From: Lysobacter sp. cf310 | GTDB taxonomy: Bacteria; Pseudomonadota; Gammaproteobacteria; Xanthomonadales; Xanthomonadaceae | Direction of reading: 5' to 3' | Assembly: GCF_900114355.1 (NCBI RefSeq) | Contig: NZ_FOSS01000001.1 | Coordinates: 980,368-1,044,367, forward strand | DNA: 64,000 nt | Shown: piece by piece, positions 1-64,000 of the stretch | Layout of the letters: each line of letters opens with the position of its first letter | How positions within the stretch are numbered: position 1 is the first letter of the stretch | Notes under the pieces: model-generated | What the model saw: the letters and a program-made list of their open reading frames with translations, nothing else | Told to the model about the DNA's origin: nothing | Database searches by the model: none | Made by a program: the position numbers and the translations under genes

Positions 1-1226
<1,226 letters not shown>

Positions 1227-1228
1227 GC

Positions 1229-2278
1229 CTACTTACCCTTGAACGCCGCCGACAGCCAGCGCACAGGCGCGGTCAACTTCCAGCTGCGCGAGCCCATGAT
1301 CTGGCGGAAGCGCTCGTCCTGCGCCCGCATCTGCGCCTGGCATTCGTCCAGCGCCGTCTGCAGTGCGACCACGTCGGCGGCGGTGGACTGTGGCGCCGCC
1401 GCGATGCGCGCGCGTACCGTGTCGAGCTCGCCGCTCAGCTGCGCGATCTGGGCGCGCGCGGCAGCCAGTTCCATGTCGTTCTGACTGGCCTCCACTGTGC
1501 CGATCTGGGCCAACTGCTGCCTGGCCTGCTCCAACGCGCCATCGGCGCGCGCCTCGGCCTCGGCGATGCGCCGATCCGCGTAAATGCGGCTACCGAGCGC
1601 ATCGAACAGACGCAGCACCGTCGCCTCGCTTTCGCTGCCGCGCAATGCGGCCAGATCGAGCAGGGATTGCGGCTGATCGGGACCAACCAGCAACACGCCC
1701 AGGCCGTGGGTGTGCTGGAACTCGAAGCCGGGATACTGCTGGACCAGCTCGCCCCACAGCTTCCAGACGCCGAAGTTGCGCTCGCGCACCATGGTGTCGT
1801 GGAACAGCACCACGCCGCGGCTGGACATCTTCGGCAGCCAGGTCTCGAAGTCCTGACGCACCGCTTCGTAGGTATGCAGGCCGTCGATGTGCAGCACATC
1901 GATGCTGCCTTCGGCGAAGTACTCCAGTGCCTCGTCGAACTTCATGCGCATCAGCGCCGAGAAGCCGCCGTACTGCTCCTGGTTGTATTGCCAAAGCGTC
2001 TTGAAGACTTCGTCGCCGTAGAACCCGGAATGCTCGTCGCCCGTCCACATGTCGACTGCGAAGCAACGCGTGTCCAGGGCGCAGTGGCGCACCGCCTGGC
2101 AGAAGCCCAGATACGAAGCGCCATGGTGGCTGCCCAGCTCGACGAGCATGCGCGGCTTGGCTTCTTCGACCAGCCAGAACGCGAACGGAATGTGGCCGAT
2201 CCACGCGCTGGGCGGCACGCGCGCCGCCGGTAGCGACATGGCGGCATTGAGTTTCAACTGCGGCGTTCCGGCACTCAT
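1229..2278 (-). CDS. Class I SAM-dependent methyltransferase with C-terminal coiled coil
   Basis: A 349-residue protein. Residues ~40-210 form a Rossmann methyltransferase of the Methyltransf_24/cephalosporin-hydroxylase type: a glycine-rich motif I (LVELGSHHGASY), an acidic strand, DVLHIDGLHTYE, and FHDT near residue 160. Residues ~235-330 are Ala/Gln/Glu-rich and look like a coiled coil. The tail GSRSWKLTAPVRW resembles tails common on O-antigen cluster proteins. It probably modifies an O-antigen sugar or caps the chain. It follows wzt after a 199-bp gap and precedes the WbsX-like gene by 2 bp. The substrate cannot be inferred. Confidence 0.8.
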   Translation of the reverse strand: MSAGTPQLKLNAAMSLPAARVPPSAWIGHIPFAFWLVEEAKPRMLVELGSHHGASYLGFCQAVRHCALDTRCFAVDMWTGDEHSGFYGDEVFKTLWQYNQEQYGGFSALMRMKFDEALEYFAEGSIDVLHIDGLHTYEAVRQDFETWLPKMSSRGVVLFHDTMVRERNFGVWKLWGELVQQYPGFEFQHTHGLGVLLVGPDQPQSLLDLAALRGSESEATVLRLFDALGSRIYADRRIAEAEARADGALEQARQQLAQIGTVEASQNDMELAAARAQIAQLSGELDTVRARIAAAPQSTAADVVALQTALDECQAQMRAQDERFRQIMGSRSWKLTAPVRWLSAAFKGK

Positions 2279-2477
2279 GCCTCAACCTCCGCTACGCGCG
2301 CAACGACGCGAACCATCGTCGCAAGGGAGTCGGCCAACCGAGACGTATGCATATGGGAACACGGACTCAATTTCTAACTCCGGAACTGGGGTTTGGGGGA
2401 GGGACAGGCTGCTCGGCATCGGCCAGGGGCGCTGGCGTCACATCGCCGGAAACCGTGAGCGAACGTCGGGTTTTCGA

Positions 2478-3953
2478 TCAGGCCGAGGTCCCGTGGGCTT
2501 GCGGCGAGGCGACATGCGCGGGCGCGGCCGGGTCCGTAACGCTCAACTCGATCGCACGGAAGGGAATACCCACCAACCCGGTCGAACGGGTTTCCATCAC
2601 GGACTCGAGCACCAAACCATCATAAACCCAGATCGCTTGAACGTGATTGAAATAGGTACCGTCCGCGAGCGCAGTGTCGACCGTGTATCGGCCCGGCGGC
2701 AGGTATGGCATGCGGAACTCGAATACCGCGCTCACCGTCTGTCCGGGCTGGACCGGCTTGGCGATATCGTGATCGCGGTAGGTGTTCACGCCGAACAACT
2801 GCTGGCCTAGACGGTCCTTCAAGAAGAAGCCGATGATGGGGCTGGCGATGTGGCGATGCGCTACCGCTTCGATGATCAGGCGCACGACCTGTCCGCCTTC
2901 CATCAGCAACAGCTTGCGGCCTTCGACACTCTCCAGGCGCATCGAGGTGATGCTGGCGCCGCCGTCGCCGAAGCCTTCGAGGTTCGGATCGAAACGGAAC
3001 ACGCGCATGCGGCTGTGATCGAGGCTGGGGTCGAACCCCTCGGCATCCGTCTCGGCAGGGGCCAGCGATTTGTCCCTCGTCGCATCCATTACGCCGGCAT
3101 CGTCGGTGTGCTCGCGCTCCAGCGGCTCCGCCGCTGGCTTCGGCAGCACTTCAGGACGATGGCCGTACACGCTCGCGCTGTAGGCTTCGCAAACTTCCTT
3201 GGCCGGCCCATCCATCACGACACGGCCGCCGTCCAGCCACAGAACGCGGTCGCACAGATTGGTCACTGCGCCGGCGTCGTGACTGACGAAGAGCACGGTG
3301 CCGCGCTTCTGGAAGTCGCGCAGGAAGCGCATGCACTTCTGTCCGAAGAACACGTCGCCGACCGACAGAGCCTCGTCGATGATCAGGATCTCGGCATCGG
3401 CATGCGCGATCACGGCAAAGGCCAGGCGCACGTACATGCCGCTGGAGTAGGTCTTCACCGGCTGGTCGATGAAATCGCCGATGTCGGCGAAGGCGACGAT
3501 GTCGTCGTACTTGCTGGCGATCTCGTCCTGGCTCATGCCCAGGATCGCGCCGTTCATGTAGACGTTCTCGCGACCGGTGAATTCGGGGTTGAACCCGCTG
3601 CCCAGCTCGAGCAGGGCGCCCACGCGACCGGAAATGGCGGCGGTGCCGCTGGTCGGCGACAAGGTGCCGCACACGATCTGCAACAACGTGGATTTGCCCG
3701 AACCGTTGCGCCCTACGATGCCGACGGTTTCGCCGCGCGCGACCGTCATGGACACGCCGCTCAACGCCCAGAACTCGCGGAAATAGGTGCGCGGCTTGAG
3801 GCCCGCCATACGGTCCAGGCGCGGCAGCAGAGCCTGCTTGAGGCGATCCTGCGGACGCTCGTAGATCTGGTAGCACTTGCTGACGTCCGATACCACGATC
3901 GCCCGGTCCGCGGGCGTCGCATCGGTCGGCTGGGGGAAGGCGTCAGAGGACAT
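2478..3953 (-). CDS. wzt: O-antigen ABC exporter ATP-binding protein Wzt
   Basis: A 491-residue protein that powers export of lipid-linked O-polysaccharide across the inner membrane with Wzm. The ATPase domain shows Walker A (GRNGSGKST, ~residue 85), a signature region YSSGM and Walker B ILIIDE. After about residue 300 a C-terminal domain of the Wzt carbohydrate-binding type follows, which in E. coli O8/O9a recognises the modified chain end. That arrangement fits the methyltransferase encoded next in the operon. The start overlaps the wzm stop by 11 bp, so translational coupling is likely. Confidence 0.93.
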   Translation of the reverse strand: MSSDAFPQPTDATPADRAIVVSDVSKCYQIYERPQDRLKQALLPRLDRMAGLKPRTYFREFWALSGVSMTVARGETVGIVGRNGSGKSTLLQIVCGTLSPTSGTAAISGRVGALLELGSGFNPEFTGRENVYMNGAILGMSQDEIASKYDDIVAFADIGDFIDQPVKTYSSGMYVRLAFAVIAHADAEILIIDEALSVGDVFFGQKCMRFLRDFQKRGTVLFVSHDAGAVTNLCDRVLWLDGGRVVMDGPAKEVCEAYSASVYGHRPEVLPKPAAEPLEREHTDDAGVMDATRDKSLAPAETDAEGFDPSLDHSRMRVFRFDPNLEGFGDGGASITSMRLESVEGRKLLLMEGGQVVRLIIEAVAHRHIASPIIGFFLKDRLGQQLFGVNTYRDHDIAKPVQPGQTVSAVFEFRMPYLPPGRYTVDTALADGTYFNHVQAIWVYDGLVLESVMETRSTGLVGIPFRAIELSVTDPAAPAHVASPQAHGTSA

Positions 3954-4794
3954 CGGCGAACCCCCGGCGCGACTTCTGGAACCACCAGTAACCGAACGCC
4001 ATGAACACCAGCGCGAACGCGTAGTAGCGGATCAGCAGCGACGGATCCGGAGCGACCTCGGTGAACAAGGCCGCGCGACTTTGCTCGATGGCGATCGTGA
4101 TGGGATTGGCATAGACCCAACCGCGGTACTTTTCCGGCAACGACGCGATCGGATAGAACACCGGCGCGAGGAACATCAATACCGTCGACACCACGCCGGT
4201 CATCTGGCCGATATCGCGGATGAAGACGCCCAGCGAGGCGAGCAGCCAGGAAATCCCCAACGCGAACAGCACCAACGGCAGCAGGATCACCGGCAGCCAC
4301 AGCGTGGTCAGCGGAATCGAACCCTCCAGCAGGAGCTTGGCCACCAGCAGGATGGTCAGGCTGGCCAGCGCATGAAACACCGCCGAACCCATCAGGCTCC
4401 AGCCCAGCGTTTCCAACGGAAACACGACCTTTTTCACGTAGTTCGCGTTGCCGACGATCAAACTGGGCGCCTTGATCAGGGCCTCGGCGATCAAGCCATG
4501 CGCGATGACGCCGATGAACAGCAGCAACGCGAAGCGCGCCTTGCCCTGGCCGGCGAGCGAACCGGGCCACTTGGCCTCGAACACCACGGAGAACACGAAG
4601 GTGTAGACGGCCAGCATCAGCACCGGATACAGGAACGACCAGGCCACGCCCATGATCGAGCCGCGATAGCGCCCCAGCACGTCGCGCCGGATCAGCTGCG
4701 CGATCAGGCGGCGCTCGCGCCAGAACCCCAGGAACAGGCTGCGCGGTCCCGCTGGCGGCGGGAGGTGCGAGTTGATCAACTGGCCATGACTCAT
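3943..4794 (-). CDS. wzm: O-antigen ABC exporter permease Wzm
   Basis: A 283-residue polytopic membrane protein of the ABC-2 polysaccharide-export family, with an N-terminal amphipathic stretch (LIAQLIRRDVLGRYRGS) followed by about six hydrophobic segments. The frame is open far upstream, but the ATG at 4794 overlaps the stop of the transsulfuration gene as ATGA and yields the normal family N-terminus, so I chose it. It forms the channel partner of Wzt. It is the first O-antigen gene downstream of the metB-like gene, matching the conserved edge of the Xanthomonas LPS locus. Confidence 0.93.
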   Translation of the reverse strand: MSHGQLINSHLPPPAGPRSLFLGFWRERRLIAQLIRRDVLGRYRGSIMGVAWSFLYPVLMLAVYTFVFSVVFEAKWPGSLAGQGKARFALLLFIGVIAHGLIAEALIKAPSLIVGNANYVKKVVFPLETLGWSLMGSAVFHALASLTILLVAKLLLEGSIPLTTLWLPVILLPLVLFALGISWLLASLGVFIRDIGQMTGVVSTVLMFLAPVFYPIASLPEKYRGWVYANPITIAIEQSRAALFTEVAPDPSLLIRYYAFALVFMAFGYWWFQKSRRGFADVL

Positions 4795-5972
4795 TGCGCC
4801 AGCGCACCTTCGAGTTCGGCGCGCAGATCCGCCAGATCCTCCACACCCACGCTCAGACGCACCAGGTTGTCGGCGATGCCGAGCGCCGCGCGGCGGTCGG
4901 GCGGGATCGAGGCGTGGGTCATCACGGCCGGGTGGTTGATCAGGCTTTCCACGCCGCCCAGCGATTCGGCGATCGCGAACAGTTCGCAGCGCTCCATCAT
5001 CCGACGCGCGCCGTCCATGCCGCCCTTGACCAGGATGCTGACCATGCCGCCGAAGCCGTGCATCTGGCGCTTGGCCAGTTCGTGCTGCGGGTGCGAGCTC
5101 AGGCCGGGGTAGATCACCTTCTCCACCGACGGGTGCGACTGCAGCCATTCGGCCAGCGCCTGCGCGTTCTCGCAGTGCGCCTTCATGCGCAGGTGCAGGG
5201 TCTTCAGGCCGCGCAGGGCGAGGAAGCTGTCGAACGGGCCCTGCACGCCGCCGATGGCGTTCTGCAGGAAGGTCATCTGCTCGGCGATGCCGGCGTCGTC
5301 GCCGACCACCACCATGCCGCCGACGATGTCGGAGTGGCCATTGAGGTACTTGGTCGCCGAGTGCATGACCAGGTGCGCGCCCAGTTCGAGCGGACGCTGC
5401 AGGATCGGCGAGCTGAAGGTGTTGTCGACCACCACGATCAGGCCGCGCTTGCGCGCGATCTCGGCGATGCGGGCCACGTCCACCAGCTTCAGCAGCGGGT
5501 TGGTCGGGGTTTCGATCCAGACCAGCTTGGTTTCGGGGCGGATCGCGGCCTCGAAGGCGGCGATGTCGCTGAGGTCGACCCAGCTGAAGTCCAGGCCGGC
5601 CGAGCGCCGGCGCACGCGTTCGAACAGGCGGTAGGTACCGCCGTAGACGTCGTCCATCGCGATCACATGGCTGCCGGAATCCAGCAGTTCCAGGATCGTC
5701 GAGGTCGCGGCCAGGCCGGAGGCGAAGGCGTAGCCGTGGCTGCCGCCCTCCAGGCCGGCGACGCAGCGCTCATAGGCGAAGCGGGTCGGGTTGTGGCTGC
5801 GCGAGTACTCGAAGCCCTGGTGCACGCCCGGGCTGCTCTGGGCGTAGGTCGAGGTCGCATAAATCGGCGTCATCACCGCGCCCGTGGTCGGGTCGGGGGA
5901 CTGGCCTGCGTGGATCGCGAGGGTGCCCAGTCCGGGCTTGTGCGCCCCGCCATCCGGCTTTCGTTCAGTCAT
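4791..5972 (-). CDS. metB: Cystathionine gamma-synthase/gamma-lyase (PLP-dependent)
   Basis: A 393-residue Cys/Met-metabolism PLP enzyme. Visible family features are the N-terminal TPIYATSTY, EYSRSHNPTR, the FASGLAA phosphate-binding stretch, DNTFSSP and the PLP lysine in HSATKYLNGHSD. It either joins O-acyl-homoserine with cysteine (gamma-synthase) or splits cystathionine to cysteine (gamma-lyase); sequence alone does not decide. Cystathionine beta-synthase 2 kb upstream on the same strand favours reverse transsulfuration, hence lyase. In Xanthomonas the equivalent gene (metB) marks one border of the variable LPS locus. It is translationally coupled to wzm by ATGA and divergent from the sulfotransferase-like gene with 52 bp between starts. 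Confidence 0.9.
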   Translation of the reverse strand: MTERKPDGGAHKPGLGTLAIHAGQSPDPTTGAVMTPIYATSTYAQSSPGVHQGFEYSRSHNPTRFAYERCVAGLEGGSHGYAFASGLAATSTILELLDSGSHVIAMDDVYGGTYRLFERVRRRSAGLDFSWVDLSDIAAFEAAIRPETKLVWIETPTNPLLKLVDVARIAEIARKRGLIVVVDNTFSSPILQRPLELGAHLVMHSATKYLNGHSDIVGGMVVVGDDAGIAEQMTFLQNAIGGVQGPFDSFLALRGLKTLHLRMKAHCENAQALAEWLQSHPSVEKVIYPGLSSHPQHELAKRQMHGFGGMVSILVKGGMDGARRMMERCELFAIAESLGGVESLINHPAVMTHASIPPDRRAALGIADNLVRLSVGVEDLADLRAELEGALAQ

Positions 5973-6024
5973 TGCGTTCTTCCGCTTCGGCTAGCATGCG
6001 CAAACGCGAATTCTACCATCGCCC

Positions 6025-7041
6025 ATGAGTCCGACCCGGCGCCTGCCACCCGACTTCAGTCACAGTGCAGCCTATCCATTGTTCGCCTTCGACGCGGCAG
6101 CGGGACGCGGCTGGGTGCTGCATTTCGAGCCCGCCGACTACCGCCGCGCGAGCTTCCTGGACCAGCGCGCCCTGCACCATCGCGACATCCGCGGCTGGGA
6201 GCTGTCGCTGACCGAAATCGAGGCCGCGCTGGCGCCGCCGCCGACCCCGGCGCCCCTGCACTGGATTTTCCATATAGGACATTGCGGCTCCAGTCTGGTC
6301 AGCCGCTTGCTCGATACGCTGGAACCGGTGCTGGGCCTGCGCGAGCCCCTGCCCCTGCTGAGCCTGGCCCAGGCCCCGGACGACCCAGCCACGCAGGCCT
6401 GGCAGGGCCCGGTGCTGCGCCTGCTGAACCGGCGTTTCGACGACAGCCAAGTCGTGCTGATCAAGCCGACCAGCGCCGTGACCAGCTTGGCGGGACGCCT
6501 GCTGGCGCAGGCGCCCGGGCGCGCCTGCCTGCTCTGGATCGACCTGCGCAGCTGGCTGGCGACCATGCTGCGCGAGGACGGCCTGCGCGACGGCAGCCTG
6601 GCCGGCGAGGCCCTGCGCCTGGCCGAGTTCGGCCCCGCCGGCCTGCCCGCGGCCACCGGCGACGGCGCCCGCCTGGCCCGCCTGTGGCTGGCCGAACAAC
6701 TGCGCTGGCGCCGCTTGCGCGCGGATCCGGCCATGGCCGCTCGCCTGATCGACCTGGATTTCGCGGCCGTGCTGGCCGATCCGGCCGCGCGCACCGCCGA
6801 GCTGGCCGCGCACTACGGCCTGGCCGTGCCCGCGGACTGGGCCGCGCGGATCGCGGCCTCGGGCCTGCTCGACCGCTACGCCAAGGATCACCGCCAGGCC
6901 TACGATGCCGCCGCGCGCGAACGCGAGCTGGCGGCGGCGGCGCGCGCGCACGCGGCGCAGATCGAGGCCGGCCTGGCCTGGGCGGACGGCGCGCTGACCG
7001 GCCTGGATGCAGACGGCTTGCGGCCGCGACTGGGTCTGTGA
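6025..7041 (+). CDS. Sulfotransferase-like P-loop protein
   Basis: A 338-residue cytoplasmic protein. Residues ~85-105 read IFHIGHCGSSLVSRLLD, resembling the 5'-phosphosulfate-binding loop of sulfotransferases; further on are LIKPTSAV and an LIDLDF segment. No signal peptide or membrane segment. It stands alone between two minus-strand genes, starting 52 bp from the metB start and ending 10 bp before the stop of the convergent redoxin/oxygenase gene. The family assignment rests mainly on the P-loop; the acceptor is unknown. Other P-loop folds are possible. Confidence 0.6.
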   Translation: MSPTRRLPPDFSHSAAYPLFAFDAAAGRGWVLHFEPADYRRASFLDQRALHHRDIRGWELSLTEIEAALAPPPTPAPLHWIFHIGHCGSSLVSRLLDTLEPVLGLREPLPLLSLAQAPDDPATQAWQGPVLRLLNRRFDDSQVVLIKPTSAVTSLAGRLLAQAPGRACLLWIDLRSWLATMLREDGLRDGSLAGEALRLAEFGPAGLPAATGDGARLARLWLAEQLRWRRLRADPAMAARLIDLDFAAVLADPAARTAELAAHYGLAVPADWAARIAASGLLDRYAKDHRQAYDAAARERELAAAARAHAAQIEAGLAWADGALTGLDADGLRPRLGL

Positions 7042-7051
7042 GCGCGAGCGC

Positions 7052-7996
7052 TCAGGCCAGGAACGTGGTCATCGCATAGCGCGTGCCGCTGCGCACCGGC
7101 AGCACCTCGTGCAGCAGCGAACACGAGAACACCAGCGCCGAGCCGGTCGCCGGCGAGAACAGGTGCGGGCCGAATTCGGGATAGCGGAACTCGCCGCCGC
7201 CGTAGGCGCCGGCGTTGAGGTTCACCGACAGGGCGAAGCGCCGGTAGGCGACGTCGGGCGTTTCATTGTCGCGGTGGGCGCGGAAGTAGCCCGCGTCCTG
7301 CGGATAGGCCAGCAGCTTGAACGGATCGCGCCGCGCCACGTTGAACTGGTAGACGCGCGCGATCTCGGGCAGCGCGCGGCGCAGCAGGCGTTCGTGCATG
7401 CGCGCTTCCAGGGCCGGATCGCGCGGAAAACTCTCGCGGCGCTGCTTGACGGCGGGATCGAGCTGGAACCGCTGTTCGCCGTCCTCCAGCACCACCACGC
7501 CGGACGCGTCGCCGCCGCCGCAGTCGACATCGAGATGACGGATCAGTTCGGCGCACAACTCGGCTTCGAACACATCGGGAATCTGCAGCACCGGCGCGAT
7601 GCGCCAGGTCTGCGCCGGCGTCAGCGCGCGCTCGCCCGCGGCCGGCATCGGCGGCGCGGCGGCCGGCAGCGCGTTCGCGGCCTGCAGGCGCAGGTTGTCG
7701 TCGGTCAGCCACAAGCGGTTCGCGCCCAGCCCCGCCAGCCAGCGCGGATCGGTCGCGTACGCCTGCCAGCCCGCCGGCGGATTCGGATACGCGACCGCGC
7801 CCAGGCACAACCCGCGCACGCCCGCCGGCGGCGCCGGCAGGGCCGCGACCGCGGTTTCGTCGGCAGGGGTGGCCAGCCACAGCGGCGCGCCGGCGAACTC
7901 GGCGTGCAGGGTCTGGGCCTGCCCGGCGCCGTCGCGCAGCAACACATCGGGCAGGCGGTCGCCCGGCAGCCAGCGTTCGGCCGCCGCCGCGGTCAC
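7052..7996 (-). CDS. Redoxin-like/2-oxoglutarate-Fe(II) oxygenase fusion
   Basis: 314 residues from a GTG at 7996 that overlaps the cystathionine beta-synthase stop as GTGA. The N-terminal ~130 residues (GDRLPDVLLRDGAG and following) look like a peroxiredoxin/thioredoxin-fold domain without an obvious catalytic Cys pair. The C-terminal half is a prolyl-4-hydroxylase-type dioxygenase: His-x-Asp in FRAHRDNE, then YGGGEFRYPEFG, a second His in SLLHEV, and an Arg in RSGTRYAM expected to bind 2-oxoglutarate. Overlap with the beta-synthase implies co-translation, so a role linked to sulfur or redox stress is possible but unproven. Confidence 0.8.
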   Translation of the reverse strand: MTAAAAERWLPGDRLPDVLLRDGAGQAQTLHAEFAGAPLWLATPADETAVAALPAPPAGVRGLCLGAVAYPNPPAGWQAYATDPRWLAGLGANRLWLTDDNLRLQAANALPAAAPPMPAAGERALTPAQTWRIAPVLQIPDVFEAELCAELIRHLDVDCGGGDASGVVVLEDGEQRFQLDPAVKQRRESFPRDPALEARMHERLLRRALPEIARVYQFNVARRDPFKLLAYPQDAGYFRAHRDNETPDVAYRRFALSVNLNAGAYGGGEFRYPEFGPHLFSPATGSALVFSCSLLHEVLPVRSGTRYAMTTFLA

Positions 7997-9363
7997 TGCA
8001 CGCGCCGCCGCAGGAAGTTGAGCAGGTCGATGCGGGTGATCAGGCCCAGGAAGCGCTCGCCGTCCATGACGATGGCGACGTGGCCGCGGTCGAACACCGG
8101 CAGCAGCGATTCGATCGGATCGGACACCGGGATCTTGTCGAGCTTGCTGACCATCGCGGTCGAAACCGGGTCGCGGAAGCGCGATTCGTCGCCGTACACG
8201 TGCAACAGCACGTCGCTCTCGTCGACGATGCCGACGATGTGCTCGCCGTCCATCACCGGCAGCTGCGAGACGTCGTACAGCTTCATGCGCTGGTAGGCGG
8301 TGACCAGCAGATCGTTGGGGCCCACCACCACCGTGTCGCGCTGCGAATACGGGCGCAGGATCAGGTCGCGCAGGTCGCCGTGGCTTTCGCGCTGGATGAA
8401 GCCGTTGTCCAGCATCCAGTAGTCGTTGTACATCTTCGACAGGTACTTGTTGCCGGTGTCGCACACGAACACCAGCACGCGCTTGGGCTGGGTCTGTTCG
8501 CGGCAGTACTTCAACGCCGCGGCCAGCAGGGTGCCGGTGGAGGAGCCGCCGAGAATGCCTTCCTTCTCCAGCAGCTCGCGCGCGGTCAGGAAGCTTTCCT
8601 TGTCGCTGATCGCGTAGGCCTGCTTGACCCGGGTGAAGTCGGAGATCGGCGGCAGGAAATCCTCGCCGATGCCCTCGACCATCCAGCTCGCCGACTTGTC
8701 CGAGAGCGTGCCGCGGTTGATGTATTCCTCGAGGATGGAACCGACCGGATCGGCCAGCACCAGCTCGGTGTTGGGCGACAGCTTGGCGAAAGCGCGCGAC
8801 AGGCCGGTCATGGTGCCCGAGCTGCCGCAGCCGAACACGATCGCGTCGAGCTGGCCGCCCATCTGCTCGAGGATTTCCGGCGCGGTGCCGAACTCGTGCG
8901 CGGCCGGATTGTCGGGGTTGCCGAACTGGTTGATGAAGTAGGCGCCGGGGGTTTCGCGCGCGATGCGCTCGGCCAGGTCCTGGTAGTAGTCGGGATGGCC
9001 CTTGGCCACGTCCGAACGGGTCAGCACCACCTGCGCGCCCATGGCCTTGAGGTTGAAGATCTTCTCGCGGCTCATCTTGTCGGGCACCACCAGCAGCAGC
9101 TTGTAGCCCTTCTGCTGCGCGACCAGGGCCAGGCCGATGCCGGTGTTGCCGGCGGTGCCTTCGACCAGGGTGTCGCCGGGCTTGATCTTGCCGGCCTTCT
9201 CCGCCGCTTCGATCATCGACAGGCCGATGCGGTCCTTGATCGAACCGCCGGGGTTCTGCGATTCCAGCTTGAGATAGAGCTCGCACACGCCGGTGTCCAG
9301 GCGCTGGGCTTTGACGATCGGGGTCTGACCGATCAGTTCGAGTACGGATTGATGGATGGCCAT
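7993..9363 (-). CDS. Cystathionine beta-synthase with C-terminal CBS-domain pair
   Basis: A 456-residue PLP enzyme condensing serine (or O-acetylserine) with homocysteine to cystathionine. The catalytic domain (~1-320) shows QTPIVKAQR, the PLP lysine in NPGGSIKDRIG, GTAGNTGIGLA and the phosphate-binding GSSTGT. Two CBS modules (~340-456: SQLPVMDGEHIVGIV and HVAIVMDGERFLGLI) form a regulatory Bateman pair. The N-terminal haem domain of animal enzymes is absent, as in other bacteria. With the gamma-lyase-like gene at 4.8-6 kb it would complete reverse transsulfuration. The 286-bp region upstream (9364-9649) holds no gene I can support, only the hairpin below. Confidence 0.93.
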   Translation of the reverse strand: MAIHQSVLELIGQTPIVKAQRLDTGVCELYLKLESQNPGGSIKDRIGLSMIEAAEKAGKIKPGDTLVEGTAGNTGIGLALVAQQKGYKLLLVVPDKMSREKIFNLKAMGAQVVLTRSDVAKGHPDYYQDLAERIARETPGAYFINQFGNPDNPAAHEFGTAPEILEQMGGQLDAIVFGCGSSGTMTGLSRAFAKLSPNTELVLADPVGSILEEYINRGTLSDKSASWMVEGIGEDFLPPISDFTRVKQAYAISDKESFLTARELLEKEGILGGSSTGTLLAAALKYCREQTQPKRVLVFVCDTGNKYLSKMYNDYWMLDNGFIQRESHGDLRDLILRPYSQRDTVVVGPNDLLVTAYQRMKLYDVSQLPVMDGEHIVGIVDESDVLLHVYGDESRFRDPVSTAMVSKLDKIPVSDPIESLLPVFDRGHVAIVMDGERFLGLITRIDLLNFLRRRVQ

Positions 9364-9596
9364 GCGGTTACGCGGCTTCTGCGAGGCCGCGTTCGGCGCG
9401 GCGGGACCCGGCCATTCTAGCGGGGCGCCGCGCGTCGCGGCCGCGCGCGCGAGCGATCGTCGGAACCCGCAAGCGCGACCGGGCGCACGCCCACGACAAC
9501 CGTGCGACGCGCGATCGGGCCGCGCTTATCCGCGGGCCGGGCCAGAAAACGAGTCGGGAGTACGGGCCGGCGATGGTCACGGCCCATCCGGTAGCC

Positions 9597-9637
9597 GCGG
9601 GCGGTGGCGGCCGACGAGGATGGCCGCCACCGCCCGC
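9597..9637 (-). terminator. 16-bp perfect hairpin downstream of the YdcH gene
   Basis: Arms at 9597-9612 and 9622-9637 are perfect inverted repeats around a 9-nt loop. It begins 12 bp beyond the stop codon of the minus-strand YdcH gene. There is no T-run on either side, so it may be an mRNA-stabilising hairpin rather than a classical terminator. Confidence 0.55.
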
Positions 9638-9649
9638 GCTGAAGAAGAT

Positions 9650-9868
9650 TCAGTGAGGCTGGGTGTCGTACAACTGGGTCAATCGGTCTTTCGCCGCCAG
9701 CTTCTCGCGCTTCATCTGCGCCAGGGTGACGTCGTCGATCGGCAGCACGCCGAGCTCCGCGTCCATCACCTTCTTGTCGAGCTCCTTATGGCGCTGGTAG
9801 AGCTGTTTGAACTCGGGGCTGCTCTTGATCAGGGCGTCGATTTCGGGCTGCGGTCGTTCTTCGAACAT
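9650..9868 (-). CDS. YdcH/DUF465 family small protein
   Basis: A 72-residue, highly charged, mostly helical protein (a KELDKKVMDAEL stretch, then LAQMKREKLAAKDRL) typical in length and pattern of the DUF465/YdcH family, which is widespread in proteobacteria and of unknown function. A purine-rich ribosome-binding site (aaggagg-like) lies just upstream of the ATG. It stands alone: a hairpin follows and 331 bp of non-coding DNA precedes it. Confidence 0.88.
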   Translation of the reverse strand: MFEERPQPEIDALIKSSPEFKQLYQRHKELDKKVMDAELGVLPIDDVTLAQMKREKLAAKDRLTQLYDTQPH

Positions 9869-10199
9869 GAAAGCCTCCTTCAGCAGAAAAGCAAACGCCC
9901 CGGCCTAATGACCAGGGCGTCGCGGGGGGTCCGTGAGGGGCGCCAGGCGGGGCGCGGGGCCGGCCTCATACAGGCCGGCCACCGACTTGCTTGCGGTGGC
10001 GGGTTCCTGCAGATGGTGGGCTTGCGTCATCGGCCTGGCTCTTCGCCAAGCGGAAATCCGGCCGCTTGGGTATTCGACCCTACTCCTCCTTTTCGGGGTC
10101 GGCAAGGCCGACGGTCGCATTCGCCGGGATCGGCATCGGATCCGCGCCAAGGCGGTGCCATTGGCGCGGACACAGGTCACAAATAACTGATTATTAAGA
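9869..10199. other. Non-coding interval with two hairpins
   Basis: 331 bp with no supportable gene. An inverted repeat at 9892-9920 (acgcccc...gggcgt) reads on the minus strand as a stem followed by TTTGCTTTTC, and a second perfect one, ggccggcct around catac, lies at 9959-9981. Either could end transcription from the OmpA-like gene. The DNA just after that gene's stop is AT-rich (ctgattattaag), unusual here. Confidence 0.5.
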
Positions 10200-11090
10200 T
10201 TATTTGTCCGCGACCACAACGTCGACGCGATCGCCCTTGCCGCTGCGGCCGCTACTTTGGATCTTGCTCTTGGGCACGCCGCCGGCGACCAGGGCATCGC
10301 GTATCGCGTCGGCGCGGCGCTGGGCCAGCTTGGCGTCGCCGGCCTGGGCCTCGACCTTGACCGACGCCGAAGGGCCGGCCTGGACGTAGGCCGCCAGGGT
10401 CCGCACCTGCCCGGCCGCGGCGCCGCCCAGGGCGGACTTGCCGGCACCGAAGGCATCGCGGTTCAAGGCGAACACTTCGCCGCGCGCCTCGCGCTTGGAC
10501 GCCGGCAGTTTGCCGCCGGCCATCAGCTCGGCCTCCTGCCGCGCCAACGCCGCTTCGCGCTCGCGCGCGGCGTTGAGCTTGGCGGTCTGGGCGTCGCCGA
10601 CCGTGGCCAGGGCCGCGTCGGCGTCCTGGATCGCGAGCGCGTCGGCGGCGGCCTGGGCGCGCAGGCGCTCGGCCTCCTCGGCCTGCATCTGCGCCTGCAG
10701 GCGCAGGCGCTCGGCTTCGGCACGCGCGCGTTCGGCGTCGCGGCGGCTGGCCTCGACCAGCAGATCGCTGCGCTCGCGGTCGAGGCGGTCGACCTCGCGC
10801 TGCGCGGCCTGGCTGCGCGCCGCGATCTCGGCGATCTGGACCCGGCGCTCGGCCACGTAGAAAGCGCCGTCGCGGTCGCGGCGGCTGGCCTCGGCCAGGA
10901 CCTGCACGGCCTGGCGCGCCTGCAGGCGTTCGTAGGCGCCGAAGCCGTTGAGGCCGGGGTCGGCGTCGACCGCGGTCAGGCGCCGCGACAGCCGCGCCAC
11001 GTCGGGGTCCTCGGCGGCGTACGCGGCCGGCATTGCGGCGGCCAGCGCGGTCGCCAGCAGGGTGCAGCTGAGCAGATGGCGCAGGCTCAT
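10200..11090 (-). CDS. Periplasmic OmpA-like protein with long Ala/Glu/Arg coiled coil
   Basis: 296 residues. An N-terminal signal peptide (hydrophobic LLSCTLLATALAAAMP, cleavage near AYA-AE) is followed by a long helical, heptad-like region rich in Ala, Glu, Arg and Gln (~30-190). The last ~110 residues resemble an OmpA-like peptidoglycan-binding domain (AQRRADAIRDALVAGGVPKSKI). The ATG overlaps the stop of the upstream lipoprotein gene as ATGA, so the two are co-translated. A cell-envelope scaffold role is inferred. The longer upstream frame is not protein-like, so this start is preferred. Confidence 0.8.
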   Translation of the reverse strand: MSLRHLLSCTLLATALAAAMPAAYAAEDPDVARLSRRLTAVDADPGLNGFGAYERLQARQAVQVLAEASRRDRDGAFYVAERRVQIAEIAARSQAAQREVDRLDRERSDLLVEASRRDAERARAEAERLRLQAQMQAEEAERLRAQAAADALAIQDADAALATVGDAQTAKLNAAREREAALARQEAELMAGGKLPASKREARGEVFALNRDAFGAGKSALGGAAAGQVRTLAAYVQAGPSASVKVEAQAGDAKLAQRRADAIRDALVAGGVPKSKIQSSGRSGKGDRVDVVVADK

Positions 11091-11482
11091 CGGTCGTCTC
11101 CGGTCTGCAGGCGGCGGCGCAAGTCGGCGATCTCGGCGCGGCGCTGGGCCAGCTCGGCGTTGATCACCGCGTCGCGGCTCTTGGCGGTGGCGAGGTCGCC
11201 GTCGGCGGCGGCGGCCGCGGCCAGGCGACGGGCGTCGTCCTCGCGGCCGCGCGACATCGCGCCCTGGGCCTGGCCCAGCGCATTGCGCGCGGCGGCCAGG
11301 TCCTGCGGCGCGTACTGGTCGGCATCGGCGCCGTCGGCGCGCGTGACCGCCTGCTGGGCGGCGGCCAGCTCCGCGGTCGGCGGCGGCAGCGAGGCGCATG
11401 CGCTCAGCGCGGAAGCGAGAACTAGTGCCAGCGCCACGGTGCGCATCTGTGAGAAGCTGATTCGTGCGAAGCTTGCGTTCAT
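11087..11482 (-). CDS. DUF4398-like lipoprotein
   Basis: 131 residues from the ATG at 11482; an alternative start at 11446 would give a tighter signal peptide (MRTVALALVLASALSAC). The lipobox LSAC predicts lipidation at that Cys. The mature part is Ala/Arg/Asp-rich and helical (DLAAARNALGQAQGAMSRG), as in DUF4398 proteins, which commonly precede an OmpA-like partner, as here. The gene is divergent from pilU with a short shared promoter region. Confidence 0.78.
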   Translation of the reverse strand: MNASFARISFSQMRTVALALVLASALSACASLPPPTAELAAAQQAVTRADGADADQYAPQDLAAARNALGQAQGAMSRGREDDARRLAAAAAADGDLATAKSRDAVINAELAQRRAEIADLRRRLQTGDDR

Positions 11483-11576
11483 AGGGGATGCCGTTGCGTA
11501 AGGAGTGCGCTCGGCCATTGTCGGAAGCCGGCGGCGTGCTTGCAACGGTACGTAGTCGTTAACAAGGGGTGTGTGC

Positions 11577-12689
11577 ATGGACATCGGCTATTTCCTGAAG
11601 CTGATGACGGAAAAGAACGCGTCGGACATGTTCCTGACCACCGGGGCGCCGGTTTATATCAAGGTCGAGGGCAGACTGTACCCGCTTGGCAACACCGGGT
11701 TGCCCCCGGGCATGGTCAAGAAGATCGCCTATTCGCTGATGGACGAGGGCCAAGTACCGCAGTTCGAGCGCGACCTGGAGCTGAACATGGCTCTGGCGCT
11801 GCCCGACGCGGGCCGGTTCCGCATCAACGTGTTCAAGCAGCGCGGCGAAGTCGGCATGGTGATCCGCGCCATCCGCAGCATCATTCCCAGCATCGAAGAA
11901 CTGCAGCTGCCGCAGGTGCTCAAGGAGATCATCATGGCCCCGCGCGGCCTGGTGCTCATCGTGGGCAGTACCGGCTCCGGCAAGTCGACGACGCTGGCGT
12001 CGATGATCGACCACCGCAACAGCAATACTTCGGGCCACATCCTCACCATCGAGGATCCGATCGAGTATCTGCACAAGCACAAGAAGTCGATCGTCAACCA
12101 GCGCGAAGTCGGCCTGGACACCCACGCTTTCCACAACGCGCTCAAGAACGCGATGCGAGAAGCGCCGGACGTGATCCTGATCGGCGAAATCCTGGACGCG
12201 ACCACGATGGAGGCGGCGATCGCCTTCGCCGAAACCGGTCACCTGTGCCTGGCGACGCTGCACTCCAACAACGCCGACCAGACCCTGGAACGCATCCTCA
12301 ACTTCTTCAACGAGTCGGCGCACAAGAACGTGCTGATGAACCTGGCCTTGAACCTCAAGGCGGTGGTGTCGCAGCGCCTGGTGGTCGGTACCGACGGCCG
12401 CCGTCTGCCCGCCGCCGAGATCCTGATCAACACCCCGCACGTGCGCGACCTGATGCGCCGTGGCCAGGTGCACGAGATCAAGCAGGCGATGGAAGAGTCG
12501 CTGGAAGAAGGCATGGAGTCGTTCGACCAGTGCCTGTTCCGCCTCTACAAGGAAGGCCGAATCGAGATGGAGGAGGCGCTCAAGGCGGCCGACTCGCGCG
12601 ACGGCCTGGCGCTCAAGTTCCGCCTCTCCGAGGGCGGCGCCGAGCACGATCCTTACGCGGACATGTACGACGCCAACGCCGCGCATTGA
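11577..12689 (+). CDS. pilU: Type IV pilus retraction ATPase PilU
   Basis: A 370-residue PilT/PilU-type secretion ATPase for pilus retraction and twitching. It shows MDIGYFLKLMTEKNASDMFL at the start, Walker A GSTGSGKST, an Asp box (LTIEDPIE), Walker B EAPDVILIGEI and the His box HLCLATLHSNNAD. The invariant pattern and the extended C-terminus (EGGAEHDPY) fit PilU better than PilT. The ATG at 11577 is preceded by AAGGGG at 7-nt spacing; a GTG six bases earlier is less likely. No pilT is adjacent. Confidence 0.93.
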   Translation: MDIGYFLKLMTEKNASDMFLTTGAPVYIKVEGRLYPLGNTGLPPGMVKKIAYSLMDEGQVPQFERDLELNMALALPDAGRFRINVFKQRGEVGMVIRAIRSIIPSIEELQLPQVLKEIIMAPRGLVLIVGSTGSGKSTTLASMIDHRNSNTSGHILTIEDPIEYLHKHKKSIVNQREVGLDTHAFHNALKNAMREAPDVILIGEILDATTMEAAIAFAETGHLCLATLHSNNADQTLERILNFFNESAHKNVLMNLALNLKAVVSQRLVVGTDGRRLPAAEILINTPHVRDLMRRGQVHEIKQAMEESLEEGMESFDQCLFRLYKEGRIEMEEALKAADSRDGLALKFRLSEGGAEHDPYADMYDANAAH

Positions 12690-12710
12690 GCGCGGCGTCA
12701 CGCAACGCAC

Positions 12711-12741
12711 AAGGCCGGCCATCGCGAGATGGCCGGCTTTT
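12711..12741 (+). terminator. Rho-independent terminator after pilU
   Basis: A GC-rich stem (ggccggccat / atggccggc, loop cgcgag) followed by a run of six T, 22 bp after the pilU stop. Confidence 0.9.
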
Positions 12742-12784
12742 TTCTTAGGCGTAGCGGACGCCAGACCAGTCGACGCGCTCCAAC

Positions 12785-13204
12785 TTACAGGGCGCACGCC
12801 ACCGTCAGCATGTACTCCTTCTCCGATCCACGCTGTACCGGTTTGAACGAAGTGTCCGGATTCAACAGCCTTTCCATCGCGCGCCCGCGTCCGCCCGAAT
12901 CGGGGTAGAGCACGATGTCGACCACCGAGACCTCTTTCTTGCCGCATTTGAACCGCATGAGCGACGTGGACGATTTCGCGCCTGAAGTATCGCTGGGCTC
13001 GTGATCCGACAATGAATCGATCTGAATGAACGCCGCCCCTTTTACCAGGCTGTCCTTGATGAAATAGACCGGTATGCCGTGGCGGTTGTCGTACAACTTG
13101 ATCAAGCGGCCCGACTTCTGCGTGGGCGCCGCAGCCGAATCCGCCCCCCATCCGATCGACGCCACCAACGCGACCAGCGCCAACGCTGCGAACCGCTGCC
13201 TCAT
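12785..13204 (-). CDS. Secreted hypothetical protein
   Basis: 139 residues from the ATG at 13204; a GTG six bases upstream is possible, but GGGGTGG sits at good distance from the ATG. The signal peptide (RFAALALVALVASIGWGADSAAA) predicts export to the periplasm. Two Cys in the mature protein (FKCGKKE and the C-terminal VACAL) could form a disulfide. No family recognised. It ends 44 bp beyond the convergent pilU terminator. Confidence 0.65.
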   Translation of the reverse strand: MRQRFAALALVALVASIGWGADSAAAPTQKSGRLIKLYDNRHGIPVYFIKDSLVKGAAFIQIDSLSDHEPSDTSGAKSSTSLMRFKCGKKEVSVVDIVLYPDSGGRGRAMERLLNPDTSFKPVQRGSEKEYMLTVACAL

Positions 13205-13246
13205 ACCCACCCCGCTATTGAACGTCCGGCACTGTCGACTGGTGGA

Positions 13247-13915
13247 TCAGCCGGCTTGCTCAGGCATGTCCGGCTGATTCTCCGGCCGCGCCGCGTCGAA
13301 CGCGGGCAGCTCCAGGCAGGCCTGCTCGATCCGCACGATGGTCGGGAAATCGTCCAGCGGCACGCCGAAACGGCGCGCGTTGTAGACCTGCGGCACCAGG
13401 CAGCAGTCGGCCAGGGTCGGAGTGTCACCTTCGCAATAGCGCCCGGTGGACGGGTGGTCGGTCAGGGTCGCCTCGATCGCGCTGAAGCCTTCGCGCACCC
13501 AGTGCTTGATCCAGTCCTCGCGCTCCGGATGCGGCACGCTCCAGGTGCGGTCGAAGTACTGCAGCACGCGCAGGTTGTTGAGCGGGTGGATATCGCAGGC
13601 GATGGTCTGGGCCAGCGCGCGCACGCGCTGGCGGTCGCGCGCGGTGGCCGGCAGCAGCGACGGCTGCGGCCAGGTTTCGTCCAGGTATTCCAGGATCGCG
13701 ATCGACTGCCGCATCTTGCGGCTGCCGTGCTCCAGCACCGGCACCAGACCCAGCGGATTGATCTCGCGATAGGCCTCGCTGTGCTGCTCGCCGCCGTTGC
13801 GGACCAGGTGCACCGGCACGATCTCGTACGCCAGGCCCTTGAGATTGAGGCCGATGCGCACCCGATAGGACGCGCTCGACCGCCAGTACGAATACAGCCT
13901 GAGTTGCTCGCCCAC
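13247..13915 (-). CDS. maiA: Maleylacetoacetate isomerase (zeta-class GST)
   Basis: 222 residues from a GTG at 13915, preceded by AGGGA. The glutathione S-transferase zeta motif SYWRSSASYRVRIGLNLKG gives the catalytic Ser; the C-terminal helical domain carries LADCCLVPQVYNARRF. It isomerises 4-maleylacetoacetate to fumarylacetoacetate, using glutathione, in tyrosine breakdown. It follows the fumarylacetoacetate hydrolase gene by 96 bp on the same strand, and the earlier pathway steps are encoded at 49-51.6 kb. Confidence 0.93.
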   Translation of the reverse strand: MGEQLRLYSYWRSSASYRVRIGLNLKGLAYEIVPVHLVRNGGEQHSEAYREINPLGLVPVLEHGSRKMRQSIAILEYLDETWPQPSLLPATARDRQRVRALAQTIACDIHPLNNLRVLQYFDRTWSVPHPEREDWIKHWVREGFSAIEATLTDHPSTGRYCEGDTPTLADCCLVPQVYNARRFGVPLDDFPTIVRIEQACLELPAFDAARPENQPDMPEQAG

Positions 13916-14011
13916 TGCCTGTCCCTGGATCTGCCGTCGTGCCTGGTCGATCGCCACCTTAGCCGGTGGCCGGCGCGCCGGGGATACCTCTCGTCCGGCG
14001 CGCCGCTGCCG

Positions 14012-15001
14012 TCAGGCGGAAGCCTGTTGCTCGATGCGCTGCTCGATCGCGCCGAAGATGCTGCGCCCGTCGGCGTCCAGCATCTCGATGCGCACGGTGT
14101 CGCCGAACTTCATGAACGGGGTCAGGGGCTTGCCGTGCTCGAGGGTCTCGACCGTGCGGCGCTCGGCGAAGCAGGACGCGCCCAGCGAGGTGTCCTCGTT
14201 GGCGACGGTGCCCGAGCCGACGATGGTGCCCGCCGACAGCGGCCGGGTCTTGGCCGCATGCGCGACCAGCTGGGCGAAGTTGAACTGCATGTCGACGCCG
14301 GCCTCGGGCGCGCCGAACCACTCGCCGTTGATGTGGGTGAGCAGCGGCCGATGGACCTTGCTGTCCTGCCAGGCCTCGCCCAGCTCGTCCGGGGTCACGA
14401 ACACCGGGCTCAGCGCCGAGCGCGGCTTGGACTGCAGGAAGCCGAAGCCCTTGGCCAGCTCGTTCGGGATCAGGTTGCGCAGCGAAACGTCGTTGACCAG
14501 GCCGATCAGCTGGATATGGGCGGCGGCCTGCTCCGGCGTGGCCGCCATCGGCACGTCGTCGGTCACGATCACCACCTCGGCTTCCAGGTCGATGCCGTAG
14601 TCCTCGCTGACCACCCGCACCGGATCGCGCGGGCCGTAGAAGCCGGCGCTGACCGCCTGGTACATCAGCGGATCGACGTAGAAGCTCTCCGGCACCTCGG
14701 CGCCGCGCGCGCGACGCACGCGCTCGACGTGCGGCAGGTAGGCGCTGCCGTCGACGAATTCGTAGGCGCGCGGCAGCGGCGAGGCCAGGGCGGCGTAGTC
14801 CAGATCGAACGCACCCTCGGCGTTGCCGGCGTTGAGCGCGTCGGACAGGGCGTTCAAGCGCGGCGCGGCGTTGGACCAGTCCTCCAGCGCGCGCTGCAGG
14901 GTGTCGGCGATGCCGCTGGCGCGCACGGCGCGGGTCAGATCGCGGGAGACGACGATCAGCGTGCCGTCGCGGCCGCCTTCCTTCAGGGAACCGAGCTTCA
15001 T
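14012..15001 (-). CDS. Fumarylacetoacetate hydrolase family protein
   Basis: 329 residues. Start at 15001 has GAGGT five bases upstream and gives the family N-terminus MKLGSLKEGGRDG. The FAH fold is seen in PESFYVDPLMYQA, the metal-binding region DYGIDLEAEVVIVTDDVP, NDVSLRNLIP and TIVGSGTV. It probably splits fumarylacetoacetate to fumarate and acetoacetate, the last tyrosine-degradation step, as the adjacent maiA suggests. Related hydratases and acylpyruvases share the fold, so context carries part of the call. Confidence 0.88.
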   Translation of the reverse strand: MKLGSLKEGGRDGTLIVVSRDLTRAVRASGIADTLQRALEDWSNAAPRLNALSDALNAGNAEGAFDLDYAALASPLPRAYEFVDGSAYLPHVERVRRARGAEVPESFYVDPLMYQAVSAGFYGPRDPVRVVSEDYGIDLEAEVVIVTDDVPMAATPEQAAAHIQLIGLVNDVSLRNLIPNELAKGFGFLQSKPRSALSPVFVTPDELGEAWQDSKVHRPLLTHINGEWFGAPEAGVDMQFNFAQLVAHAAKTRPLSAGTIVGSGTVANEDTSLGASCFAERRTVETLEHGKPLTPFMKFGDTVRIEMLDADGRSIFGAIEQRIEQQASA

Positions 15002-15165
15002 CCAGACCTCAAATCGCGGGGCGCCGCAGCGCAATGGTTTCAATTGTAACCGAATCGTCGCGGGCAACAGACCCGCGCGAATCGGCCCTCACCCTACCGG
15101 GCCTGGGCGTCGGCGGCGAGTCGGGGCGAGTTCCCGAAGCCCACCTCGCGACCGTTCGGCGCGAC

Positions 15166-15199
15166 GATGCGGTTCGCCTTCGGCTCACCGCATCCTACG
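15166..15199. repeat. Palindromic intergenic repeat (family 1)
   Basis: Reads gatgcggttcgccttcggct then caccgcatcctacg; inverted relative to the 41446 copy and located between fah and the tRNA-Gln terminator. Confidence 0.88.
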
Positions 15200-15225
15200 C
15201 AGCGTGGCGGCTGAGCCGTAAAAAC

Positions 15226-15252
15226 AAAAAACCCGCCGGAGGGCGGGTTTCT
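15226..15252 (-). terminator. Terminator downstream of tRNA-Gln
   Basis: Stem acccgcc/ggcgggt with loop ggag at 15231-15248. On the minus strand it is followed by a T-rich run (TTTTTGTTTTT), positioned 44 bp past the tRNA 3' end. A short T-run on the plus side could also serve the other strand weakly. Confidence 0.85.
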
Positions 15253-15295
15253 TGTTGCCGATCCGCGCCGTCGCCGGCATGGATCGATCTTGTTG

Positions 15296-15370
15296 TGGCA
15301 GCCCCGGATGGATTCGAACCACCGAATGCCTGAGTCAGAGTCAGGTGCCTTACCGCTTGGCGACGGGGCT
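15296..15370 (-). tRNA. tRNA-Gln (anticodon CTG)
   Basis: Read on the minus strand: acceptor AGCCCCG pairs with CGGGGCT followed by G and encoded CCA; the D arm is GCCAAGCGGTAAGGC; the anticodon stem CCTGA/TCAGG encloses the seven-base loop CTCTGAC with anticodon CTG; the T arm is GGTGG-TTCGAAT-CCATC. The 75-nt length and CTG anticodon identify tRNA-Gln decoding CAG. The terminator at 15226-15252 follows. Confidence 0.96.
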
Positions 15371-15412
15371 ATAGAACAAATCTTAGCAAAAAACGCAGAA
15401 TTGCGACTGCGA

Positions 15413-15805
15413 TTAACGCTTCGAGAACTGGGTAGCGCGACGTGCCTTGTGCAGGCCGACCTTCTTACGCTCGACTTCGCGGGCGTCGCGGGTCATGAAG
15501 CCGGCCTTGCGCAGCTCGGACTTCAGGGATTCGTCGTACTCGACCAGCGCACGCGCGATGCCGAGGCGGATCGCACCGGCCTGGCCGGTGATGCCGCCGC
15601 CGGCGACCGTGACGTTGACGTCGAACTTGTCGCTGGACTGGGTCAGCTCGAGCGGCTGGCGCACGATCATGCGCGCGGTCTCGCGACCGAAGAACTCTTC
15701 GATCGAACGCTGGTTGATGGTGATCTTGCCCTCGCCCTTGCGCAGGTACACGCGAGCGGTGGAGGACTTGCGGCGGCCGGTGCCGTAGTTCTGCTGGATA
15801 GCCAT
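15413..15805 (-). CDS. rpsI: 30S ribosomal protein S9
   Basis: 130 residues with the S9 signatures [18 protein letters not shown] at the N-terminus, [21 protein letters not shown], and the basic tail ending in FSKR that reaches the ribosomal P site. Follows rplM by 15 bp, the standard rplM-rpsI operon. Confidence 0.99.
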
Positions 15806-15820
15806 GTGCGTGTCTTTACC

Positions 15821-16249
15821 TTAGATGTCCAACGGCTGCGGCTGCTGGGCAGCGTGCGGATGCTCGGAGCCCTTGTAGACCTTGAGCTTGCGATACATGG
15901 CGCGGCCGAGCGGATTCTTCGGCAGCATGCCCTTGACGGCGATCTCGATGACGCGCTCCGGGTGGCGCTCCAGCGCCTGGCCCAGGGTTTCGCTCTTCAG
16001 GTTGCCGACGTAGCCGGTGAAGCGGTGATAGATCTTGTCCTGGAGCTTGTTGCCCGTGACAGCGATCTTCTCGGCGTTGATCACCACGAGGTAATCGCCG
16101 GTATCCACGTGAGGGGTGTAGACGGGCTTGTGCTTGCCGCGCAGACGGCGCGCGAGTTCGGAGCTCAAGCGGCCGAGCGTTTTGCCCGACGCGTCGACGA
16201 TGTACCAGTCGCGCTGGACGGTCTCGTTCTTAGCGGTAAAAGTCTTCAT
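15821..16249 (-). CDS. rplM: 50S ribosomal protein L13
   Basis: 142 residues with the L13 core [20 protein letters not shown] and [17 protein letters not shown], plus [14 protein letters not shown]. First gene of rplM-rpsI. Its 5' region (16250-16428) is shared with the divergent Fe-S protein gene. In E. coli L13 represses its own leader; I see no element here that proves the same. Confidence 0.99.
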
Positions 16250-16428
16250 GGAAGTCTGCTATGGGTACCTGGTCGGGCTGATTTCGCGCATCTCCCCGAC
16301 CTGCGATCAGGGCGGGCGCGGCGCGGAATTTCGCCTCGCGTTGTGAATGTGGAACGAAAGAGGCGGAATGATAGCGGGGTCAGCCCGGCCCTGCAAGTCG
16401 AGCTGAACCGGTGCTAGCATCGGGGGTC

Positions 16429-17607
16429 ATGTCCGCCGCCCGCCCGCCTTCCGCCGACCCGCTGGTGGCGCTGGCCGACCGTTGCGTCCAGTGCGGGCTG
16501 TGCCTGCCGGCCTGCCCGACCTACGGCCACGACCGCCTCGAAGCCGAATCCCCGCGCGGGCGCATCGCCGTGGCGCGGGCCTGGGCGCTGGGCACGATCG
16601 AGCCCAGCGCGGTCGCAGACACTCACCTGGACCACTGCCTGGGCTGCCGCAGCTGCGAAGCCGTGTGCCCGGCCGGCGTGCAGTATGGCGAGTTGCTGGG
16701 CCTGGCGCGCAGTCGTCAGCGCCAGCGCCGCCCCGCCGGCCGCCGCCAACGCTGGATCGAGGCCCTGGCCGCGCGTCCGCGTGCGCTGCGCGCCCTGCTG
16801 GGGCTGTATCGGCTGGCCTACCCGGCCCTGCCCGGGGCCTGGCGGCCGCTGCCCAGACCGCCCTCTGTTCGCCCCGCGCCCGCGCTGCCGGCCGGGAACC
16901 CCTCCGGTGGCGAGGTCGCGCTATTCGTCGGCTGCGTCGCCGGGCCTTATGAGACGGCGCTGCGCGACGCGGTCGCGCGCCTCTGCCGCCATCTGGGCTA
17001 TCGGATCCGCCCCATCCCCGCGCAAACCTGCTGCGGCAGCCTGCATGCGCATGCGGGCGACGCGACGCGCGCGCAGGCCCTGGGCGCGCGCAACCGCGCC
17101 GCCTTCGCGGGCGCGGACACCGTGCTGAGCCTGGCCAGCGGCTGCCACGAAGCCCTGGCACAGGCCCTGGCACCGCACATGCGCGTGCTCGATGCGATCG
17201 CCTTCCTCGAATCCCAGGCCGATGCGCTGCGCCTGCGCCCGCTGCGCGAACGCGTGGCCCTGCACCTGCCCTGCACCCAGCGCAACGTGGTCGGCTCGGT
17301 GCCGGCGCTGCGCCGCCTGCTGGCGCGCGTGCCCGGGCTGGACGTGGTCGAACTCGATGCCGGCTACGGCTGCTGCGGCGCGGCCGGCACCCAGATGCTG
17401 ACCGAGCCCGAGCGCGCCGACGACTACCGCGCGCCGCTGCTGCGCCAGTTCGCCGACAGCGGCGCGAGCCGCCTGCTCAGCGCCAATATCGGCTGCCGGC
17501 TGCACCTGGGCGCGGCGCTGGCGACGCCGCCGCTGCATCCGCTGGAGTTCCTGGCCGGCCTGGTCGAGGACGCCGATTCACTGCCGGCGAACGCCGCCGC
17601 GCCGTAA
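16429..17607 (+). CDS. Glycolate oxidase iron-sulfur subunit-like protein
   Basis: 392 residues. Two 4Fe-4S clusters are predicted from CVQCGLCLPACPTYG (~16-30) and CLGCRSCEAVCPAGV (~68-82). Two cysteine-rich CCG domains follow, with CCGSLHAHAG (~200) and CCGAAGTQML (~320), as in GlcF and heterodisulfide reductase D. The ATG at 16429 follows a G-rich ribosome-binding site; a GTG six codons upstream is an alternative. GlcD/GlcE partners are not nearby, so the exact oxidase is unproven. Ends 9 bp before coq7. Confidence 0.85.
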   Translation: MSAARPPSADPLVALADRCVQCGLCLPACPTYGHDRLEAESPRGRIAVARAWALGTIEPSAVADTHLDHCLGCRSCEAVCPAGVQYGELLGLARSRQRQRRPAGRRQRWIEALAARPRALRALLGLYRLAYPALPGAWRPLPRPPSVRPAPALPAGNPSGGEVALFVGCVAGPYETALRDAVARLCRHLGYRIRPIPAQTCCGSLHAHAGDATRAQALGARNRAAFAGADTVLSLASGCHEALAQALAPHMRVLDAIAFLESQADALRLRPLRERVALHLPCTQRNVVGSVPALRRLLARVPGLDVVELDAGYGCCGAAGTQMLTEPERADDYRAPLLRQFADSGASRLLSANIGCRLHLGAALATPPLHPLEFLAGLVEDADSLPANAAAP

Positions 17608-17616
17608 ACTGCGCGC

Positions 17617-18261
17617 ATGACCACGATCCGCGAGCTGTCTCCCCTGGACCGCCTGCTCAGCGATGCGCAGCGCGCCCTCGACACCGTCTTCGGCGCGCCC
17701 CACGCCGCGCGCCCCAACCCGGCCGCCGACACCGCCCAGATCGAGCTCGACGACCAGGAACGCCGCCATGCCGCCGGCCTGATGCGCATCAACCACGTCG
17801 GCGAGGTTTGCGCGCAGGCGCTGTACTGCGGCCAGGCCGCGGTCGCGCGCGACGCGGCCACGCGCGAGCACCTGCTCGAGGCCGCGCAGGAGGAAACCGA
17901 TCATCTGGCCTGGTGCGCGCAGCGCCTGGACGAACTCGACAGCCGCCCCAGCCTGCTCAACCCGCTGTGGTACGCCGGCAGCTACGCGATCGGCGCCCTC
18001 GCCGGCCTGCGCGGCGACGGCTGGAACCTGGGCTTCGTGGTCGAGACCGAACACCAGGTCGAGGCCCACATCGACGAGCACCTGGAATCGCTGCCGGAAG
18101 CCGACGCGCGCAGCCGCGCGATCCTGCGCACGATGAAGGAAGACGAGGCCCGCCATGCCGCCAACGCCGAAGCCGCCGGCGCGCGCCTGCTGCCGCCGCC
18201 GGTGCCCCGCCTGATGGCGGCGGCATCGAAGCTGATGAAGGCGGTGGCGTACCGCCTGTAG
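17617..18261 (+). CDS. coq7: Demethoxyubiquinone hydroxylase Coq7
   Basis: 214 residues of the di-iron Coq7/Cat5 family, which hydroxylates 2-polyprenyl-3-methyl-6-methoxy-benzoquinone late in ubiquinone synthesis. Iron ligands are visible as [37 protein letters not shown] and EDEARHA, giving the paired Glu...ExxH pattern. Membrane association is expected through hydrophobic helices. It sits 9 bp after the GlcF-like gene and is followed by a strong terminator. Confidence 0.95.
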
Positions 18262-18333
18262 CGACACGACTGCGGCGGCCGCTTCGTGCGGGAGCCGAGG
18301 TGGATCGCGATACGCGGTTTGCCCCAGCAACGA

Positions 18334-18361
18334 AAAAGGCCGGCTTTCGCCGGCCTTTTCG
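18334..18361 (+). terminator. Terminator between coq7 and speD
   Basis: Stem aaggccggc/gccggcctt with a tttc loop, flanked by A-run and T-run, so it can act in both directions between the convergent coq7 and speD genes. Confidence 0.9.
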
Positions 18362-18378
18362 CTAACGCGCGAACCCGA

Positions 18379-19170
18379 TCAGTCGACCAAGTTGCGGCCG
18401 TGGAACAGCTCTTCGATCTCGCGCTTGAGCCGCGCCTCGATCTTCATGCGCTCCTTGAACGACAGGTTCTTGGCCTTCTCCTCGAACAGGTAGTTGTCGA
18501 GGTCGAATTCCTTCAGGTGCATCTTGGTGTGGAAGATGTTTTCCTGATAGACGTTGACGTCGAGCATCTCGTAGCGCGACTTCACGTTCTTGGCCAGGTA
18601 GTCCTGGATCGAGTTGATCTTGTGGTCGATGTAGTGCTTCTTGCCCTTCACGTCGCGGGTGAAGCCGCGCACGCGGTAGTCCATGACCACGATGTCGGAC
18701 TCGAGGCTCTCGATCAGGTAGTTCAACGCCTTCAGCGGCGAGATCACGCCGCAGGTCGCCACATCGATGTCGGCGCGGAAGGTCGCGATGCCGTTGTCCG
18801 GGTGGGTCTCCGGATAGGTGTGCACGGTGATGTGCGACTTGTCCATGTGCGCGACCACGGCGTCGGAGATCACGCCCTTGGCGGCCGACTTGTCGATCAC
18901 CGGCTCTTCCGAGATCAGGATCGTCACCGAAGCGCCCTGCGGATCGTAGTCCTGGCGCGCGATGTTGAGGATGTTGGCGCCGATGATGTCCGCCACATCC
19001 GTGAGGATCTGGGTCAGTCGATCGGCGTTGTAGGCCTCGTCGATGTACTCGATGTACCGCTGGCGCTGCTCTTCCGAGACCGCGTAGCAGACGTCGTAGA
19101 TGTTGAACGAGAGGGCCTTGGTGAGGTTGTTGAAACCCTGCAACCTCAGGCGCGGCAACGGCTTGACCAC
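18379..19170 (-). CDS. speD: S-adenosylmethionine decarboxylase proenzyme
   Basis: 263 residues, the length of E. coli-type class 1A SpeD. Self-cleavage is expected before the Ser of [13 protein letters not shown], which becomes the pyruvoyl group; [13 protein letters not shown] and [15 protein letters not shown] are family segments. It makes decarboxylated SAM for spermidine synthesis. Start is a GTG with no strong ribosome-binding site. Divergent from clp across 218 bp; this pairing near trp genes is known from Xanthomonas. Confidence 0.97.
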
Positions 19171-19388
19171 GGTAGGGGGATCCCGGTCGGACGGCGAGGG
19201 CGTGGATTATGCGGCAAACGGCAGCGGGGGGAAACGCAGGCTGTCGTCCCGCTGTCACAAGTCGGAGGCCTGGGCGGCCAGGGGACTGCCCATATCGGCC
19301 CGGGGTGACGTAGAGTGCCGCAGGGTGACGCTATTTGCCCAATCCCCCGGTTCGTCCTAAGCTCACTCGATAACCTAAGCCCAATCCC

Positions 19389-20078
19389 ATGTCCGCCAAT
19401 CCGGTAGCCCCCTTGACTGCCCTGCGCCGAACCAATAGCCCGTTGCTGCCTGACGGCGCGACGATCGAACGCTTCCTGGCGCACTGCCACCGCCGACGCT
19501 ACCCGTCGCGGACCGACGTGTTCCGCCCGGGGGACCCCGCCAGCACCCTGTATTACGTGGTTTCCGGCTCGGTGAGCATCATCACCGAGGAGGAAGACGG
19601 CCGTGAACTGGTGCTGGGCTACTTCGGCCCCGGCGAGTTCGTCGGCGAGCTCGGCCTGTTCATCGAGAGCGACCATCGCGAGGTGATCCTGCGCACGCGC
19701 AGCACCTGCGAGCTCGCCGAGATCGGCCACGAGCGCCTCTACGACCTGCTGCTGACCCGGCTGTCGCTGGACGCGCCCAAGCTGCTGTACGCGATCGGCG
19801 CCCAGATTTCGCGCCGCCTGCTCGACACCAGCCGAAAGGCCGGCCGCCTGGCCTTCCTGGACGTGACCGACCGCATCGTGCGCGCCCTGCACGACCTGGC
19901 CAAGGAACCCGAGGCCATGAGCCATCCGCAGGGCACCCAGCTGCGGGTGTCGCGCCAGGAGCTGTCGCGCCTGGTCGGCTGCTCGCGCGAAATGGCCGGC
20001 CGCGTGCTCAAGAAGCTCCAGGCCGACGGCAAGCTGCACGCCCGCGGCAAGACCGTCGTCCTGTACGGGACGCGCTGA
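19389..20078 (+). CDS. clp: CRP-like global regulator Clp
   Basis: 229 residues. The N-terminal cyclic-nucleotide-binding fold (FRPGDPASTLYYVVSGSVSI, GEFVGELGLF) joins a CRP-type helix-turn-helix (VSRQELSRLVGCSREMAGRVL). Clp of Xanthomonas responds to cyclic di-GMP rather than cAMP and controls exoenzymes and exopolysaccharide; in Lysobacter it also controls lytic enzymes and antibiotics. Position beside speD and the trp cluster matches the Xanthomonas order. Followed after 14 bp by a GNAT gene that is probably co-transcribed. Confidence 0.96.
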   Translation: MSANPVAPLTALRRTNSPLLPDGATIERFLAHCHRRRYPSRTDVFRPGDPASTLYYVVSGSVSIITEEEDGRELVLGYFGPGEFVGELGLFIESDHREVILRTRSTCELAEIGHERLYDLLLTRLSLDAPKLLYAIGAQISRRLLDTSRKAGRLAFLDVTDRIVRALHDLAKEPEAMSHPQGTQLRVSRQELSRLVGCSREMAGRVLKKLQADGKLHARGKTVVLYGTR

Positions 20079-20092
20079 GCCGCCCTTCCACG

Positions 20093-20554
20093 ATGGGTCG
20101 CGCCGCCCCTTCCGCCGAGACCGCACCCCGGGTGCGTCCGGCGGAATTGGGCGATGCCCACGATGTCGCCCGCCTGCTCGGCGACCTGGGCTATCCCTGC
20201 AGCCGCGACGAAGCGGCCGAACGCATCGCCGTGGTCCGCCACGACCCGCGCCAGCACCTGCTGCTGGCCGAAATCGACGGCGACGCCTGCGGCCTGATCT
20301 CGCTCTACACCCTGTATTCGGTGGTCCACGGCACCGAGCTGGCGCGCATCACCGCGCTGGTGGTGTCGCCGGCCTGCCAGCGCCAGGGCATCGGCCGGCG
20401 CCTGCTGCGCGAGGTCGAGCTGATCTCGCGCCGCGTCGGCGTGACGCGCATCGAGGTCACCAGCAACCTGCGCCGCGACGAGGCGCACGCCTTCTACCGC
20501 GACTGCGGCTACAGCGACGGTTCGCTGCGGTTCGTGAAGGCGTTGGGCGACTAG
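20093..20554 (+). CDS. GNAT family N-acetyltransferase
   Basis: 153 residues with the GNAT acetyl-CoA fold: VRPAELGDAHDVARLL at the N-terminus, central strand ARITALVVSPACQRQGIGRRLL containing the pyrophosphate-binding Gln/Arg-x-x-Gly-x-Gly/Ala loop (RQGIGRRL), and EAHAFYRDCGY near the end. Substrate unknown. Likely co-transcribed with clp. Confidence 0.9.
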   Translation: MGRAAPSAETAPRVRPAELGDAHDVARLLGDLGYPCSRDEAAERIAVVRHDPRQHLLLAEIDGDACGLISLYTLYSVVHGTELARITALVVSPACQRQGIGRRLLREVELISRRVGVTRIEVTSNLRRDEAHAFYRDCGYSDGSLRFVKALGD

Positions 20555-20985
20555 CCCCGCCGGACAGCCGAGCGGGAGCGCTCGCAGGTGTGGCGAGCGC
20601 AGCGAACCGCACCGTCTCCGCCTCCTCAGCCCCCAACGATGCGGTTCGCTGCGCTCACCGCATCCTACGGCGCGGCGCCGGAAGGTCCGCGCCCGGCGCA
20701 TTTGCGCGGTCGCGGCCCGCATCGCGCCTGCTTCAAGGCCATCGGCCTCTAAGACTTTAGTCGGGTGCGGAGAGCGCAGCGACCCGCGCCGTATGCGACC
20801 TCGATACCGCGCGGCGATGCGGTTCGCTGTGCTCACCGCATCCTACGGGACCGCCGCGGATCGGGCGGCTCGCCGCTGTGCGTGCTTGCGCGGACTGCGG
20901 CCCCACAACGGGGCGTCCTGGCTCTCTGTGGGAGCGGCGTAAGCCGCGATTACGAAACCCTGGCGATCTTTGCGAGGCCGCGGCC
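20555..20985. repeat. Repeat-rich intergenic region between GNAT and HAD genes
   Basis: 431 bp without a supportable gene. It contains two palindromic units of the gatgcggttcgctgcg...caccgcatcctacg type (20638-20669 and 20815-20847), a half-unit near 20593-20611, and one gtgggagcggcgtaagccgcg unit (20927-20950). It separates the convergent clp-GNAT and trp/cyanophycin transcription units. Confidence 0.85.
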
Positions 20986-21726
20986 CTAGCCTGCCGCCGA
21001 CGCCACCGCGTCGCCGCCACGGCCGGGGCAGCCCCAGTTGAGGATGGGCGTGCCCGGCGGCAGCACGCGCTGGAACATCGCAATGCGGCGCGCCTTGGGG
21101 TTGACCACCACCGGCCGGCGCGCGGCCTTGAGCAGCGGCAGGTCGGCGCTGCTGTCGGAATAGGCGACCTCGACCGGCGCGGTGTAGCCGGCCTCGCGCA
21201 GCATGCTCATCTTCATTTCGGAGTGGCAGTGGCGCAGCGCGCCGACCCCGCCCAGGCGCGGGCCGACCAGGGTGCCGACCACCGGCACGTCCTCGTGGGC
21301 GACGAAGGCCAGGATCGCACGCGCCAGTTCCGGCGGCGCGCCGGTGGCGATCACCACCCGGTCGCCGCGCTCGCGATGGTGGTGCAGCACGTCCAGCGCC
21401 ACCGGCAGCAGGCGGCGGCGGATTTCGTCGGTGTGCACGGCCACGTAGCGGTCGATCACGCCGTTGAACTCGCGGCGCCCGCTCATGCCCACCGAACCGA
21501 CCCAGACGAAGCCGCCGATGCCGACGCGCCGGGTCGGCAGGAACGCGATCAGCGGCCCGAACACCGGTGCGATCAGCAGCGCCAGCACCTGCCGCCACCA
21601 CGCGCGCCGGATCAGCCAGGCGAACAGATGGCTGCCCGAGTCGCCGTCGTAGAGGGTGTGGTCGAAGTCGAACACCACCAGCGGCGCGTCCTCGCGCGCG
21701 GGCGGAAAGCGCCCCGCCGCGCTCAT
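20986..21726 (-). CDS. HAD-family phosphatase (HAD-IB type)
   Basis: 246 residues. Motif [16 protein letters not shown] supplies the nucleophile Asp and acid/base Asp; [18 protein letters not shown] is motif II, and [13 protein letters not shown] is motif IV. The overall pattern is that of phosphoserine phosphatase-like HAD-IB hydrolases, with a hydrophobic cap ([19 protein letters not shown]) suggesting membrane contact. The ATG overlaps the trpC stop as ATGA, so it is the last gene of the trp/cyanophycin unit. Substrate unknown. Confidence 0.85.
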
Positions 21727-22514
21727 GCCGCGAACAGCCGCTGCAGAGCCGCACCCGGGTCGCGCTCGCGCATGAAGCTTTCGCCGATCAGGAAGGTTTC
21801 GATGCCGGCGCCGCGCATCTTGGCCACGTCGGCGCCGGTGGCGATGCCGCTCTCGGTGACCAGGGTGCGATCGCGCGGCACCGCGTCGCGCAAGGCGATG
21901 GTGGTGTCCAGCGAGACCTCGAAGGTGCGCAGGTTGCGGTTGTTGACGCCGATCAGCTCGCAATCGGTCTGCAGCGCGCGTTCCAGCTCGTCGATGTCGT
22001 GAACCTCGACCAGCACGTCCATGCCCAGCTCCATCGCCAGGCCGGCCATTTCGATCATCGGGCCGTCTTCGAGCGCGGCCACGATCAGCAGGATCGCGTC
22101 GGCGCCGATCACCCGCGCCTCGTAGACCTGGTAGGGATCGATGGTGAAGTCCTTGCGCAGCACCGGCAGCGCGCAGGCCGAACGCGCCTCGCCCAGGTAG
22201 AGGTTGCTGCCCTGGAAGAAATCCACGTCGGTCAGCACCGACAAGCAGGCCGCGCCGCCGGCCTCGTAGCTGCGCGCGATCTGCGCGGGCTGGAAGTCGG
22301 CGCGGATCAGGCCCTTGGACGGGCTGGCCTTCTTGACCTCGGCGATCACCGCGGCCTCGCCGGCGGCGTGCTTGCGCTTGATCGCGTCGACGAAGCCGCG
22401 CGTGGGCGCCTGCTGCGCCGCGCGCGCGCGCAGGTCGTCCAGCGAGCGCACCCGGCTGCGCTGTTCGATCTCCTCGACCTTGCGGGCCAGGATCGTGCGC
22501 AGAACATCGGTCAT
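21723..22514 (-). CDS. trpC: Indole-3-glycerol-phosphate synthase
   Basis: 263-residue TIM-barrel enzyme closing the indole ring in tryptophan synthesis. Visible signatures are [49 protein letters not shown] and [14 protein letters not shown]. The start overlaps the cphA' stop as ATGA and the stop overlaps the HAD start as ATGA. It is separated from trpD by five cyanophycin-associated genes, whereas trpD and trpC are adjacent in Xanthomonas. Confidence 0.97.
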
Positions 22515-24325
22515 TCCATCATCTCCACATCGCCCGTCAGGGGCTGGCCGGGGCGCCATTGTCCCAGTTGCAGCCGATCGAGCAAGACGACGACCGCCTC
22601 GCGGGCCTCGCTGTTGTGGACGGGCAGCACCAGGACGTCGCCCGGCCCGGCCCAGCGCAGCAGGCGGGTGGCGGCCTCGACCTCGTCCAGGCAGACCTCC
22701 AGCGCGCCCTCGGCCAGGCCGCGGCGGCGCAGCTCGTCGCCCAGGATCGCGGCGACCTCGCCCGCGGCGCGGCCACGCATATAGCCCTCCAGATCCTTGA
22801 GCACGACCCGGTCCGGCCGGAAACCGGCCGCGACCGCCGCCAGTTCGCGGATGTCGCGGTCCTCGCGGTTGCCGGCCTGGCCCAGCAGCAGGCCGAGCCG
22901 GCGCCCGGGCCGGGCCGCGACCTCGAGCAGCTTGCCCAAGCCGTCGGGGTTGTGGGCGTAGTCCAGGTAGACCTCGCTGTCGCCGTAGGTCCAGCGCTGC
23001 AGGCGCCCGGGGTTGTCGCCGGGCGCGGCGCCGAACCGCGCCAGCACCTGGGCGATGCGCTCGGGTGCGACGCCCAGCGCCGCCGCCGCGAGCGCGGCGC
23101 CGGTCAGGTTGGCGAGGTTGTAGGCCACGCGCCCGCCCAGGGTCAGCGGCATCGCGGCGACCTCGCCCAGGTCGTGATCGCGGCCTTCGTAATGCAGGCG
23201 CAGGCGGCCGTCGCGCACGCCGCAGGTCGCGCCGCCTTGCTCGCGGTGCGCGCGCAGGCGCGGGTGCGACTCGTCCAGCGCGAACCAGCCGATCCGGTGC
23301 GGCAGCGCCGCGCCATGCCGCACCAGCAGTTCGTCTTCGGCGTTGAGCACCAGCAGGCCGTCCTCGGCCAGGCCGCGCGCGACCGTGAGCTTCACCTGCG
23401 CCAGATCGTCGAGGTTGTGGATGCCGTACTCGCCGAAATGATCGGGGCTGATATTGGTGACCAGGGCCACGCGCGCGCGCTGCGGGGTGAGGCCGCGGCG
23501 CAGCAGCCCGCCGCGCGCGGTCTCCAGGATTGCCGCCTCCACGTCGGGGCGGCGCAACAGCGTGCGCGCGCCGACCGGGCCGGAGTAGTCGCCGCCGTCG
23601 ATGCACTCGCCGTCGACGTACAGCCCATCGGTGCTGCTGTGGGCGGTGTGCCAGCCCTGCGCGCGCGCCATCGCGGCGAGCACGCGCACGCTGGTGGTCT
23701 TGCCGTTGGAGCCGGTGACGATGGCCTTGGGGATGCCGTGCAGTTGCGGCCAGGGCACTGCGTCGGCCGTCGGCAGCGCATCCAGGCCCCAGGTACGACT
23801 GCCGGCACCCTCGCCCAGCGACAGCGCATCATCGTCGCTGTAGGCCAGCACCGCATGCGTTTGCGCCAGCTCGATCAGTCCGATCACGTCGGGACGCGCC
23901 TCCGCGCGCGCCGAGGCCTGCAGCGTGCGCAAGGCATTGTCGCGATCCCAATACGCCGCGTGTCCGGGCGCATGCGGCGGCAACGCGGCCTGCTCGACCG
24001 GACCGGTCACGTCGATCCACGCCCATTCGTTGATTTCGGTGGCGCTGTACAGGCAATCGACCGGCGCGACGAAGGCCAGGGATGCGCCGCTGGCGTGTTC
24101 GCGCACGACGATGTCGCCTGCTTGCGGCCAGCGCAACAGATCGCGCGCTTCGGCGACGTTCCGCCGCCAGCGCGCGAGCGCGGACGCCTGCGGCCGCTCG
24201 CCCCGCGTCTCCAGCACCGCGCCAGGCCGATCGAAATACAGATTCGCGCCAGTCAACCGGCGCGAATCCTCGAACGGAAACTCGTACTCCGGTAGCGCGG
24301 CCGCTGGGTTGGACTCAGCCGTCAC
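22511..24325 (-). CDS. Second cyanophycin-synthetase-like Mur ligase (CphA')
   Basis: 604 residues from a GTG directly after the cphA stop. The N-terminal ~200 residues are divergent and show no ATP-grasp motifs. From ~residue 200 a Mur-ligase module follows: P-loop [39 protein letters not shown] and [13 protein letters not shown]. Such CphA' proteins accompany CphA in several proteobacteria. This differs from cyanobacterial CphA2, which keeps the ATP-grasp. A role in cyanophycin synthesis or modification is inferred from position and similarity. Confidence 0.85.
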
Positions 24326-27115
24326 TCAATCGCTCTCTTCGCGTTCGAAGCGCAGGCCGCGTTCGTCGCGGACCACGCCTTCCATGGCCGCGACCACGGC
24401 CTCGTCCAGGGTCTGCTCCAGCGGCGGCAGCTCGATGCGCGCGGTCGCCGCGGCCACGCCGCCCTCGGGTTGGAAATGGATGATCTGCTTCCACGAGCGC
24501 GCCAGCGCGTCGGCGAACACCAGCAGCAGGTCGCCGGATTGGGCCATGCGCAGGGCGGCGTCGATCGCGGCCTGCTCGTCGGGAATGATGGTGATCGCGG
24601 CCTCGCTCACGCCGCGCGCCTGCAGGGCCTTGGCGATGATGCGCGGCACCTCGTCGCCGTCGCGCCCGCGCAGGCCGTCGTCGCGGCGGCAGACGTAGTG
24701 GTCGAACTTGCCGGCCACGGCCTCGGCGATCGCGTGCAGGTCCTCGTCGCGGCGGTCGCCGGGGCCGGCGACCACCACCAGACGGCGTCCGGCCACGTCC
24801 AGGCGCTGGGCCAGATCGGCCATCACCCCGACCGCGTGCGCGTTGTGGCCGTAGTCCATGAGCACCTTGAACGGATGCTCGTTGTAGACGTTCATGCGCC
24901 CCGGCGCCTGGAAGAAGGTGGTGTCGAAGGTGCGCAGGCCGTGGCGGATCGCGTCCAGCTTCATGCCCAGCGAGAACGCCATCGCCGCGGCCACCATCGC
25001 GTTCTGCACGTTGTGCAGGGCGCGGCCTTCCATCGTGGCCGGGATCAGGTGGGTCCACAGCAGCGGGATGTGGCTGCCCTTGTCGTACAGCGTGATCATG
25101 TGGCCGTTGACGCCGGCTTCGAGCGCGCAGGCGCGGCCGCCGGCGCGGATGTGCTCGCGCACCAGCGCGTGGGCCGGATTCATGGTGACGTAGCAGATCA
25201 CCTTGGCGTCGGTGTAGGCCGACATCTTCAGCACGTTGGGATCGTCGGCGTTGAGCACCGCGCAATCCTTGGCCACTTCCACCACCACGCGCTTGACCTC
25301 GGCCAGCTGCTCCAGGGTGTCGATGCCCTTCAGGCCCAGATGGTCGGACTGGATGTTGATGACCGCGCCGACGTTGACCTCGGACACGCCCATGCCGGCG
25401 CGCAGCAGGCCGCCGCGCGCGGTTTCCAGCACCGCCAGGTCGATCTGCGGATCCGACAGCACCATGCGCGCCGACACCGGCCCGGTCATGTCGCCCTCGA
25501 CCGTGCGCTGGCCGTCGATGTAGACGCCGTCGGTGGTGGTGAGGCCCGGGGTGTAGCCGGCCATCTTGGCGATGTGCGCCAGCATGCGCGCGGTGGTGGT
25601 CTTGCCGTTGGTGCCGGTGACCGCGGCGATCGGCACGCGCGACGGCGTACCGGGCGAGAACAGCATGTCGATCACCGGGCCGGCGGCGTCGCGCGGCGTG
25701 CCTTCGCTGGGCGCGACGTGCATGCGGAAGCCCGGCGCGGCGTTGATCTCGCAGATGCCGCCGCCGGCGTTCTTGTAGCTCTCGGCGATATTGGGCGAGA
25801 TGAAGTCGACGCCGCCCACGTCCAGGCCGATCGCGCGCACCGCGCGCACCGCCATGTCGCGGTTGTCGGGATGGATGATGTCGGTGACGTCGGTGGCGGT
25901 GCCGCCGGTGGACAGGTTGGCGGTGGAGCGCAGGTAGACGACCTCGTCGTCGGCCGGCACCGACTCGGCGGTGTAGCCGACCCGCTCCATCATCAGCGCG
26001 GCTTGAGCGTCGAGTTCCAGCCGGGTCAGCACCTTCTCGTGGCCGACGCCGCGGCGCGGGTCCTGATTCACCGCCTCGACCAGCTCGGCGATCGTGCGCT
26101 GGCCGTCGCCGACCACGTGGCCGGGCGTGCGCCGGGTCGCGGCGATCAGCTCGCCGTTGACCACCAGCAGGCGGTGGTCGTCGCCGCCGACGTAGGTCTC
26201 CACGATCACCGAGCGCGAATGCTCGCGCGCGGCCTCGAAGCCGGCGCGGATCTCGTCCTCGCTGGAAATGTTGATGGTGATGCCGCGGCCGTGGTTGCCG
26301 TTGTAAGGCTTGGTCACCACCGCGCCGCCGAGCTTGCGCGCCGCGCGCACCGCGCCCGAGGCGTCGGTGACCAGCTCCTGGCGCGGCACCGGCAGGCCCA
26401 GCGAGGCCAGGATCTTGTTGGTCTCTTCCTTGTCGCTGGCCAGCTCGACCGCGATGTGCGGGGTGCGGCCGGTGACCGTGGCCTGGATGCGCTGCTGGTA
26501 CTTGCCGTGGCCGAACTGGATCAGCGACTGCGTGTTCAGGCGCAGCCACGGAATCCCGCGCTCCTCGGCCGCGCGCACCAGCGAAGCGGTCGACGGGCCC
26601 AGCGCGCGGCGCTGGGCGTAGCGGATGAAGTCGTCGCGCGCCGATTCCCAATCCCAGTCCTCGGGCACGCTGCCGGCCGGACGCAGTTCGACCGGCAGCA
26701 GCGAGCTGAGCAGCTTCAGACCGAGCTCGCCGGCGGCGATGCCCTCCTCGCGCTGGGCGTACTCGTAGACCACCGAGTACACGCCGGGGCGGTCGTCGCC
26801 GACGCTGCGGGTCTTGCCGAAGGTGACGTTTTCGCCGGCGACGTTCTGCAGCTCGATGGCCACGTGTTCGAGCACGTGGCCCAGCCAGGTGCCGTCGTCC
26901 TCGCGCAGGCGGCGCACGAAGCCGCCGGGCGCGCGGTAGGAGCAGCCGTGCTCGGCCAGGCCGGGCAGCGCCGCCAGCAGGCCGTCGACGAAGGCCGGCC
27001 CCAGGCGCGCGGTCGGCCAGGCCTCCAGCGCCTGCAGGTCCAGTTCCAGCCGTATGACCGGAAAATGCGCATACAGCGAAGGGCCGACGTAGACGGTGCG
27101 TTCGAGTATGCGCAT
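24326..27115 (-). CDS. cphA: Cyanophycin synthetase
   Basis: 929 residues, the usual CphA1 length. N-terminal domain (1-~165), ATP-grasp domain (~210-470, with VTKPYNGNHGRGITINI) that adds Asp to the backbone, then a Mur-ligase domain (~490-890, P-loop [44 protein letters not shown]) that attaches Arg to each Asp side chain. Product is the nitrogen-storage polymer multi-L-arginyl-poly-L-aspartate. All key motifs are intact. Starts 12 bp after the cyanophycinase gene. Confidence 0.97.
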   Translation of the reverse strand: MRILERTVYVGPSLYAHFPVIRLELDLQALEAWPTARLGPAFVDGLLAALPGLAEHGCSYRAPGGFVRRLREDDGTWLGHVLEHVAIELQNVAGENVTFGKTRSVGDDRPGVYSVVYEYAQREEGIAAGELGLKLLSSLLPVELRPAGSVPEDWDWESARDDFIRYAQRRALGPSTASLVRAAEERGIPWLRLNTQSLIQFGHGKYQQRIQATVTGRTPHIAVELASDKEETNKILASLGLPVPRQELVTDASGAVRAARKLGGAVVTKPYNGNHGRGITINISSEDEIRAGFEAAREHSRSVIVETYVGGDDHRLLVVNGELIAATRRTPGHVVGDGQRTIAELVEAVNQDPRRGVGHEKVLTRLELDAQAALMMERVGYTAESVPADDEVVYLRSTANLSTGGTATDVTDIIHPDNRDMAVRAVRAIGLDVGGVDFISPNIAESYKNAGGGICEINAAPGFRMHVAPSEGTPRDAAGPVIDMLFSPGTPSRVPIAAVTGTNGKTTTARMLAHIAKMAGYTPGLTTTDGVYIDGQRTVEGDMTGPVSARMVLSDPQIDLAVLETARGGLLRAGMGVSEVNVGAVINIQSDHLGLKGIDTLEQLAEVKRVVVEVAKDCAVLNADDPNVLKMSAYTDAKVICYVTMNPAHALVREHIRAGGRACALEAGVNGHMITLYDKGSHIPLLWTHLIPATMEGRALHNVQNAMVAAAMAFSLGMKLDAIRHGLRTFDTTFFQAPGRMNVYNEHPFKVLMDYGHNAHAVGVMADLAQRLDVAGRRLVVVAGPGDRRDEDLHAIAEAVAGKFDHYVCRRDDGLRGRDGDEVPRIIAKALQARGVSEAAITIIPDEQAAIDAALRMAQSGDLLLVFADALARSWKQIIHFQPEGGVAAATARIELPPLEQTLDEAVVAAMEGVVRDERGLRFEREESD

Positions 27116-27127
27116 GTGAACCTCACT

Positions 27128-27970
27128 TCATGTCTTGGGTGGTGCCAGCGAACCGGCGGATGCTTTGCGGGTGTTGAGATTGAACGTGGCGCCCCTGGTG
27201 AGGATATGCACGCCCAGGCCGAGCAGGCACACCGGCTCGTTCTCGCCGACCAGGTGCATGGACGAGAACTGCAGGCCGTCGGCGTCGACCACGGTGACCG
27301 AACCGCTGCCCTCGACCTCGATCGTGTTGTCGGGCGCGATGAAGGCCGCCGTGTCCTCGTCCAGACCGATCCCGACCGCGAACGGGTTGTAGGCCAGCGA
27401 CGCCACCAGACGGCCGAGACGGTCGCGCTGACGGAAGTGCTGGTCGATCACCACGCGGTTGGTCAGACCCAGGCCCGGCGCGAGCCGGACGCTGTTGGCG
27501 CGCGGCGACGCCCCTTCGACACCGTAAGCGATCATGTGCTCGCTGAGAATACTGGCGCCGGCGCTGGTGCCGCCGACGGTCACGCCCTGCGCGTTGCGGG
27601 CACGGATCGCTTGCGCCACCGGTGTGCCGCCCAGCAGGGTCGAAATCCGCACCTGGTTGCCGCCGGTGAAGAAAATACCGCTGGCGCGCTCGATCCGGCG
27701 CACCCGGCCCGGCTCGTGGCAGTCGCGACGGGTGTCGAAGTCCATCACCTCGACCTGCGCCGCGCCGAGCTCGCTGAACAGCTTCTCGTAACGATCGCCG
27801 GTATCGGCCAGACGGCTGGCCGTGGGAATCACCACGATATCGGCCGAGCGGCCGCCGCTGACCTGGAGGAAACGCCGCAGGATGGCGGTGTCGTTCTCTT
27901 TGTCTTCCGCTCCGCCGATCGGAACGATCCAACCCCGTTGTTCGCCATCGGGGATTCTGCTGGGTGCCAT
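27128..27970 (-). CDS. cphB: Cyanophycinase
   Basis: 280-residue S51-family serine peptidase that degrades cyanophycin to beta-Asp-Arg dipeptides. Signatures are IPIGGAEDKEND-like VPIGGAEDKEND near the start, FFTGGNQVRI, and the nucleophile elbow VGGTSAGASIL with catalytic Ser, followed by GLGLTNRVVIDQHF. No signal peptide, so it acts in the cytoplasm on stored granules. Lies between iadA (18 bp) and cphA (12 bp). Confidence 0.96.
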   Translation of the reverse strand: MAPSRIPDGEQRGWIVPIGGAEDKENDTAILRRFLQVSGGRSADIVVIPTASRLADTGDRYEKLFSELGAAQVEVMDFDTRRDCHEPGRVRRIERASGIFFTGGNQVRISTLLGGTPVAQAIRARNAQGVTVGGTSAGASILSEHMIAYGVEGASPRANSVRLAPGLGLTNRVVIDQHFRQRDRLGRLVASLAYNPFAVGIGLDEDTAAFIAPDNTIEVEGSGSVTVVDADGLQFSSMHLVGENEPVCLLGLGVHILTRGATFNLNTRKASAGSLAPPKT

Positions 27971-27988
27971 CTACTTGCTCGCTTCTAC

Positions 27989-29197
27989 TTAAACTTGATC
28001 GGATTGCCGCGACGGGGTTTCGAACTGGCCGTGGCGCAGCACCGCGCCATCGCGCACGTGCGCCGTCCCGCCTATGAACACATCATGCGCCGCCCCGCCC
28101 GCGTCCAGGGCGACCAAGTCGGCATCGGCGCCGACCTCGATCCGGCCCTTCGCGTCCAGACGCAGCAGGCGCGCGGGGTTGAGGGTGTAGGCGGGCAAGG
28201 CGCGCTCCAGCGCGACGCCGCGCGCGAGCACCGCGTTCAGGCTGTCCAGCAGCGCGCCCGACTCGCCCACGTCCATGCCGCACACGCGCCCGTGCGCGTC
28301 GAAACAGGGCAGGCAGCCGCCGGCATCGGAGCTCACCGTTACCCGCTCCGGCGGCGCGCCGCTGTCGAGGTAGCGCTGCAAGGCCTCGTCGGCGCTCCAG
28401 GCGTCCTCGCCCTCCTCGACCGGGAACGCGGTCAGATCGACCCAGCAGCCGCGGCGCGCGAGCGCCAGCGCTTCCTCGAACAGCGCCTTGCGCCGGTTGA
28501 CGTGGGTGGGGTTGAACACGCGCGCCGGCAGTTCGCTGCGCTCCAGGGCCTGGCGCACCAGCTCCAGCCCGCGCGCGCCGTCGCCCAGATGCAGATGCAC
28601 GATGCCGGCCTTGCCGGTCATCAAGCCGGCCACGTGCGCTTCCGAGGCCAGTCGCAGCAGTTCGTCCAGGGTCGGCTGGCTGGAGCGGTGATCGCTGATC
28701 GCGACCTCGCCTACGCCGAGCAGGGGTTCGATGAAGGCCACATCGCCGCGCACGCTGCCGGTCAGGGTGGCCGGCGGCAGGTGGTAGCCGCCGCAATAGC
28801 CCCAGGCGTTCAAGCCTTCCTCGCGCAATGCGTAAATCGCCGCGACCAGCTCGCGCGTGCTGCGTGCCAGATCGTCGGTGCCGAGCAGGCCGACCACGCT
28901 GGTCACGCCGGCGCGGGTGTAACGCGACAGCATCGGCGCGGGCACGCGGGTGCGGAAACCGGCTTCGCCGCCGCCGCCGGTGACGTGCACATGGCCGTCG
29001 ATCAGCCCCGGAATCAGACGCCGGCCTTGCAGGTCGATGCTGTCGACCAACCACTCGGCCGGCACGGACGGCGCATCGGCGCCCATCCACAGGATCTTGC
29101 CGCCGCCCAGCAGCAGGTGCTGCCGGCCCAGCGGCTGCGGCGCGTACACCTCGGCGTTGCGCAGCAGGCGCAATCCGGCATGCGCGGCCTTACTCAT
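27989..29197 (-). CDS. iadA: Isoaspartyl (beta-aspartyl) dipeptidase
   Basis: 402-residue amidohydrolase. Metal-binding HVH in IPGLIDGHVHVTGGGGE, a further His pair in GIVHLHLGDG, and the catalytic Asp in TVSSDAGGCLPCF. The start at 29197 overlaps the upstream ABM gene by 8 bp and gives the normal IadA N-terminus. It would split the beta-Asp-Arg dipeptides released by CphB into Asp and Arg, completing cyanophycin use. Confidence 0.93.
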   Translation of the reverse strand: MSKAAHAGLRLLRNAEVYAPQPLGRQHLLLGGGKILWMGADAPSVPAEWLVDSIDLQGRRLIPGLIDGHVHVTGGGGEAGFRTRVPAPMLSRYTRAGVTSVVGLLGTDDLARSTRELVAAIYALREEGLNAWGYCGGYHLPPATLTGSVRGDVAFIEPLLGVGEVAISDHRSSQPTLDELLRLASEAHVAGLMTGKAGIVHLHLGDGARGLELVRQALERSELPARVFNPTHVNRRKALFEEALALARRGCWVDLTAFPVEEGEDAWSADEALQRYLDSGAPPERVTVSSDAGGCLPCFDAHGRVCGMDVGESGALLDSLNAVLARGVALERALPAYTLNPARLLRLDAKGRIEVGADADLVALDAGGAAHDVFIGGTAHVRDGAVLRHGQFETPSRQSDQV

Positions 29198-29540
29198 CTT
29201 GCGGTCCCCTGCTCCAGCCGTACGCGCGCTCGACCTTGGCCACGCGCAATTCGTAGCGACCATACCAGTGTTTGCGGCCGCGTTCGCGGGTGGCGGCGTG
29301 CTCGAGATTGCGCTTCCAGGCCACGATCGAGGCCTCGTCCGCCCAGTAGCTGACGGTGATGCCGAAGCCGTCCGCACCGCGCGTGGATTCGACGCCGAGA
29401 TAGCCGGGCTGCTGCGCGGCCAGCTCGACCATGCGCTCGGCGGCCTCGCCGTAGCCGGCGTCGTCCTGATCGGTGCGTCGCGAGCTGAAGATCACCGCGT
29501 AATACGGCGGCGTGGGCAGTGTGGCGAAGGGATCGCTCAT
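29190..29540 (-). CDS. Antibiotic-biosynthesis-monooxygenase (ABM) domain protein
   Basis: 116 residues with the ferredoxin-like ABM fold: YYAVIFSSRRT, MVELAAQQPGYLGVES, and SYWADEASIVAWKRNLEH. These are small cofactor-light oxygenases or heme/quinone-related proteins; the actual role here is unknown. It lies 34 bp after trpD and overlaps iadA by 8 bp, so it is part of the same unit. Confidence 0.87.
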   Translation of the reverse strand: MSDPFATLPTPPYYAVIFSSRRTDQDDAGYGEAAERMVELAAQQPGYLGVESTRGADGFGITVSYWADEASIVAWKRNLEHAATRERGRKHWYGRYELRVAKVERAYGWSRGPQDE

Positions 29541-29574
29541 GGTCGGGCTCGCTGGCGAAGGCTGGCGAAAGAGC

Positions 29575-30606
29575 TCAGGACGCGAGTCGCTGGGTCGCGG
29601 CGACGAACTCGTCCAGTTTGGCGCGCGCGGCGCCGGAAGCGAGCGCGGCGCGTGCGCTCGCGATGCCCTCGGCGATGCTGTCGACGGTGCCGGCCGCGTA
29701 CAGCGCGGCGCCCGCGTTGAGGGCGACGATCTCGCGCGGCAGGCCGTCGCGGTTCTCCAGCGCCTGCAGCAGCATGGCCTTGGACTCGGTCGCGTCGGCC
29801 ACGCGCAGATTGCGGCTGGCGGCCATGGCGATGCCGAAGTCCTCCGGATGCACTTCGTACTCGCGCACCACCCCGTCGCGCAGCTCGCCGACCAGCGAGC
29901 CGGCGCCCAGCGACAGCTCGTCCATGCCGTCGCGGCCCCAGACCACCAGCGCGCGCTGCGCGCCCAGTTCCTGCAGCACGCGCACCTGGATGCCGACCAG
30001 ATCGGGATGGAACACGCCCATCAGAATGCTGGGCGCGCTGGCCGGATTGGTCAGCGGGCCGAGGATGTTGAACAGGGTGCGCACGCCCATCTCGCGCCGC
30101 ACCGGCGCGACCACCTTCATCGCCGGGTGGTGCACGGGCGCGAACATGAAACCGATGCCGGTGTCGGCGATGCACTGCGCGACCTGCTCGGGCTGCAGCT
30201 CGATCGCCGCGCCCAGGGCCTCGAGCACGTCGGCGCTGCCGGACTTGGACGAGACGCTGCGGTTGCCGTGCTTGGCGACCTTGGCGCCGGCCGCGGCGAC
30301 CACGAACATGCTGGCGGTGGAGATATTGAAGGTGTGCGCGCCGTCGCCGCCGGTGCCGACGATGTCGACCAGGCCGCTGCGGTCGGCGACCTCGACCGGG
30401 CGCGCGAACTCGCGCAACACGGTCGCGGCGCCGGCGATTTCGCCGACGGTTTCCTTCTTCACGCGCAGGCCGGTGAGGATGGCCGCGGTCATGGTCGGCG
30501 AGACTTCGCCGCGCATGATCATGCGCATCAGCTCGACCATCTCGTCATGGAAGATCTCGCGGTGCTCGATCGTGCGCTGCAGCGCTTCTTGCGGGGTCAG
30601 GGGCAT
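29575..30606 (-). CDS. trpD: Anthranilate phosphoribosyltransferase
   Basis: 343 residues from the ATG at 30606 (a TTG six codons upstream is less likely because MPLTPQEAL matches relatives). Signatures are [17 protein letters not shown] for PRPP binding, [21 protein letters not shown], and [15 protein letters not shown]. Transfers phosphoribose to anthranilate. 28 bp after the small secreted-protein gene. Confidence 0.97.
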
Positions 30607-30634
30607 GGCGCGGTCCGGATTCAAAGCTCGGCGA

Positions 30635-30985
30635 TCAGAGCGAAGCGTGTTCGAGGATTTCCTGGCCCATCAGGACGCAGTCGTCGCCGAGGCGGTAGTA
30701 CTCCAGGCGCATCCGGTACTGGCCCTTGTAGACGTAGCCCCAGACTTCCAGCACGTCGAAGCGCTGCTTGGGATTGGCCGGATTGACGATGGACGGCAGT
30801 GGCTTGGCCGGGCCGGACACTTCGGCGCGGTCGTCGTCGTCGGTGTGGAAGGCCAGCAGCTTCTTGGCCTGAATCACCGCGTCGGCGGCGCAGGCCTTGC
30901 TGGACGGCTGGGTCGCCGCGTGCGCGCTGGCGCTCGATCCGGCCAACAGCGCAAGGGCGAAAACGAAGGGCATGCGGATCATCAT
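30635..30985 (-). CDS. Small secreted protein within the trp unit
   Basis: 116 residues. Signal peptide [17 protein letters not shown], then a mature domain with two Cys (KACAADAV and DDCVLMG) and [17 protein letters not shown]. No family recognised. ATG shares its A with the trpG stop (TGATG), so it is translationally coupled although its product is exported and not obviously tied to tryptophan. Confidence 0.82.
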
Positions 30986-31566
30986 CAACGCTCCAGGAAG
31001 TTCTTGAGCAGAGCGTGGCCGTGCTCGGTCAGGATCGACTCGGGGTGGAACTGCACGCCCTCGACCGGATGCTCGCGGTGGCGCAGGCCCATGATCTCCT
31101 CGAAGCTGCCGTCCTCGTGCTCGGTCCAGGCGGTGATTTCCAGGCAGTCCGGCAGGGTCTCGCGCGACACCACCAGCGAGTGGTAGCGCGTGGCTTCGTA
31201 GCGGTCGGGCAGCCCGGCGAACACGCCCTGCCCCTGGTGGCGGATGCGCGAGGTCTTGCCGTGCATGATGGTCTTGGCGCGGACCACGTCGCCGCCGTAG
31301 GCCTGGCCCAGGCTCTGGTGGCCCAGGCAGACGCCCAGGATCGGCACCTTCGCGCCGAGTTCGCGGATCAGGTCCAGCGATACGCCGGCCTCGTTCGGCG
31401 TGCACGGGCCGGGCGAGATCACGATCCGCTCCGGCTGCAGCGCCGCGATCTGCGGCACCGTCAGATCGTCGTTGCGGATCACCTTCACCTCCGCCCCCAG
31501 CGCCTGCAGGTACTGCACGAGGTTGTAGGTGAAGCTGTCGTAGTTATCGATCATCAGTACGGACAT
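30985..31566 (-). CDS. trpG: Anthranilate synthase component II (glutamine amidotransferase)
   Basis: 193-residue class I glutamine amidotransferase. Motifs are [14 protein letters not shown], oxyanion loop [13 protein letters not shown], catalytic Cys in [19 protein letters not shown], and His/Glu in [12 protein letters not shown]. Supplies ammonia to TrpE and, as is common, may also serve p-aminobenzoate synthesis. Its partner trpE is 4 kb away and shares the same leader design. Confidence 0.96.
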
Positions 31567-31749
31567 GACGCGTCTCGAAAGCGTTGGGGGCCGGGGCTGG
31601 GGGAGCGGAGATCGGGCTGCGAGCCGCCACGCGCGGACACATCCAGCGGCGGCCGCGGCTGCGCGGACGCCAGCCCACGATTATCCGGCCGCGGGCGGTC
31701 CACGGGAAATAACGATCGCGAGGGGGTGCGGCGCGGGGACGCGCGGCCG

Positions 31750-31911
31750 TCAGGCGAGGCTGGACAGCGGACGGCGCGGGCGTGGAGCGAAGGCGATGGA
31801 GTCACGCGGGGTTTCCCGGAAGGACGACGGAACGCAGACGGCGGCAGCACGCCACCATCGCCAGCCCGGGACGGCCTTGGACGGGAATTGCGGGTTCGCG
31901 CGAACGATCAT
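31750..31911 (-). CDS. Predicted Trp leader peptide upstream of trpG
   Basis: A 53-codon frame starting ATG ATC GTT, with Gly-Trp-Arg-Trp-Trp at residues 16-20 and stop at 31750. The three Trp codons lie in the 5' arm of a hairpin (31837-31859). The trpE leader has the same GWRWW and the same promoter spacing. The stop is 184 bp before the trpG start. No run of T follows the hairpin, so the mechanism may not be classic attenuation. An overlapping GTG frame (31805-31554, 83 codons) aligns by position with the trpE start and runs into trpG by 13 bp. Confidence 0.72.
   Translation of the reverse strand: MIVRANPQFPSKAVPGWRWWRAAAVCVPSSFRETPRDSIAFAPRPRRPLSSLA
31837..31859 (-). promoter_or_regulatory. 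Hairpin over the Trp codons of the trpG leader
   Basis: Arms 31837-31845 and 31851-31859, nine pairs including two G-T, loop agcac (plus strand). The minus-strand 5' arm reads gatggtggc and covers the tandem Trp codons, so a ribosome stalled there would open it. Confidence 0.6.
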
Positions 31912-31917
31912 GGGCCT

Positions 31918-31947
31918 ACTGTAGCCGCTTCGCGGGCCCGACGCGAC
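31918..31947 (-). promoter_or_regulatory. Predicted promoter of the trpG unit
   Basis: Minus strand: GTCGCG (31947-31942), 18 bp, TACAGT (31923-31918), then six bases to the leader ATG. The identical hexamers and spacing occur before the trpE leader. The short distance predicts a leaderless leader peptide mRNA. It sits 20 bp past the histidine-kinase stop. Confidence 0.55.
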
Positions 31948-31967
31948 GGGCCGGCCCGGCGTCGGCG

Positions 31968-33341
31968 CTAGCCGCGGCCGGCTTCGGCCGCGGCCAGCGC
32001 GACGCGTACCTCCAGCCCGGGCGCGTTGTCGCCCAGGCTGACGTGGCCGCCGTGGCGGTGCGCGATCGCGCGCACCAGGCTCATGCCCAGGCCGGTGCCG
32101 GGCGAGCCACGGTGCGCCTCCAGGCGCTGGAAGCGGTCGAACACGCGTTCGCGGTCGGCCGGCGGGATGCCCGGGCCGCGGTCGCCGATGGCCAGCGTGA
32201 CCGTACCGCGCTCGCGGCGCAGGCGCACTTCGACCTCGCTGTCGGCGGGCGCGTACTTGACCGCGTTGTCGAGCAGATTGACCAGCATCTGGAACAGCTG
32301 GTCGGCGTCGCCGCGCACCGTCGCCGGCGCTTCGTCGGCGCGCGGCAGCTGGGTGCGCAGGACGATGCCGCGCTCGCCCGCGCTGGGCGTGTACAGCTCG
32401 ACCGCGTCGCGCGCGAGCTCGGCCAGGTCCAGCACCGGCTCGTCCTGCACCGGCGACTGCGCCTCGATCCGCGCCAGCCGCAGCAGCGCGCCGAAGGAAT
32501 GCAGCAGCTGGTCGGTCTCGGCGATCGCCGCGTCCAGCTCGGCTTCGCGGCCGGCGCCGTCGGGGCGGTCGCGCAGTTCCTCCAGGCGATTGCGCAAACG
32601 CGTCAGCGGCGTGCGCAGGTCGTGGGCGATGTGGTCGGTGGCGTGGCGCACGCCGCCCAGCAGTTCGCCGATGCGGTCGAGCATGCCGTTGAAGCGACGC
32701 GCGAGCCGGTCGAAGGCATCGTCGCTGCCGTCCAGGGCCACGCGCAAGGCGAGCTCGCCGCCGCCCACGCGTTCGGCGGTGTCGTCCAGGCTGCGCAGGC
32801 GCCGCGACACCCAGCGCGAGGTCAGCCAGCCGATCAGCGCGCCCAGGGTGGCGGCGACCAGCAGCGCGGCCAGCGCGGTGCGCAGCATCAGGGCCAGGAA
32901 GCGTCCCTGCGAGCGCAGGCGCACGCCGGTCAGCAAGGTATCGCCGCCGGACAGGCGTTGCAGTTGCGCGACCACGCGCAAGCGCTCGTCGCCGTCGCGC
33001 TCGACGAATTCGGTCCAGCGCTGGTGCGGCGCGCGCGCGATCGGACGGCCCTGGTAGCGGCCCGCGAGCACGCGCCCGTCGGCCGCGATCAGGGCGTAGA
33101 CCGCGTCGGGATCGTCCTGCGCGTCCAGGCGTTCGCGCAATTCGCTTTGCAGCGCCGCGCGGCCGTGTTCGCGGTACAGCTCGACCAGGCCGGCGGCATC
33201 GGCGCGCACCACTTCGCGCGCGTCCTCGACCAGCAGCGCCGACACCGTGTAGTGCACGCCCGCGCCCAGCAGCACGAACGCGAGCAGGAAGGAGGCGGTG
33301 ACCGCCAGCGCCAGCCGGCCGCTGGTGGAGCGCAGGGTCAT
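31968..33341 (-). CDS. Sensor histidine kinase
   Basis: 457 residues. TM1 (~10-35), a periplasmic sensor of ~120 residues, TM2 (~155-180), HAMP (RWVSRRLRSLDDTAERVGGG), phospho-acceptor His in DHIAHDLRTPLTRLRNRL, N box DNAVKYAP, G boxes GDRGPGIPP and GTGLGMSLV. Pairs with the OmpR-type regulator whose stop overlaps its ATG (ATGA). Signal unknown. Confidence 0.94.
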   Translation of the reverse strand: MTLRSTSGRLALAVTASFLLAFVLLGAGVHYTVSALLVEDAREVVRADAAGLVELYREHGRAALQSELRERLDAQDDPDAVYALIAADGRVLAGRYQGRPIARAPHQRWTEFVERDGDERLRVVAQLQRLSGGDTLLTGVRLRSQGRFLALMLRTALAALLVAATLGALIGWLTSRWVSRRLRSLDDTAERVGGGELALRVALDGSDDAFDRLARRFNGMLDRIGELLGGVRHATDHIAHDLRTPLTRLRNRLEELRDRPDGAGREAELDAAIAETDQLLHSFGALLRLARIEAQSPVQDEPVLDLAELARDAVELYTPSAGERGIVLRTQLPRADEAPATVRGDADQLFQMLVNLLDNAVKYAPADSEVEVRLRRERGTVTLAIGDRGPGIPPADRERVFDRFQRLEAHRGSPGTGLGMSLVRAIAHRHGGHVSLGDNAPGLEVRVALAAAEAGRG

Positions 33342-34012
33342 GCGCCCAGCCGGTAGCCGGCGCCGCGCACCGTGTGCAGCAGCGGTTTGGGATAGCCCAG
33401 GTCGATCTTCTGGCGCAGGCGGCTGATGTGCACGTCGATGACGTTGGTCTGCGGATCGAAGTGATAGTCCCACACCGCTTCCAGCAGCATGGTGCGGGTG
33501 ACCACGCGCTCGGCCTGGCGCATCAGGTATTCGAGCAGACGGAACTCGCGCGGCTGCAGCTCGATGCGCTTGCCGCCGCGACGGGCCTCGCGGCTGAGCA
33601 GGTCGAGTTCGAGATCGGCCACGCGCAAGCGCGTCGGCTCGCTGCCGCCGGCGCTGCCGCGGCGCAGGATGCTGTCCAGGCGCGCGCTGAGCTCGGCGTA
33701 GGCGAAGGGTTTGACCAGATAGTCGTCGGCGCCGGCGCGCAGGCCCTCGACGCGGTGATCGACCTCGCCCAGCGCGGTCAGCAGCAACACCGGCGTGCGG
33801 TTGCCGGCGCCGCGCAGGGTCTGCAGCAGGACCAGGCCGTCCAGCCCGGGCAGCATGCGGTCCAGCACGAGCGCGTCGTAGCGCTCGGTGGTGGCCAGGA
33901 ACAGCCCGTCCTTGCCGTTGTCGGCATGGTCGACGGTGTGGCCGTCTTCGCGCAGGCCCTTGGCGATGAAGCCCGCGGTATGGGGATCGTCTTCGATCAG
34001 CAGGACGCGCAT
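33338..34012 (-). CDS. OmpR-family response regulator
   Basis: 224 residues. Receiver domain with acidic pocket EDD, phospho-acceptor Asp in DALVLDRMLPG, and conserved Lys in DDYLVKPF; winged-helix DNA-binding domain with VWDYHFDPQTNVIDVHISRLRQKID and TVRGAGYRL. Start at 34012 gives the canonical MRVLLIEDD; the longer frame is unlikely. First gene of the two-component pair. Confidence 0.96.
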   Translation of the reverse strand: MRVLLIEDDPHTAGFIAKGLREDGHTVDHADNGKDGLFLATTERYDALVLDRMLPGLDGLVLLQTLRGAGNRTPVLLLTALGEVDHRVEGLRAGADDYLVKPFAYAELSARLDSILRRGSAGGSEPTRLRVADLELDLLSREARRGGKRIELQPREFRLLEYLMRQAERVVTRTMLLEAVWDYHFDPQTNVIDVHISRLRQKIDLGYPKPLLHTVRGAGYRLGA

Positions 34013-34167
34013 GCCGACTCCCGGTCTCGCAAAAAGAATACCCCGCCGGGAGGAAGCCGGCGGGGCAGCCACCTGGGGTTTAGGTGGGCTTCGGGGACGT
34101 ATGAACGGTGGAACGCAGGAAGGAGGCGGTTGCGGTACGGCAGTTGCGGTAGGTGGTTACGGCGCGA

Positions 34168-34350
34168 TCAGCTCTTCTTGGCTTCGGTCGCGGCCTTGGC
34201 CTCGGCCTTCTTCGCCTTGTGGACCTTGTGCTTGACGGCGGCGGTCTTGGCCGGAGCGGCGGCGCCCGGCGCGGTGGCCGGAGCGGCGGCGAACGCGGAA
34301 CCGGCGACGGCGGTCAGGGCGAGCGCGATCAGGGCATTGCGGACGTTCAT
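34168..34350 (-). CDS. Small secreted Ala/Lys-rich protein
   Basis: 60 residues: signal peptide (ALIALALTAVAGSAFA) then a mature part made of Ala, Pro and Lys (KHKVHKAKKAEAKAAT). Resembles short basic acid-shock-like or histone-like periplasmic proteins in composition only. A ribosome-binding site (aggagcc-type) precedes the ATG. Lies between the response regulator (155 bp) and a SIMPL gene (177 bp). Confidence 0.68.
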   Translation of the reverse strand: MNVRNALIALALTAVAGSAFAAAPATAPGAAAPAKTAAVKHKVHKAKKAEAKAATEAKKS

Positions 34351-34527
34351 GGTGAGGCTCCTGGACGGTGGGTTGGGAACACGGGTGATCGGGTTCTTGT
34401 CGTTGGGGTCTGCCCCAGCGCAGGGTCAGATTGCGCGCCGGGCCTTGCCGGCGAGCTTTCGGGCGCATGAACTATCCGTAATGTTCGGCGCGGGCCGGCG
34501 TGGCCCGCGCGTGGCCCCGGCGCGGCC

Positions 34528-35304
34528 TCAGTCGGCGAGCAGGAACACCGTGTAGATCTTGTCCTGGAAGTCGATGTAGCCGGCCTGGAACGAGGTCGAC
34601 GGCGCCTGCGCGATACGGCTGCCGGTGACCTGGATGCGATCCAGCTGATAGCCGTCGCGGCCGTTGCCCGACCAGGCGTACAGCGCCGGCCAAGTACCTT
34701 CGCGCACGCCGTAGTCGAACTGGGGCGCGACGTCGGACACGCTGTAGACGCCGCCCAACCGCGCACCATAGGCGCGCGCGATCACTTCGGCCTTCTCGCG
34801 CGAGGAGGCGATGCTCTTCTCGCGCAGCTGGCGGCGCAACTCGGGCTCGCTGGACAGCTCGGCGGCCACGCTGGAAATCGTCAGCTCCTCGGAGGTCTTC
34901 ACTTTCGCAAGGAAGCGTTCCAACGCCTCCTTGCCCCCGAAGCGCGCGCTCAGCGTGCGGCGCACGCCGGTGCCGACGAAGACCTCCTGGCGCAGCTTGT
35001 CGTCGTAGCGGCGGCGGGTATCGACCTGCAACGAGGTCGCGACGATCTCGTTGTCGGCCACGCCGACCGCCTTGAGCTGCGCCAGCGTCTGCTGCAGATG
35101 GGCCTCGACCCGCGCCTGCGCCGCCGCCGGATCGGCGTCGATCGCCTCCAACTGCATCGCGATCTTGTAGCGGTCCGGTACCGCGCGCGCCTGCGCATCG
35201 CCATAGACCAGGATGTGCCGCGTCGGCGGCAGGGCGTTGACCTGCGCCTGCGCGGCGGTGGAAATGAAAGCCAGGCCGAGCAAGGCCAGGGTACGCAACT
35301 TCAT
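34528..35304 (-). CDS. SIMPL-domain (DUF541) periplasmic protein
   Basis: 258 residues. Signal peptide LALLGLAFISTAAQAQ, then the SIMPL/DUF541 domain: HILVYGDAQARAVPDRYKI, VGVADNEIVATSLQV, and ASSREKAEVIARAYGARLGG. AAGGAGG at good spacing before the ATG at 35304 fixes the start. E. coli YggE, a relative, is linked to oxidative stress; function here unknown. A GC-rich hairpin lies just after the stop at 34490-34511. Confidence 0.88.
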   Translation of the reverse strand: MKLRTLALLGLAFISTAAQAQVNALPPTRHILVYGDAQARAVPDRYKIAMQLEAIDADPAAAQARVEAHLQQTLAQLKAVGVADNEIVATSLQVDTRRRYDDKLRQEVFVGTGVRRTLSARFGGKEALERFLAKVKTSEELTISSVAAELSSEPELRRQLREKSIASSREKAEVIARAYGARLGGVYSVSDVAPQFDYGVREGTWPALYAWSGNGRDGYQLDRIQVTGSRIAQAPSTSFQAGYIDFQDKIYTVFLLAD

Positions 35305-35618
35305 GTCGCCTCCTTGATGACGATCGTGGTGTCGATGCTGAACGCGCTGCCGTCCGCGGTCGGACGGGGCACCTGTATCGCAACGGGCGAAGTCGGAGTC
35401 CGGGGTTAGCGGATAGGGCGCGCACGAGCCATCGACCGCGCGGACCGCTTTGGGGTAGGAGCGGCGTAAGCCGCGACCGCGACATCCACACGGCGACGCC
35501 AGCGCGCATCTCACGACGCAAGCGCATGACCTGTCGCGGCTCACGCCGCTCCTACCCCACAGCAGACGCGCGTGGATGGAGGCGCGCCGCGAAGCAGCGG
35601 CGCGCGGACGACGCGCGC
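35305..35618. repeat. Intergenic region with a paired inverted palindromic repeat
   Basis: 314 bp between trpE and the SIMPL gene. Two copies of a gtaggagcggcgtaagccgcg-like unit lie in opposite orientation (35453-35478 and 35533-35560), so the pair could fold into one long structure. No gene supported. It may also act as transcription end for trpE. Confidence 0.8.
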
Positions 35619-37109
35619 TTACAAGCCGCGCGCCGCCTGGGCCACGGCGCGGAACAGCGCGCGGCCTTTGTTCATCGTCTCTTCCCATTCCTTCTGAGGG
35701 TCGGAGTCGTAGACGATGCCGGCGCCGGCCTGGATGGTCAGGCGGCCGTCCTGGATCACCGCGGTGCGGATCGCGATCGCGGTGTCGGCGTCGCCGTGCC
35801 AGCCGATGTAGCCGACCGCGCCGGAATAGACGTTGCGCTTGATCGGTTCGAGTTCGCGGATCACTTCCAGCGCGCGGATCTTGGGCGCACCGCTGACCGT
35901 GCCGGCCGGGAAGGTCGCGCGCAGCACCTCGGCGTAGCTCAGGCCTTCCTTGAGACGGCCGGTGACCTCGCTGACGATGTGCATCACGTGGCTGTAGCGT
36001 TCGATCACGAACTGCTCGCCGACCTGCACCGTGCCGGCTTCGGCGACCCGGCCGACGTCGTTGCGGCCCAGGTCGATCAGCATCAGGTGCTCGGCGCGCT
36101 CCTTGGGATCGGCCAGCAGCTCGGCCTCGAGCGCGTTGTCCTCCTCCACGGTCTTGCCGCGCGGGCGCGTGCCGGCGATCGGGCGCACGGTGATTTCGCC
36201 GTCCTGGAGACGCACCAGGATTTCCGGCGACGACCCCACCACCTGGGTCTCGCCCACATCCAGGAAATACATGTAGGGCGAGGGATTGAGCGCACGCAGC
36301 GCGCGGTACACGTCGACCGGGCGCGCCTTGAACGGCACGCTCAGGCGCTGCGACAGCACCACCTGGAAAATGTCGCCGGCGCGGATCAGCTCCTTGGACT
36401 TCTCGACCGCGTCGATGAAGCCCTCGCGGGTGAATCCGGACACGAAGTCGTCTTCCTCCAGCCCGACCGAGTCCAGGGTTTCCGGATAGCCGGCGCCGGC
36501 GTGGCGCAGGCGGTGGGTGAGCTGATCGAGGCGGCGGTTAGCGCGCGCGTAGGCCTGCGGCTCGCTGGGATCGGCGTGCACGATCAGATACAGCCGGCCC
36601 TTGAGGTTGTCGAACACCGCGACTTCCTCGCTCTGCATCAGCAGGATGTCGGGCGTGCCGAGCTCGTCGGGCTTGTGGCTGCCGTCGGCCTGCGGGGCGG
36701 CCAGGCGCGGCTCGATGTACTGGATGCATTCGAAACCGAACCAGCCGACCAGGCCGCCGGTGTAACCCGGCAGACCCTCGATGCGCGGCACCGAGTGCGC
36801 GGCGCGCAGGCGCTCGACTTCGGCGAACGGATCCTCGACGGTGCGGGTCTCCAGCAGTTCGCCCAGTTCGGTCACGAACAGGGTGTGGCCGGCGAAGGCG
36901 TACACGCGCTTGGCCGGCAGGCCGATGATGGAATAGCGGCCGAAGCGTTCGCCGCCCTCGACCGATTCGAACAGATAGGTATGCGGGCCGTCGGCGAGCT
37001 TTAGATAGACCGACAAGGGCGTGTCGAGGTCGGACAGGACCTCGCGCACGACGGGGATGCGGGTATAGCCGTTAGCGGCCTGTTGCTGGAAGAGTTCGGG
37101 CGAAATCAC
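35619..37109 (-). CDS. trpE: Anthranilate synthase component I
   Basis: 496-residue chorismate-using enzyme. N-terminal ligand region contains [11 protein letters not shown] and [17 protein letters not shown] (feedback Trp site LLESxx-like here LFESVEGG); C-terminal catalytic part shows [30 protein letters not shown] and [12 protein letters not shown]. Start is GTG at 37109 with AAGGA upstream. The leader peptide frame overlaps the first 38 bases of trpE. Ammonia comes from TrpG. Confidence 0.97.
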
Positions 37110-37215
37110 GCGGCGGTTCCTTCATGGACGAGTGGGCAGGAGCGACGATGGCCGACGGCCACCATCGCCAACCCACGTCGGCGCAAAAGGAATGCGGGTT
37201 CGCCCAGGCTTTCAT
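37072..37215 (-). CDS. Predicted Trp leader peptide upstream of and overlapping trpE
   Basis: A 47-codon frame from ATG AAA GCC TGG, with Trp at residues 4, 16, 18 and 19 (GWRWWP). It runs through the trpE ribosome-binding site and start codon in another frame and stops at a TAA 38 bases into the trpE gene. Thus leader translation passes over the trpE start, and stalling at Trp codons should change access to it. Four Trp in 19 residues is far above expectation. Confidence 0.75.
37142..37168 (-). promoter_or_regulatory. Hairpin over the Trp codons of the trpE leader
   Basis: Arms 37142-37153 and 37157-37168, 12 possible pairs with two G-T. The minus-strand 5' arm gcgatggtggcc contains the two tandem Trp codons and shares its first bases with the trpG leader hairpin. 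No T-run follows. Confidence 0.62.
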
Positions 37216-37222
37216 GGCCGAC

Positions 37223-37252
37223 ACTGTAACGGCTTCGCCGGGCCGGCGCGAC
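37223..37252 (-). promoter_or_regulatory. Predicted promoter of trpE
   Basis: Minus strand GTCGCG (37252-37247), 18 bp, TACAGT (37228-37223), seven bases to the leader ATG. Same hexamers and spacer length as before the trpG leader. It begins 15 bp beyond the YegS-like stop. Confidence 0.57.
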
Positions 37253-37266
37253 GGGGGCCTGCGCGT

Positions 37267-38211
37267 CTAGGCCGCCGGCGTAGACGCCGTCAGCAGCGGG
37301 CAGTCCGCGGGCAGGTGCATGCGTACGCGCGCGGGCACGCAGTCGATGCGGAAATGGCGCGAGCGCACCGGCTCGCCGTCCAGGTTGAGGGTGAGTTCCT
37401 GCTCGCTGTCGATCTCCACGCTGCGCAGGCGCGCGCGCACCGCCACCCGCTCCAGCGCCGCGTGCTGGCCCTGGGTCAGCAGGGTCGCGGCGGTGGCGCC
37501 GACCTCGCCGCTGAGATCGGGCACCACGGTCAGGTCGAGCAGGCCGTCGTCGATCAGGGCATCCGGACACAGCGCCTGGCCGCCGCCGGCCTGGCGGCCG
37601 TTGCCGACGCCCAGGGCGATGAAGTCGCCATGCCAGTCGAAGCCCTCGCCGCGCAGATGCGCGCGGATCGGCTCGATGCGGCCGAGCTTGGAGATGCCGG
37701 TGATCAGATAGGCCAGGCCGCCCAGCATCTTCTTCAGGCCCGCGTCGGTTTCCACCGTGACCTGGGTACCGAAGCCGCCGCTGGCGAGATTGGCGGCCCA
37801 GTGGGTGCCGTCGGCGGCTTCCAGGCGCAGCAGGTCGATCGGCCGCGGGCGGCTGGCGCGGATCAGTCGCAAGGCCTCCAGCGCGTCGACCGGCAGCCCG
37901 GCGGCGCTGGCGAAATCGTTGGCCGTGCCCATCGGCACCAGGCCCAGCGCGGGCAGCGCGTCGGCGGGCTCGTCGCGATGGGCAAGCGTGGTCGCGACCT
38001 CGCTGAGGGTACCGTCGCCGCCGGCCGCGACTATGCAGTCGGCGCCGTCGGCGATCGCCTCGGACACGTAGCGCTCGGCGTCGCCGCCTTCCCAGGTCAC
38101 GCGCACGTCCAGGTCGACGCCATCGGCGCGGATCGCGGTCACCGCCTCGCGCAGGGCGTCGTCGCCGGCGGACTTGCCGTTGAGGATCAGGCGCCAGTGC
38201 GGCTGCGGCAT
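37267..38211 (-). CDS. yegS: YegS-like lipid kinase
   Basis: 314 residues of the diacylglycerol-kinase catalytic family. Nucleotide loop [15 protein letters not shown] (~60-75) and [15 protein letters not shown] (~95-110) are diagnostic; [16 protein letters not shown] and [11 protein letters not shown] follow. Phosphorylates a membrane lipid; exact substrate not visible. 225 bp of non-coding DNA separate it from rraA. Confidence 0.92.
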
Positions 38212-38411
38212 CGGGCGGGGTCTCGCGCGTGAGGAGCGGCGAGGCTAGCAGCGCCGCGCTAAGACCCGGTGAACGCGTCGCGCGATTTCATGGCGCGATT
38301 GTCATCGTCGCGTCATCGCCGGCCTGGAGTATCGAAGGCCATATCAGGGACGACGGGCGGAGGCTGGATTGCCTCCAATATTACGGAACGGCGCCGCGGC
38401 GCCGTTTCAAG

Positions 38412-38434
38412 ACGCCGGGCAGGACGCCCGGCGT
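38412..38434 (-). terminator. Hairpin after rraA
   Basis: Nine-bp perfect arms (acgccgggc/gcccggcgt) around aggac, one base past the rraA stop, followed by a second GC-rich palindrome at 38389-38406. No strong T-run on the minus strand. Confidence 0.6.
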
Positions 38435-38435
38435 T

Positions 38436-38909
38436 TCAGCGGAGGACGGCGTCGGACAGCACGACGCCGTCCTCGTCGGCGCACAGCCAATCGCCGGGCC
38501 GCACGATCACCCCGCCGATCTCCACCGCCACGTCGCGCTCGCCGCGATCGTGTTTGTCGGTCTTGCGCGGGCAAGTGCCCAGGGCTTTGACGCCCAACTC
38601 GAGCGCGCCGATGGCGGCGCTGTCGCGGATCGCGCCGATCACGACCACCCCGGCCCAACCGTTCTCCACCGCCTTGGCCGCGAGCAGGTCGCCCAGCATC
38701 GCGCGCCGCAGCGAGCCGCCGCCGTCGATCACCAGCACCCGGCCGTGGCCGGATTCGGCCACCGCCTCGCGCACCCGCGAATTGTCCTCGTGCGCCCGCA
38801 CCGTGCTGACCACGCCGTCGAACGCGAGACGTCCGCCGTAGTCGCGCAGCGGCAGCTCGATCACGCGCAGGCGATCGCCGTGCAGGTCGCACAGATCGCA
38901 GGTGTTCAC
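38436..38909 (-). CDS. rraA: RraA-family protein (RNase E regulator-like)
   Basis: 157 residues. Signatures [36 protein letters not shown] and [16 protein letters not shown]. coli RraA binds and inhibits RNase E; members with the Arg/Asp pair seen here can also act as oxaloacetate decarboxylase or hydroxymethyl-glutarate aldolase, so function is not certain. GTG start overlaps the rpe stop as GTGA. Confidence 0.92.
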
Positions 38910-39580
38910 CCGCGCGCGCCCTGCACCGCCGCCTTCATGCGCCCGATCACATCGGCGTAGTCGGAGACGTTGAAGATCGCCGAGCCGGCGACGAAGGTGT
39001 CGGCGCCGGCCGCCGCGATCTCGGCGATGTTGTCGGCCTTGACCCCGCCGTCGATCTCCAGGCGGATCGGCTTGCCGGTGGCGTCGATGCGCTCGCGCAC
39101 GCGGCGCAGCTTGTCCAGCGCCGAGGGTATGAAGCTCTGGCCGCCGAAGCCCGGGTTGACCGACATCAGCAGCACCAGGTCCAGGTCCTCCAGCACCCAG
39201 TCCAGCACTTCGATCGGGGTGGCGGGGTTCAGCACCAGGCCGGCCTGGCAGCCGTGCGACTTGATCAGCTGGATCGTGCGATGCACGTGCGCGCTGGCTT
39301 CCGGGTGGAAGCTGATGATGCTGGCACCGGCCTTGGCGAAGTCGGGGACGATGCGGTCCACCGGCTCCACCATCAGGTGCACGTCGATCGGCGCGGTCAC
39401 GCCGTGCTTGCGCAGCGCCTCGCAGACCAGCGGGCCGATGGTCAGGTTGGGCACGTAATGGTTGTCCATCACGTCGAAATGCACCCAGTCGGCGCCGGCC
39501 GCGAGCACATTGTCGACCTCCTCGCCGAGCTTGGCGAAATTCGCCGAGAGGATGGACGGAGCGATCACGGTGGGCTGCAT
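38906..39580 (-). CDS. rpe: Ribulose-phosphate 3-epimerase
   Basis: 224-residue TIM barrel of the pentose phosphate pathway. [54 protein letters not shown] and [16 protein letters not shown] carry the metal-binding His/Asp residues. Co-translated with rraA. Confidence 0.97.
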
Positions 39581-39679
39581 GGGCGGGGCTCAGACGGACA
39601 GGCCGCCATTGTCGCCTCCGGCCGCGGGCGGGCCAAGCGCGATCGCGCCGGCTCAGCCCATCCGGCCGGGCCGGACCGC

Positions 39680-40021
39680 TCAGCGCCGCTGGCGCAGGGT
39701 CTTGATGCGGTCGTAGGCGCCGTTGATCTCGCGCGCCTTGGTCTCGGCCTGCTGGCGCAGCTCGGGCGCGGCGCCGTTGAGGCGGTCCGGGTGGTACTGC
39801 GAGATCAGCCGGCGGTAGGCCTGGTCGACCTCGGCGTCGCTGGCCTCGGCGGTCAGGCCGAGCACGGCGTAGGGGTTGTCGCGGCTGAGCCTGAACCAGT
39901 CGCTGTCGAAGGCATGGCCGATCAGCAGGCCGATCAGCGCGCCCAGGAAAGGGTTGGAGCGCAACAGCGCCGCACCGGCGAAAAACCCCAGCAACTTGCC
40001 GTACCAGCGTTTCGTCGCCAT
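39680..40021 (-). CDS. Membrane-anchored DnaJ-domain protein
   Basis: 113 residues from the ATG at 40021. N-terminal hydrophobic segment ([23 protein letters not shown]) then a J domain ([25 protein letters not shown]) with HPD in QYHPDRLNG. Like a DjlA C-terminal half without the TerB domain, so it could recruit DnaK to the membrane. Ends 99 bp past the rpe start and is divergent from purC. Confidence 0.85.
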
Positions 40022-40161
40022 CGCCGCCGCAACCGCCTGCCCAGGACCGGCCGCCAGTCTACCTGCACGCGAGGCCCGGCCGGCGTACACTGCCCGGCCC
40101 CGTCGCGCCCGCGCACGCGGCCGACGACGGGGATTCCGCCCGCCGCCATGGGGACTACACG

Positions 40162-41100
40162 TTGTCGACCACCTTGCGATCCGCCCTTTCCGAGTCCCAC
40201 CTGCCCGGCCTGCCGCTGCGCCATCGCGGCAAGGTCCGCGACGTCTTCGACCTGCCGGCCGAACGCCTGCCGCCGGGCACGCCCGCCGGCGACTACCTGC
40301 TGATCGTCGCCACCGACCGCCTCAGCGCCTTCGACGTGGTCCTGCCCGACCCGATTCCGGGCAAGGGCGAGATGCTGTGCCAGATCAGCAACTTCTGGTT
40401 CGGCAAGACCGCGCACATCGTCGCCAACCACCTCACCGGCATCGACGTCGCCGCGGTCCTGCCCGCGGGCACCGACCCGGCGCCGTACGCCCAGCGCGCG
40501 GTGGTGACCAAGCGCCTGAAGCCGGTGCCGATCGAATGCATCGCGCGCGGCTACGTGATCGGCAGCGGCTGGAAGGACTACCAGCGCACCGGCCGCATCA
40601 GCGGCATCGCCCTGCCGGACGGCCTGCGCCAGGCGGAAAAGCTCGCCGAGCCGATCTTCACGCCCTCGACCAAGGCCGCCGTCGGCGACCACGACGAGAA
40701 CATCGACTTCGACACCGCGGTGCGCACCGTCGGCGCCGAACTGGCCGAAGCCGTGCGCGACGCCACCCTGCGCCTGTACCGCTACGCCGCCGACTTCGCG
40801 GCCCAGCGCGGCATCCTGCTGGCCGACACCAAGTTTGAGTTCGGCACCGACGCCGACGGCCGTTTGTACGTGATGGACGAGATGCTCACGCCCGACTCCT
40901 CGCGCTACTGGCCGGCCGACGAGTACCAGGTCGGCACCAGCCCGCCCAGCTACGACAAGCAGTACGTGCGCGACTATCTGGAAGCGCTGGGCTGGGACAA
41001 GACGCCGCCGGGCCCGCCGCTGCCCAGCGACGTGATCGAACGCACGCGCGCCAAGTACGCCGAGGCGCTGCAGAAGCTGGCGGGGATTTCGGTCGACTGA
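40162..41100 (+). CDS. purC: SAICAR synthetase
   Basis: 312 residues; long-type PurC (PurC of Xanthomonas/yeast Ade1 length). Signatures [52 protein letters not shown] and [29 protein letters not shown] start with GGGGA upstream; no in-frame ATG nearby gives a full N-terminus. Joins aspartate to CAIR in purine synthesis. Confidence 0.96.
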
Positions 41101-41119
41101 GGTCGGCCGGAATCGGCAT

Positions 41120-41440
41120 ATGTCCGTGGGCTGGATGCTGGGACTGTTTGCGCTGGTAGCGATCAGCCTATTGGCGGCGGAACTTTGCGCCTACACCGCG
41201 AAGCTGCGCATTTCGGAAGTCGCTCCCGATTATGCGCAGCAGCTGTTCCGGACCTGGGGTCAACGCATCCTCCCAAAATCCGGCCCGTGTCGATTCAAAG
41301 TTCTGTACTTCCAACCGCCGCTGCCCAGGTTGGCAGCGACCGTCAAGAAATTGCGCGTGGTTCTGCTGACCAGCGATATTTTGTTGTATGCGTACATCGG
41401 TGTGGCGGCGATCTGGATCGTCCATGGCTGGCTCGGCTGA
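41120..41440 (+). CDS. Small membrane protein, unknown
   Basis: 106 residues with an N-terminal membrane helix (MLGLFALVAISLLAAELCAY) and a C-terminal one (LLYAYIGVAAIWIVHGWL) around a basic, Pro-containing middle. No family recognised. The region is less GC-rich than its neighbours, so it could be a recent arrival. Follows purC by 19 bp and may be co-transcribed. Confidence 0.65.
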   Translation: MSVGWMLGLFALVAISLLAAELCAYTAKLRISEVAPDYAQQLFRTWGQRILPKSGPCRFKVLYFQPPLPRLAATVKKLRVVLLTSDILLYAYIGVAAIWIVHGWLG

Positions 41441-41445
41441 TCGAC

Positions 41446-41480
41446 CGTAGGATGCGGTGAGCGCAGCGAACCGCATCGTC
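41446..41480. repeat. Palindromic intergenic repeat (family 1)
   Basis: A cgtaggatgcggtgagcgca...aaccgcatc unit, 5 bp after the small membrane-protein gene. The same palindrome occurs at 15166-15199, 20638-20669, 20815-20847, 48203-48232 and 52779-52813. Confidence 0.9.
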
Positions 41481-41505
41481 GCGCACCGCCCTCGGAGCCA
41501 CCCTC

Positions 41506-41841
41506 ATGCCCAAAGGCCTGCTCTTCCTCGCCGTCGCGATCCTGGCCGAAGTGGTGGCGACCAGCGCCCTCAAGGCCTCCGACGGCTTCACCCGCCTGGG
41601 CCCCTCGCTGATCGTCGCAGCCGGTTATGCGACGGCGTTCTACTTCCTCTCGCTGGTGCTCAAGACCGTGCCGGTGGGCGTGGCCTATGCGATCTGGTCC
41701 GGCGTGGGCGTGGTCCTGATCGCCCTGATCGGCTGGCTGGTGCTGAAACAGCCGCTGGATCTGGCCGGCATGATCGGGATCGGCCTGATCGTGGCCGGGG
41801 TGGCGGTAATCCAGCTATTCTCCCGTACTGGTGCGCACTGA
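41506..41841 (+). CDS. Small multidrug resistance (SMR) transporter
   Basis: 111 residues, four transmembrane helices. Essential Glu in helix 1 ([13 protein letters not shown]), [27 protein letters not shown] and the C-terminal helix [12 protein letters not shown]. EmrE/SugE-like proton-coupled export of cationic compounds or guanidinium; sequence favours an EmrE-type. Mpo1-like gene follows after 46 bp. Confidence 0.92.
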
Positions 41842-41887
41842 ACCGCCCGTCCGCCGCCGCGCACGCCTGACCCGCCGGGAGCCCGTC

Positions 41888-42403
41888 ATGAGCACTGCCG
41901 CCGAACCCGCATCGCAAGACGCCCCGTACCAGCAGCGTCCGATCGATCGCTACTTCGCCAACTATTCGCGCGATCACCAGAACCGCGCCAACCAGCTCAT
42001 CCATGTGATCTGCGTGCCCGCGATCGCCTGGAGCGTGATCGCCCTGCTGTGGTGCATCCCCTCGCCGGGCACCTGGTTCCGCGCCGGCTTCTGGGCCGGG
42101 CTGGCGATGTTTGCGGCCTGGATGTTCTATTACCGCGCCTCGCGCAAACTCGGCCTGGGCATGCTGCTGCTGTTCGCGCTGTCGGGCTGGCTGACCCAGT
42201 ACCTGCACGACCGCCTCGGGGTGATGCAGCTGCTGTACCTGGGCATCGGCGTGTTCGTGGTGGCCTGGATCGGCCAGTTCATCGGCCACAGCAAGCTGTA
42301 CGAGGGCAAGCGCCCCAGCTTCTTCACCGACCTGCGCTATCTGCTGATCGGGCCGGCCTGGGTGCTGGCCAAGCTGTATCGCAAGCTGGGCTGGTCGTAC
42401 TGA
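41888..42403 (+). CDS. Mpo1-like (DUF962) membrane protein
   Basis: 171 residues; ATG at 41888 preferred over an upstream GTG that overlaps the SMR gene. DUF962 motifs: DHQNRANQLIHVICVP (~30-45), QFIGHSKLYEGKRPSFF and YLLIGPAWVLAKLY. Yeast Mpo1 is an Fe(II) dioxygenase shortening 2-hydroxy fatty acids; the His residues it needs (NxxxHxxxVP, GHxxxE) are present. Confidence 0.88.
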   Translation: MSTAAEPASQDAPYQQRPIDRYFANYSRDHQNRANQLIHVICVPAIAWSVIALLWCIPSPGTWFRAGFWAGLAMFAAWMFYYRASRKLGLGMLLLFALSGWLTQYLHDRLGVMQLLYLGIGVFVVAWIGQFIGHSKLYEGKRPSFFTDLRYLLIGPAWVLAKLYRKLGWSY

Positions 42404-42517
42404 GCGCGTAAGCGCAACGCTGCGTGCGACGGCGTTCGCGCCGCGCGCGCACGCCAGCGGCGACAATGGGACCCGCGCGGCTACGCCCAAGCCGCGCCGC
42501 TTCCGGCTTACGACCTC

Positions 42518-43405
42518 ATGCCCGCCCGCGACATCGTCCTGCTGCTGCTCATCGTCCTGGCCTGGGCCGGCAACTTCCTGACCTCGGCGTTCGCGATGCG
42601 CGAGATTCCGCCGTTCCTGTTCACCGGCCTGCGCTTCGCCCTGCTCGCGCTGCCGCTGATGTTCTTCGTCAAGCGCCCCGCGCCCGGGCAGTGGCCGCGC
42701 CTGATCGCGGTCTGCCTGTGCATCGGCGTGCTCCACTTCGGCCTGAGCTTCACCGCGCTCAAGCTGGCCGGCGACCTGTCCTCGCCCGCGATCGTGATGC
42801 AGAGCTACGTGCCGATGACCGCGTTGCTGGCCTGGACCATGCTGGGCGAGCGCTTCGCCTGGCGCACCGGCGTGGCGATCGCGGTGAGCTTCGCCGGCGT
42901 GCTGGTGCTGGGCTTCGATCCGCTGGTGCTGGACAAGCCGATGTCGCTGGTGCTGATGCTGATCTCGGCCGCGTTCCTGGCCGTGGGCACGGTACTGATG
43001 AAAGGCTTGCGCGGCCTCGACGTTTACAGCCAGCAGGGCTGGACCGCGTTGTTCAGCGTGCTGCCGCTGCTGGCGATCAGCGCGCTGCTCGAACCCGGCG
43101 GCATCGCCAGCCTGGGATCGGTGAGCTGGGTCGGCTGGTTCGGCGCGATCTACGCCGCGTTCGTGTCCTCGCTGCTAGGCCACGGCCTGTATTACGTGCT
43201 GGTGCAGCGCCATCCGGTCGCGCTGGTCACGCCCTGGCTGTTGTTGGTGCCGGTATTCGCGATCGGCCTGGGCGTGGCGTTCTGGGGCGATCGCCCCGGA
43301 CCGCGCCTGCTGCTGGGCGGCGCCATGGTGCTGGGCGGCGTCTTCATCATCGCCCTGCGCGCGCTGGCCAAATCGCGCCCGATCCCGGCCTCCGACACGC
43401 CCTGA
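42518..43405 (+). CDS. EamA-family (DMT) transporter
   Basis: 295 residues, about ten membrane helices in two repeated EamA halves (FTGLRFALLALPLMF / SFTALKLA and YAAFVSSLLGHGLYYVL). Likely exports small metabolites or amino acids; substrate unknown. Confidence 0.88.
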   Translation: MPARDIVLLLLIVLAWAGNFLTSAFAMREIPPFLFTGLRFALLALPLMFFVKRPAPGQWPRLIAVCLCIGVLHFGLSFTALKLAGDLSSPAIVMQSYVPMTALLAWTMLGERFAWRTGVAIAVSFAGVLVLGFDPLVLDKPMSLVLMLISAAFLAVGTVLMKGLRGLDVYSQQGWTALFSVLPLLAISALLEPGGIASLGSVSWVGWFGAIYAAFVSSLLGHGLYYVLVQRHPVALVTPWLLLVPVFAIGLGVAFWGDRPGPRLLLGGAMVLGGVFIIALRALAKSRPIPASDTP

Positions 43406-43515
43406 ATGCGCATGGCGGCGCGCGGTCGCGATGCGGCCGTGTCCGCTTGCGCGCCGCCACGCCGTTGATCGTCCTTGTCAGCCGCCAAACCACGCCCCTC
43501 GACAAGGACGCCGCC

Positions 43516-44301
43516 ATGACCACACGGACCTCCCGCACGGCCCTCGCCCTGCTGCTCGCCTGCTCGGTCTTGTTCGCCGGTTGCCGGCTGGAGCGCAGCG
43601 TTTTGAACGGCATGGGCCAGGTGACGCCCGCGCAGTACTGCCCGGGCGACACGGTCACCGCCTCCTACGACCTGCTGCGCGAGGAGACCTGCCCCGCCGA
43701 CGTCGATTGCGCAGCGCATTTCCCGAACATGACCATCACCAGCGCGCCCGAGGCCTTCCCGCCGCGCATGGTGCGCGCGTTCGCCGACAGCTTCACCTTC
43801 GCGCCCACCGCCGACCGCGTCGACGTGACCTTCGACATCGATCGCGATTCGGTGACCATTCCGACCTCGCGCTTCGACGGCAGCAGCCGCATCTTCGTCC
43901 AGCGCACCAACCTGCGCGACCACACCCACACCATCACCCGCATCACCGGCACCATCGACAGCGAGTTGCTGCACGAGGGCGTGTGCTCGGGCAATACTCC
44001 GGTCAATCTGCCGGCCGAGATTCCCGGCCCGCCGCGGCTGTCGCCGAACATGCGCCTGACCGAGCTGTGCAACACCAACGGCGTGCCGATCATGGTCGAG
44101 GTCAGCACGACCTCGGGCAGCATGGCCTTCAACCTGCTGCCGGGCCGCTGCCTGCAACCCGGCGTCGACGGGGTGCCGGCCGACCTGGCCAACGCGCGCA
44201 CCATCGGCGCCAGCGCGCCCGATCTGTCGGCGCGTTGCTCGGCGACCATGCAGCAGCCGCCGCGGCCGCTGCGCACGATCGCGCGCATGGCCTGCCGCTG
44301 A
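43516..44301 (+). CDS. Lipoprotein, unknown
   Basis: 261 residues. Signal peptide with lipobox LFAGC predicts lipidation. The mature part is Cys- and Pro-containing with TPAQYCPGDTVTASYDL and DRVDVTFDIDRDSVT. No family recognised. Start at 43516; a longer frame upstream overlaps the EamA gene in a wrong frame and is not protein-like. Next gene begins 40 bp later. Confidence 0.72.
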   Translation: MTTRTSRTALALLLACSVLFAGCRLERSVLNGMGQVTPAQYCPGDTVTASYDLLREETCPADVDCAAHFPNMTITSAPEAFPPRMVRAFADSFTFAPTADRVDVTFDIDRDSVTIPTSRFDGSSRIFVQRTNLRDHTHTITRITGTIDSELLHEGVCSGNTPVNLPAEIPGPPRLSPNMRLTELCNTNGVPIMVEVSTTSGSMAFNLLPGRCLQPGVDGVPADLANARTIGASAPDLSARCSATMQQPPRPLRTIARMACR

Positions 44302-44341
44302 GCCGCGCGTCCGTCCCCCTTCCAGCTACGGGAACATCGCC

Positions 44342-44965
44342 ATGAAACTCCCCCTGCGCTTCGCCGCCGTCGGCCTGTTTTGCCTTGCGCCGCTGGCCCT
44401 GCACGCCGCCAGTTCGGCCACCACCTTGCTCCAGAGCATGGACAAGACCCACTACAGCGCGCACGTGGTCGCCCGCATCAGCCAGTACGCGCCGCCGCTC
44501 AAGGGCAAGACCGAGCACGCGCTGGTCAGCGTCGACAGCGTCGAGCTGCTGCTGGAACGTCCGGATCGCTTCCGCTTCGTGCTGCGCCCCGGCCAGAAGA
44601 ACGAGTTGACCTTCGTCGCCCAGGCCGGCATCGCGCGCTGGCGCGACAAGGCCACCGGCGCGACCGGCAAGGCCGGCACCGACAAGGTCGTCGATCCGTT
44701 GGCGTTGATCGCGCTGGGCACGGCCGGCGAACTCAAGCGCTATTCGTCCCTGGGCGAACTCAATCCCGGCAAGTCCTCGCCCTTGCGCGGCGCGCGCCTG
44801 GATCCGCGCGTGTTCGGCAGCGACGTCGAACGCGCCACCGCCTGGTTCGGCAACGACCAGCCGGTCGGCTACGGTTTCGAGATGAGCGACGGCAGCCGCA
44901 TCTACCTGGCCATCGCCAGCTACAAGCCCAACGTGCAGACCAAGCCCGGCGATTTCGAGCTCTGA
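44342..44965 (+). CDS. Secreted DUF2092/LolA-like protein
   Basis: 207 residues: signal peptide (FAAVGLFCLAPLALHAA), then a beta-rich part (VELLLERPDRFRFVLR, GIARWRDKATG) that resembles DUF2092/LolA-like folds. Function unknown. Convergent with the epimerase gene, 5 bp apart. Confidence 0.72.
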   Translation: MKLPLRFAAVGLFCLAPLALHAASSATTLLQSMDKTHYSAHVVARISQYAPPLKGKTEHALVSVDSVELLLERPDRFRFVLRPGQKNELTFVAQAGIARWRDKATGATGKAGTDKVVDPLALIALGTAGELKRYSSLGELNPGKSSPLRGARLDPRVFGSDVERATAWFGNDQPVGYGFEMSDGSRIYLAIASYKPNVQTKPGDFEL

Positions 44966-44970
44966 GCGCC

Positions 44971-45831
44971 TCAGCGCGGATCGAACATGCTGCGCTCGGG
45001 CAGGAAACGGCGCGGCGCGTAGCCGAAATCGCGCTGCGCCGGCCCCAGGTCGAACGCCAGATCGCTGCGCATGCGCCGCACCGCGGCCTCGCCCAGTCCG
45101 GTGGCGTGACCCGTGGCCTGCGCAGCCAGCAGGGCCAGATTGAACACCGGCGACGGCAGCTCGATCAGTTTCGGCGGCGGCTCCAGCACGGCCAGTACGC
45201 GCGCGACCATGTCGCGATAGCGCAAGGTCTCGCCGCCCGGCAACGCGTAGCCTTGGCCGTGGCTGGCGCTCGCCGAGACGCAGGCGAACGCGGCGGCGGC
45301 GAGGTCGTCCACGTGCACGGGCTGACGCAGGCCGGTGGCGTTGCGCGGCAACGGGAAACGCCCCCAGCGCTGCGCGATCGCGGCGATCCGCGTCAGGGTG
45401 GCGTCGCGGCCGGCGCCGTAGATCAGGGTGGGCCGCAGCACGGTCGCGGCCGCGGCGCGCTCGCCGGCTTCGGCGAACAAGGTCGCCTCGCCCTCGCGCA
45501 GGCGCGCGGCGACGTCGCGCTCGTCCGGATCGGCCGAGCCGCGCTTGGTCTCGACGCTGGTCGAACCGAACGCGACCACGCGCGGCGCCTCGACCCGCGA
45601 GGCCGCATACCAGCGCGCGAAGCCGTCCAGCGGACCGCAGCTGAAGATCGCATCGACCCGGCGCGGCAGTTCCTCGAGCCGGGCGAAGTCGCCGCGCAGC
45701 CAGTGCAGCCCGGGTTCGTCGTGCTGGTCATGACGCGACACCGCGCTCACGCGCCAACCGTCGCGTCGCAGCGCGCCCAGCAACGGCAAGCCGATCTGGC
45801 CGCTGGCCCCGAACACCAAAGCGTGGCGCAT
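44971..45831 (-). CDS. NAD(P)-dependent epimerase/dehydratase-like protein
   Basis: 286 residues with the Rossmann loop VFGASGQIGLPLLGAL and a C-terminal part like YeeZ/SDR atypical proteins (LRPTLIYGAGRD, VHVDDLAAAAF). The usual catalytic YxxxK is not evident, as in atypical extended SDRs. Start 4 bp before the nhaA stop. Substrate unknown. Confidence 0.78.
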   Translation of the reverse strand: MRHALVFGASGQIGLPLLGALRRDGWRVSAVSRHDQHDEPGLHWLRGDFARLEELPRRVDAIFSCGPLDGFARWYAASRVEAPRVVAFGSTSVETKRGSADPDERDVAARLREGEATLFAEAGERAAAATVLRPTLIYGAGRDATLTRIAAIAQRWGRFPLPRNATGLRQPVHVDDLAAAAFACVSASASHGQGYALPGGETLRYRDMVARVLAVLEPPPKLIELPSPVFNLALLAAQATGHATGLGEAAVRRMRSDLAFDLGPAQRDFGYAPRRFLPERSMFDPR

Positions 45832-45834
45832 CCC

Positions 45835-47082
45835 TCAGCTCCGCTGCGCGCGCGACGGCAGCACCGCGCGCAACCATAGATAGCCCACCACCGCCGAGAT
45901 CACCGACGCGGCCAGCACGCCCAGCACCGCTTCTTCGTAATGCAGGGGGTTCTGATAGGCCAGCGAGGCGATGAACAGGCTCATGGTGAAGCCGATGCCG
46001 CACATCAGGCCCAGGCCCAGCATCGCGCGCAGGTCCATGCCCGCGGGCAGCTTGACCCAGCCCAGCGCGCGCAGCAGCAGGGCTATGCCGACGATGCCGA
46101 TCGGCTTGCCGATCACCAGTCCCAGCACGATGCCCAGCGGCAGCGCCGCCATGGCGTCGTCCAGGCTCAGGCCGCCCAGCACCAGGCCGGCATTGGCGAA
46201 GGCGAACAGCGGCAGGATCGCGTAGGCCACCCAGGGATGCAGCGCGTGCTCCAGGGTTTCCAGCGGCGAGTGCTCGTGGGCGTCGTCGATGGCGTTGCGC
46301 TTGTCGACGTGCGGGATCATCAGGCCGGTGGCGACGCCGGCCAGAGTGGCGTGCACGCCCGACTTGAGCACGCACACCCACAACACCACGCCCAGCAGCA
46401 GGTACGGCGCCAGCGCGGTCACCCCGCGCCGGTTCAGCAGCCACATGCCGGCCAGCGCGGCGCCGGCCCAGATCAACGCGGTCGTCGACAGGCCGTGCGA
46501 ATAGAACAGCGCGATGATCAGGATCGCAATCAGGTCGTCGATCACCGCGATCGTCGACAGCAACAGTTTCATCGCCGCCGGCACGCGCGAACCCAGCAAG
46601 GCCAGCACGCCCAGGGCAAAAGCGATGTCGGTCGCCGTCGGCACCGCCCAGCCGCGCATGGCCTCGGCGTCGCCGCGGTTCATCGCATAGAACAGCAGCG
46701 CCGGCACCGCCACGCCGGCGCTCGCGCAGGCCAGCGGCAGGATCAGCTGGGCGCGCCCGGCGAGCTGGCCGCTGAGCATCTCGCGCTTGATCTCCAGCGC
46801 GACCAGCAGGAAGAAGACCGCCATCAGGCCGTCGTTGATCCACAGCAGCGCGGGCTTGGCGATATCCAGCGCGCCGATGCGCACCTGCACCGGCATCTGC
46901 CGGAACGACTCGTAGGCATCGTGCAGCGGCGAGTTGGCCGCGATCAGGGCCAGCACGGCCGCGGCGATCAGGACCAGACCGCCGGCGGCCTCGAGGCGGA
47001 AGAAACTGCTCAGCGCGCGCAAGGCGCGCATCGATGGGGGACGCGCCGACGGCGACGGCTGCGGAGTCGAGGGCGTGCTCAT
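45835..47082 (-). CDS. nhaA: Na+/H+ antiporter NhaA
   Basis: 415 residues with 12 helices. Signatures FFLVALEIKREMLSG, the paired Asp of AVIDDLIAILIIALFYS, PTATDIAFALGVL and GFTMSLFIASLAY. Exports Na+ in exchange for H+. Start at 47082 follows a 40-bp gap after the CaxA-like stop. Confidence 0.96.
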   Translation of the reverse strand: MSTPSTPQPSPSARPPSMRALRALSSFFRLEAAGGLVLIAAAVLALIAANSPLHDAYESFRQMPVQVRIGALDIAKPALLWINDGLMAVFFLLVALEIKREMLSGQLAGRAQLILPLACASAGVAVPALLFYAMNRGDAEAMRGWAVPTATDIAFALGVLALLGSRVPAAMKLLLSTIAVIDDLIAILIIALFYSHGLSTTALIWAGAALAGMWLLNRRGVTALAPYLLLGVVLWVCVLKSGVHATLAGVATGLMIPHVDKRNAIDDAHEHSPLETLEHALHPWVAYAILPLFAFANAGLVLGGLSLDDAMAALPLGIVLGLVIGKPIGIVGIALLLRALGWVKLPAGMDLRAMLGLGLMCGIGFTMSLFIASLAYQNPLHYEEAVLGVLAASVISAVVGYLWLRAVLPSRAQRS

Positions 47083-47122
47083 GGACGCAGTATATCCAGC
47101 CCGCGTCTACGCCCCGTACCCG

Positions 47123-48076
47123 TCAACGGTGCAGCATCGCCAACTCGAAGCCGATCCAGGCCAGCAGCGCGACCAGGAGGATCGCGCCTTCGCCCTTGCT
47201 CACGCGCAGGTCGCCGCGCAGCATCGGATACAGCATCAGCGCGAACGCGATCGCCGCGGGCAGCTCGAAGCGCACGAACGAGGCCGGCAGCGCCACCGCG
47301 TTCCAGGCCGCCATGCCGCCGATCACGATCAGCAGATTGAACAGGCTGGAGCCGATCACGTGCCCGACCACGATGTCGCCCTGGCCGCGCCGCGCGGCGG
47401 CGATGGCGGCGGCGGCTTCGGGCAGGGCGGTGCCGATCGCGACCGGCAACAGGCCGGTGAGCAACGGCGTCAGGCCCAGCGAGGCGCCCAGTCGCGGCGC
47501 CGCGCCGACCACGAATTTGGAACCGAAGTACAGCAGCACCGCCGCGATCACGAAGCGCAGCAGATTCAAGCCCAGATCGGTGCGGGTGCGCGCGAACGCG
47601 GCGATCGCGTCCTGCAGTTCCGGCGCCTCGCGGCGCGTGCGCGCCATCGCATAGGCGACCACGGCGACGAAGAGCACGACCATGCCCGCGCCCTCGGCGC
47701 GGCTGAGCACGCCGTCCAGGCCCAGCACGATCACCGCGGCGGTGCCCAGGATCAGCACCAGCAGCAGCGGCGCCAGCGAGCGCCAACGCACCAGCAACGG
47801 CGCGGCGAACGCGGCGATGCCCAGGGTCAGGCCGAAATTGACGATGTTGCTGCCGACCGCGTTGCCCAGCGCCAGGCTCTGCTCGCCGCGCACCACCGCC
47901 TGCAGGTTGACCGCCAGCTCGGGCAGCGAGGTGCCGAAGGCGACCAGCGCCAGCCCGGCCACGAACGGCGAGGCGCCGAAACGCTGCGCCAGCCCGGACG
48001 CGCCCTTGACGATGGAATCGCCGCCCAGCGCCAGCAGCACCAATCCCAGCACGAACAAGCCGATGGCTTCGAGCAT
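47123..48076 (-). CDS. Calcium/sodium antiporter (YrbG-like)
   Basis: 317 residues, ten helices, two inverted Na_Ca_ex halves: FGTSLPELAVNLQAVVRGEQ with NAVGSNIVNFGLTL, and IGTALPEAAAAIAA with GHVIGSSLFNLLI. The acidic residues for ion binding are present in both. Same strand as nhaA and likely co-transcribed. Confidence 0.93.
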   Translation of the reverse strand: MLEAIGLFVLGLVLLALGGDSIVKGASGLAQRFGASPFVAGLALVAFGTSLPELAVNLQAVVRGEQSLALGNAVGSNIVNFGLTLGIAAFAAPLLVRWRSLAPLLLVLILGTAAVIVLGLDGVLSRAEGAGMVVLFVAVVAYAMARTRREAPELQDAIAAFARTRTDLGLNLLRFVIAAVLLYFGSKFVVGAAPRLGASLGLTPLLTGLLPVAIGTALPEAAAAIAAARRGQGDIVVGHVIGSSLFNLLIVIGGMAAWNAVALPASFVRFELPAAIAFALMLYPMLRGDLRVSKGEGAILLVALLAWIGFELAMLHR

Positions 48077-48202
48077 GGTCTCTTCCCCTCGCGGACACTG
48101 CCCCGATTCTATGCCGAGTGCGGGGCCTGGCGTCCATCGGCGCTGCGGATCGACGCCACGGCCGCTTGCGGGCTACGGCGAGCGAGCGGGCATGGCGTTG
48201 CG

Positions 48203-48232
48203 GCGGTTCGCCGCGCTCACCGCAGCCTACGG
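48203..48232. repeat. Degenerate family-1 palindrome
   Basis: Contains gcggttcgccgcgctcaccg and cagcctacgg, one base-changed relative to other copies. Lies between the CaxA-like and lipoprotein genes. Confidence 0.75.
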
Positions 48233-48251
48233 CCCTGTCGGCGGGCCGGGA

Positions 48252-48878
48252 TCAGGAGCAGCCTTCGACGTAATCGACCTGGGGCACCAGGCCCACGCGC
48301 CACAGGCTGGCCTTGCCGTCGACGATCTCGAACAGCAGCACGCCGGAGCCCGACGCGTCCTTGATGCGCCAATACTCGCCGCCGTCGACGTATTTGTGCG
48401 GCTGGGTTTCGATGCGTCCCGCGTACAACGCGCGCAGTTCGTCGGCGCCCATGCCGACCTTGCCGCCGCCGGGCGCGACGATGTCCTCGCCTTCGCCGAC
48501 GTCGTAGCGCACCAGCTTCTCGCCTTCGATCATCAGACCCGGCAGCTCCGGGCGGCTGGCCGAGCTCAGGTAGTAGCAACCGCCGGGCTCGTCGGCCTTG
48601 CCGGCGACGTCGCCGCCCAAGGCTTTCCGGGCGTCGGCGGCATCGCCGCCCAGGCGCAGATCGCCGTAACCGTCCATGCGCGCCAGGCCGCTGTTGTTGG
48701 CCGGCGCCAACGGCGTCGGCGCCGTGGCCGGCGGTACGTCCTCGCTGGGCTGATCGGCCGCCGCCGGCGCTGCGGTCTGCGCGGGCGCCTCCTCGGTGGG
48801 CGCGCGGTCGCCGCAGGCGCTCAGGACGAGACTCAGCAGCAGCGCGCTCGCGCCCGCTTGGAGGGAACCATGCTTCAT
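48252..48878 (-). CDS. Lipoprotein, unknown
   Basis: 208 residues. Lipobox LSAC in ALLLSLVLSACGDRA. A Pro/Ala/Glu-rich linker (~25-60) leads to a globular part with GCYYLSS and YVEGCS. No family recognised. Ends 19 bp after a family-1 repeat. Confidence 0.75.
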   Translation of the reverse strand: MKHGSLQAGASALLLSLVLSACGDRAPTEEAPAQTAAPAAADQPSEDVPPATAPTPLAPANNSGLARMDGYGDLRLGGDAADARKALGGDVAGKADEPGGCYYLSSASRPELPGLMIEGEKLVRYDVGEGEDIVAPGGGKVGMGADELRALYAGRIETQPHKYVDGGEYWRIKDASGSGVLLFEIVDGKASLWRVGLVPQVDYVEGCS

Positions 48879-48963
48879 TACGACCCCGGCTGCGACGCAG
48901 CATGTGCAAGACGCGCGCAGCCTAGCGGCCGCGCGTGAACGGCGCGCGAAGCGCCGCGCGGCC

Positions 48964-50328
48964 TCAGGCCGAACGCGGCGGTTCGAAATGCCGGCGCAGA
49001 CCGGCCCAGCAGGCCTGGTACTCGCGCTGGCGGTGCGGCGCCTCGAAGGCCTGCGCGGTCGGGCGGATCACCGCGCGGGTCTCGAACATGAAGGCCATGG
49101 TGCCGCCGATCACGTCGGGCTTGCTCAAATCGGCGTGGCTGGCCTTCTCGAACGTGGCCGCGTCCGGGCCGTGCCCGCTCATGCAGTTGTGCAGCGACGC
49201 GCCGCCGGGAACGAAGCCCTCGGCCTTGGCGTCGTAGGCGCCGTGGATCAGGCCCATGAACTCGCTGGCGACGTTGCGGTGGAACCACGGCGGGCGGAAG
49301 GTGTGCTGCGCGACCAGCCAGCGCGGCGGGAAGATCACGAAATCCAGGTTGGCCGTGCCCGGGGTGTCGCTGGGCGAGGTCAGCACGGTGAAGATCGAAG
49401 GATCCGGGTGATCGAAGCTGATCGAGCCGATGGTGTTGAAGCGGCGCAGGTCGTACTTGTACGGCGCGTAGTTGCCGTGCCAGCCAACCACGTCCAGCGG
49501 CGAATGGCCGAGATCGGCGCGCCACAGCTGGCCCTGGAACTTGGCGATCAGCTCGAACTCGCCGTCGACGTCCTCGTAGGCCGCATTCGGGGTCAGGAAA
49601 TCGCGCGGATTGGCCAGGCCGTTGGCGCCGATCGGGCCCAGGTCGGGCAGGCGCATCAGCGCGCCGAAGTTCTCGCACACGTAACCGCGCGCGACGCCGT
49701 CGGGCAGCTCGACGCGGAAACGCACGCCGCGCGGGATCACCGCGATCTCCTGCGGCTCGACCTCGAGCACGCCCAGTTCGGTCGCCAGGATCAGGCGGCC
49801 GTGCTGCGGCACGATCAGCAGCTCGCCGTCGGCGTCGTAGAAGAAACGCCCGTCCATCGAACGGTTGGCCGCGTACAGATGCACGCCGACGCCATGCTGC
49901 GAGGCCGGCGAGCCGTTGCCGGCCATGGTGTAGAGGCCGTCGACGAAATCGACCGGCGTGTCCGGCATCGGCAGCGGATCCCAGCGCAGCTGGTCGGGCG
50001 AGACCGGGCCATGCTCGAAATCGTTGTGCAGCTGCGGCTGCGGATACGGCGCGAAGCTGCCGTGCATCGCCGCGGGGCGGATGCGGTACAGCCAGCTGCG
50101 GCGGTTCTCGCCGCGCGGCGCGGTGAAGGCGGTGCCCGACAGCTGCTCGGCGTAGAGGCCGTAGGCGACCTGCTGCGGCGAGTTCTGGCCCTGCGGCAGC
50201 ACCCCGGTGTAGACCTCGCTCGCGAACTCGTTGCCGAAGCCGCTCTGATAGCCGCGCGCGGCCACCCGCTGCGCATCGCGCTCGGGCATCGGAATCACGT
50301 TGTCGCTGTCGTTGGCGGCGGTGTTCAT
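48964..50328 (-). CDS. hmgA: Homogentisate 1,2-dioxygenase
   Basis: 454 residues. Iron ligands: His in [11 protein letters not shown], Glu in SEFMGLI, His in [20 protein letters not shown] at the start is the family opening. Opens the homogentisate ring to maleylacetoacetate. Downstream of hppD across 209 bp of palindromic repeats; the next steps (maiA, fah) are at 13-15 kb. Confidence 0.97.
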
Positions 50329-50537
50329 GGCGATTGCGCTCTGGAGCTTAGAGCCCCTCCCCCTCCGGGAGAGGGGTTGGGGCGAGGGTCCGGCCGCCGG
50401 GAGCCCTGAGGGTCGCCTCGACCGCCGCTTCGATGTTCATCCATCCTGACAGTGGGGAGAGGCGGATTTGAGCGTACGGCCCTGTCCCGCCCCTCTCCCA
50501 CCCCTCTTCCGACGGAGAGGGGCTTGAAGCGCCGAGC
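50329..50537. repeat. Palindromic repeats between hppD and hmgA
   Basis: Two units of the gagaggggttgggg family (about 50347-50386) and a cccctctcccacccctcttc form (50481-50523). They resemble array A of 52.2-52.8 kb. Could attenuate transcription from hppD to hmgA. Confidence 0.8.
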
Positions 50538-51629
50538 TTAGAGCACGCCGCGGCGCATCTGGTCGCGTTCGATGCTCTCGAACAGGGCCTGGAAGTTGCC
50601 CTCGCCGAAGCCCTCGTTGCCCTTGCGCTGGATGATCTCGAAGAAGATCGGACCGATCGCGTTCTGGGTGAAGATCTGCAGCAGTTTGCGCTGGTGGGTC
50701 TCCGGGTCGGCGTCGATCAGGATCTTGTTCTTGGCTAGGCGCGGCACGTCCTCGCCGTGGTTGGGCACGCGCTGATCGATCACGTCGAAGTAGGTGTCCG
50801 GGGTGTCCAGGAACTCCACGCCCTGCGCGCGCATCGCTTCCACCGTGTCGTAGATGTTGTCGGTGAAACAGGCGATGTGCTGGATGCCCTCGCCCTTGTA
50901 GGCATCGAGGTATTCGTTGATCTGCGACTTGGGATCGCTGGACTCGTTGAGCGGAATGCGCACCACGCCGTCCGGCGCGGTCATCGCCTTGGACACCAGG
51001 CCGGTCTTGGCGCCCTTGATGTCGAAGTAGCGGATCTCGCGGAAGTTGAACAAGCGCTCGTAGTAGTCCGACCACTTCTGCATGTTGCCGAAGTAGAGGT
51101 TGTGGGTGAGGTGGTCGATGAAGGTCAGACCGAAACCGGCCGGATTCTGCGGCGCGCCCTGCACCGGCAGGTAGTCCTCGTACACGTTGCCCCGGTCGCC
51201 GTAACGGTCGACCAGGTACAGCATGCAGTCGCCGATGCCCTTGACCACCGGCGCGTCGACCGCGCGGCTGGCGGCCTGGTCGACGATCGCCTCGCCGCCG
51301 TTGCCGAGCACGGCGTCGTACACCGTGGTGCCGGGCTGCTTGAAACGGATCGCGAAACCGCAGGCGCTGGGGCCGTGGGCACGCGCGAAGTCGGCGGCGA
51401 AGCTGTCCGGGTCCTCGTTGACCAGGAAGTTCACCCCGCCCTGGCGGTAGACCGTGATCGGACGGGTCTTGTGGTGCAGCACGGCGGTGAAGCCGAGCTT
51501 GCGGAAGTAGTCGTGCAGCATCTCGCCCTGACCGGCCGGGGCGGCGAACTCGACGAACTCGAAGCCGTCGATACCCAGCGGATTTTCGAAGGTGGTGACC
51601 TGCATGCCGAGGTTGGGCTGCGCATTCAT
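50538..51629 (-). CDS. hppD: 4-hydroxyphenylpyruvate dioxygenase
   Basis: 363 residues, two VOC domains. Iron ligands His in FIDHLTHNLYFGN, His in GIQHIACFTDNI and Glu in IGPIFFEIIQRKG. Converts 4-hydroxyphenylpyruvate to homogentisate in Tyr degradation; can also feed pyomelanin or tocopherol-like quinones. Divergent from the MarR gene over a probable operator. Confidence 0.97.
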   Translation of the reverse strand: MNAQPNLGMQVTTFENPLGIDGFEFVEFAAPAGQGEMLHDYFRKLGFTAVLHHKTRPITVYRQGGVNFLVNEDPDSFAADFARAHGPSACGFAIRFKQPGTTVYDAVLGNGGEAIVDQAASRAVDAPVVKGIGDCMLYLVDRYGDRGNVYEDYLPVQGAPQNPAGFGLTFIDHLTHNLYFGNMQKWSDYYERLFNFREIRYFDIKGAKTGLVSKAMTAPDGVVRIPLNESSDPKSQINEYLDAYKGEGIQHIACFTDNIYDTVEAMRAQGVEFLDTPDTYFDVIDQRVPNHGEDVPRLAKNKILIDADPETHQRKLLQIFTQNAIGPIFFEIIQRKGNEGFGEGNFQALFESIERDQMRRGVL

Positions 51630-51691
51630 GGCATTGTTCTCAGGTAGCGGCCGGCCCCGTGCGGGACGGCCTGGTGCGAAGAGCCGTTATA

Positions 51692-51705
51692 GTTTCATAT
51701 GAAAC
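51692..51705. promoter_or_regulatory. Perfect 14-bp palindrome, probable MarR operator
   Basis: GTTTCATATGAAAC at 51692-51705 between the divergent hppD and MarR starts. TATAGT (51688-51693) overlaps it on one strand and a TATAAC-like hexamer on the other, so binding could block both promoters. Confidence 0.72.
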
Positions 51706-51731
51706 CATATGCAAGCAAGGTACAGCGCAGC

Positions 51732-52214
51732 ATGAACAAGCCCCGCCCCCGCCATGCCGAGCTCGACCTCGAGCATTTCCTGCCCTACCGCCTGTCGGTG
51801 CTGTCCAACCGGGTCAGCAGCGCGATCGCGCGGGTCTACTCCGAGCGCTTCGCCCTGAGCGTGACCGAATGGCGGGTGATGGCCGTGCTGGGCCGCTATC
51901 CGGGCCTGTCGGCCAACGAGGTCGCCCAGCGCACGGCCATGGACAAGGTCGCGGTGAGCCGGGCGGTGGCGCGCCTGATCGAGGCCGGCCGCCTGGCCCG
52001 CGAGACCCACGACGACGACCGCCGCCGCTCGGTGCTGCAGCTGTCGCCGGACGGTTACAAGATCTACGACGAGGTCGCGCCGCTGGCGCTGGCCTTCGAA
52101 CGCCGCCTGCTGGACGGCATGGACGGCACCGAACGCGAACTGCTGTTCCGCTTGCTGGATCGGCTGGACGAGCTGGAGATTCGGGCCGAGGCGGATATGC
52201 CGGTGGCGGGGTGA
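51732..52214 (+). CDS. MarR-family transcriptional regulator
   Basis: 160 residues from the ATG at 51732; an earlier ATG at 51699 lies inside the palindromic operator and is less likely. Winged helix: SVTEWRVMAVLGRYPGLSAN, AMDKVAVSRAVARLIEAG, DDDRRRSVLQLSP. Probably senses a Tyr-pathway intermediate and controls the divergent hppD-hmgA; the ligand is not shown by sequence. Confidence 0.9.
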   Translation: MNKPRPRHAELDLEHFLPYRLSVLSNRVSSAIARVYSERFALSVTEWRVMAVLGRYPGLSANEVAQRTAMDKVAVSRAVARLIEAGRLARETHDDDRRRSVLQLSPDGYKIYDEVAPLALAFERRLLDGMDGTERELLFRLLDRLDELEIRAEADMPVAG

Positions 52215-52237
52215 GCTAGCTAGCGCTGCATTCAAGC

Positions 52238-52774
52238 CCCTCTCCCGCTCGCGGGAGAGGGGTTGGGGTGAGGGCCGGCTCGCGCGCTGAACTTCAACCG
52301 CATGCGCCGCCCTCATCCGCCCTACGGGCACCTTCTCCCGCCGGCGGGAGAAGGGACTCCCATCGCGCTTACGCTTCTCATCGCGCCTACGCGTTAGCCC
52401 CTCTCCCGCTCGCGGGAGAGGGGTTGGGGTGAGGGCCGGCGCAGGCGCGCAACGCCGACCGCATGCGCTGCCCTCATCCGCCCTTCGGGCACCTTCTCCC
52501 GCCGGCGGGAGAAGGGACTGCAAACGTCCCATCGTGCCTACTCTTCTCATCGCGCCTGCGCTTCTCATCGCGCCTGCGCGTTAGCCCCTCTCCCGCTCGC
52601 GGGAGAGGGGTTGGGGTGAGGGCCGGCGCAGGCGCGTAACGCCAACCGCATGCGCTGCCCTCATCCGCCCTACGGGCACCTTCTCCCGCCAGCGGGAGAA
52701 GGGACTCCCATCGCGCTTACGCCTCTCATCGCGCCCACGCGTTAGCCCCTCTCCCGCAACGCGGGGAGGGGGTA
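52238..52774. repeat. Tandem array of two alternating palindromes
   Basis: Palindrome A (cccctctcccgctcgcggga...) begins at 52238, 52398, 52585 and (degenerate) 52746. Palindrome B (ccctcatccgccc...tctcccgccggcgggagaag) begins at about 52310, 52471 and 52658. Repeat length is 160-187 bp. Spacers also repeat (cgcatgcgctg and catcgcgc-ttctc). No protein frame is credible. Confidence 0.93.
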
Positions 52775-52778
52775 GCCT

Positions 52779-52813
52779 CGTAGGATGCGGTGAGCCGAAG
52801 GCGAACCGCATCG
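52779..52813. repeat. Family-1 palindrome next to the array
   Basis: cgtaggatgcggtgagccga then aggcgaaccgcatcgcc, immediately after array element A4. Confidence 0.85.
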
Positions 52814-52857
52814 CCACCGCGCCTCAGGTCGAGGGCGGTGCGATGCCCGGGCAGAAC

Positions 52858-53322
52858 CTACTCCCCGCAACGCCGGTACTCGAACGCGATCCGCAGCTCC
52901 TTCCCGTCCCGGCCCGGCCCCGCGATCTCCGCGTGCAGCCGCTCGCCCTCGCGCCGGTACTCGATGCGCTGCGGAAAATCGTGGGCGGGGTTCTCGAAGC
53001 GGACCCGGTTCGGCCCGCCTTCGCTGCGCCGGAACGCCGTCGCCGGGCCGCCGCCGGGCTGGGCCAGATACGTCGGCACGCCGTCCACCGGCTCGATGCG
53101 CAGGAACTCGAAGCTGCCCACGCGCTCGCCGCGCGCGCTGCGCGACACGCCGTACAGGCGCCCGCCCACCGCCGGCAGCCAGGTCTCGTCGATGCGCTGC
53201 CCGTCGGCTTCGCTGCACCAGTGCCCGGCCATCCAGCCCAGATCGGCGGCGGCTTCACTGGCGGGCGTCGGCGACACGGCCAGCACCAACCCCAGGCCCA
53301 GCAGACTCGCGGCGAAATTCAT
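52858..53322 (-). CDS. DUF6265-like secreted protein
   Basis: 154 residues. Signal peptide (SLLGLGLVLAVSPTPAS) and DLGWMAGHWCSEADGQRIDE, VGGRLYGVSRS, RVRFENPAHDFPQRIEYRR, the pattern of DUF6265 beta-barrel-like proteins. Start at 53322 has AAGGGGAAG upstream. Divergent from the AraC gene, 96 bp apart. Function unknown. Confidence 0.8.
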   Translation of the reverse strand: MNFAASLLGLGLVLAVSPTPASEAAADLGWMAGHWCSEADGQRIDETWLPAVGGRLYGVSRSARGERVGSFEFLRIEPVDGVPTYLAQPGGGPATAFRRSEGGPNRVRFENPAHDFPQRIEYRREGERLHAEIAGPGRDGKELRIAFEYRRCGE

Positions 53323-53418
53323 CGGCTTCCCCTTTTCGTGATCGATTGACCGCCACGCTAACGCCGGCGCGCCGCGATCGGCTTGTAAAAACGCGCAGGC
53401 TCGGGCTTTGATGGTGGC

Positions 53419-54279
53419 ATGGACTACAGCGAGCAGCCCGCGCCGCCGTCGCTGAGCCGCCACGTGCAATGCCTGTGGCGGCTGCGCGACGACACCCCCG
53501 CGCCCGAGGTGCAGGCGATCTATGCCGACGGCCGCTGCGAACTGATCGCGCACCTGGGCGCGCCGATGCGACTGTACGGCGCCGACGGCGATTCCCAGTT
53601 GCAGGCGCCGCTGCTGTTCGCCGCCCAGCAGCGCGGCCCGATCCGGCTGCAGCCGACCGGGCCCGTGCATTGCCTGGGCGTGCGCCTGACCCCGGCCGGC
53701 TCGCCCCTGATCGCCGGCGCACGCCTGGCCGCGCTGCGCGACCGCATCCCCGACCTGCGCGAGCTCGACCCGGGCTTCGCCGCGGCGTTCGCCGAAGCCG
53801 CCCACGCCTGCGTCGCCGGACACGGCGCCGACGTGATGTGGGCGCTGCTCGCGCAGCGCGCGGCCGGCCAAACGCCGGACGCCGCGATCGAACAGGCGCT
53901 CGCGCAGTTGGACCGGCACGACGGCGACCTGCGCATCGCCGAGCTCGCGCGCAGCACCGGCCTGGGCCTGCGCAATCTGCAGGCACGCTTCCTGGCCGCG
54001 GTCGGCATGACCGCGAAGGAGTACGCACGCGTGCGGCGCCTGCAGGCCCTGCTGCGCAGCCTGGACGAGGAACGCGCCGCCATCGCCGACGCCGCGGCGC
54101 GCCATGGCTATAGCGATCAAGCCCACGCCACCCACGACCTCAGCCGCTGGACCGGTACCACACCCGCGCGGCTGGTGCGCGCCTTGCGCGGCGACCGCGA
54201 CGGCGAAGCGACCTTGCGCCTGGCCGCGGCTTTCGTGCGTGGGCATTCGGGCGTGCGCGCGGTGGCGCTGGGCGACTAG
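53419..54279 (+). CDS. AraC-family transcriptional regulator
   Basis: 286 residues. An N-terminal ~150-residue sensing domain (DGRCELIAHLGAPMRL) and a C-terminal AraC double helix-turn-helix (DLRIAELARSTGLGLRNLQARF and AAIADAAARHGYSDQAHATHD). Divergent from the DUF6265-like gene, which may be its target. Confidence 0.88.
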   Translation: MDYSEQPAPPSLSRHVQCLWRLRDDTPAPEVQAIYADGRCELIAHLGAPMRLYGADGDSQLQAPLLFAAQQRGPIRLQPTGPVHCLGVRLTPAGSPLIAGARLAALRDRIPDLRELDPGFAAAFAEAAHACVAGHGADVMWALLAQRAAGQTPDAAIEQALAQLDRHDGDLRIAELARSTGLGLRNLQARFLAAVGMTAKEYARVRRLQALLRSLDEERAAIADAAARHGYSDQAHATHDLSRWTGTTPARLVRALRGDRDGEATLRLAAAFVRGHSGVRAVALGD

Positions 54280-54289
54280 CGCCGTCGGC

Positions 54290-54661
54290 TCAACCGGGTT
54301 GCGGCTCGGACCAGTGCGCGCACATCCGATGCCAGCAACGCTCGATCTCGGCGACCGTGGCGCGCGGCCCGGCGCGTACGGCGGGGCCCGATGCGACGCG
54401 CAGATGCGCGAGCAGCCATGCGTCCGACCAACCGTCCCAGACGCCCAGGTGATTGCGCAGGTTCGCATGCAGCACCGGGAACACCTCGTTCCACAGCACC
54501 GCCTCGGCCGCCTCCAAGCCCAAGCCGGACTCGAGCACCGTCCGCGCCACATAGGCGTAACTGAGTTCGTCGAGTTCGGTGTCGAGGAAGAATTCCGAAT
54601 ACGCGCGCCATAGCGGCAATCGGTCCTCGGGGCGGGCTCCGGTCATGTTCGCATTGAACAT
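54290..54661 (-). CDS. Hypothetical cytoplasmic protein (DUF7079-like)
   Basis: 123 residues from the ATG at 54661. The stretch YSEFFLDTELDELSYAYVAR and LWNEVFPVLHANLRNHLG resembles DUF7079, small proteins often near immunity-type clusters. Alternative start 54646. 33 bp after the upstream small gene. Call tentative. Confidence 0.55.
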   Translation of the reverse strand: MFNANMTGARPEDRLPLWRAYSEFFLDTELDELSYAYVARTVLESGLGLEAAEAVLWNEVFPVLHANLRNHLGVWDGWSDAWLLAHLRVASGPAVRAGPRATVAEIERCWHRMCAHWSEPQPG

Positions 54662-54693
54662 CCAATCCCGGTTCGGGCCAAGCCGCTCGGCGA

Positions 54694-54972
54694 CTATGGC
54701 GTATCCGTCGCAGCCGCCAGTTGCTCCCGCAGCCAGCGCCTGAACTCCGCTTCGGGCAGCGGGTTCGGATTGATTCCCCACTCGTTCCAGGCGCTGTCGA
54801 GCACCTGCCGCCACTCAAGAATGGCGACGCGGGTGACCTCGTCGGACTGCACGGCGGGCGAAAACTCGCATTGGCCGATGTAGCCATGTAACCAGGTCAA
54901 GCCGACGCTGCCCGCCAAATAGGATCGGGCAGCGTCCAGCAGTTCCCGTATCTCCGGCAAGTCCGTGCGCAT
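54694..54972 (-). CDS. Hypothetical small protein
   Basis: 92 residues from the ATG at 54972 (a Met two codons before is alternative). Acidic, Trp-containing (GLTWLHGYIG, ILEWRQVLDSAWNEWG). No family recognised. Sits 16 bp from the next small gene on the same strand. Confidence 0.55.
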   Translation of the reverse strand: MRTDLPEIRELLDAARSYLAGSVGLTWLHGYIGQCEFSPAVQSDEVTRVAILEWRQVLDSAWNEWGINPNPLPEAEFRRWLREQLAAATDTP

Positions 54973-54988
54973 CGGCAACCGCGGCCGA

Positions 54989-55318
54989 TCAGGGCGCGTC
55001 CGCGTACTGCCCGGACCGTCTCCAGTCCGGCAGCACGTGGATGAACCAATAAAACAGCTTCGACCAGCTCGAGGTCTCGAAGACCAGGAATGCGCCCCAG
55101 ACGTTGCTCGCGCCGCCGATGTAGCGATCCTTCCAATGCAGGATAGGAATGAACGCGACCCAGAAGATCAAGGGCGCGAACAGCACGCAACCGACGAAGG
55201 TCAGCGCCACGACATCGGCCGCGATGCCGACGATCATGAGGGCTATCCCCAAGCCCGCCGCCAGTGCGAAACGCTTCAGCCACAGCCATTTGGGTTCGAA
55301 CCATTCAGCGCGCGTCAT
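54989..55318 (-). CDS. Small membrane protein, unknown
   Basis: 109 residues from the ATG at 55318. Two hydrophobic segments (ALAAGLGIALMIVGIAAD, FVGCVLFAPLIFWVAFI), then HWKDRYIGGASNVWG. No family recognised. Followed 16 bp later by the small gene above. Confidence 0.6.
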   Translation of the reverse strand: MTRAEWFEPKWLWLKRFALAAGLGIALMIVGIAADVVALTFVGCVLFAPLIFWVAFIPILHWKDRYIGGASNVWGAFLVFETSSWSKLFYWFIHVLPDWRRSGQYADAP

Positions 55319-55371
55319 ACGTCCTCCAAGACCAGATCCGATCGGACGGAGGCGACACGACCTCCGATCGC

Positions 55372-56850
55372 TCACTTCACCCCATGCATCAACTTATTGA
55401 TGAACGGCGCGAACAGCAGGAAGGCCGCGCCCATGCCGAAGCCGGCGTAGGCGATATGGGTGTAGGTGGCCGAGTACTGGGCCAGTCCGCCGAGGTCGCC
55501 GCCGGAAGCCACCGCCGCGACCAGACCGGCCACGTAGTTGCCGATCGCCGAGCACAGGAACCAGGCGCCCATCGCCATGCCGGTGTCCTTGGGCGCGGCC
55601 AGCTTGGAGACCATCGACAAACCGATCGGCGACAGGCACAGCTCGCCCATGGTGTTGAACAGGTAGGCCAGCACCAGCATTTCCCAGGGAATGCGCCCGC
55701 TGCCGTCGGCCATGTAGGCGATGCCGGCGATCAGGACCGAGAAGCCCAGCGCGACCAGCACCAGCGCCAGCGCGAACTTGCGCGGCACCGACGGGTTCCA
55801 GTTGCGCTGGTCCAGGCGCGGCCAGGCCCAGGCGAACAGCGGCGCCAGCGCGATGATGAACACCGAGTTCGCCGACTGGAACAGGGTGAAGTCGAACGGC
55901 GCGTCGACGTGGTCCTTGGCGAAGAAGTTCAGCGAGGTGCCGGCCTGTTCGAACATGCCCCAGAACAGGATCTTGGCCAGGAACAGCAGCAGCATCGCGA
56001 TATAGCGGTGCATCTGCACCTTGTCGCCGCTGCGCAGGCTGCCGCCGACGAAGTAGATGCTCAGGCCGACCATCATGACCAACAGGATGTAGCCGACGAT
56101 CTCGGTCCGGCTGAGCATCAGATACACCACCGGCACCGAGGCCACGCAGCCCAGCAGCACCTTGAACACGCGCGAGCGGTTGAGCGCGGGCGCCGGCGAT
56201 TCGCCGATGCGGCCCAGATGCCCGCGCAGCCAATGGAACATCATCAGGCCGAAGATCATGCCCACGCCGGCGGCGAAGAAGCCCCAGCGGTAGCCGTAGT
56301 ACTTGCCGATGATCGCGCCGCAGACGATGGGCGCGAGCGCGCCGCCGACGTTGATGCCCATGTAGAAGATGGTGAAGCCCGAATCGCGGCGCGGGTCGTT
56401 GGGCGCGTACAGGCGCCCGACCATGGCCGAGATGTTGGGCTTGAACAGGCCGTTGCCGACCACGATCACCGCCAGGCCCAGCAGGAACCAGGTCAGCTGC
56501 GGAATCATCAGCAGGAACAGGCCCACCGCCATGATCACACCGCCGAGCACGATCGACGGGCGGTAACCCAGATAACGGTCGGCGACGAAGCCGCCGAACA
56601 GGCCGGTGGCGTAGATCAACGCGGTGTAGGCGCCGTACGTCAGGCTGGCCTGGGCGCGCGCTTCGCCTTCCGGCAGCAGGCTGAAGAAGGTGGTGGCCAC
56701 GTACACCGCCAGCAGCGCACGCATGCCGTAGTAGGCGAAGCGCTCCCACATTTCGGCGCCGAACAGCATCCACAGCGCGCGCGGATGGCCGACCAGCTCG
56801 CCCGGCGGCGGCGCGATGAATTCGGGTTCGACGTGTTTGGTGACGGTCAT
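55372..56850 (-). CDS. POT-family peptide transporter
   Basis: 492 residues, about 12-14 helices. Motif EMWERFAYYGMRALL (ExxERFxYYG) on helix 1 and FTIFYMGINVGGALAP identify the proton-coupled oligopeptide (PTR2/POT) family. Imports di- and tripeptides. Paralog of the next gene, 99 bp upstream on the same strand. Confidence 0.94.
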   Translation of the reverse strand: MTVTKHVEPEFIAPPPGELVGHPRALWMLFGAEMWERFAYYGMRALLAVYVATTFFSLLPEGEARAQASLTYGAYTALIYATGLFGGFVADRYLGYRPSIVLGGVIMAVGLFLLMIPQLTWFLLGLAVIVVGNGLFKPNISAMVGRLYAPNDPRRDSGFTIFYMGINVGGALAPIVCGAIIGKYYGYRWGFFAAGVGMIFGLMMFHWLRGHLGRIGESPAPALNRSRVFKVLLGCVASVPVVYLMLSRTEIVGYILLVMMVGLSIYFVGGSLRSGDKVQMHRYIAMLLLFLAKILFWGMFEQAGTSLNFFAKDHVDAPFDFTLFQSANSVFIIALAPLFAWAWPRLDQRNWNPSVPRKFALALVLVALGFSVLIAGIAYMADGSGRIPWEMLVLAYLFNTMGELCLSPIGLSMVSKLAAPKDTGMAMGAWFLCSAIGNYVAGLVAAVASGGDLGGLAQYSATYTHIAYAGFGMGAAFLLFAPFINKLMHGVK

Positions 56851-56949
56851 CGGAAGTCGCTCATGCGATAGCGGGTTGCGAATGCGGCGACGCCACGGCC
56901 GGAGCTCTCCGGCCGTGGCGCCTAGGGGTACGGCTGCGGGCGACGGCGC

Positions 56950-58485
56950 TTACTTGACGCCGTGCATCAACCGGTTGATCAGCGGGGCGATCAGGAACAG
57001 CAGCAGGCCCGCACCGGCCAGGATGTAGAAGCCCATGGTGTAGGCGGTCAGCGCCGAAGCCGTGGTCATGCCGGTCTCGCCGCTGGCCTGGCCGGCGAAG
57101 ATGCCGGCGAGGTTGTTGCCGATCGCGATCGACAGGAACCAGGCGCCCATGGCGAAGCCGGTCAGGCGCGCCGGCGCCAGCTTGGTCACCATCGACAGAC
57201 CGATCGGCGACAGGCACAGCTCGCCCACCGACTGGATCCAGTACACCGCGAACAGGGTCCAGAACGGGATCTTGCCGGTGTCCGGCGCGATCAGGTTGAC
57301 CAGCGCGAACATCAGCAGCAGGAAGGCCAGGCCGTTGAAGATCAGGCCCAGGCCGAACTTGCGCGGGATCGAGGGATTGGCGCGGCCCATGCGCACCCAG
57401 ATCCAGGCGATCACCGGCGCCAGGGTGATGATGGCCACCGAGTTCACGCTCTGGAACCAGGAGACCGGGAATTCCTTGCCGCCGGCCAGCGCCATGAACA
57501 GGCTTTCGAAGCCGATGCTGCGGTCGACGATCTTTTCGGCCAGGAAGTTGAACGAGCTGCCGGCCTGTTCGAAGAAGCACCAGAAGAACACGTTGAAGGT
57601 CAGGATGATCAGCATCGCGATCACCTTGTCGCGCGAGACCTTACCCTCGCGGATGCCCTCCACCACCAGCATGATGGCCGGCACGATCAGCAGCGCGATC
57701 AGGATGTACTGCAGCACCATCGCGTTGATGGTCAGCAGGAAGTAGAAGATCGGAATCGCGATCAGCGCCGCGCCGCCCAGGACCAGGAACGAACGGGTCA
57801 GGCTGGTCTTGTCCGCCGGCGGCAGGCCGATGCCCTTGAGCTGGGCGCGACCGAACCAGAACCAGATCAGGCTCAGCACCATGCCGATGCCGGCCGAGAT
57901 GAACACCACTTTGTAGGCCGGCGTGTCGTTGACGCCGAACACCTTCTGGGCCAGGTACTGGGTGACCAGCGGCGCCAGGAACGCGCCCAGGTTGATGCCC
58001 ATGTAGAAGATGGTGAAGCCCGAGTCGCGGCGGCCGTCGCCCTGCAGATAGAGCTTGCCGACCATGGTCGAGATGATCGGCTTGAACAGGCCGTTGCCGA
58101 CGATGATCGTGGCCAGGCCCAGCTTGAACATGGTCTCGGTGGGCGAGGCCAACAGGAACAGGCCGGTCGCCATGATCATGGCGCCGAGCAGGATCGAACG
58201 CTGGTAGCCGATCAGCTTGTCGGCGATCCAGCCGCCGAAGATCGCCGAGGCGTAGACCAGCGCCAGGTAGGCGCCGTAGAGCTCGCTGGCGGGCTTCTCG
58301 TAGCCGGCGTCGCCGCCGTGGAACTGCGCCACGATGTACAGGACCATCGCCCAGCGGATGCCGTAGAACGCGAAGCGTTCCCAGAATTCGGACATGAACA
58401 GCATCCACAGAGGCTTGGGATGCCCCAGGACCTGCTTGAATTCCGGAATGGGCGTTTCGCCCGTCGTCGTTGCGGCTCCGCTCAT
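56950..58485 (-). CDS. POT-family peptide transporter (tandem paralog)
   Basis: 511 residues with EFWERFAFYGIRWAM and FTIFYMGINLGAFLAPL. A longer loop in the second half than its neighbour (SIGFESLFMALAGGKEFP). Tandem pairs of POT genes often differ in substrate range. 358 bp of non-coding DNA precede it. Confidence 0.94.
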   Translation of the reverse strand: MSGAATTTGETPIPEFKQVLGHPKPLWMLFMSEFWERFAFYGIRWAMVLYIVAQFHGGDAGYEKPASELYGAYLALVYASAIFGGWIADKLIGYQRSILLGAMIMATGLFLLASPTETMFKLGLATIIVGNGLFKPIISTMVGKLYLQGDGRRDSGFTIFYMGINLGAFLAPLVTQYLAQKVFGVNDTPAYKVVFISAGIGMVLSLIWFWFGRAQLKGIGLPPADKTSLTRSFLVLGGAALIAIPIFYFLLTINAMVLQYILIALLIVPAIMLVVEGIREGKVSRDKVIAMLIILTFNVFFWCFFEQAGSSFNFLAEKIVDRSIGFESLFMALAGGKEFPVSWFQSVNSVAIITLAPVIAWIWVRMGRANPSIPRKFGLGLIFNGLAFLLLMFALVNLIAPDTGKIPFWTLFAVYWIQSVGELCLSPIGLSMVTKLAPARLTGFAMGAWFLSIAIGNNLAGIFAGQASGETGMTTASALTAYTMGFYILAGAGLLLFLIAPLINRLMHGVK

Positions 58486-58843
58486 GCGGTGTCCCCCGTG
58501 TGTCGAAACTGAATGAGATTGCCCTTGCCGGCGGCACGGGATCGGGGAGATTTACCGGCTGCCGCCGGTCCCGTCAAACCTTTGTGAAGACGCTCGCGTA
58601 TTGCTGCGGCGCAGCAATCGACCCTGCGCGCCGCTCGAAAATGTCTGAACGGGAAGCGGTTTTGCCGAATCCCACCGCTGGGCTTGCGCTTGACCGGAGC
58701 TGGGCCGATTCCTGCGACCGCGCCGCCCGCGCTCCCGATCGCATGAACGAATGCCTAGCGCCAGGCAGGGGTCGCATCGCGTCGCGGCCGTGCCGCCCGG
58801 TTTGCGCGATCGGCGACGCCCCTGCGCCGCTGCGCCGGCGCCC
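58486..58843. other. Non-coding interval upstream of the POT pair
   Basis: 358 bp without a supportable gene or repeat. Presumably carries the promoter of the POT genes; no clear box picked out by eye. Confidence 0.4.
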
Positions 58844-59260
58844 TCAGTCGGCTTCGGCGGCCAAGGCCTCGCCCAGCAGACGCGCGAACGCCGGATGCGC
58901 CGCGCCCAGGCAGGCCACCGCCTCGTCCCGCGCGCACCAGCGCAATTCCTCGTGTTCGTCGGGCTGGCGGTTGCGGGGCTCGCCGCGCCACTGCGCGACC
59001 GCGTACAGATGCAGCCGCCACGGCGCGGGCCGCTCGCCCTCGATCGTGCCCAGGCGCCGCCAATGCGTCGGCGTCACCCCGACTTCCTCGTCCAGTTCGC
59101 GCGCCAGCGTGTCGAGCTCGCTCTCGCCGTCCTCGATGTGTCCGCCCAGCACGTCCCAGGCGCCGGCGAGAAATTCGCGATCGGCCGTGCGTCGGCCCAG
59201 CAGCACGCGCCCGTCGCGCACCAGCAGAGCGCCGACGCACTCGTGCAGGCGCGCGCTCAC
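58844..59260 (-). CDS. Nudix hydrolase
   Basis: 138 residues from a GTG overlapping the kynA stop (GTGA). Complete Nudix box [25 protein letters not shown](x5)E(x7)REL(x)EE(x)GV. Hydrolyses a nucleoside-diphosphate-linked compound; ligand unknown. Co-translated with kynA. Confidence 0.9.
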
Positions 59261-60129
59261 GGCACGATCGCGCCGCCCGGGCCGATGCTGGTGCGCACTT
59301 CGAACAGCTCCGGGAAGAAGGTCAGTTCCAGCGCCTGCTTGAGGAAGCCCACGCCGCTGGAACCGCCGGTGCCGCGCTTGAAGCCGATGATGCGCAGCAC
59401 CGTGCGCATGTGGCGGAAACGCCAGAGCTGGAACTGGGTTTCGACGTCGACCAGATCCTCGCACAGCGCGTACTCGCGCCAGTACAGGTCGGTGTTCTCG
59501 TAGATGCGTTCGAACACCGGCTGCAGGGCCGGATCGGCGACGTGCGGCTGACGCCAGTCGCGCTGCAGATGCGCGGCCGGAATCGCATGGCCGAAGCGCG
59601 CCAGGTACATCAGGAATTCGTCGTACAGACTGGGCGCGGCCAACGCGCTTTCGAGTTCGGCCTGCGCGTTGGGATCGTGACCGAACACCCGCAGCATGCC
59701 TTCGTTCTTGTTGCCCAGCATGAATTCGATGCGCCGGTACTGCAGCGACTGAAAGCCCGACGACGGCCCCAGGGTGTCGCGGAAGCCCATGTATTCCGAC
59801 GGCGTCAGCGTCTCCAGCACCGACCATTGCTCGGTCAGCTGGCGCAGCACCTGCTTGCAGCGCGCGAGCACCTTCTGGCACTGCCAGACCTGGTCGTTGC
59901 GCAGGTGTTCGATGGCCGCGCTGAGCTCGTGGATGATCAGCTTCATCCACAGCTCGGACACCTGGTGCTGGATGATGAACAGCAACTCGTCGTGATGCGG
60001 CGGGTCGGAGCGACCGTGCTGGGCCGACAGCAGGCGGTCCAGCTGCAGATAGCCCGCATAGGTGATCCGCCCCTGCAGATCGGTGTGGATTCCGGTCTCC
60101 AGTTCGCGCTGGTTCTTCTCGACGGTCAT
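59257..60129 (-). CDS. kynA: Tryptophan 2,3-dioxygenase
   Basis: 290 residues, all-helical haem dioxygenase. Family segments [18 protein letters not shown] (with the proximal-side residues), [16 protein letters not shown], and [13 protein letters not shown]. Opens the indole ring of tryptophan to N-formylkynurenine. Start at 60129; 176 bp to the divergent nuclease gene. Confidence 0.96.
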
Positions 60130-60305
60130 CGCGGTTCTCGCTTAGGGGCGCAAAGGGTACCGCAGCGCGCGCCTTCCGGACGGTCCACCCCCATCACCGT
60201 ATGGTATGCCGTCATGCCCTTGAAATGCCGATTTGTGACGATTGATGCACAATCTTGCCAGCCCGCGTCAGGGGGACTGGCGGGCGGTATCCAACGGGGA
60301 AAAAC

Positions 60306-63300
60306 ATGGACAAGTTCTTAGGCCGCTGTGCGGCCGTGGCTTTGGCGTTCCTGATGGCCGGCGGCGCGCAAGCGCAGGTCGTGGTCAGTCAGGTCTACGG
60401 CGGGGGCGGCAATTCCGGCGCCACGCTGAAAAGCGACTTCATCGAATTGCGCAATAACGGCGCCACGGCGGTCGATCTGAGCGGATGGAGCGTGCAGTAC
60501 GCGTCCTCCGCCGGCACCACCTGGGCGCGCACGCCGCTGACCGGCAGCATTCCGGCGGGCGGCTACTACCTCATCAAGCAAGCCGACGGCGCCGGCGGCA
60601 CCGTCGACCTGCCCACGCCCGACGCGACCGGCACCCTGGCCATGGCCGGCACCGCCGGCAAGGTCGCGCTGGTCAACAACAACGTCTCGCTGACGGGCGC
60701 CTGCCCGGTCGGCGGCGCCACCGTGATCGACTTCGTCGGCTACGGCACCGCCGCCAACTGCTCGGAGACCGCGCCCACCGCGACGCTGACCAACTCCACG
60801 GCCGCGCTGCGCAAGAACGACGGCGCCACCGACACCGGCAACAACAGCGCCGACTTCAGCACCGGCGCGCCGACCCCGCGCAACACCGGCACCACGCCGC
60901 CGAACCCGCCGGATCCGCCGGTCGCGCTGACCATCGCCCAGATCCAGGGCGCCGGCCTGCTGTCGGCTTACGACGACAAGCTCGTGGTCACCGAAGGCAT
61001 CGTCACCGCGCGCAAGTTCAACAACGGCTTCTTCCTGCAAAGCGCCAACGACGACGGCAACCCGGCCACCTCCGAGGCGGTGTTCGTGTTCACCGGCGCC
61101 GCGCCGCCGGCCAGCGCCGCGGTCGGTAACCGCGTGCGCGTGACCGCCAAGGTCGACGAGTTCACCCCGCCCTCGAATCCGAACCAGCTCAGCATCACCG
61201 AACTGGTCTCGCCGACGGTGGAACTGCTGGAAACCGGCGTCGCCCTGCCGGCCGCGGTCGAACTGAGCTCGGCCGAGCTCGGCGCCAACGCCACCCCGGG
61301 CACGCTGGAACGCCTGGAAGCGATGCGCGTGAGCGTGGCCCAGTCGGTCGCGATCTCCGGCACCGACGGCAGCATCGACGAAGACGACGCCAACTCCTCC
61401 AGCGACGGCGTGTTCTACGTGCGTCTGCCGGAGGTGGCGGTGCCGTTCCGCGAGCCCGGCATCGGCATCATGGACACGATCCCGATCCCGGCCGGCAAGA
61501 ACCCGCCGCGCTTCGACACCAACCAGGAACGCCTGATGGTGCGCAGCCGCGGCCAGATCGGCGCGCTGCCGCTGTCGGTCGACGGCCAGGCCCAGATCTC
61601 CGGCCTGCTCGGCGTGCTCGACTACTTCGCCGGCACCTGGGCGCTGTTGCCCGACACCGCCACCCCGCCGACCTTCGCCGGCGGCAAGCAGCCCGAAGCG
61701 GTCGCCGACGCGGGCTACGAAGACATCACCATCGGCGGTTTCAACCTGCTGCGCTTCTTCGACGAAGTGGCCGAGAGCAACGGCGCGCCGACGCTGAAGC
61801 CCGAGGCGGTGGAAAAGCGCCTGGGCAAGACCTCGGCCGCGATCTGCCAGTACCTGAAGACGCCCGACATCCTGGGCGTGGTCGAGGTCGAGAACATCAG
61901 CATCCTCGGTCGCCTCGCCGATCGCATCAACGCCAACTGCCCCAGCGCGCCGGGCTACGTGCCCTACCTGGTGTCGGGCAACGACCCGGGCGGCATCAAC
62001 GTCGGCTTCCTGGTCGCCACCCGCGACAACGGCGCCGGCCAGCCGCGCGTGGAAGTGCTGGAAGTGGTGCAGTACGGCAAGGACGCGACCTTCGCCAATC
62101 CGAACGGCAGCACCGCCCTGCTCAACGACCGTCCGCCGCTGCTGCTGCGCGCGATCGTGCATCAGGACAACGGCGCGTCGTATCCGATCACGGTGATCGC
62201 CAACCACCTGCGCTCGCTCAACGGCATCGACGACGTCGCCGCCGGCGGCAACGGCTGGTCCACCGAGGGCGCGCGCGTGCGCGCCAAGCGCGGCGCGCAG
62301 GCGGCCTACCTGGCCGGCCTGATCGAGCAGATGCAGCAGAGCAACCCGAACGAGAAGATCGTGCTGGTCGGCGACTTCAACGCGTTCGAGTTCAACGACG
62401 GTTACACCGACGTGCTCGGCGTCATCAAGGGCGAGGAAGCCGCCGAAGACCAGGTCCTGACCTACGTCGACAGCCCGCTGACCAGCATCTTCGTCGACGG
62501 CTCGCAGCTGATCGCCGATCCGGCCCAGCGCTACTCGTACGTGTTCGAAGGCAACGCGCAGACCCTGGACCACGTGCTGATCAACGAAGCGCTGGTGATG
62601 GACAACGTCGGCCTGTCGGTCGACCACGCCCGCATCAACGCCGACTTCGGCGTGTTCCGCTTCGGCGATGCCAGCCAGCCGCTGCGCGTGTCCGACCACG
62701 ACCCGGTGCGCCTGGTCCTGAGCGTGCCCGCCTTCCGCAGCGCCGACCTGGCGGTGAGCGCCTCGGCCACCCCGGCCAGCGCCCGCGCCGGCCAGACCGC
62801 TACCTACACCGCCGGCGTGTTCAACGCCGGTCCGAACGCGGCCGATGCCGCCGCCGTGGCCTTCGTGTTCGACGCCCTGGTGGCGCCGGTCGCGACCGCG
62901 CCGGCCGGCTGGACCTGCGCCGCACCGGTGCAGGACGCGACCACCACCACCGTCACCTGCACCACCGCCAGCCTGGCCTCGCAGGGTTCGGCCACGTTCG
63001 CGCTGAACGTGGTGCTGCCGGCCCTGGCCAGCGGCACCCCGCTGCGCATGGCGGTGGCCGCGCAGTCGCAGACCCGCGACCCGGCCAACGGCAACAACCA
63101 GGCCGCGGCGCAAGTCGTGGTGACCACCCAGGCCGACCTGTCGGTGCAGATCGCCGGCGGCGCGCTGCCGGTGCGCAAGGGCGCGATCGCGACCTTCCTG
63201 GTGCCGGTGACCAACGCCGGCCCGGACGCCGCCGCCCAGCCCAAGCTGGTGCTGACCGGCAACGTCGCGGTCTCGGCCGCGGCGGTCGCCGCTCCGGCCG

Positions 63301-63524
63301 GCTGGACCTGCGCACGCACCGCGGTGCCCACCGGCTTCCGCGCCGAGTGCAACCGCAGCACCAACCTGAACCGCGGTACCCAGTGGTTCGCTCTGGCGGT
63401 CGTGGTGCCGGAACGTCCGGCCGTGGGCAGCAGCCTGGTGTTCGACGCCAACATCAGCGCCGCCACCCCGGACCCGGTCGCCGGCAACAACAGCGACACC
63501 ATCAGCGTGCAGATCCGCCGCTGA
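60306..63524 (+). CDS. Secreted NucH/ExeM-type nuclease with lamin-tail and DUF11 domains
   Basis: 1072 residues. Signal peptide (AVALAFLMAGGAQA) then a lamin-tail domain (~25-150: VVVSQVYGGGGNSG, FIELRNNG), a Pro-rich linker, an OB-like region (~215-340) and an endonuclease/exonuclease/phosphatase domain (~480-810: LGVVEVENISIL, LVGDFNAFEFND, DHVLINE, SDHDPVRLVL with the catalytic Asp-His). Two C-terminal DUF11-type repeats (~830-950, 955-1072). Probably an extracellular DNase. Start at 60306 has gggg upstream. Confidence 0.9.
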   Translation: MDKFLGRCAAVALAFLMAGGAQAQVVVSQVYGGGGNSGATLKSDFIELRNNGATAVDLSGWSVQYASSAGTTWARTPLTGSIPAGGYYLIKQADGAGGTVDLPTPDATGTLAMAGTAGKVALVNNNVSLTGACPVGGATVIDFVGYGTAANCSETAPTATLTNSTAALRKNDGATDTGNNSADFSTGAPTPRNTGTTPPNPPDPPVALTIAQIQGAGLLSAYDDKLVVTEGIVTARKFNNGFFLQSANDDGNPATSEAVFVFTGAAPPASAAVGNRVRVTAKVDEFTPPSNPNQLSITELVSPTVELLETGVALPAAVELSSAELGANATPGTLERLEAMRVSVAQSVAISGTDGSIDEDDANSSSDGVFYVRLPEVAVPFREPGIGIMDTIPIPAGKNPPRFDTNQERLMVRSRGQIGALPLSVDGQAQISGLLGVLDYFAGTWALLPDTATPPTFAGGKQPEAVADAGYEDITIGGFNLLRFFDEVAESNGAPTLKPEAVEKRLGKTSAAICQYLKTPDILGVVEVENISILGRLADRINANCPSAPGYVPYLVSGNDPGGINVGFLVATRDNGAGQPRVEVLEVVQYGKDATFANPNGSTALLNDRPPLLLRAIVHQDNGASYPITVIANHLRSLNGIDDVAAGGNGWSTEGARVRAKRGAQAAYLAGLIEQMQQSNPNEKIVLVGDFNAFEFNDGYTDVLGVIKGEEAAEDQVLTYVDSPLTSIFVDGSQLIADPAQRYSYVFEGNAQTLDHVLINEALVMDNVGLSVDHARINADFGVFRFGDASQPLRVSDHDPVRLVLSVPAFRSADLAVSASATPASARAGQTATYTAGVFNAGPNAADAAAVAFVFDALVAPVATAPAGWTCAAPVQDATTTTVTCTTASLASQGSATFALNVVLPALASGTPLRMAVAAQSQTRDPANGNNQAAAQVVVTTQADLSVQIAGGALPVRKGAIATFLVPVTNAGPDAAAQPKLVLTGNVAVSAAAVAAPAGWTCARTAVPTGFRAECNRSTNLNRGTQWFALAVVVPERPAVGSSLVFDANISAATPDPVAGNNSDTISVQIRR

Positions 63525-63543
63525 TCCGCAGCAAGGCTTGAAC

Positions 63544-63577
63544 GAAAGGGCGCGGCGCGAGCCGCGCCCTTTTCGTT
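63544..63577 (+). terminator. Terminator after the secreted nuclease
   Basis: Stem agggcgcggc/gccgcgccct (loop gcga) with TTTTCGTTT following, 20 bp past the stop. Confidence 0.9.
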
Positions 63578-64000
63578 TGTGCCCCCCGCCCTCGACCGCG
63601 GTTGCCCTTGCTCCCTGTGGGAGCGGCGTGAGCCGCGATCGCGCAAGCCCGCACGTCTGCGCCGAATCGGATTCCGATGTGGCGCCGCCGCTTCGATTTC
63701 GCGGTCGCGGCTCCCGCCGCTGCTCCCCCAAAGCGGTGCGCAGCGCCCCCAACACGGGGCCAACCGTACGCCCGCGTGCAGTCGCGCCTAGTCGTTTCCG
63801 CGATTTTTTGCATGCCGCAGCGCGCAACGGCGCTTAACACGCGTTTGGGTATCATCCGCAGCACCACGCAACAGCCGCCACCGCGGCCGCTGCGACAGCG
63901 CCAGGTCCGCAGCAAGCCCTCACCGGCCGCCGCGGACCCAGCCAGTCTGAACGGTCCGCGCGCCGGCACTGGATCCGGGCGGGAAGGTTCGGGCCTCCCC
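63578..64000. repeat. Intergenic right end with family-2 palindromes
   Basis: A gtgggagcggcgtgagccgcg unit (63615-63640) and an opposed copy (63699-63730). Beyond 63800 there is non-coding-looking DNA with a gggtatcat stretch near 63847; no gene, RNA or repeat supported up to the edge. Confidence 0.65.

Follow-up and report, generated by a model that had tools for sequence, protein, structure and literature searches.

Gene clusters of the types cphA-cphB and cphA-cphB-iadA are known, and in the survey of Sharon and Schmeing (2023) about one-sixth of the genomes with CphA1, cyanophycinase and IadA have these genes clustered (PMC10206079). The window, i.e. the whole 64,000-nucleotide stretch of Lysobacter sp. 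cf310 DNA analysed here, has the CphA, cyanophycinase and isoaspartyl dipeptidase genes grouped in the same manner, but its cluster sits within a trp operon, whereas the available portion of the survey's main text mentions neither tryptophan nor trp (PMC10206079). In Lysobacter capsici AZ78, a cyanophycinase gene immediately followed by a synthetase gene has been reported as a two-gene cphA-cphB cluster, matching the window in genus and in the cyanophycinase-synthetase order; tryptophan does not appear in the available part of that text either (PMC4742617). No description of a cyanophycin module within a trp operon was found in the literature searched, nor any earlier report of the same arrangement in the family, which the original prediction had named as grounds against it. 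The locus is a real, conserved and apparently undescribed operon architecture made from known parts.

On the tryptophan side, the window keeps the order and strand of the Xanthomonadaceae arrangement trpE...trpG-trpD-trpC-clp-speD, in which convergent clp and then speD usually follow trpC. What differs is the trpD-trpC interval: it measures 5.6 to 7.7 kb in the 13 embedded regions retrieved, whereas in none of the 83 module-free loci retrieved from the family does it exceed 1.2 kb. E. coli trpL is the example of the classical trp attenuator (Rfam Trp_leader). The window resembles this system in having, immediately upstream of trpE, a short leader ORF whose clustered Trp codons fall within a hairpin's 5′ arm; it differs in that the leader ORF runs into trpE, which leaves no room for a terminator, and in that the transcript is possibly leaderless.

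In the window, ten minus-strand genes (20986-31566) follow one another in the order trpG-hyp-trpD-ABM-iadA-cphB-cphA-cphA'-trpC-HAD, and trpE, which lies on that strand 4 kb further upstream, is part of the gene set as well. The features are as follows:

37223..37228, minus strand, promoter-like -10 box TACAGT before the trpE leader (putative function)
37072..37215, minus strand, trpE leader ORF, 47 aa, running into the trpE start region
35619..37109, minus strand, trpE, anthranilate synthase component I, GTG start (Pfam PF00425 and PF04715; TIGR00565 partial, below cut-off)
34528-35688, minus strand, SIMPL-domain protein (Pfam)
33338-34072, minus strand, response regulator (Pfam)
31968-33473, minus strand, histidine kinase (Pfam)
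31918..31923, minus strand, promoter-like -10 box TACAGT before the trpG leader (putative function)
31750..31911, minus strand, trpG leader ORF, 53 aa, MIVRANPQFPSKAVPGWRWWRAA..., present in 10/10 Lysobacter loci
30985-31566, minus strand, trpG (TIGR00566 over cut-off, PF00117)
30635-30985, minus strand, hyp, small gene, 116 aa (no Pfam or NCBIfam match)
29575-30606, minus strand, trpD (TIGR01245, 418 bits, over cut-off)
29190-29540, minus strand, ABM-domain gene (PF03992)
27989-29197, minus strand, iadA, isoaspartyl dipeptidase (TIGR01975 over cut-off; aligned with 8dqn and 5xgw)
27128-27970, minus strand, cphB, cyanophycinase (TIGR02069, 265 bits, over cut-off; aligned with 7uqv and 3en0)
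24326-27115, minus strand, cphA, cyanophycin synthetase with ATP-grasp and Mur-ligase domains (TIGR02068, 1102 bits; 7lgm, 7lgn)
22511-24325, minus strand, cphA', CphA paralogue, Mur-ligase part only (domain and family profiles, structure-relative alignment)
21723-22514, minus strand, trpC (NF001373 over cut-off)
20986-21726, minus strand, HAD-family phosphatase (PF12710)

All ten genes claimed in the original prediction are present, nine with the identities given there, the tenth being hyp. The tight packing that it described is also seen, with no intergenic gap above 34 bp and several overlaps: TGATG at trpG/hyp, 8 nt at ABM/iadA, and ATGA at both cphA'/trpC and trpC/HAD, the remaining gaps being 28 (hyp/trpD), 34 (trpD/ABM), 18 (iadA/cphB), 12 (cphB/cphA) and 0 (cphA/cphA'). 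Its upper limit of 31947 was misplaced, as the first gene starts at 31566 and 31750-31923 holds the leader ORF and promoter-like box. Three same-strand genes (31968..35688) separate trpE from trpG, and their presence there varies among relatives. The trpC gene is the sole TrpC match of the genome at E 1e-50, and some Luteimonas-code genomes have HAD and TrpC as a fusion. Relatives of hyp occur in L009/L089, L010 and L090, with weaker ones in L105 and L180.

CphA matches TIGR02068 over residues 2-881 with 1102.5 bits (cut-off 850), i.e. as a full-length member; it carries PF18921, PF08443, PF08245 and PF02875 (N-terminal, ATP-grasp and Mur-ligase parts) and aligns with 7lgm over residues 1-904. 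By these family criteria it is a cyanophycin synthetase, predicted to synthesize the polymer. CphA' reaches only 313.6 bits against the same cut-off, over residues 196-574 and with no ATP-grasp match, which rules out TIGR02068 membership. The related CphA2 keeps the ATP-grasp part and has lost the Mur ATP site; CphA' has the opposite make-up, a Mur part with TGSNGKT and no ATP-grasp match, and is therefore not CphA2 either. Judged by its domains, CphA' is a Mur-ligase-only paralogue, and we do not describe it as a synthetase. CphB scores 265.3 bits with TIGR02069 (cut-off 126.6), and its GGTSAGAS aligns with the GTSAGA of 3en0, GTSAG being the nucleophile motif of cyanophycinase. IadA also passes its family cut-off (TIGR01975, 374.2 against 331.25 bits). 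IadA, CphB, CphA and CphA' are, by predicted function, a complete cyanophycin module.

We have searched 198 genomes of the family, 44 of which have CphA. The module lies in the trpD-trpC interval in 14 of these 44, from six genera, and is not beside trpC in 30; the arrangement is thus not limited to this genome and is common to Lysobacter, Luteimonas, Thermomonas and their kin. Gene order was read in 80 named loci (17 embedded) and in 96 family trpC regions (13 embedded). This survey of trpD-trpC neighbourhoods across the Xanthomonadaceae, which the original prediction had proposed, supports its claim that the module was inserted between trpD and trpC, given the short interval in all 83 module-free loci. 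Counting ABM as part of the insert was wrong, because ABM occupies the trpD-trpC interval in 49 of those 83 loci, including three Lysobacter; on this distribution, ABM is the ancestral occupant and stands outside the insert. In each of the three cph-less Lysobacter retrieved, ABM and trpC meet at ATGA; in embedded loci, cphA' and trpC do so in 9 of the 22 distinct loci that have this junction. Wide gaps are present in some embedded relatives, for example at trpD-ABM (205 to 346), cphB-cphA (603, L133) and cphA'-trpC (307, L139). Outside the family, 68 of 81 CphA-positive genomes were searched, many of them fragmented and 4 of the 68 without a TrpC match, and at least one trp-adjacent case was found.

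An assembly or annotation artefact has a negligible chance of explaining the order, since independent assemblies show it identically, namely two one-contig genomes (G116, G037) and named records of several genera. The ten genes share one strand and short gaps, as in an operon, and the number of terminator-like sites between 19000 and 33500 does not rise above chance (6, against a mean of 4.5 in shuffles). We infer read-through transcription from trpG to HAD, because trpC starts within the end of cphA' and neither a gap above 34 bp nor an above-chance terminator interrupts the unit. A consensus scan returned no promoter-like site in 19000-33500, and promoters may lie within coding sequences. 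TrpR control was also considered and set aside, as the best match in the genome (33.7 bits) is below the cut-off of 67.25. Our main reading, with a probability of about 0.68, is a single operon in which the cyanophycin module was spliced between trpD/ABM and trpC, with predicted read-through and tryptophan control.

The case for tryptophan control comes from the leaders. A conserved, Trp-clustered leader ORF, as expected of an attenuator, precedes trpE at 58 of 78 loci, and strict WRWW is found at 48; four control genes under equal criteria gave 0/61, 1/48, 0/29 and 1/29, with no strict WRWW in any of them. The leader is present in 12 of the 14 embedded loci with a readable trpE upstream, and by these criteria absent at 20 of the 78, two embedded loci (L014 and L190) among them. 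Of the 48 WRWW leaders, 47 have a TANA(G/T)T box no more than 22 nt upstream, against 0/48 in windows shifted further upstream; in the window, TACAGT ends 7 nt upstream of the leader ATG, so the trpE transcript may start at or near this ATG. With the 5′ arm fixed, the leader hairpin is more stable than shuffles (z averages -1.51, and 18 of 54 fall within the lowest 5%); it shows no two-sided covariation, and its consensus energy is weak (-2.72 kcal/mol). The 54 leaders aligned out of 58 (L113, L114, L116 and L146 omitted) were picked by the TGG-Arg-TGG pattern, which fixes the Trp codons, so that the informative part is limited to the constancy of the Arg codon and of its surroundings.

The leader before trpG is apparently a duplicate of that before trpE. 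Outside its Trp block, 19 sequences gave no sign of purifying selection on the peptide (261 synonymous against 723 non-synonymous codon differences) and no third-position excess. Candidate intrinsic terminators follow 2 of the 19 leaders (L091, L102), neither convincing, and Rfam Trp_leader had no match at the gathering score in the window, both leaders covered, and none at E up to 10 in 31450-32150 on the trpG side; a classical transcription attenuator is therefore not demonstrated at trpG. A first trpG-upstream screen picked 27 of 104 loci, a count that includes false positives (L016, L138, L142 and L162 look unrelated), and its trpD control, in which only ATG starts were used, picked 10 of 109. 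When the search for Trp-rich ORFs upstream of trpG was relaxed and taken beyond the Lysobacter group, it brought up scattered, seemingly unrelated hits. An RWWR ORF precedes trpG in L115 (g19), and WRWWR ORFs are at that place in L117, L119 and L123 of the same genus.

Since Trp-rich leader ORFs precede trpE and, in Lysobacter, trpG, the cph genes probably lie in a tryptophan-attenuated unit. Their place inside the trp operon, downstream of a probable tryptophan-sensing leader, makes it probable that tryptophan synthesis and cyanophycin turnover are switched together. The co-regulation with tryptophan supply put forward in the original prediction thus gains sequence support from the leaders, while the regulation itself is still something that we infer. 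In the proposed mechanism, the leader, found in much of the family's trp genes, would place Trp-Arg-Trp-Trp codons within the 5′ arm of the hairpin; when charged tRNA-Trp is scarce, ribosomes would stall at the Trp codons and open the hairpin, raising expression of trpE and, through operon polarity, of the genes downstream. The Lysobacter copy before trpG would have the same effect on trpG-trpD-iadA-cphB-cphA-cphA'-trpC. Under such control, the turnover of cyanophycin would track the demand for amino-acid biosynthesis instead of a dedicated nitrogen signal.

Arrival beside the trp genes looks repeated from gene positions, because the module lies on the far side of ABM in one genome (G037/L144) and immediately upstream of trpG in a genome of another family (G218/L190), whose sister G209/L191 (support 100) has it elsewhere. 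These positions count against a single old trpD-trpC insertion, inherited or moved sideways by recombination in the flanking trp genes and followed by losses or exits, a history that we still regard as quite possible at somewhat below even odds. In the tree of joined CphB-CphA-CphA' sequences, a single 35-row part (SH-aLRT 86) contains all 23 trpD-trpC modules. In the TrpD tree, the embedded Thermomonas-code genomes and G037 stand apart from three of the four non-embedded ones, which would fit an exchange of trpD together with the module; the fourth, L143, has no module but groups with embedded genomes, as would be expected after a loss. That tree does not unite the embedded Lysobacter in one clade, and three cph-less ones join L092, L094 and L096 (85 to 89), which allows loss within the genus; in the TrpC tree, by contrast, the seven embedded Lysobacter form one clade (97) above the three cph-less (81 to 93), which reads as a gain. 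We have not used the change count of the TrpC tree, which has a false clade from L131-L134, trimmed to the C-terminal part of the TrpC-HAD fusion ORF. A constraint that makes the 23 modules a single clade is rejected (with two long rows omitted, p-AU 4.7e-63), although exits would have the same effect.

The wiring may serve the cell, or it may simply follow from where the module landed, in a well-expressed operon. On the latter account, the module landed harmlessly in a housekeeping operon and is either co-transcribed with trp without a physiological link or served by its own internal promoters. The trp address is evidently not needed, because 30 of the 44 CphA genomes of the family do not have the module next to trpC and the flanks of non-embedded modules share no arginine or other amino-acid theme (ten genes at six loci, one without a match); the unit also holds ABM, HAD and the small hyp gene, which have no obvious trp role. 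Against such passive hitchhiking, arrival seems to have been multiple and at different points of the operon, and, in the window and in several relatives, the borders created by the insertion match the native ones in tightness; we would bet against it, while granting it a real chance. The stronger adaptive claim, that the trp operon captured cyanophycin metabolism repeatedly (at ABM-trpC, at trpD-ABM and upstream of trpG) because its tRNA-Trp-sensing leaders, and not nitrogen regulators, gate the storage granule, seems unlikely.

To our knowledge, cyanophycin regulation outside the cyanobacteria has been little studied, and the gene order suggests a specific input to it, tryptophanyl-tRNA charging. 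If this is true, synthesis and breakdown of a storage granule would be governed by amino-acid charging. No paper describing tryptophan attenuation in the Xanthomonadaceae was found in the literature searched, and the WRWW leader, if a true attenuator, would bring tryptophan attenuation to this family. The module's differing positions within a single amino-acid operon also offer a natural experiment in the gain of unrelated pathways by operons, with translation of the host genes intact. The hosts of the embedded module are several related soil and water bacteria.

The genome of the window, whose closest named relatives are Lysobacter sp. Root76 and Root916, carries on the minus strand, from 31566 down to 20986, the gene order trpG, a small gene, trpD, ABM (an ABM-domain gene), iadA, cphB, cphA, cphA′, trpC and HAD (a phosphatase gene). 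The compact ten-gene cph/trp unit of the original prediction is confirmed: all genes lie on the same strand, the widest gap is 34 bp, and the pairs trpG/small gene, ABM/iadA, cphA′/trpC and trpC/HAD overlap. Terminators splitting the unit had been named as a sign against it, and terminator-like sites around it were found at chance level only. Since the genome has a single TrpC match at E 1e-50, the unit most likely holds the cell's native trpC. Upstream, between trpE and trpG, lie a SIMPL-domain gene and a response regulator/kinase pair. The small gene has no Pfam or NCBIfam match, and its relatives are mainly in the nearest Lysobacter.

Features of the unit and its upstream region (window positions)
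37072-37228: trpE leader with box; its start is apparently leaderless
35619-37109, minus strand: trpE, 4 kb upstream of trpG and on the same strand as the unit
31750-31923: apparent duplicate of the trpE leader before trpG, with box, in Lysobacter
30635-30985, minus strand: small gene of 116 residues between trpG and trpD, with a signal-peptide-like start judged by eye

CphA, CphB and IadA each score over the curated cut-off of their own NCBIfam family, and their alignments to solved relatives cover most of their length; cyanophycin synthesis, depolymerisation and dipeptide cleavage are therefore all encoded in the module (iadA, cphB, cphA, cphA′), as judged from sequence. CphA′ matches the Mur-ligase half of CphA only, with no ATP-grasp match.

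The proposed insertion of the module between trpD and trpC is supported by a survey of trpD-trpC neighbourhoods, except that ABM does not belong to the insert. Among 198 genomes of the Xanthomonadaceae, TrpC was found in 186 (E 1e-50) and CphA in 44 (E 1e-150; three of these only 44 to 54% identical and two others partial). By coordinate comparison, 14 of the 44 have cphA and trpC on one strand and no more than 5 kb apart, spanning six genus codes (Lysobacter 6, Thermomonas 3, Luteimonas 2, and one each of Lysobacter sp. M2-1, L. tolerans and code g37), where we estimate a chance proximity of roughly 0.1 to 0.2% per genome for a genome of ~3.5 Mb. The trpD-trpC interval holds the module in 13 of the 96 trpC regions fetched from the family and there measures 5.6 to 7.7 kb; in the remaining 83 it is at most 1.2 kb (<0.6 kb in 80), and in 49 of these module-free regions it is occupied by ABM. 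Three module-free Lysobacter (L091, L100, L102) read trpD-ABM-trpC, with ABM and trpC overlapping by ATGA. The same overlap joins cphA′ to trpC at 9 of the 22 distinct embedded loci (after manual removal of eight duplicates), and in these nine the splice, on this sequence comparison, preserved the trpC overlap.

The arrangement is conserved across several genera. When the best 80 of 197 CphA′ relatives were examined as named loci, 17 were embedded beside trp genes, in Lysobacter, Luteimonas, Thermomonas, Lysobacter tolerans, Lysobacter sp. M2-1 and MAGs; the other 63, including Pseudoxanthomonas, Dokdonella, Arenimonas and two Luteimonas (L024, L030), had no trp gene in the surrounding stretch, some of these stretches being short. 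Across the Xanthomonadales, CphA was present in 95 of 299 genomes (E 1e-200), of which 81 belong to other families. TrpC was looked up in 68 of the 81 and present in 64, one of which (G218, from another family) carries the module next to trp genes, in the order iadA-cphB-cphA-cphA′-trpG-trpD-trpC. In a sample of 398 Pseudomonadota genomes, 10 have CphA (E 1e-180), and none of the eight positives outside the order has cphA near trpC. In one L. tolerans-code genome (G046), trpG-trpD-trpC sit together at one place and are only distant homologues (38 to 48% identity), which would fit a replaced native trp operon, and the cph module lies at a different place.

The arrangement seems to have more than one origin. 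In a joined CphB, CphA and CphA′ tree of 86 rows, all 23 modules of the trpD-trpC interval fall within one 35-row group (SH-aLRT 86), which also contains 12 modules located elsewhere. The 24th trp-adjacent module, that of G218, is sister to that of its relative G209 (support 100); because the G209 module lies elsewhere, the tree makes the arrival in G218 separate from the other 23. Another genome, G037, has its module between trpD and ABM, not between ABM and trpC. A constraint placing the 23 interval modules in one clade was rejected (two long rows left out), a result that exits of the module from trp would produce equally well. The TrpC tree unites the embedded Lysobacter in a single clade (97), with three cph-less Lysobacter branching below it (81 to 93), and so suggests a gain within Lysobacter. 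However, the TrpD tree conflicts with it, placing the three cph-less Lysobacter beside L092, L094 and L096 (supports 85 to 89). There, the embedded Thermomonas-code genomes and G037 join Lysobacter-like TrpD, apart from three of the four non-embedded genomes; the fourth, L143, is module-free yet falls among the embedded genomes. On a simple reading, homologous recombination would have exchanged trpD and the module together, and a loss came later. Separate arrival beside trp is likely to have happened at least twice, and possibly three times.

Leader ORFs rich in Trp codons were found upstream of both trpE and trpG. Upstream of trpE, homologous leaders contain a Trp-rich ORF in 58 of 78 loci, 48 of the 58 with the peptide WRWW; by equal criteria, the stretches before four control genes gave 0/61, 1/48, 0/29 and 1/29, none with WRWW. 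Of the 48 WRWW leaders, 47 have a TANA(G/T)T box in the 22 nt that precede them (exactly TACAGT in 20); in equal-size windows further upstream the box occurs in 0 of 48. The leader precedes most readable embedded loci, being present in 12 of the 14 whose sequence upstream of trpE was readable (absent from L014 and L190). Before trpG, a WRWW ORF with its start a few bases downstream of a TACAGT box is present in all ten aligned Lysobacter; elsewhere it was seen in 7 of 8 g45 loci and some of g26, g52 and g19, and is not general beyond these. Because this copy retains a stretch resembling the ribosome-binding site and start region of trpE (RETPRD versus KEPPRD in translation), it has the look of a duplicated trpE leader.

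All 54 aligned trpE leaders, which had been selected by a TGG-Arg-TGG pattern, use CGA as their Arg codon. Their Trp codons sit in the 5′ arm of a hairpin; on the opposite arm, most of the variation is between partners that remain able to pair (18 of 378 cells unpaired), with no two-sided change among the 54. Against shuffled sequences that keep the 5′ arm unchanged, the hairpin shows greater stability (mean z −1.51); 18 of the 54 trpE leaders and 6 of 19 trpG copies rank in the lowest 5%. Since the trpE leader ORF of the window continues into trpE, there is no room for a terminator, and we infer a translational or Rho-linked mechanism. Counting against leader control are the lack of an Rfam match for the window leaders, of a convincing terminator on the trpG-leader side, and of any hint that the remainder of the trpG leader peptide is under purifying selection. 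No TrpR over the cut-off was found in the window genome. The WRWW leader deserves a study of its own as a possible translational attenuator.

The cph module is probably transcribed together with trp. Its level would then go up as charged tRNA-Trp becomes scarce and down when tryptophan is abundant, a response that may serve nitrogen storage or may simply be a consequence of the trp address. The arrangement combines known parts in a new way, and the regulatory claim attached to it can be tested. A large survey describes clusters of cphA, cyanophycinase and iadA (PMC10206079), its main text containing neither "tryptophan" nor "trp" in the portions available; the Lysobacter capsici AZ78 genome paper names cphA-cphB (PMC4742617), and neither its accessible text nor that of a synteny study of activated-sludge bacteria (PMC10687191) mentions tryptophan. 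By title and abstract start, none of the matches listed links cyanophycin genes with the trp operon or describes a WRWW trp leader; few subscription journals are covered, so this silence is not proof of novelty.

Outside the window, CphA′ of seven loci (L037, L048, L050, L058, L063, L198, L205) is interrupted in frame, after ..ATEVNEWAx and at much the same position each time, by an insert of very roughly 180 residues, with repeat-like peptides on either side in most (..REKVxEGRMR.. and ..SALRAPSPxGRR..). Pfam assigns the insert to DUF559 for each of the three tested (L050, L198, L205), and the CphA′ match is split likewise in L070 and L082; the insert has the appearance of a mobile, endonuclease-like element residing within coding sequence. 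In four Luteimonas-code loci (L131-L134), TrpC and the downstream HAD phosphatase form a single ORF of 557 to 574 residues (IGPS plus HAD by Pfam in L131), a fusion that hints at a functional tie of the phosphatase to the tryptophan pathway.
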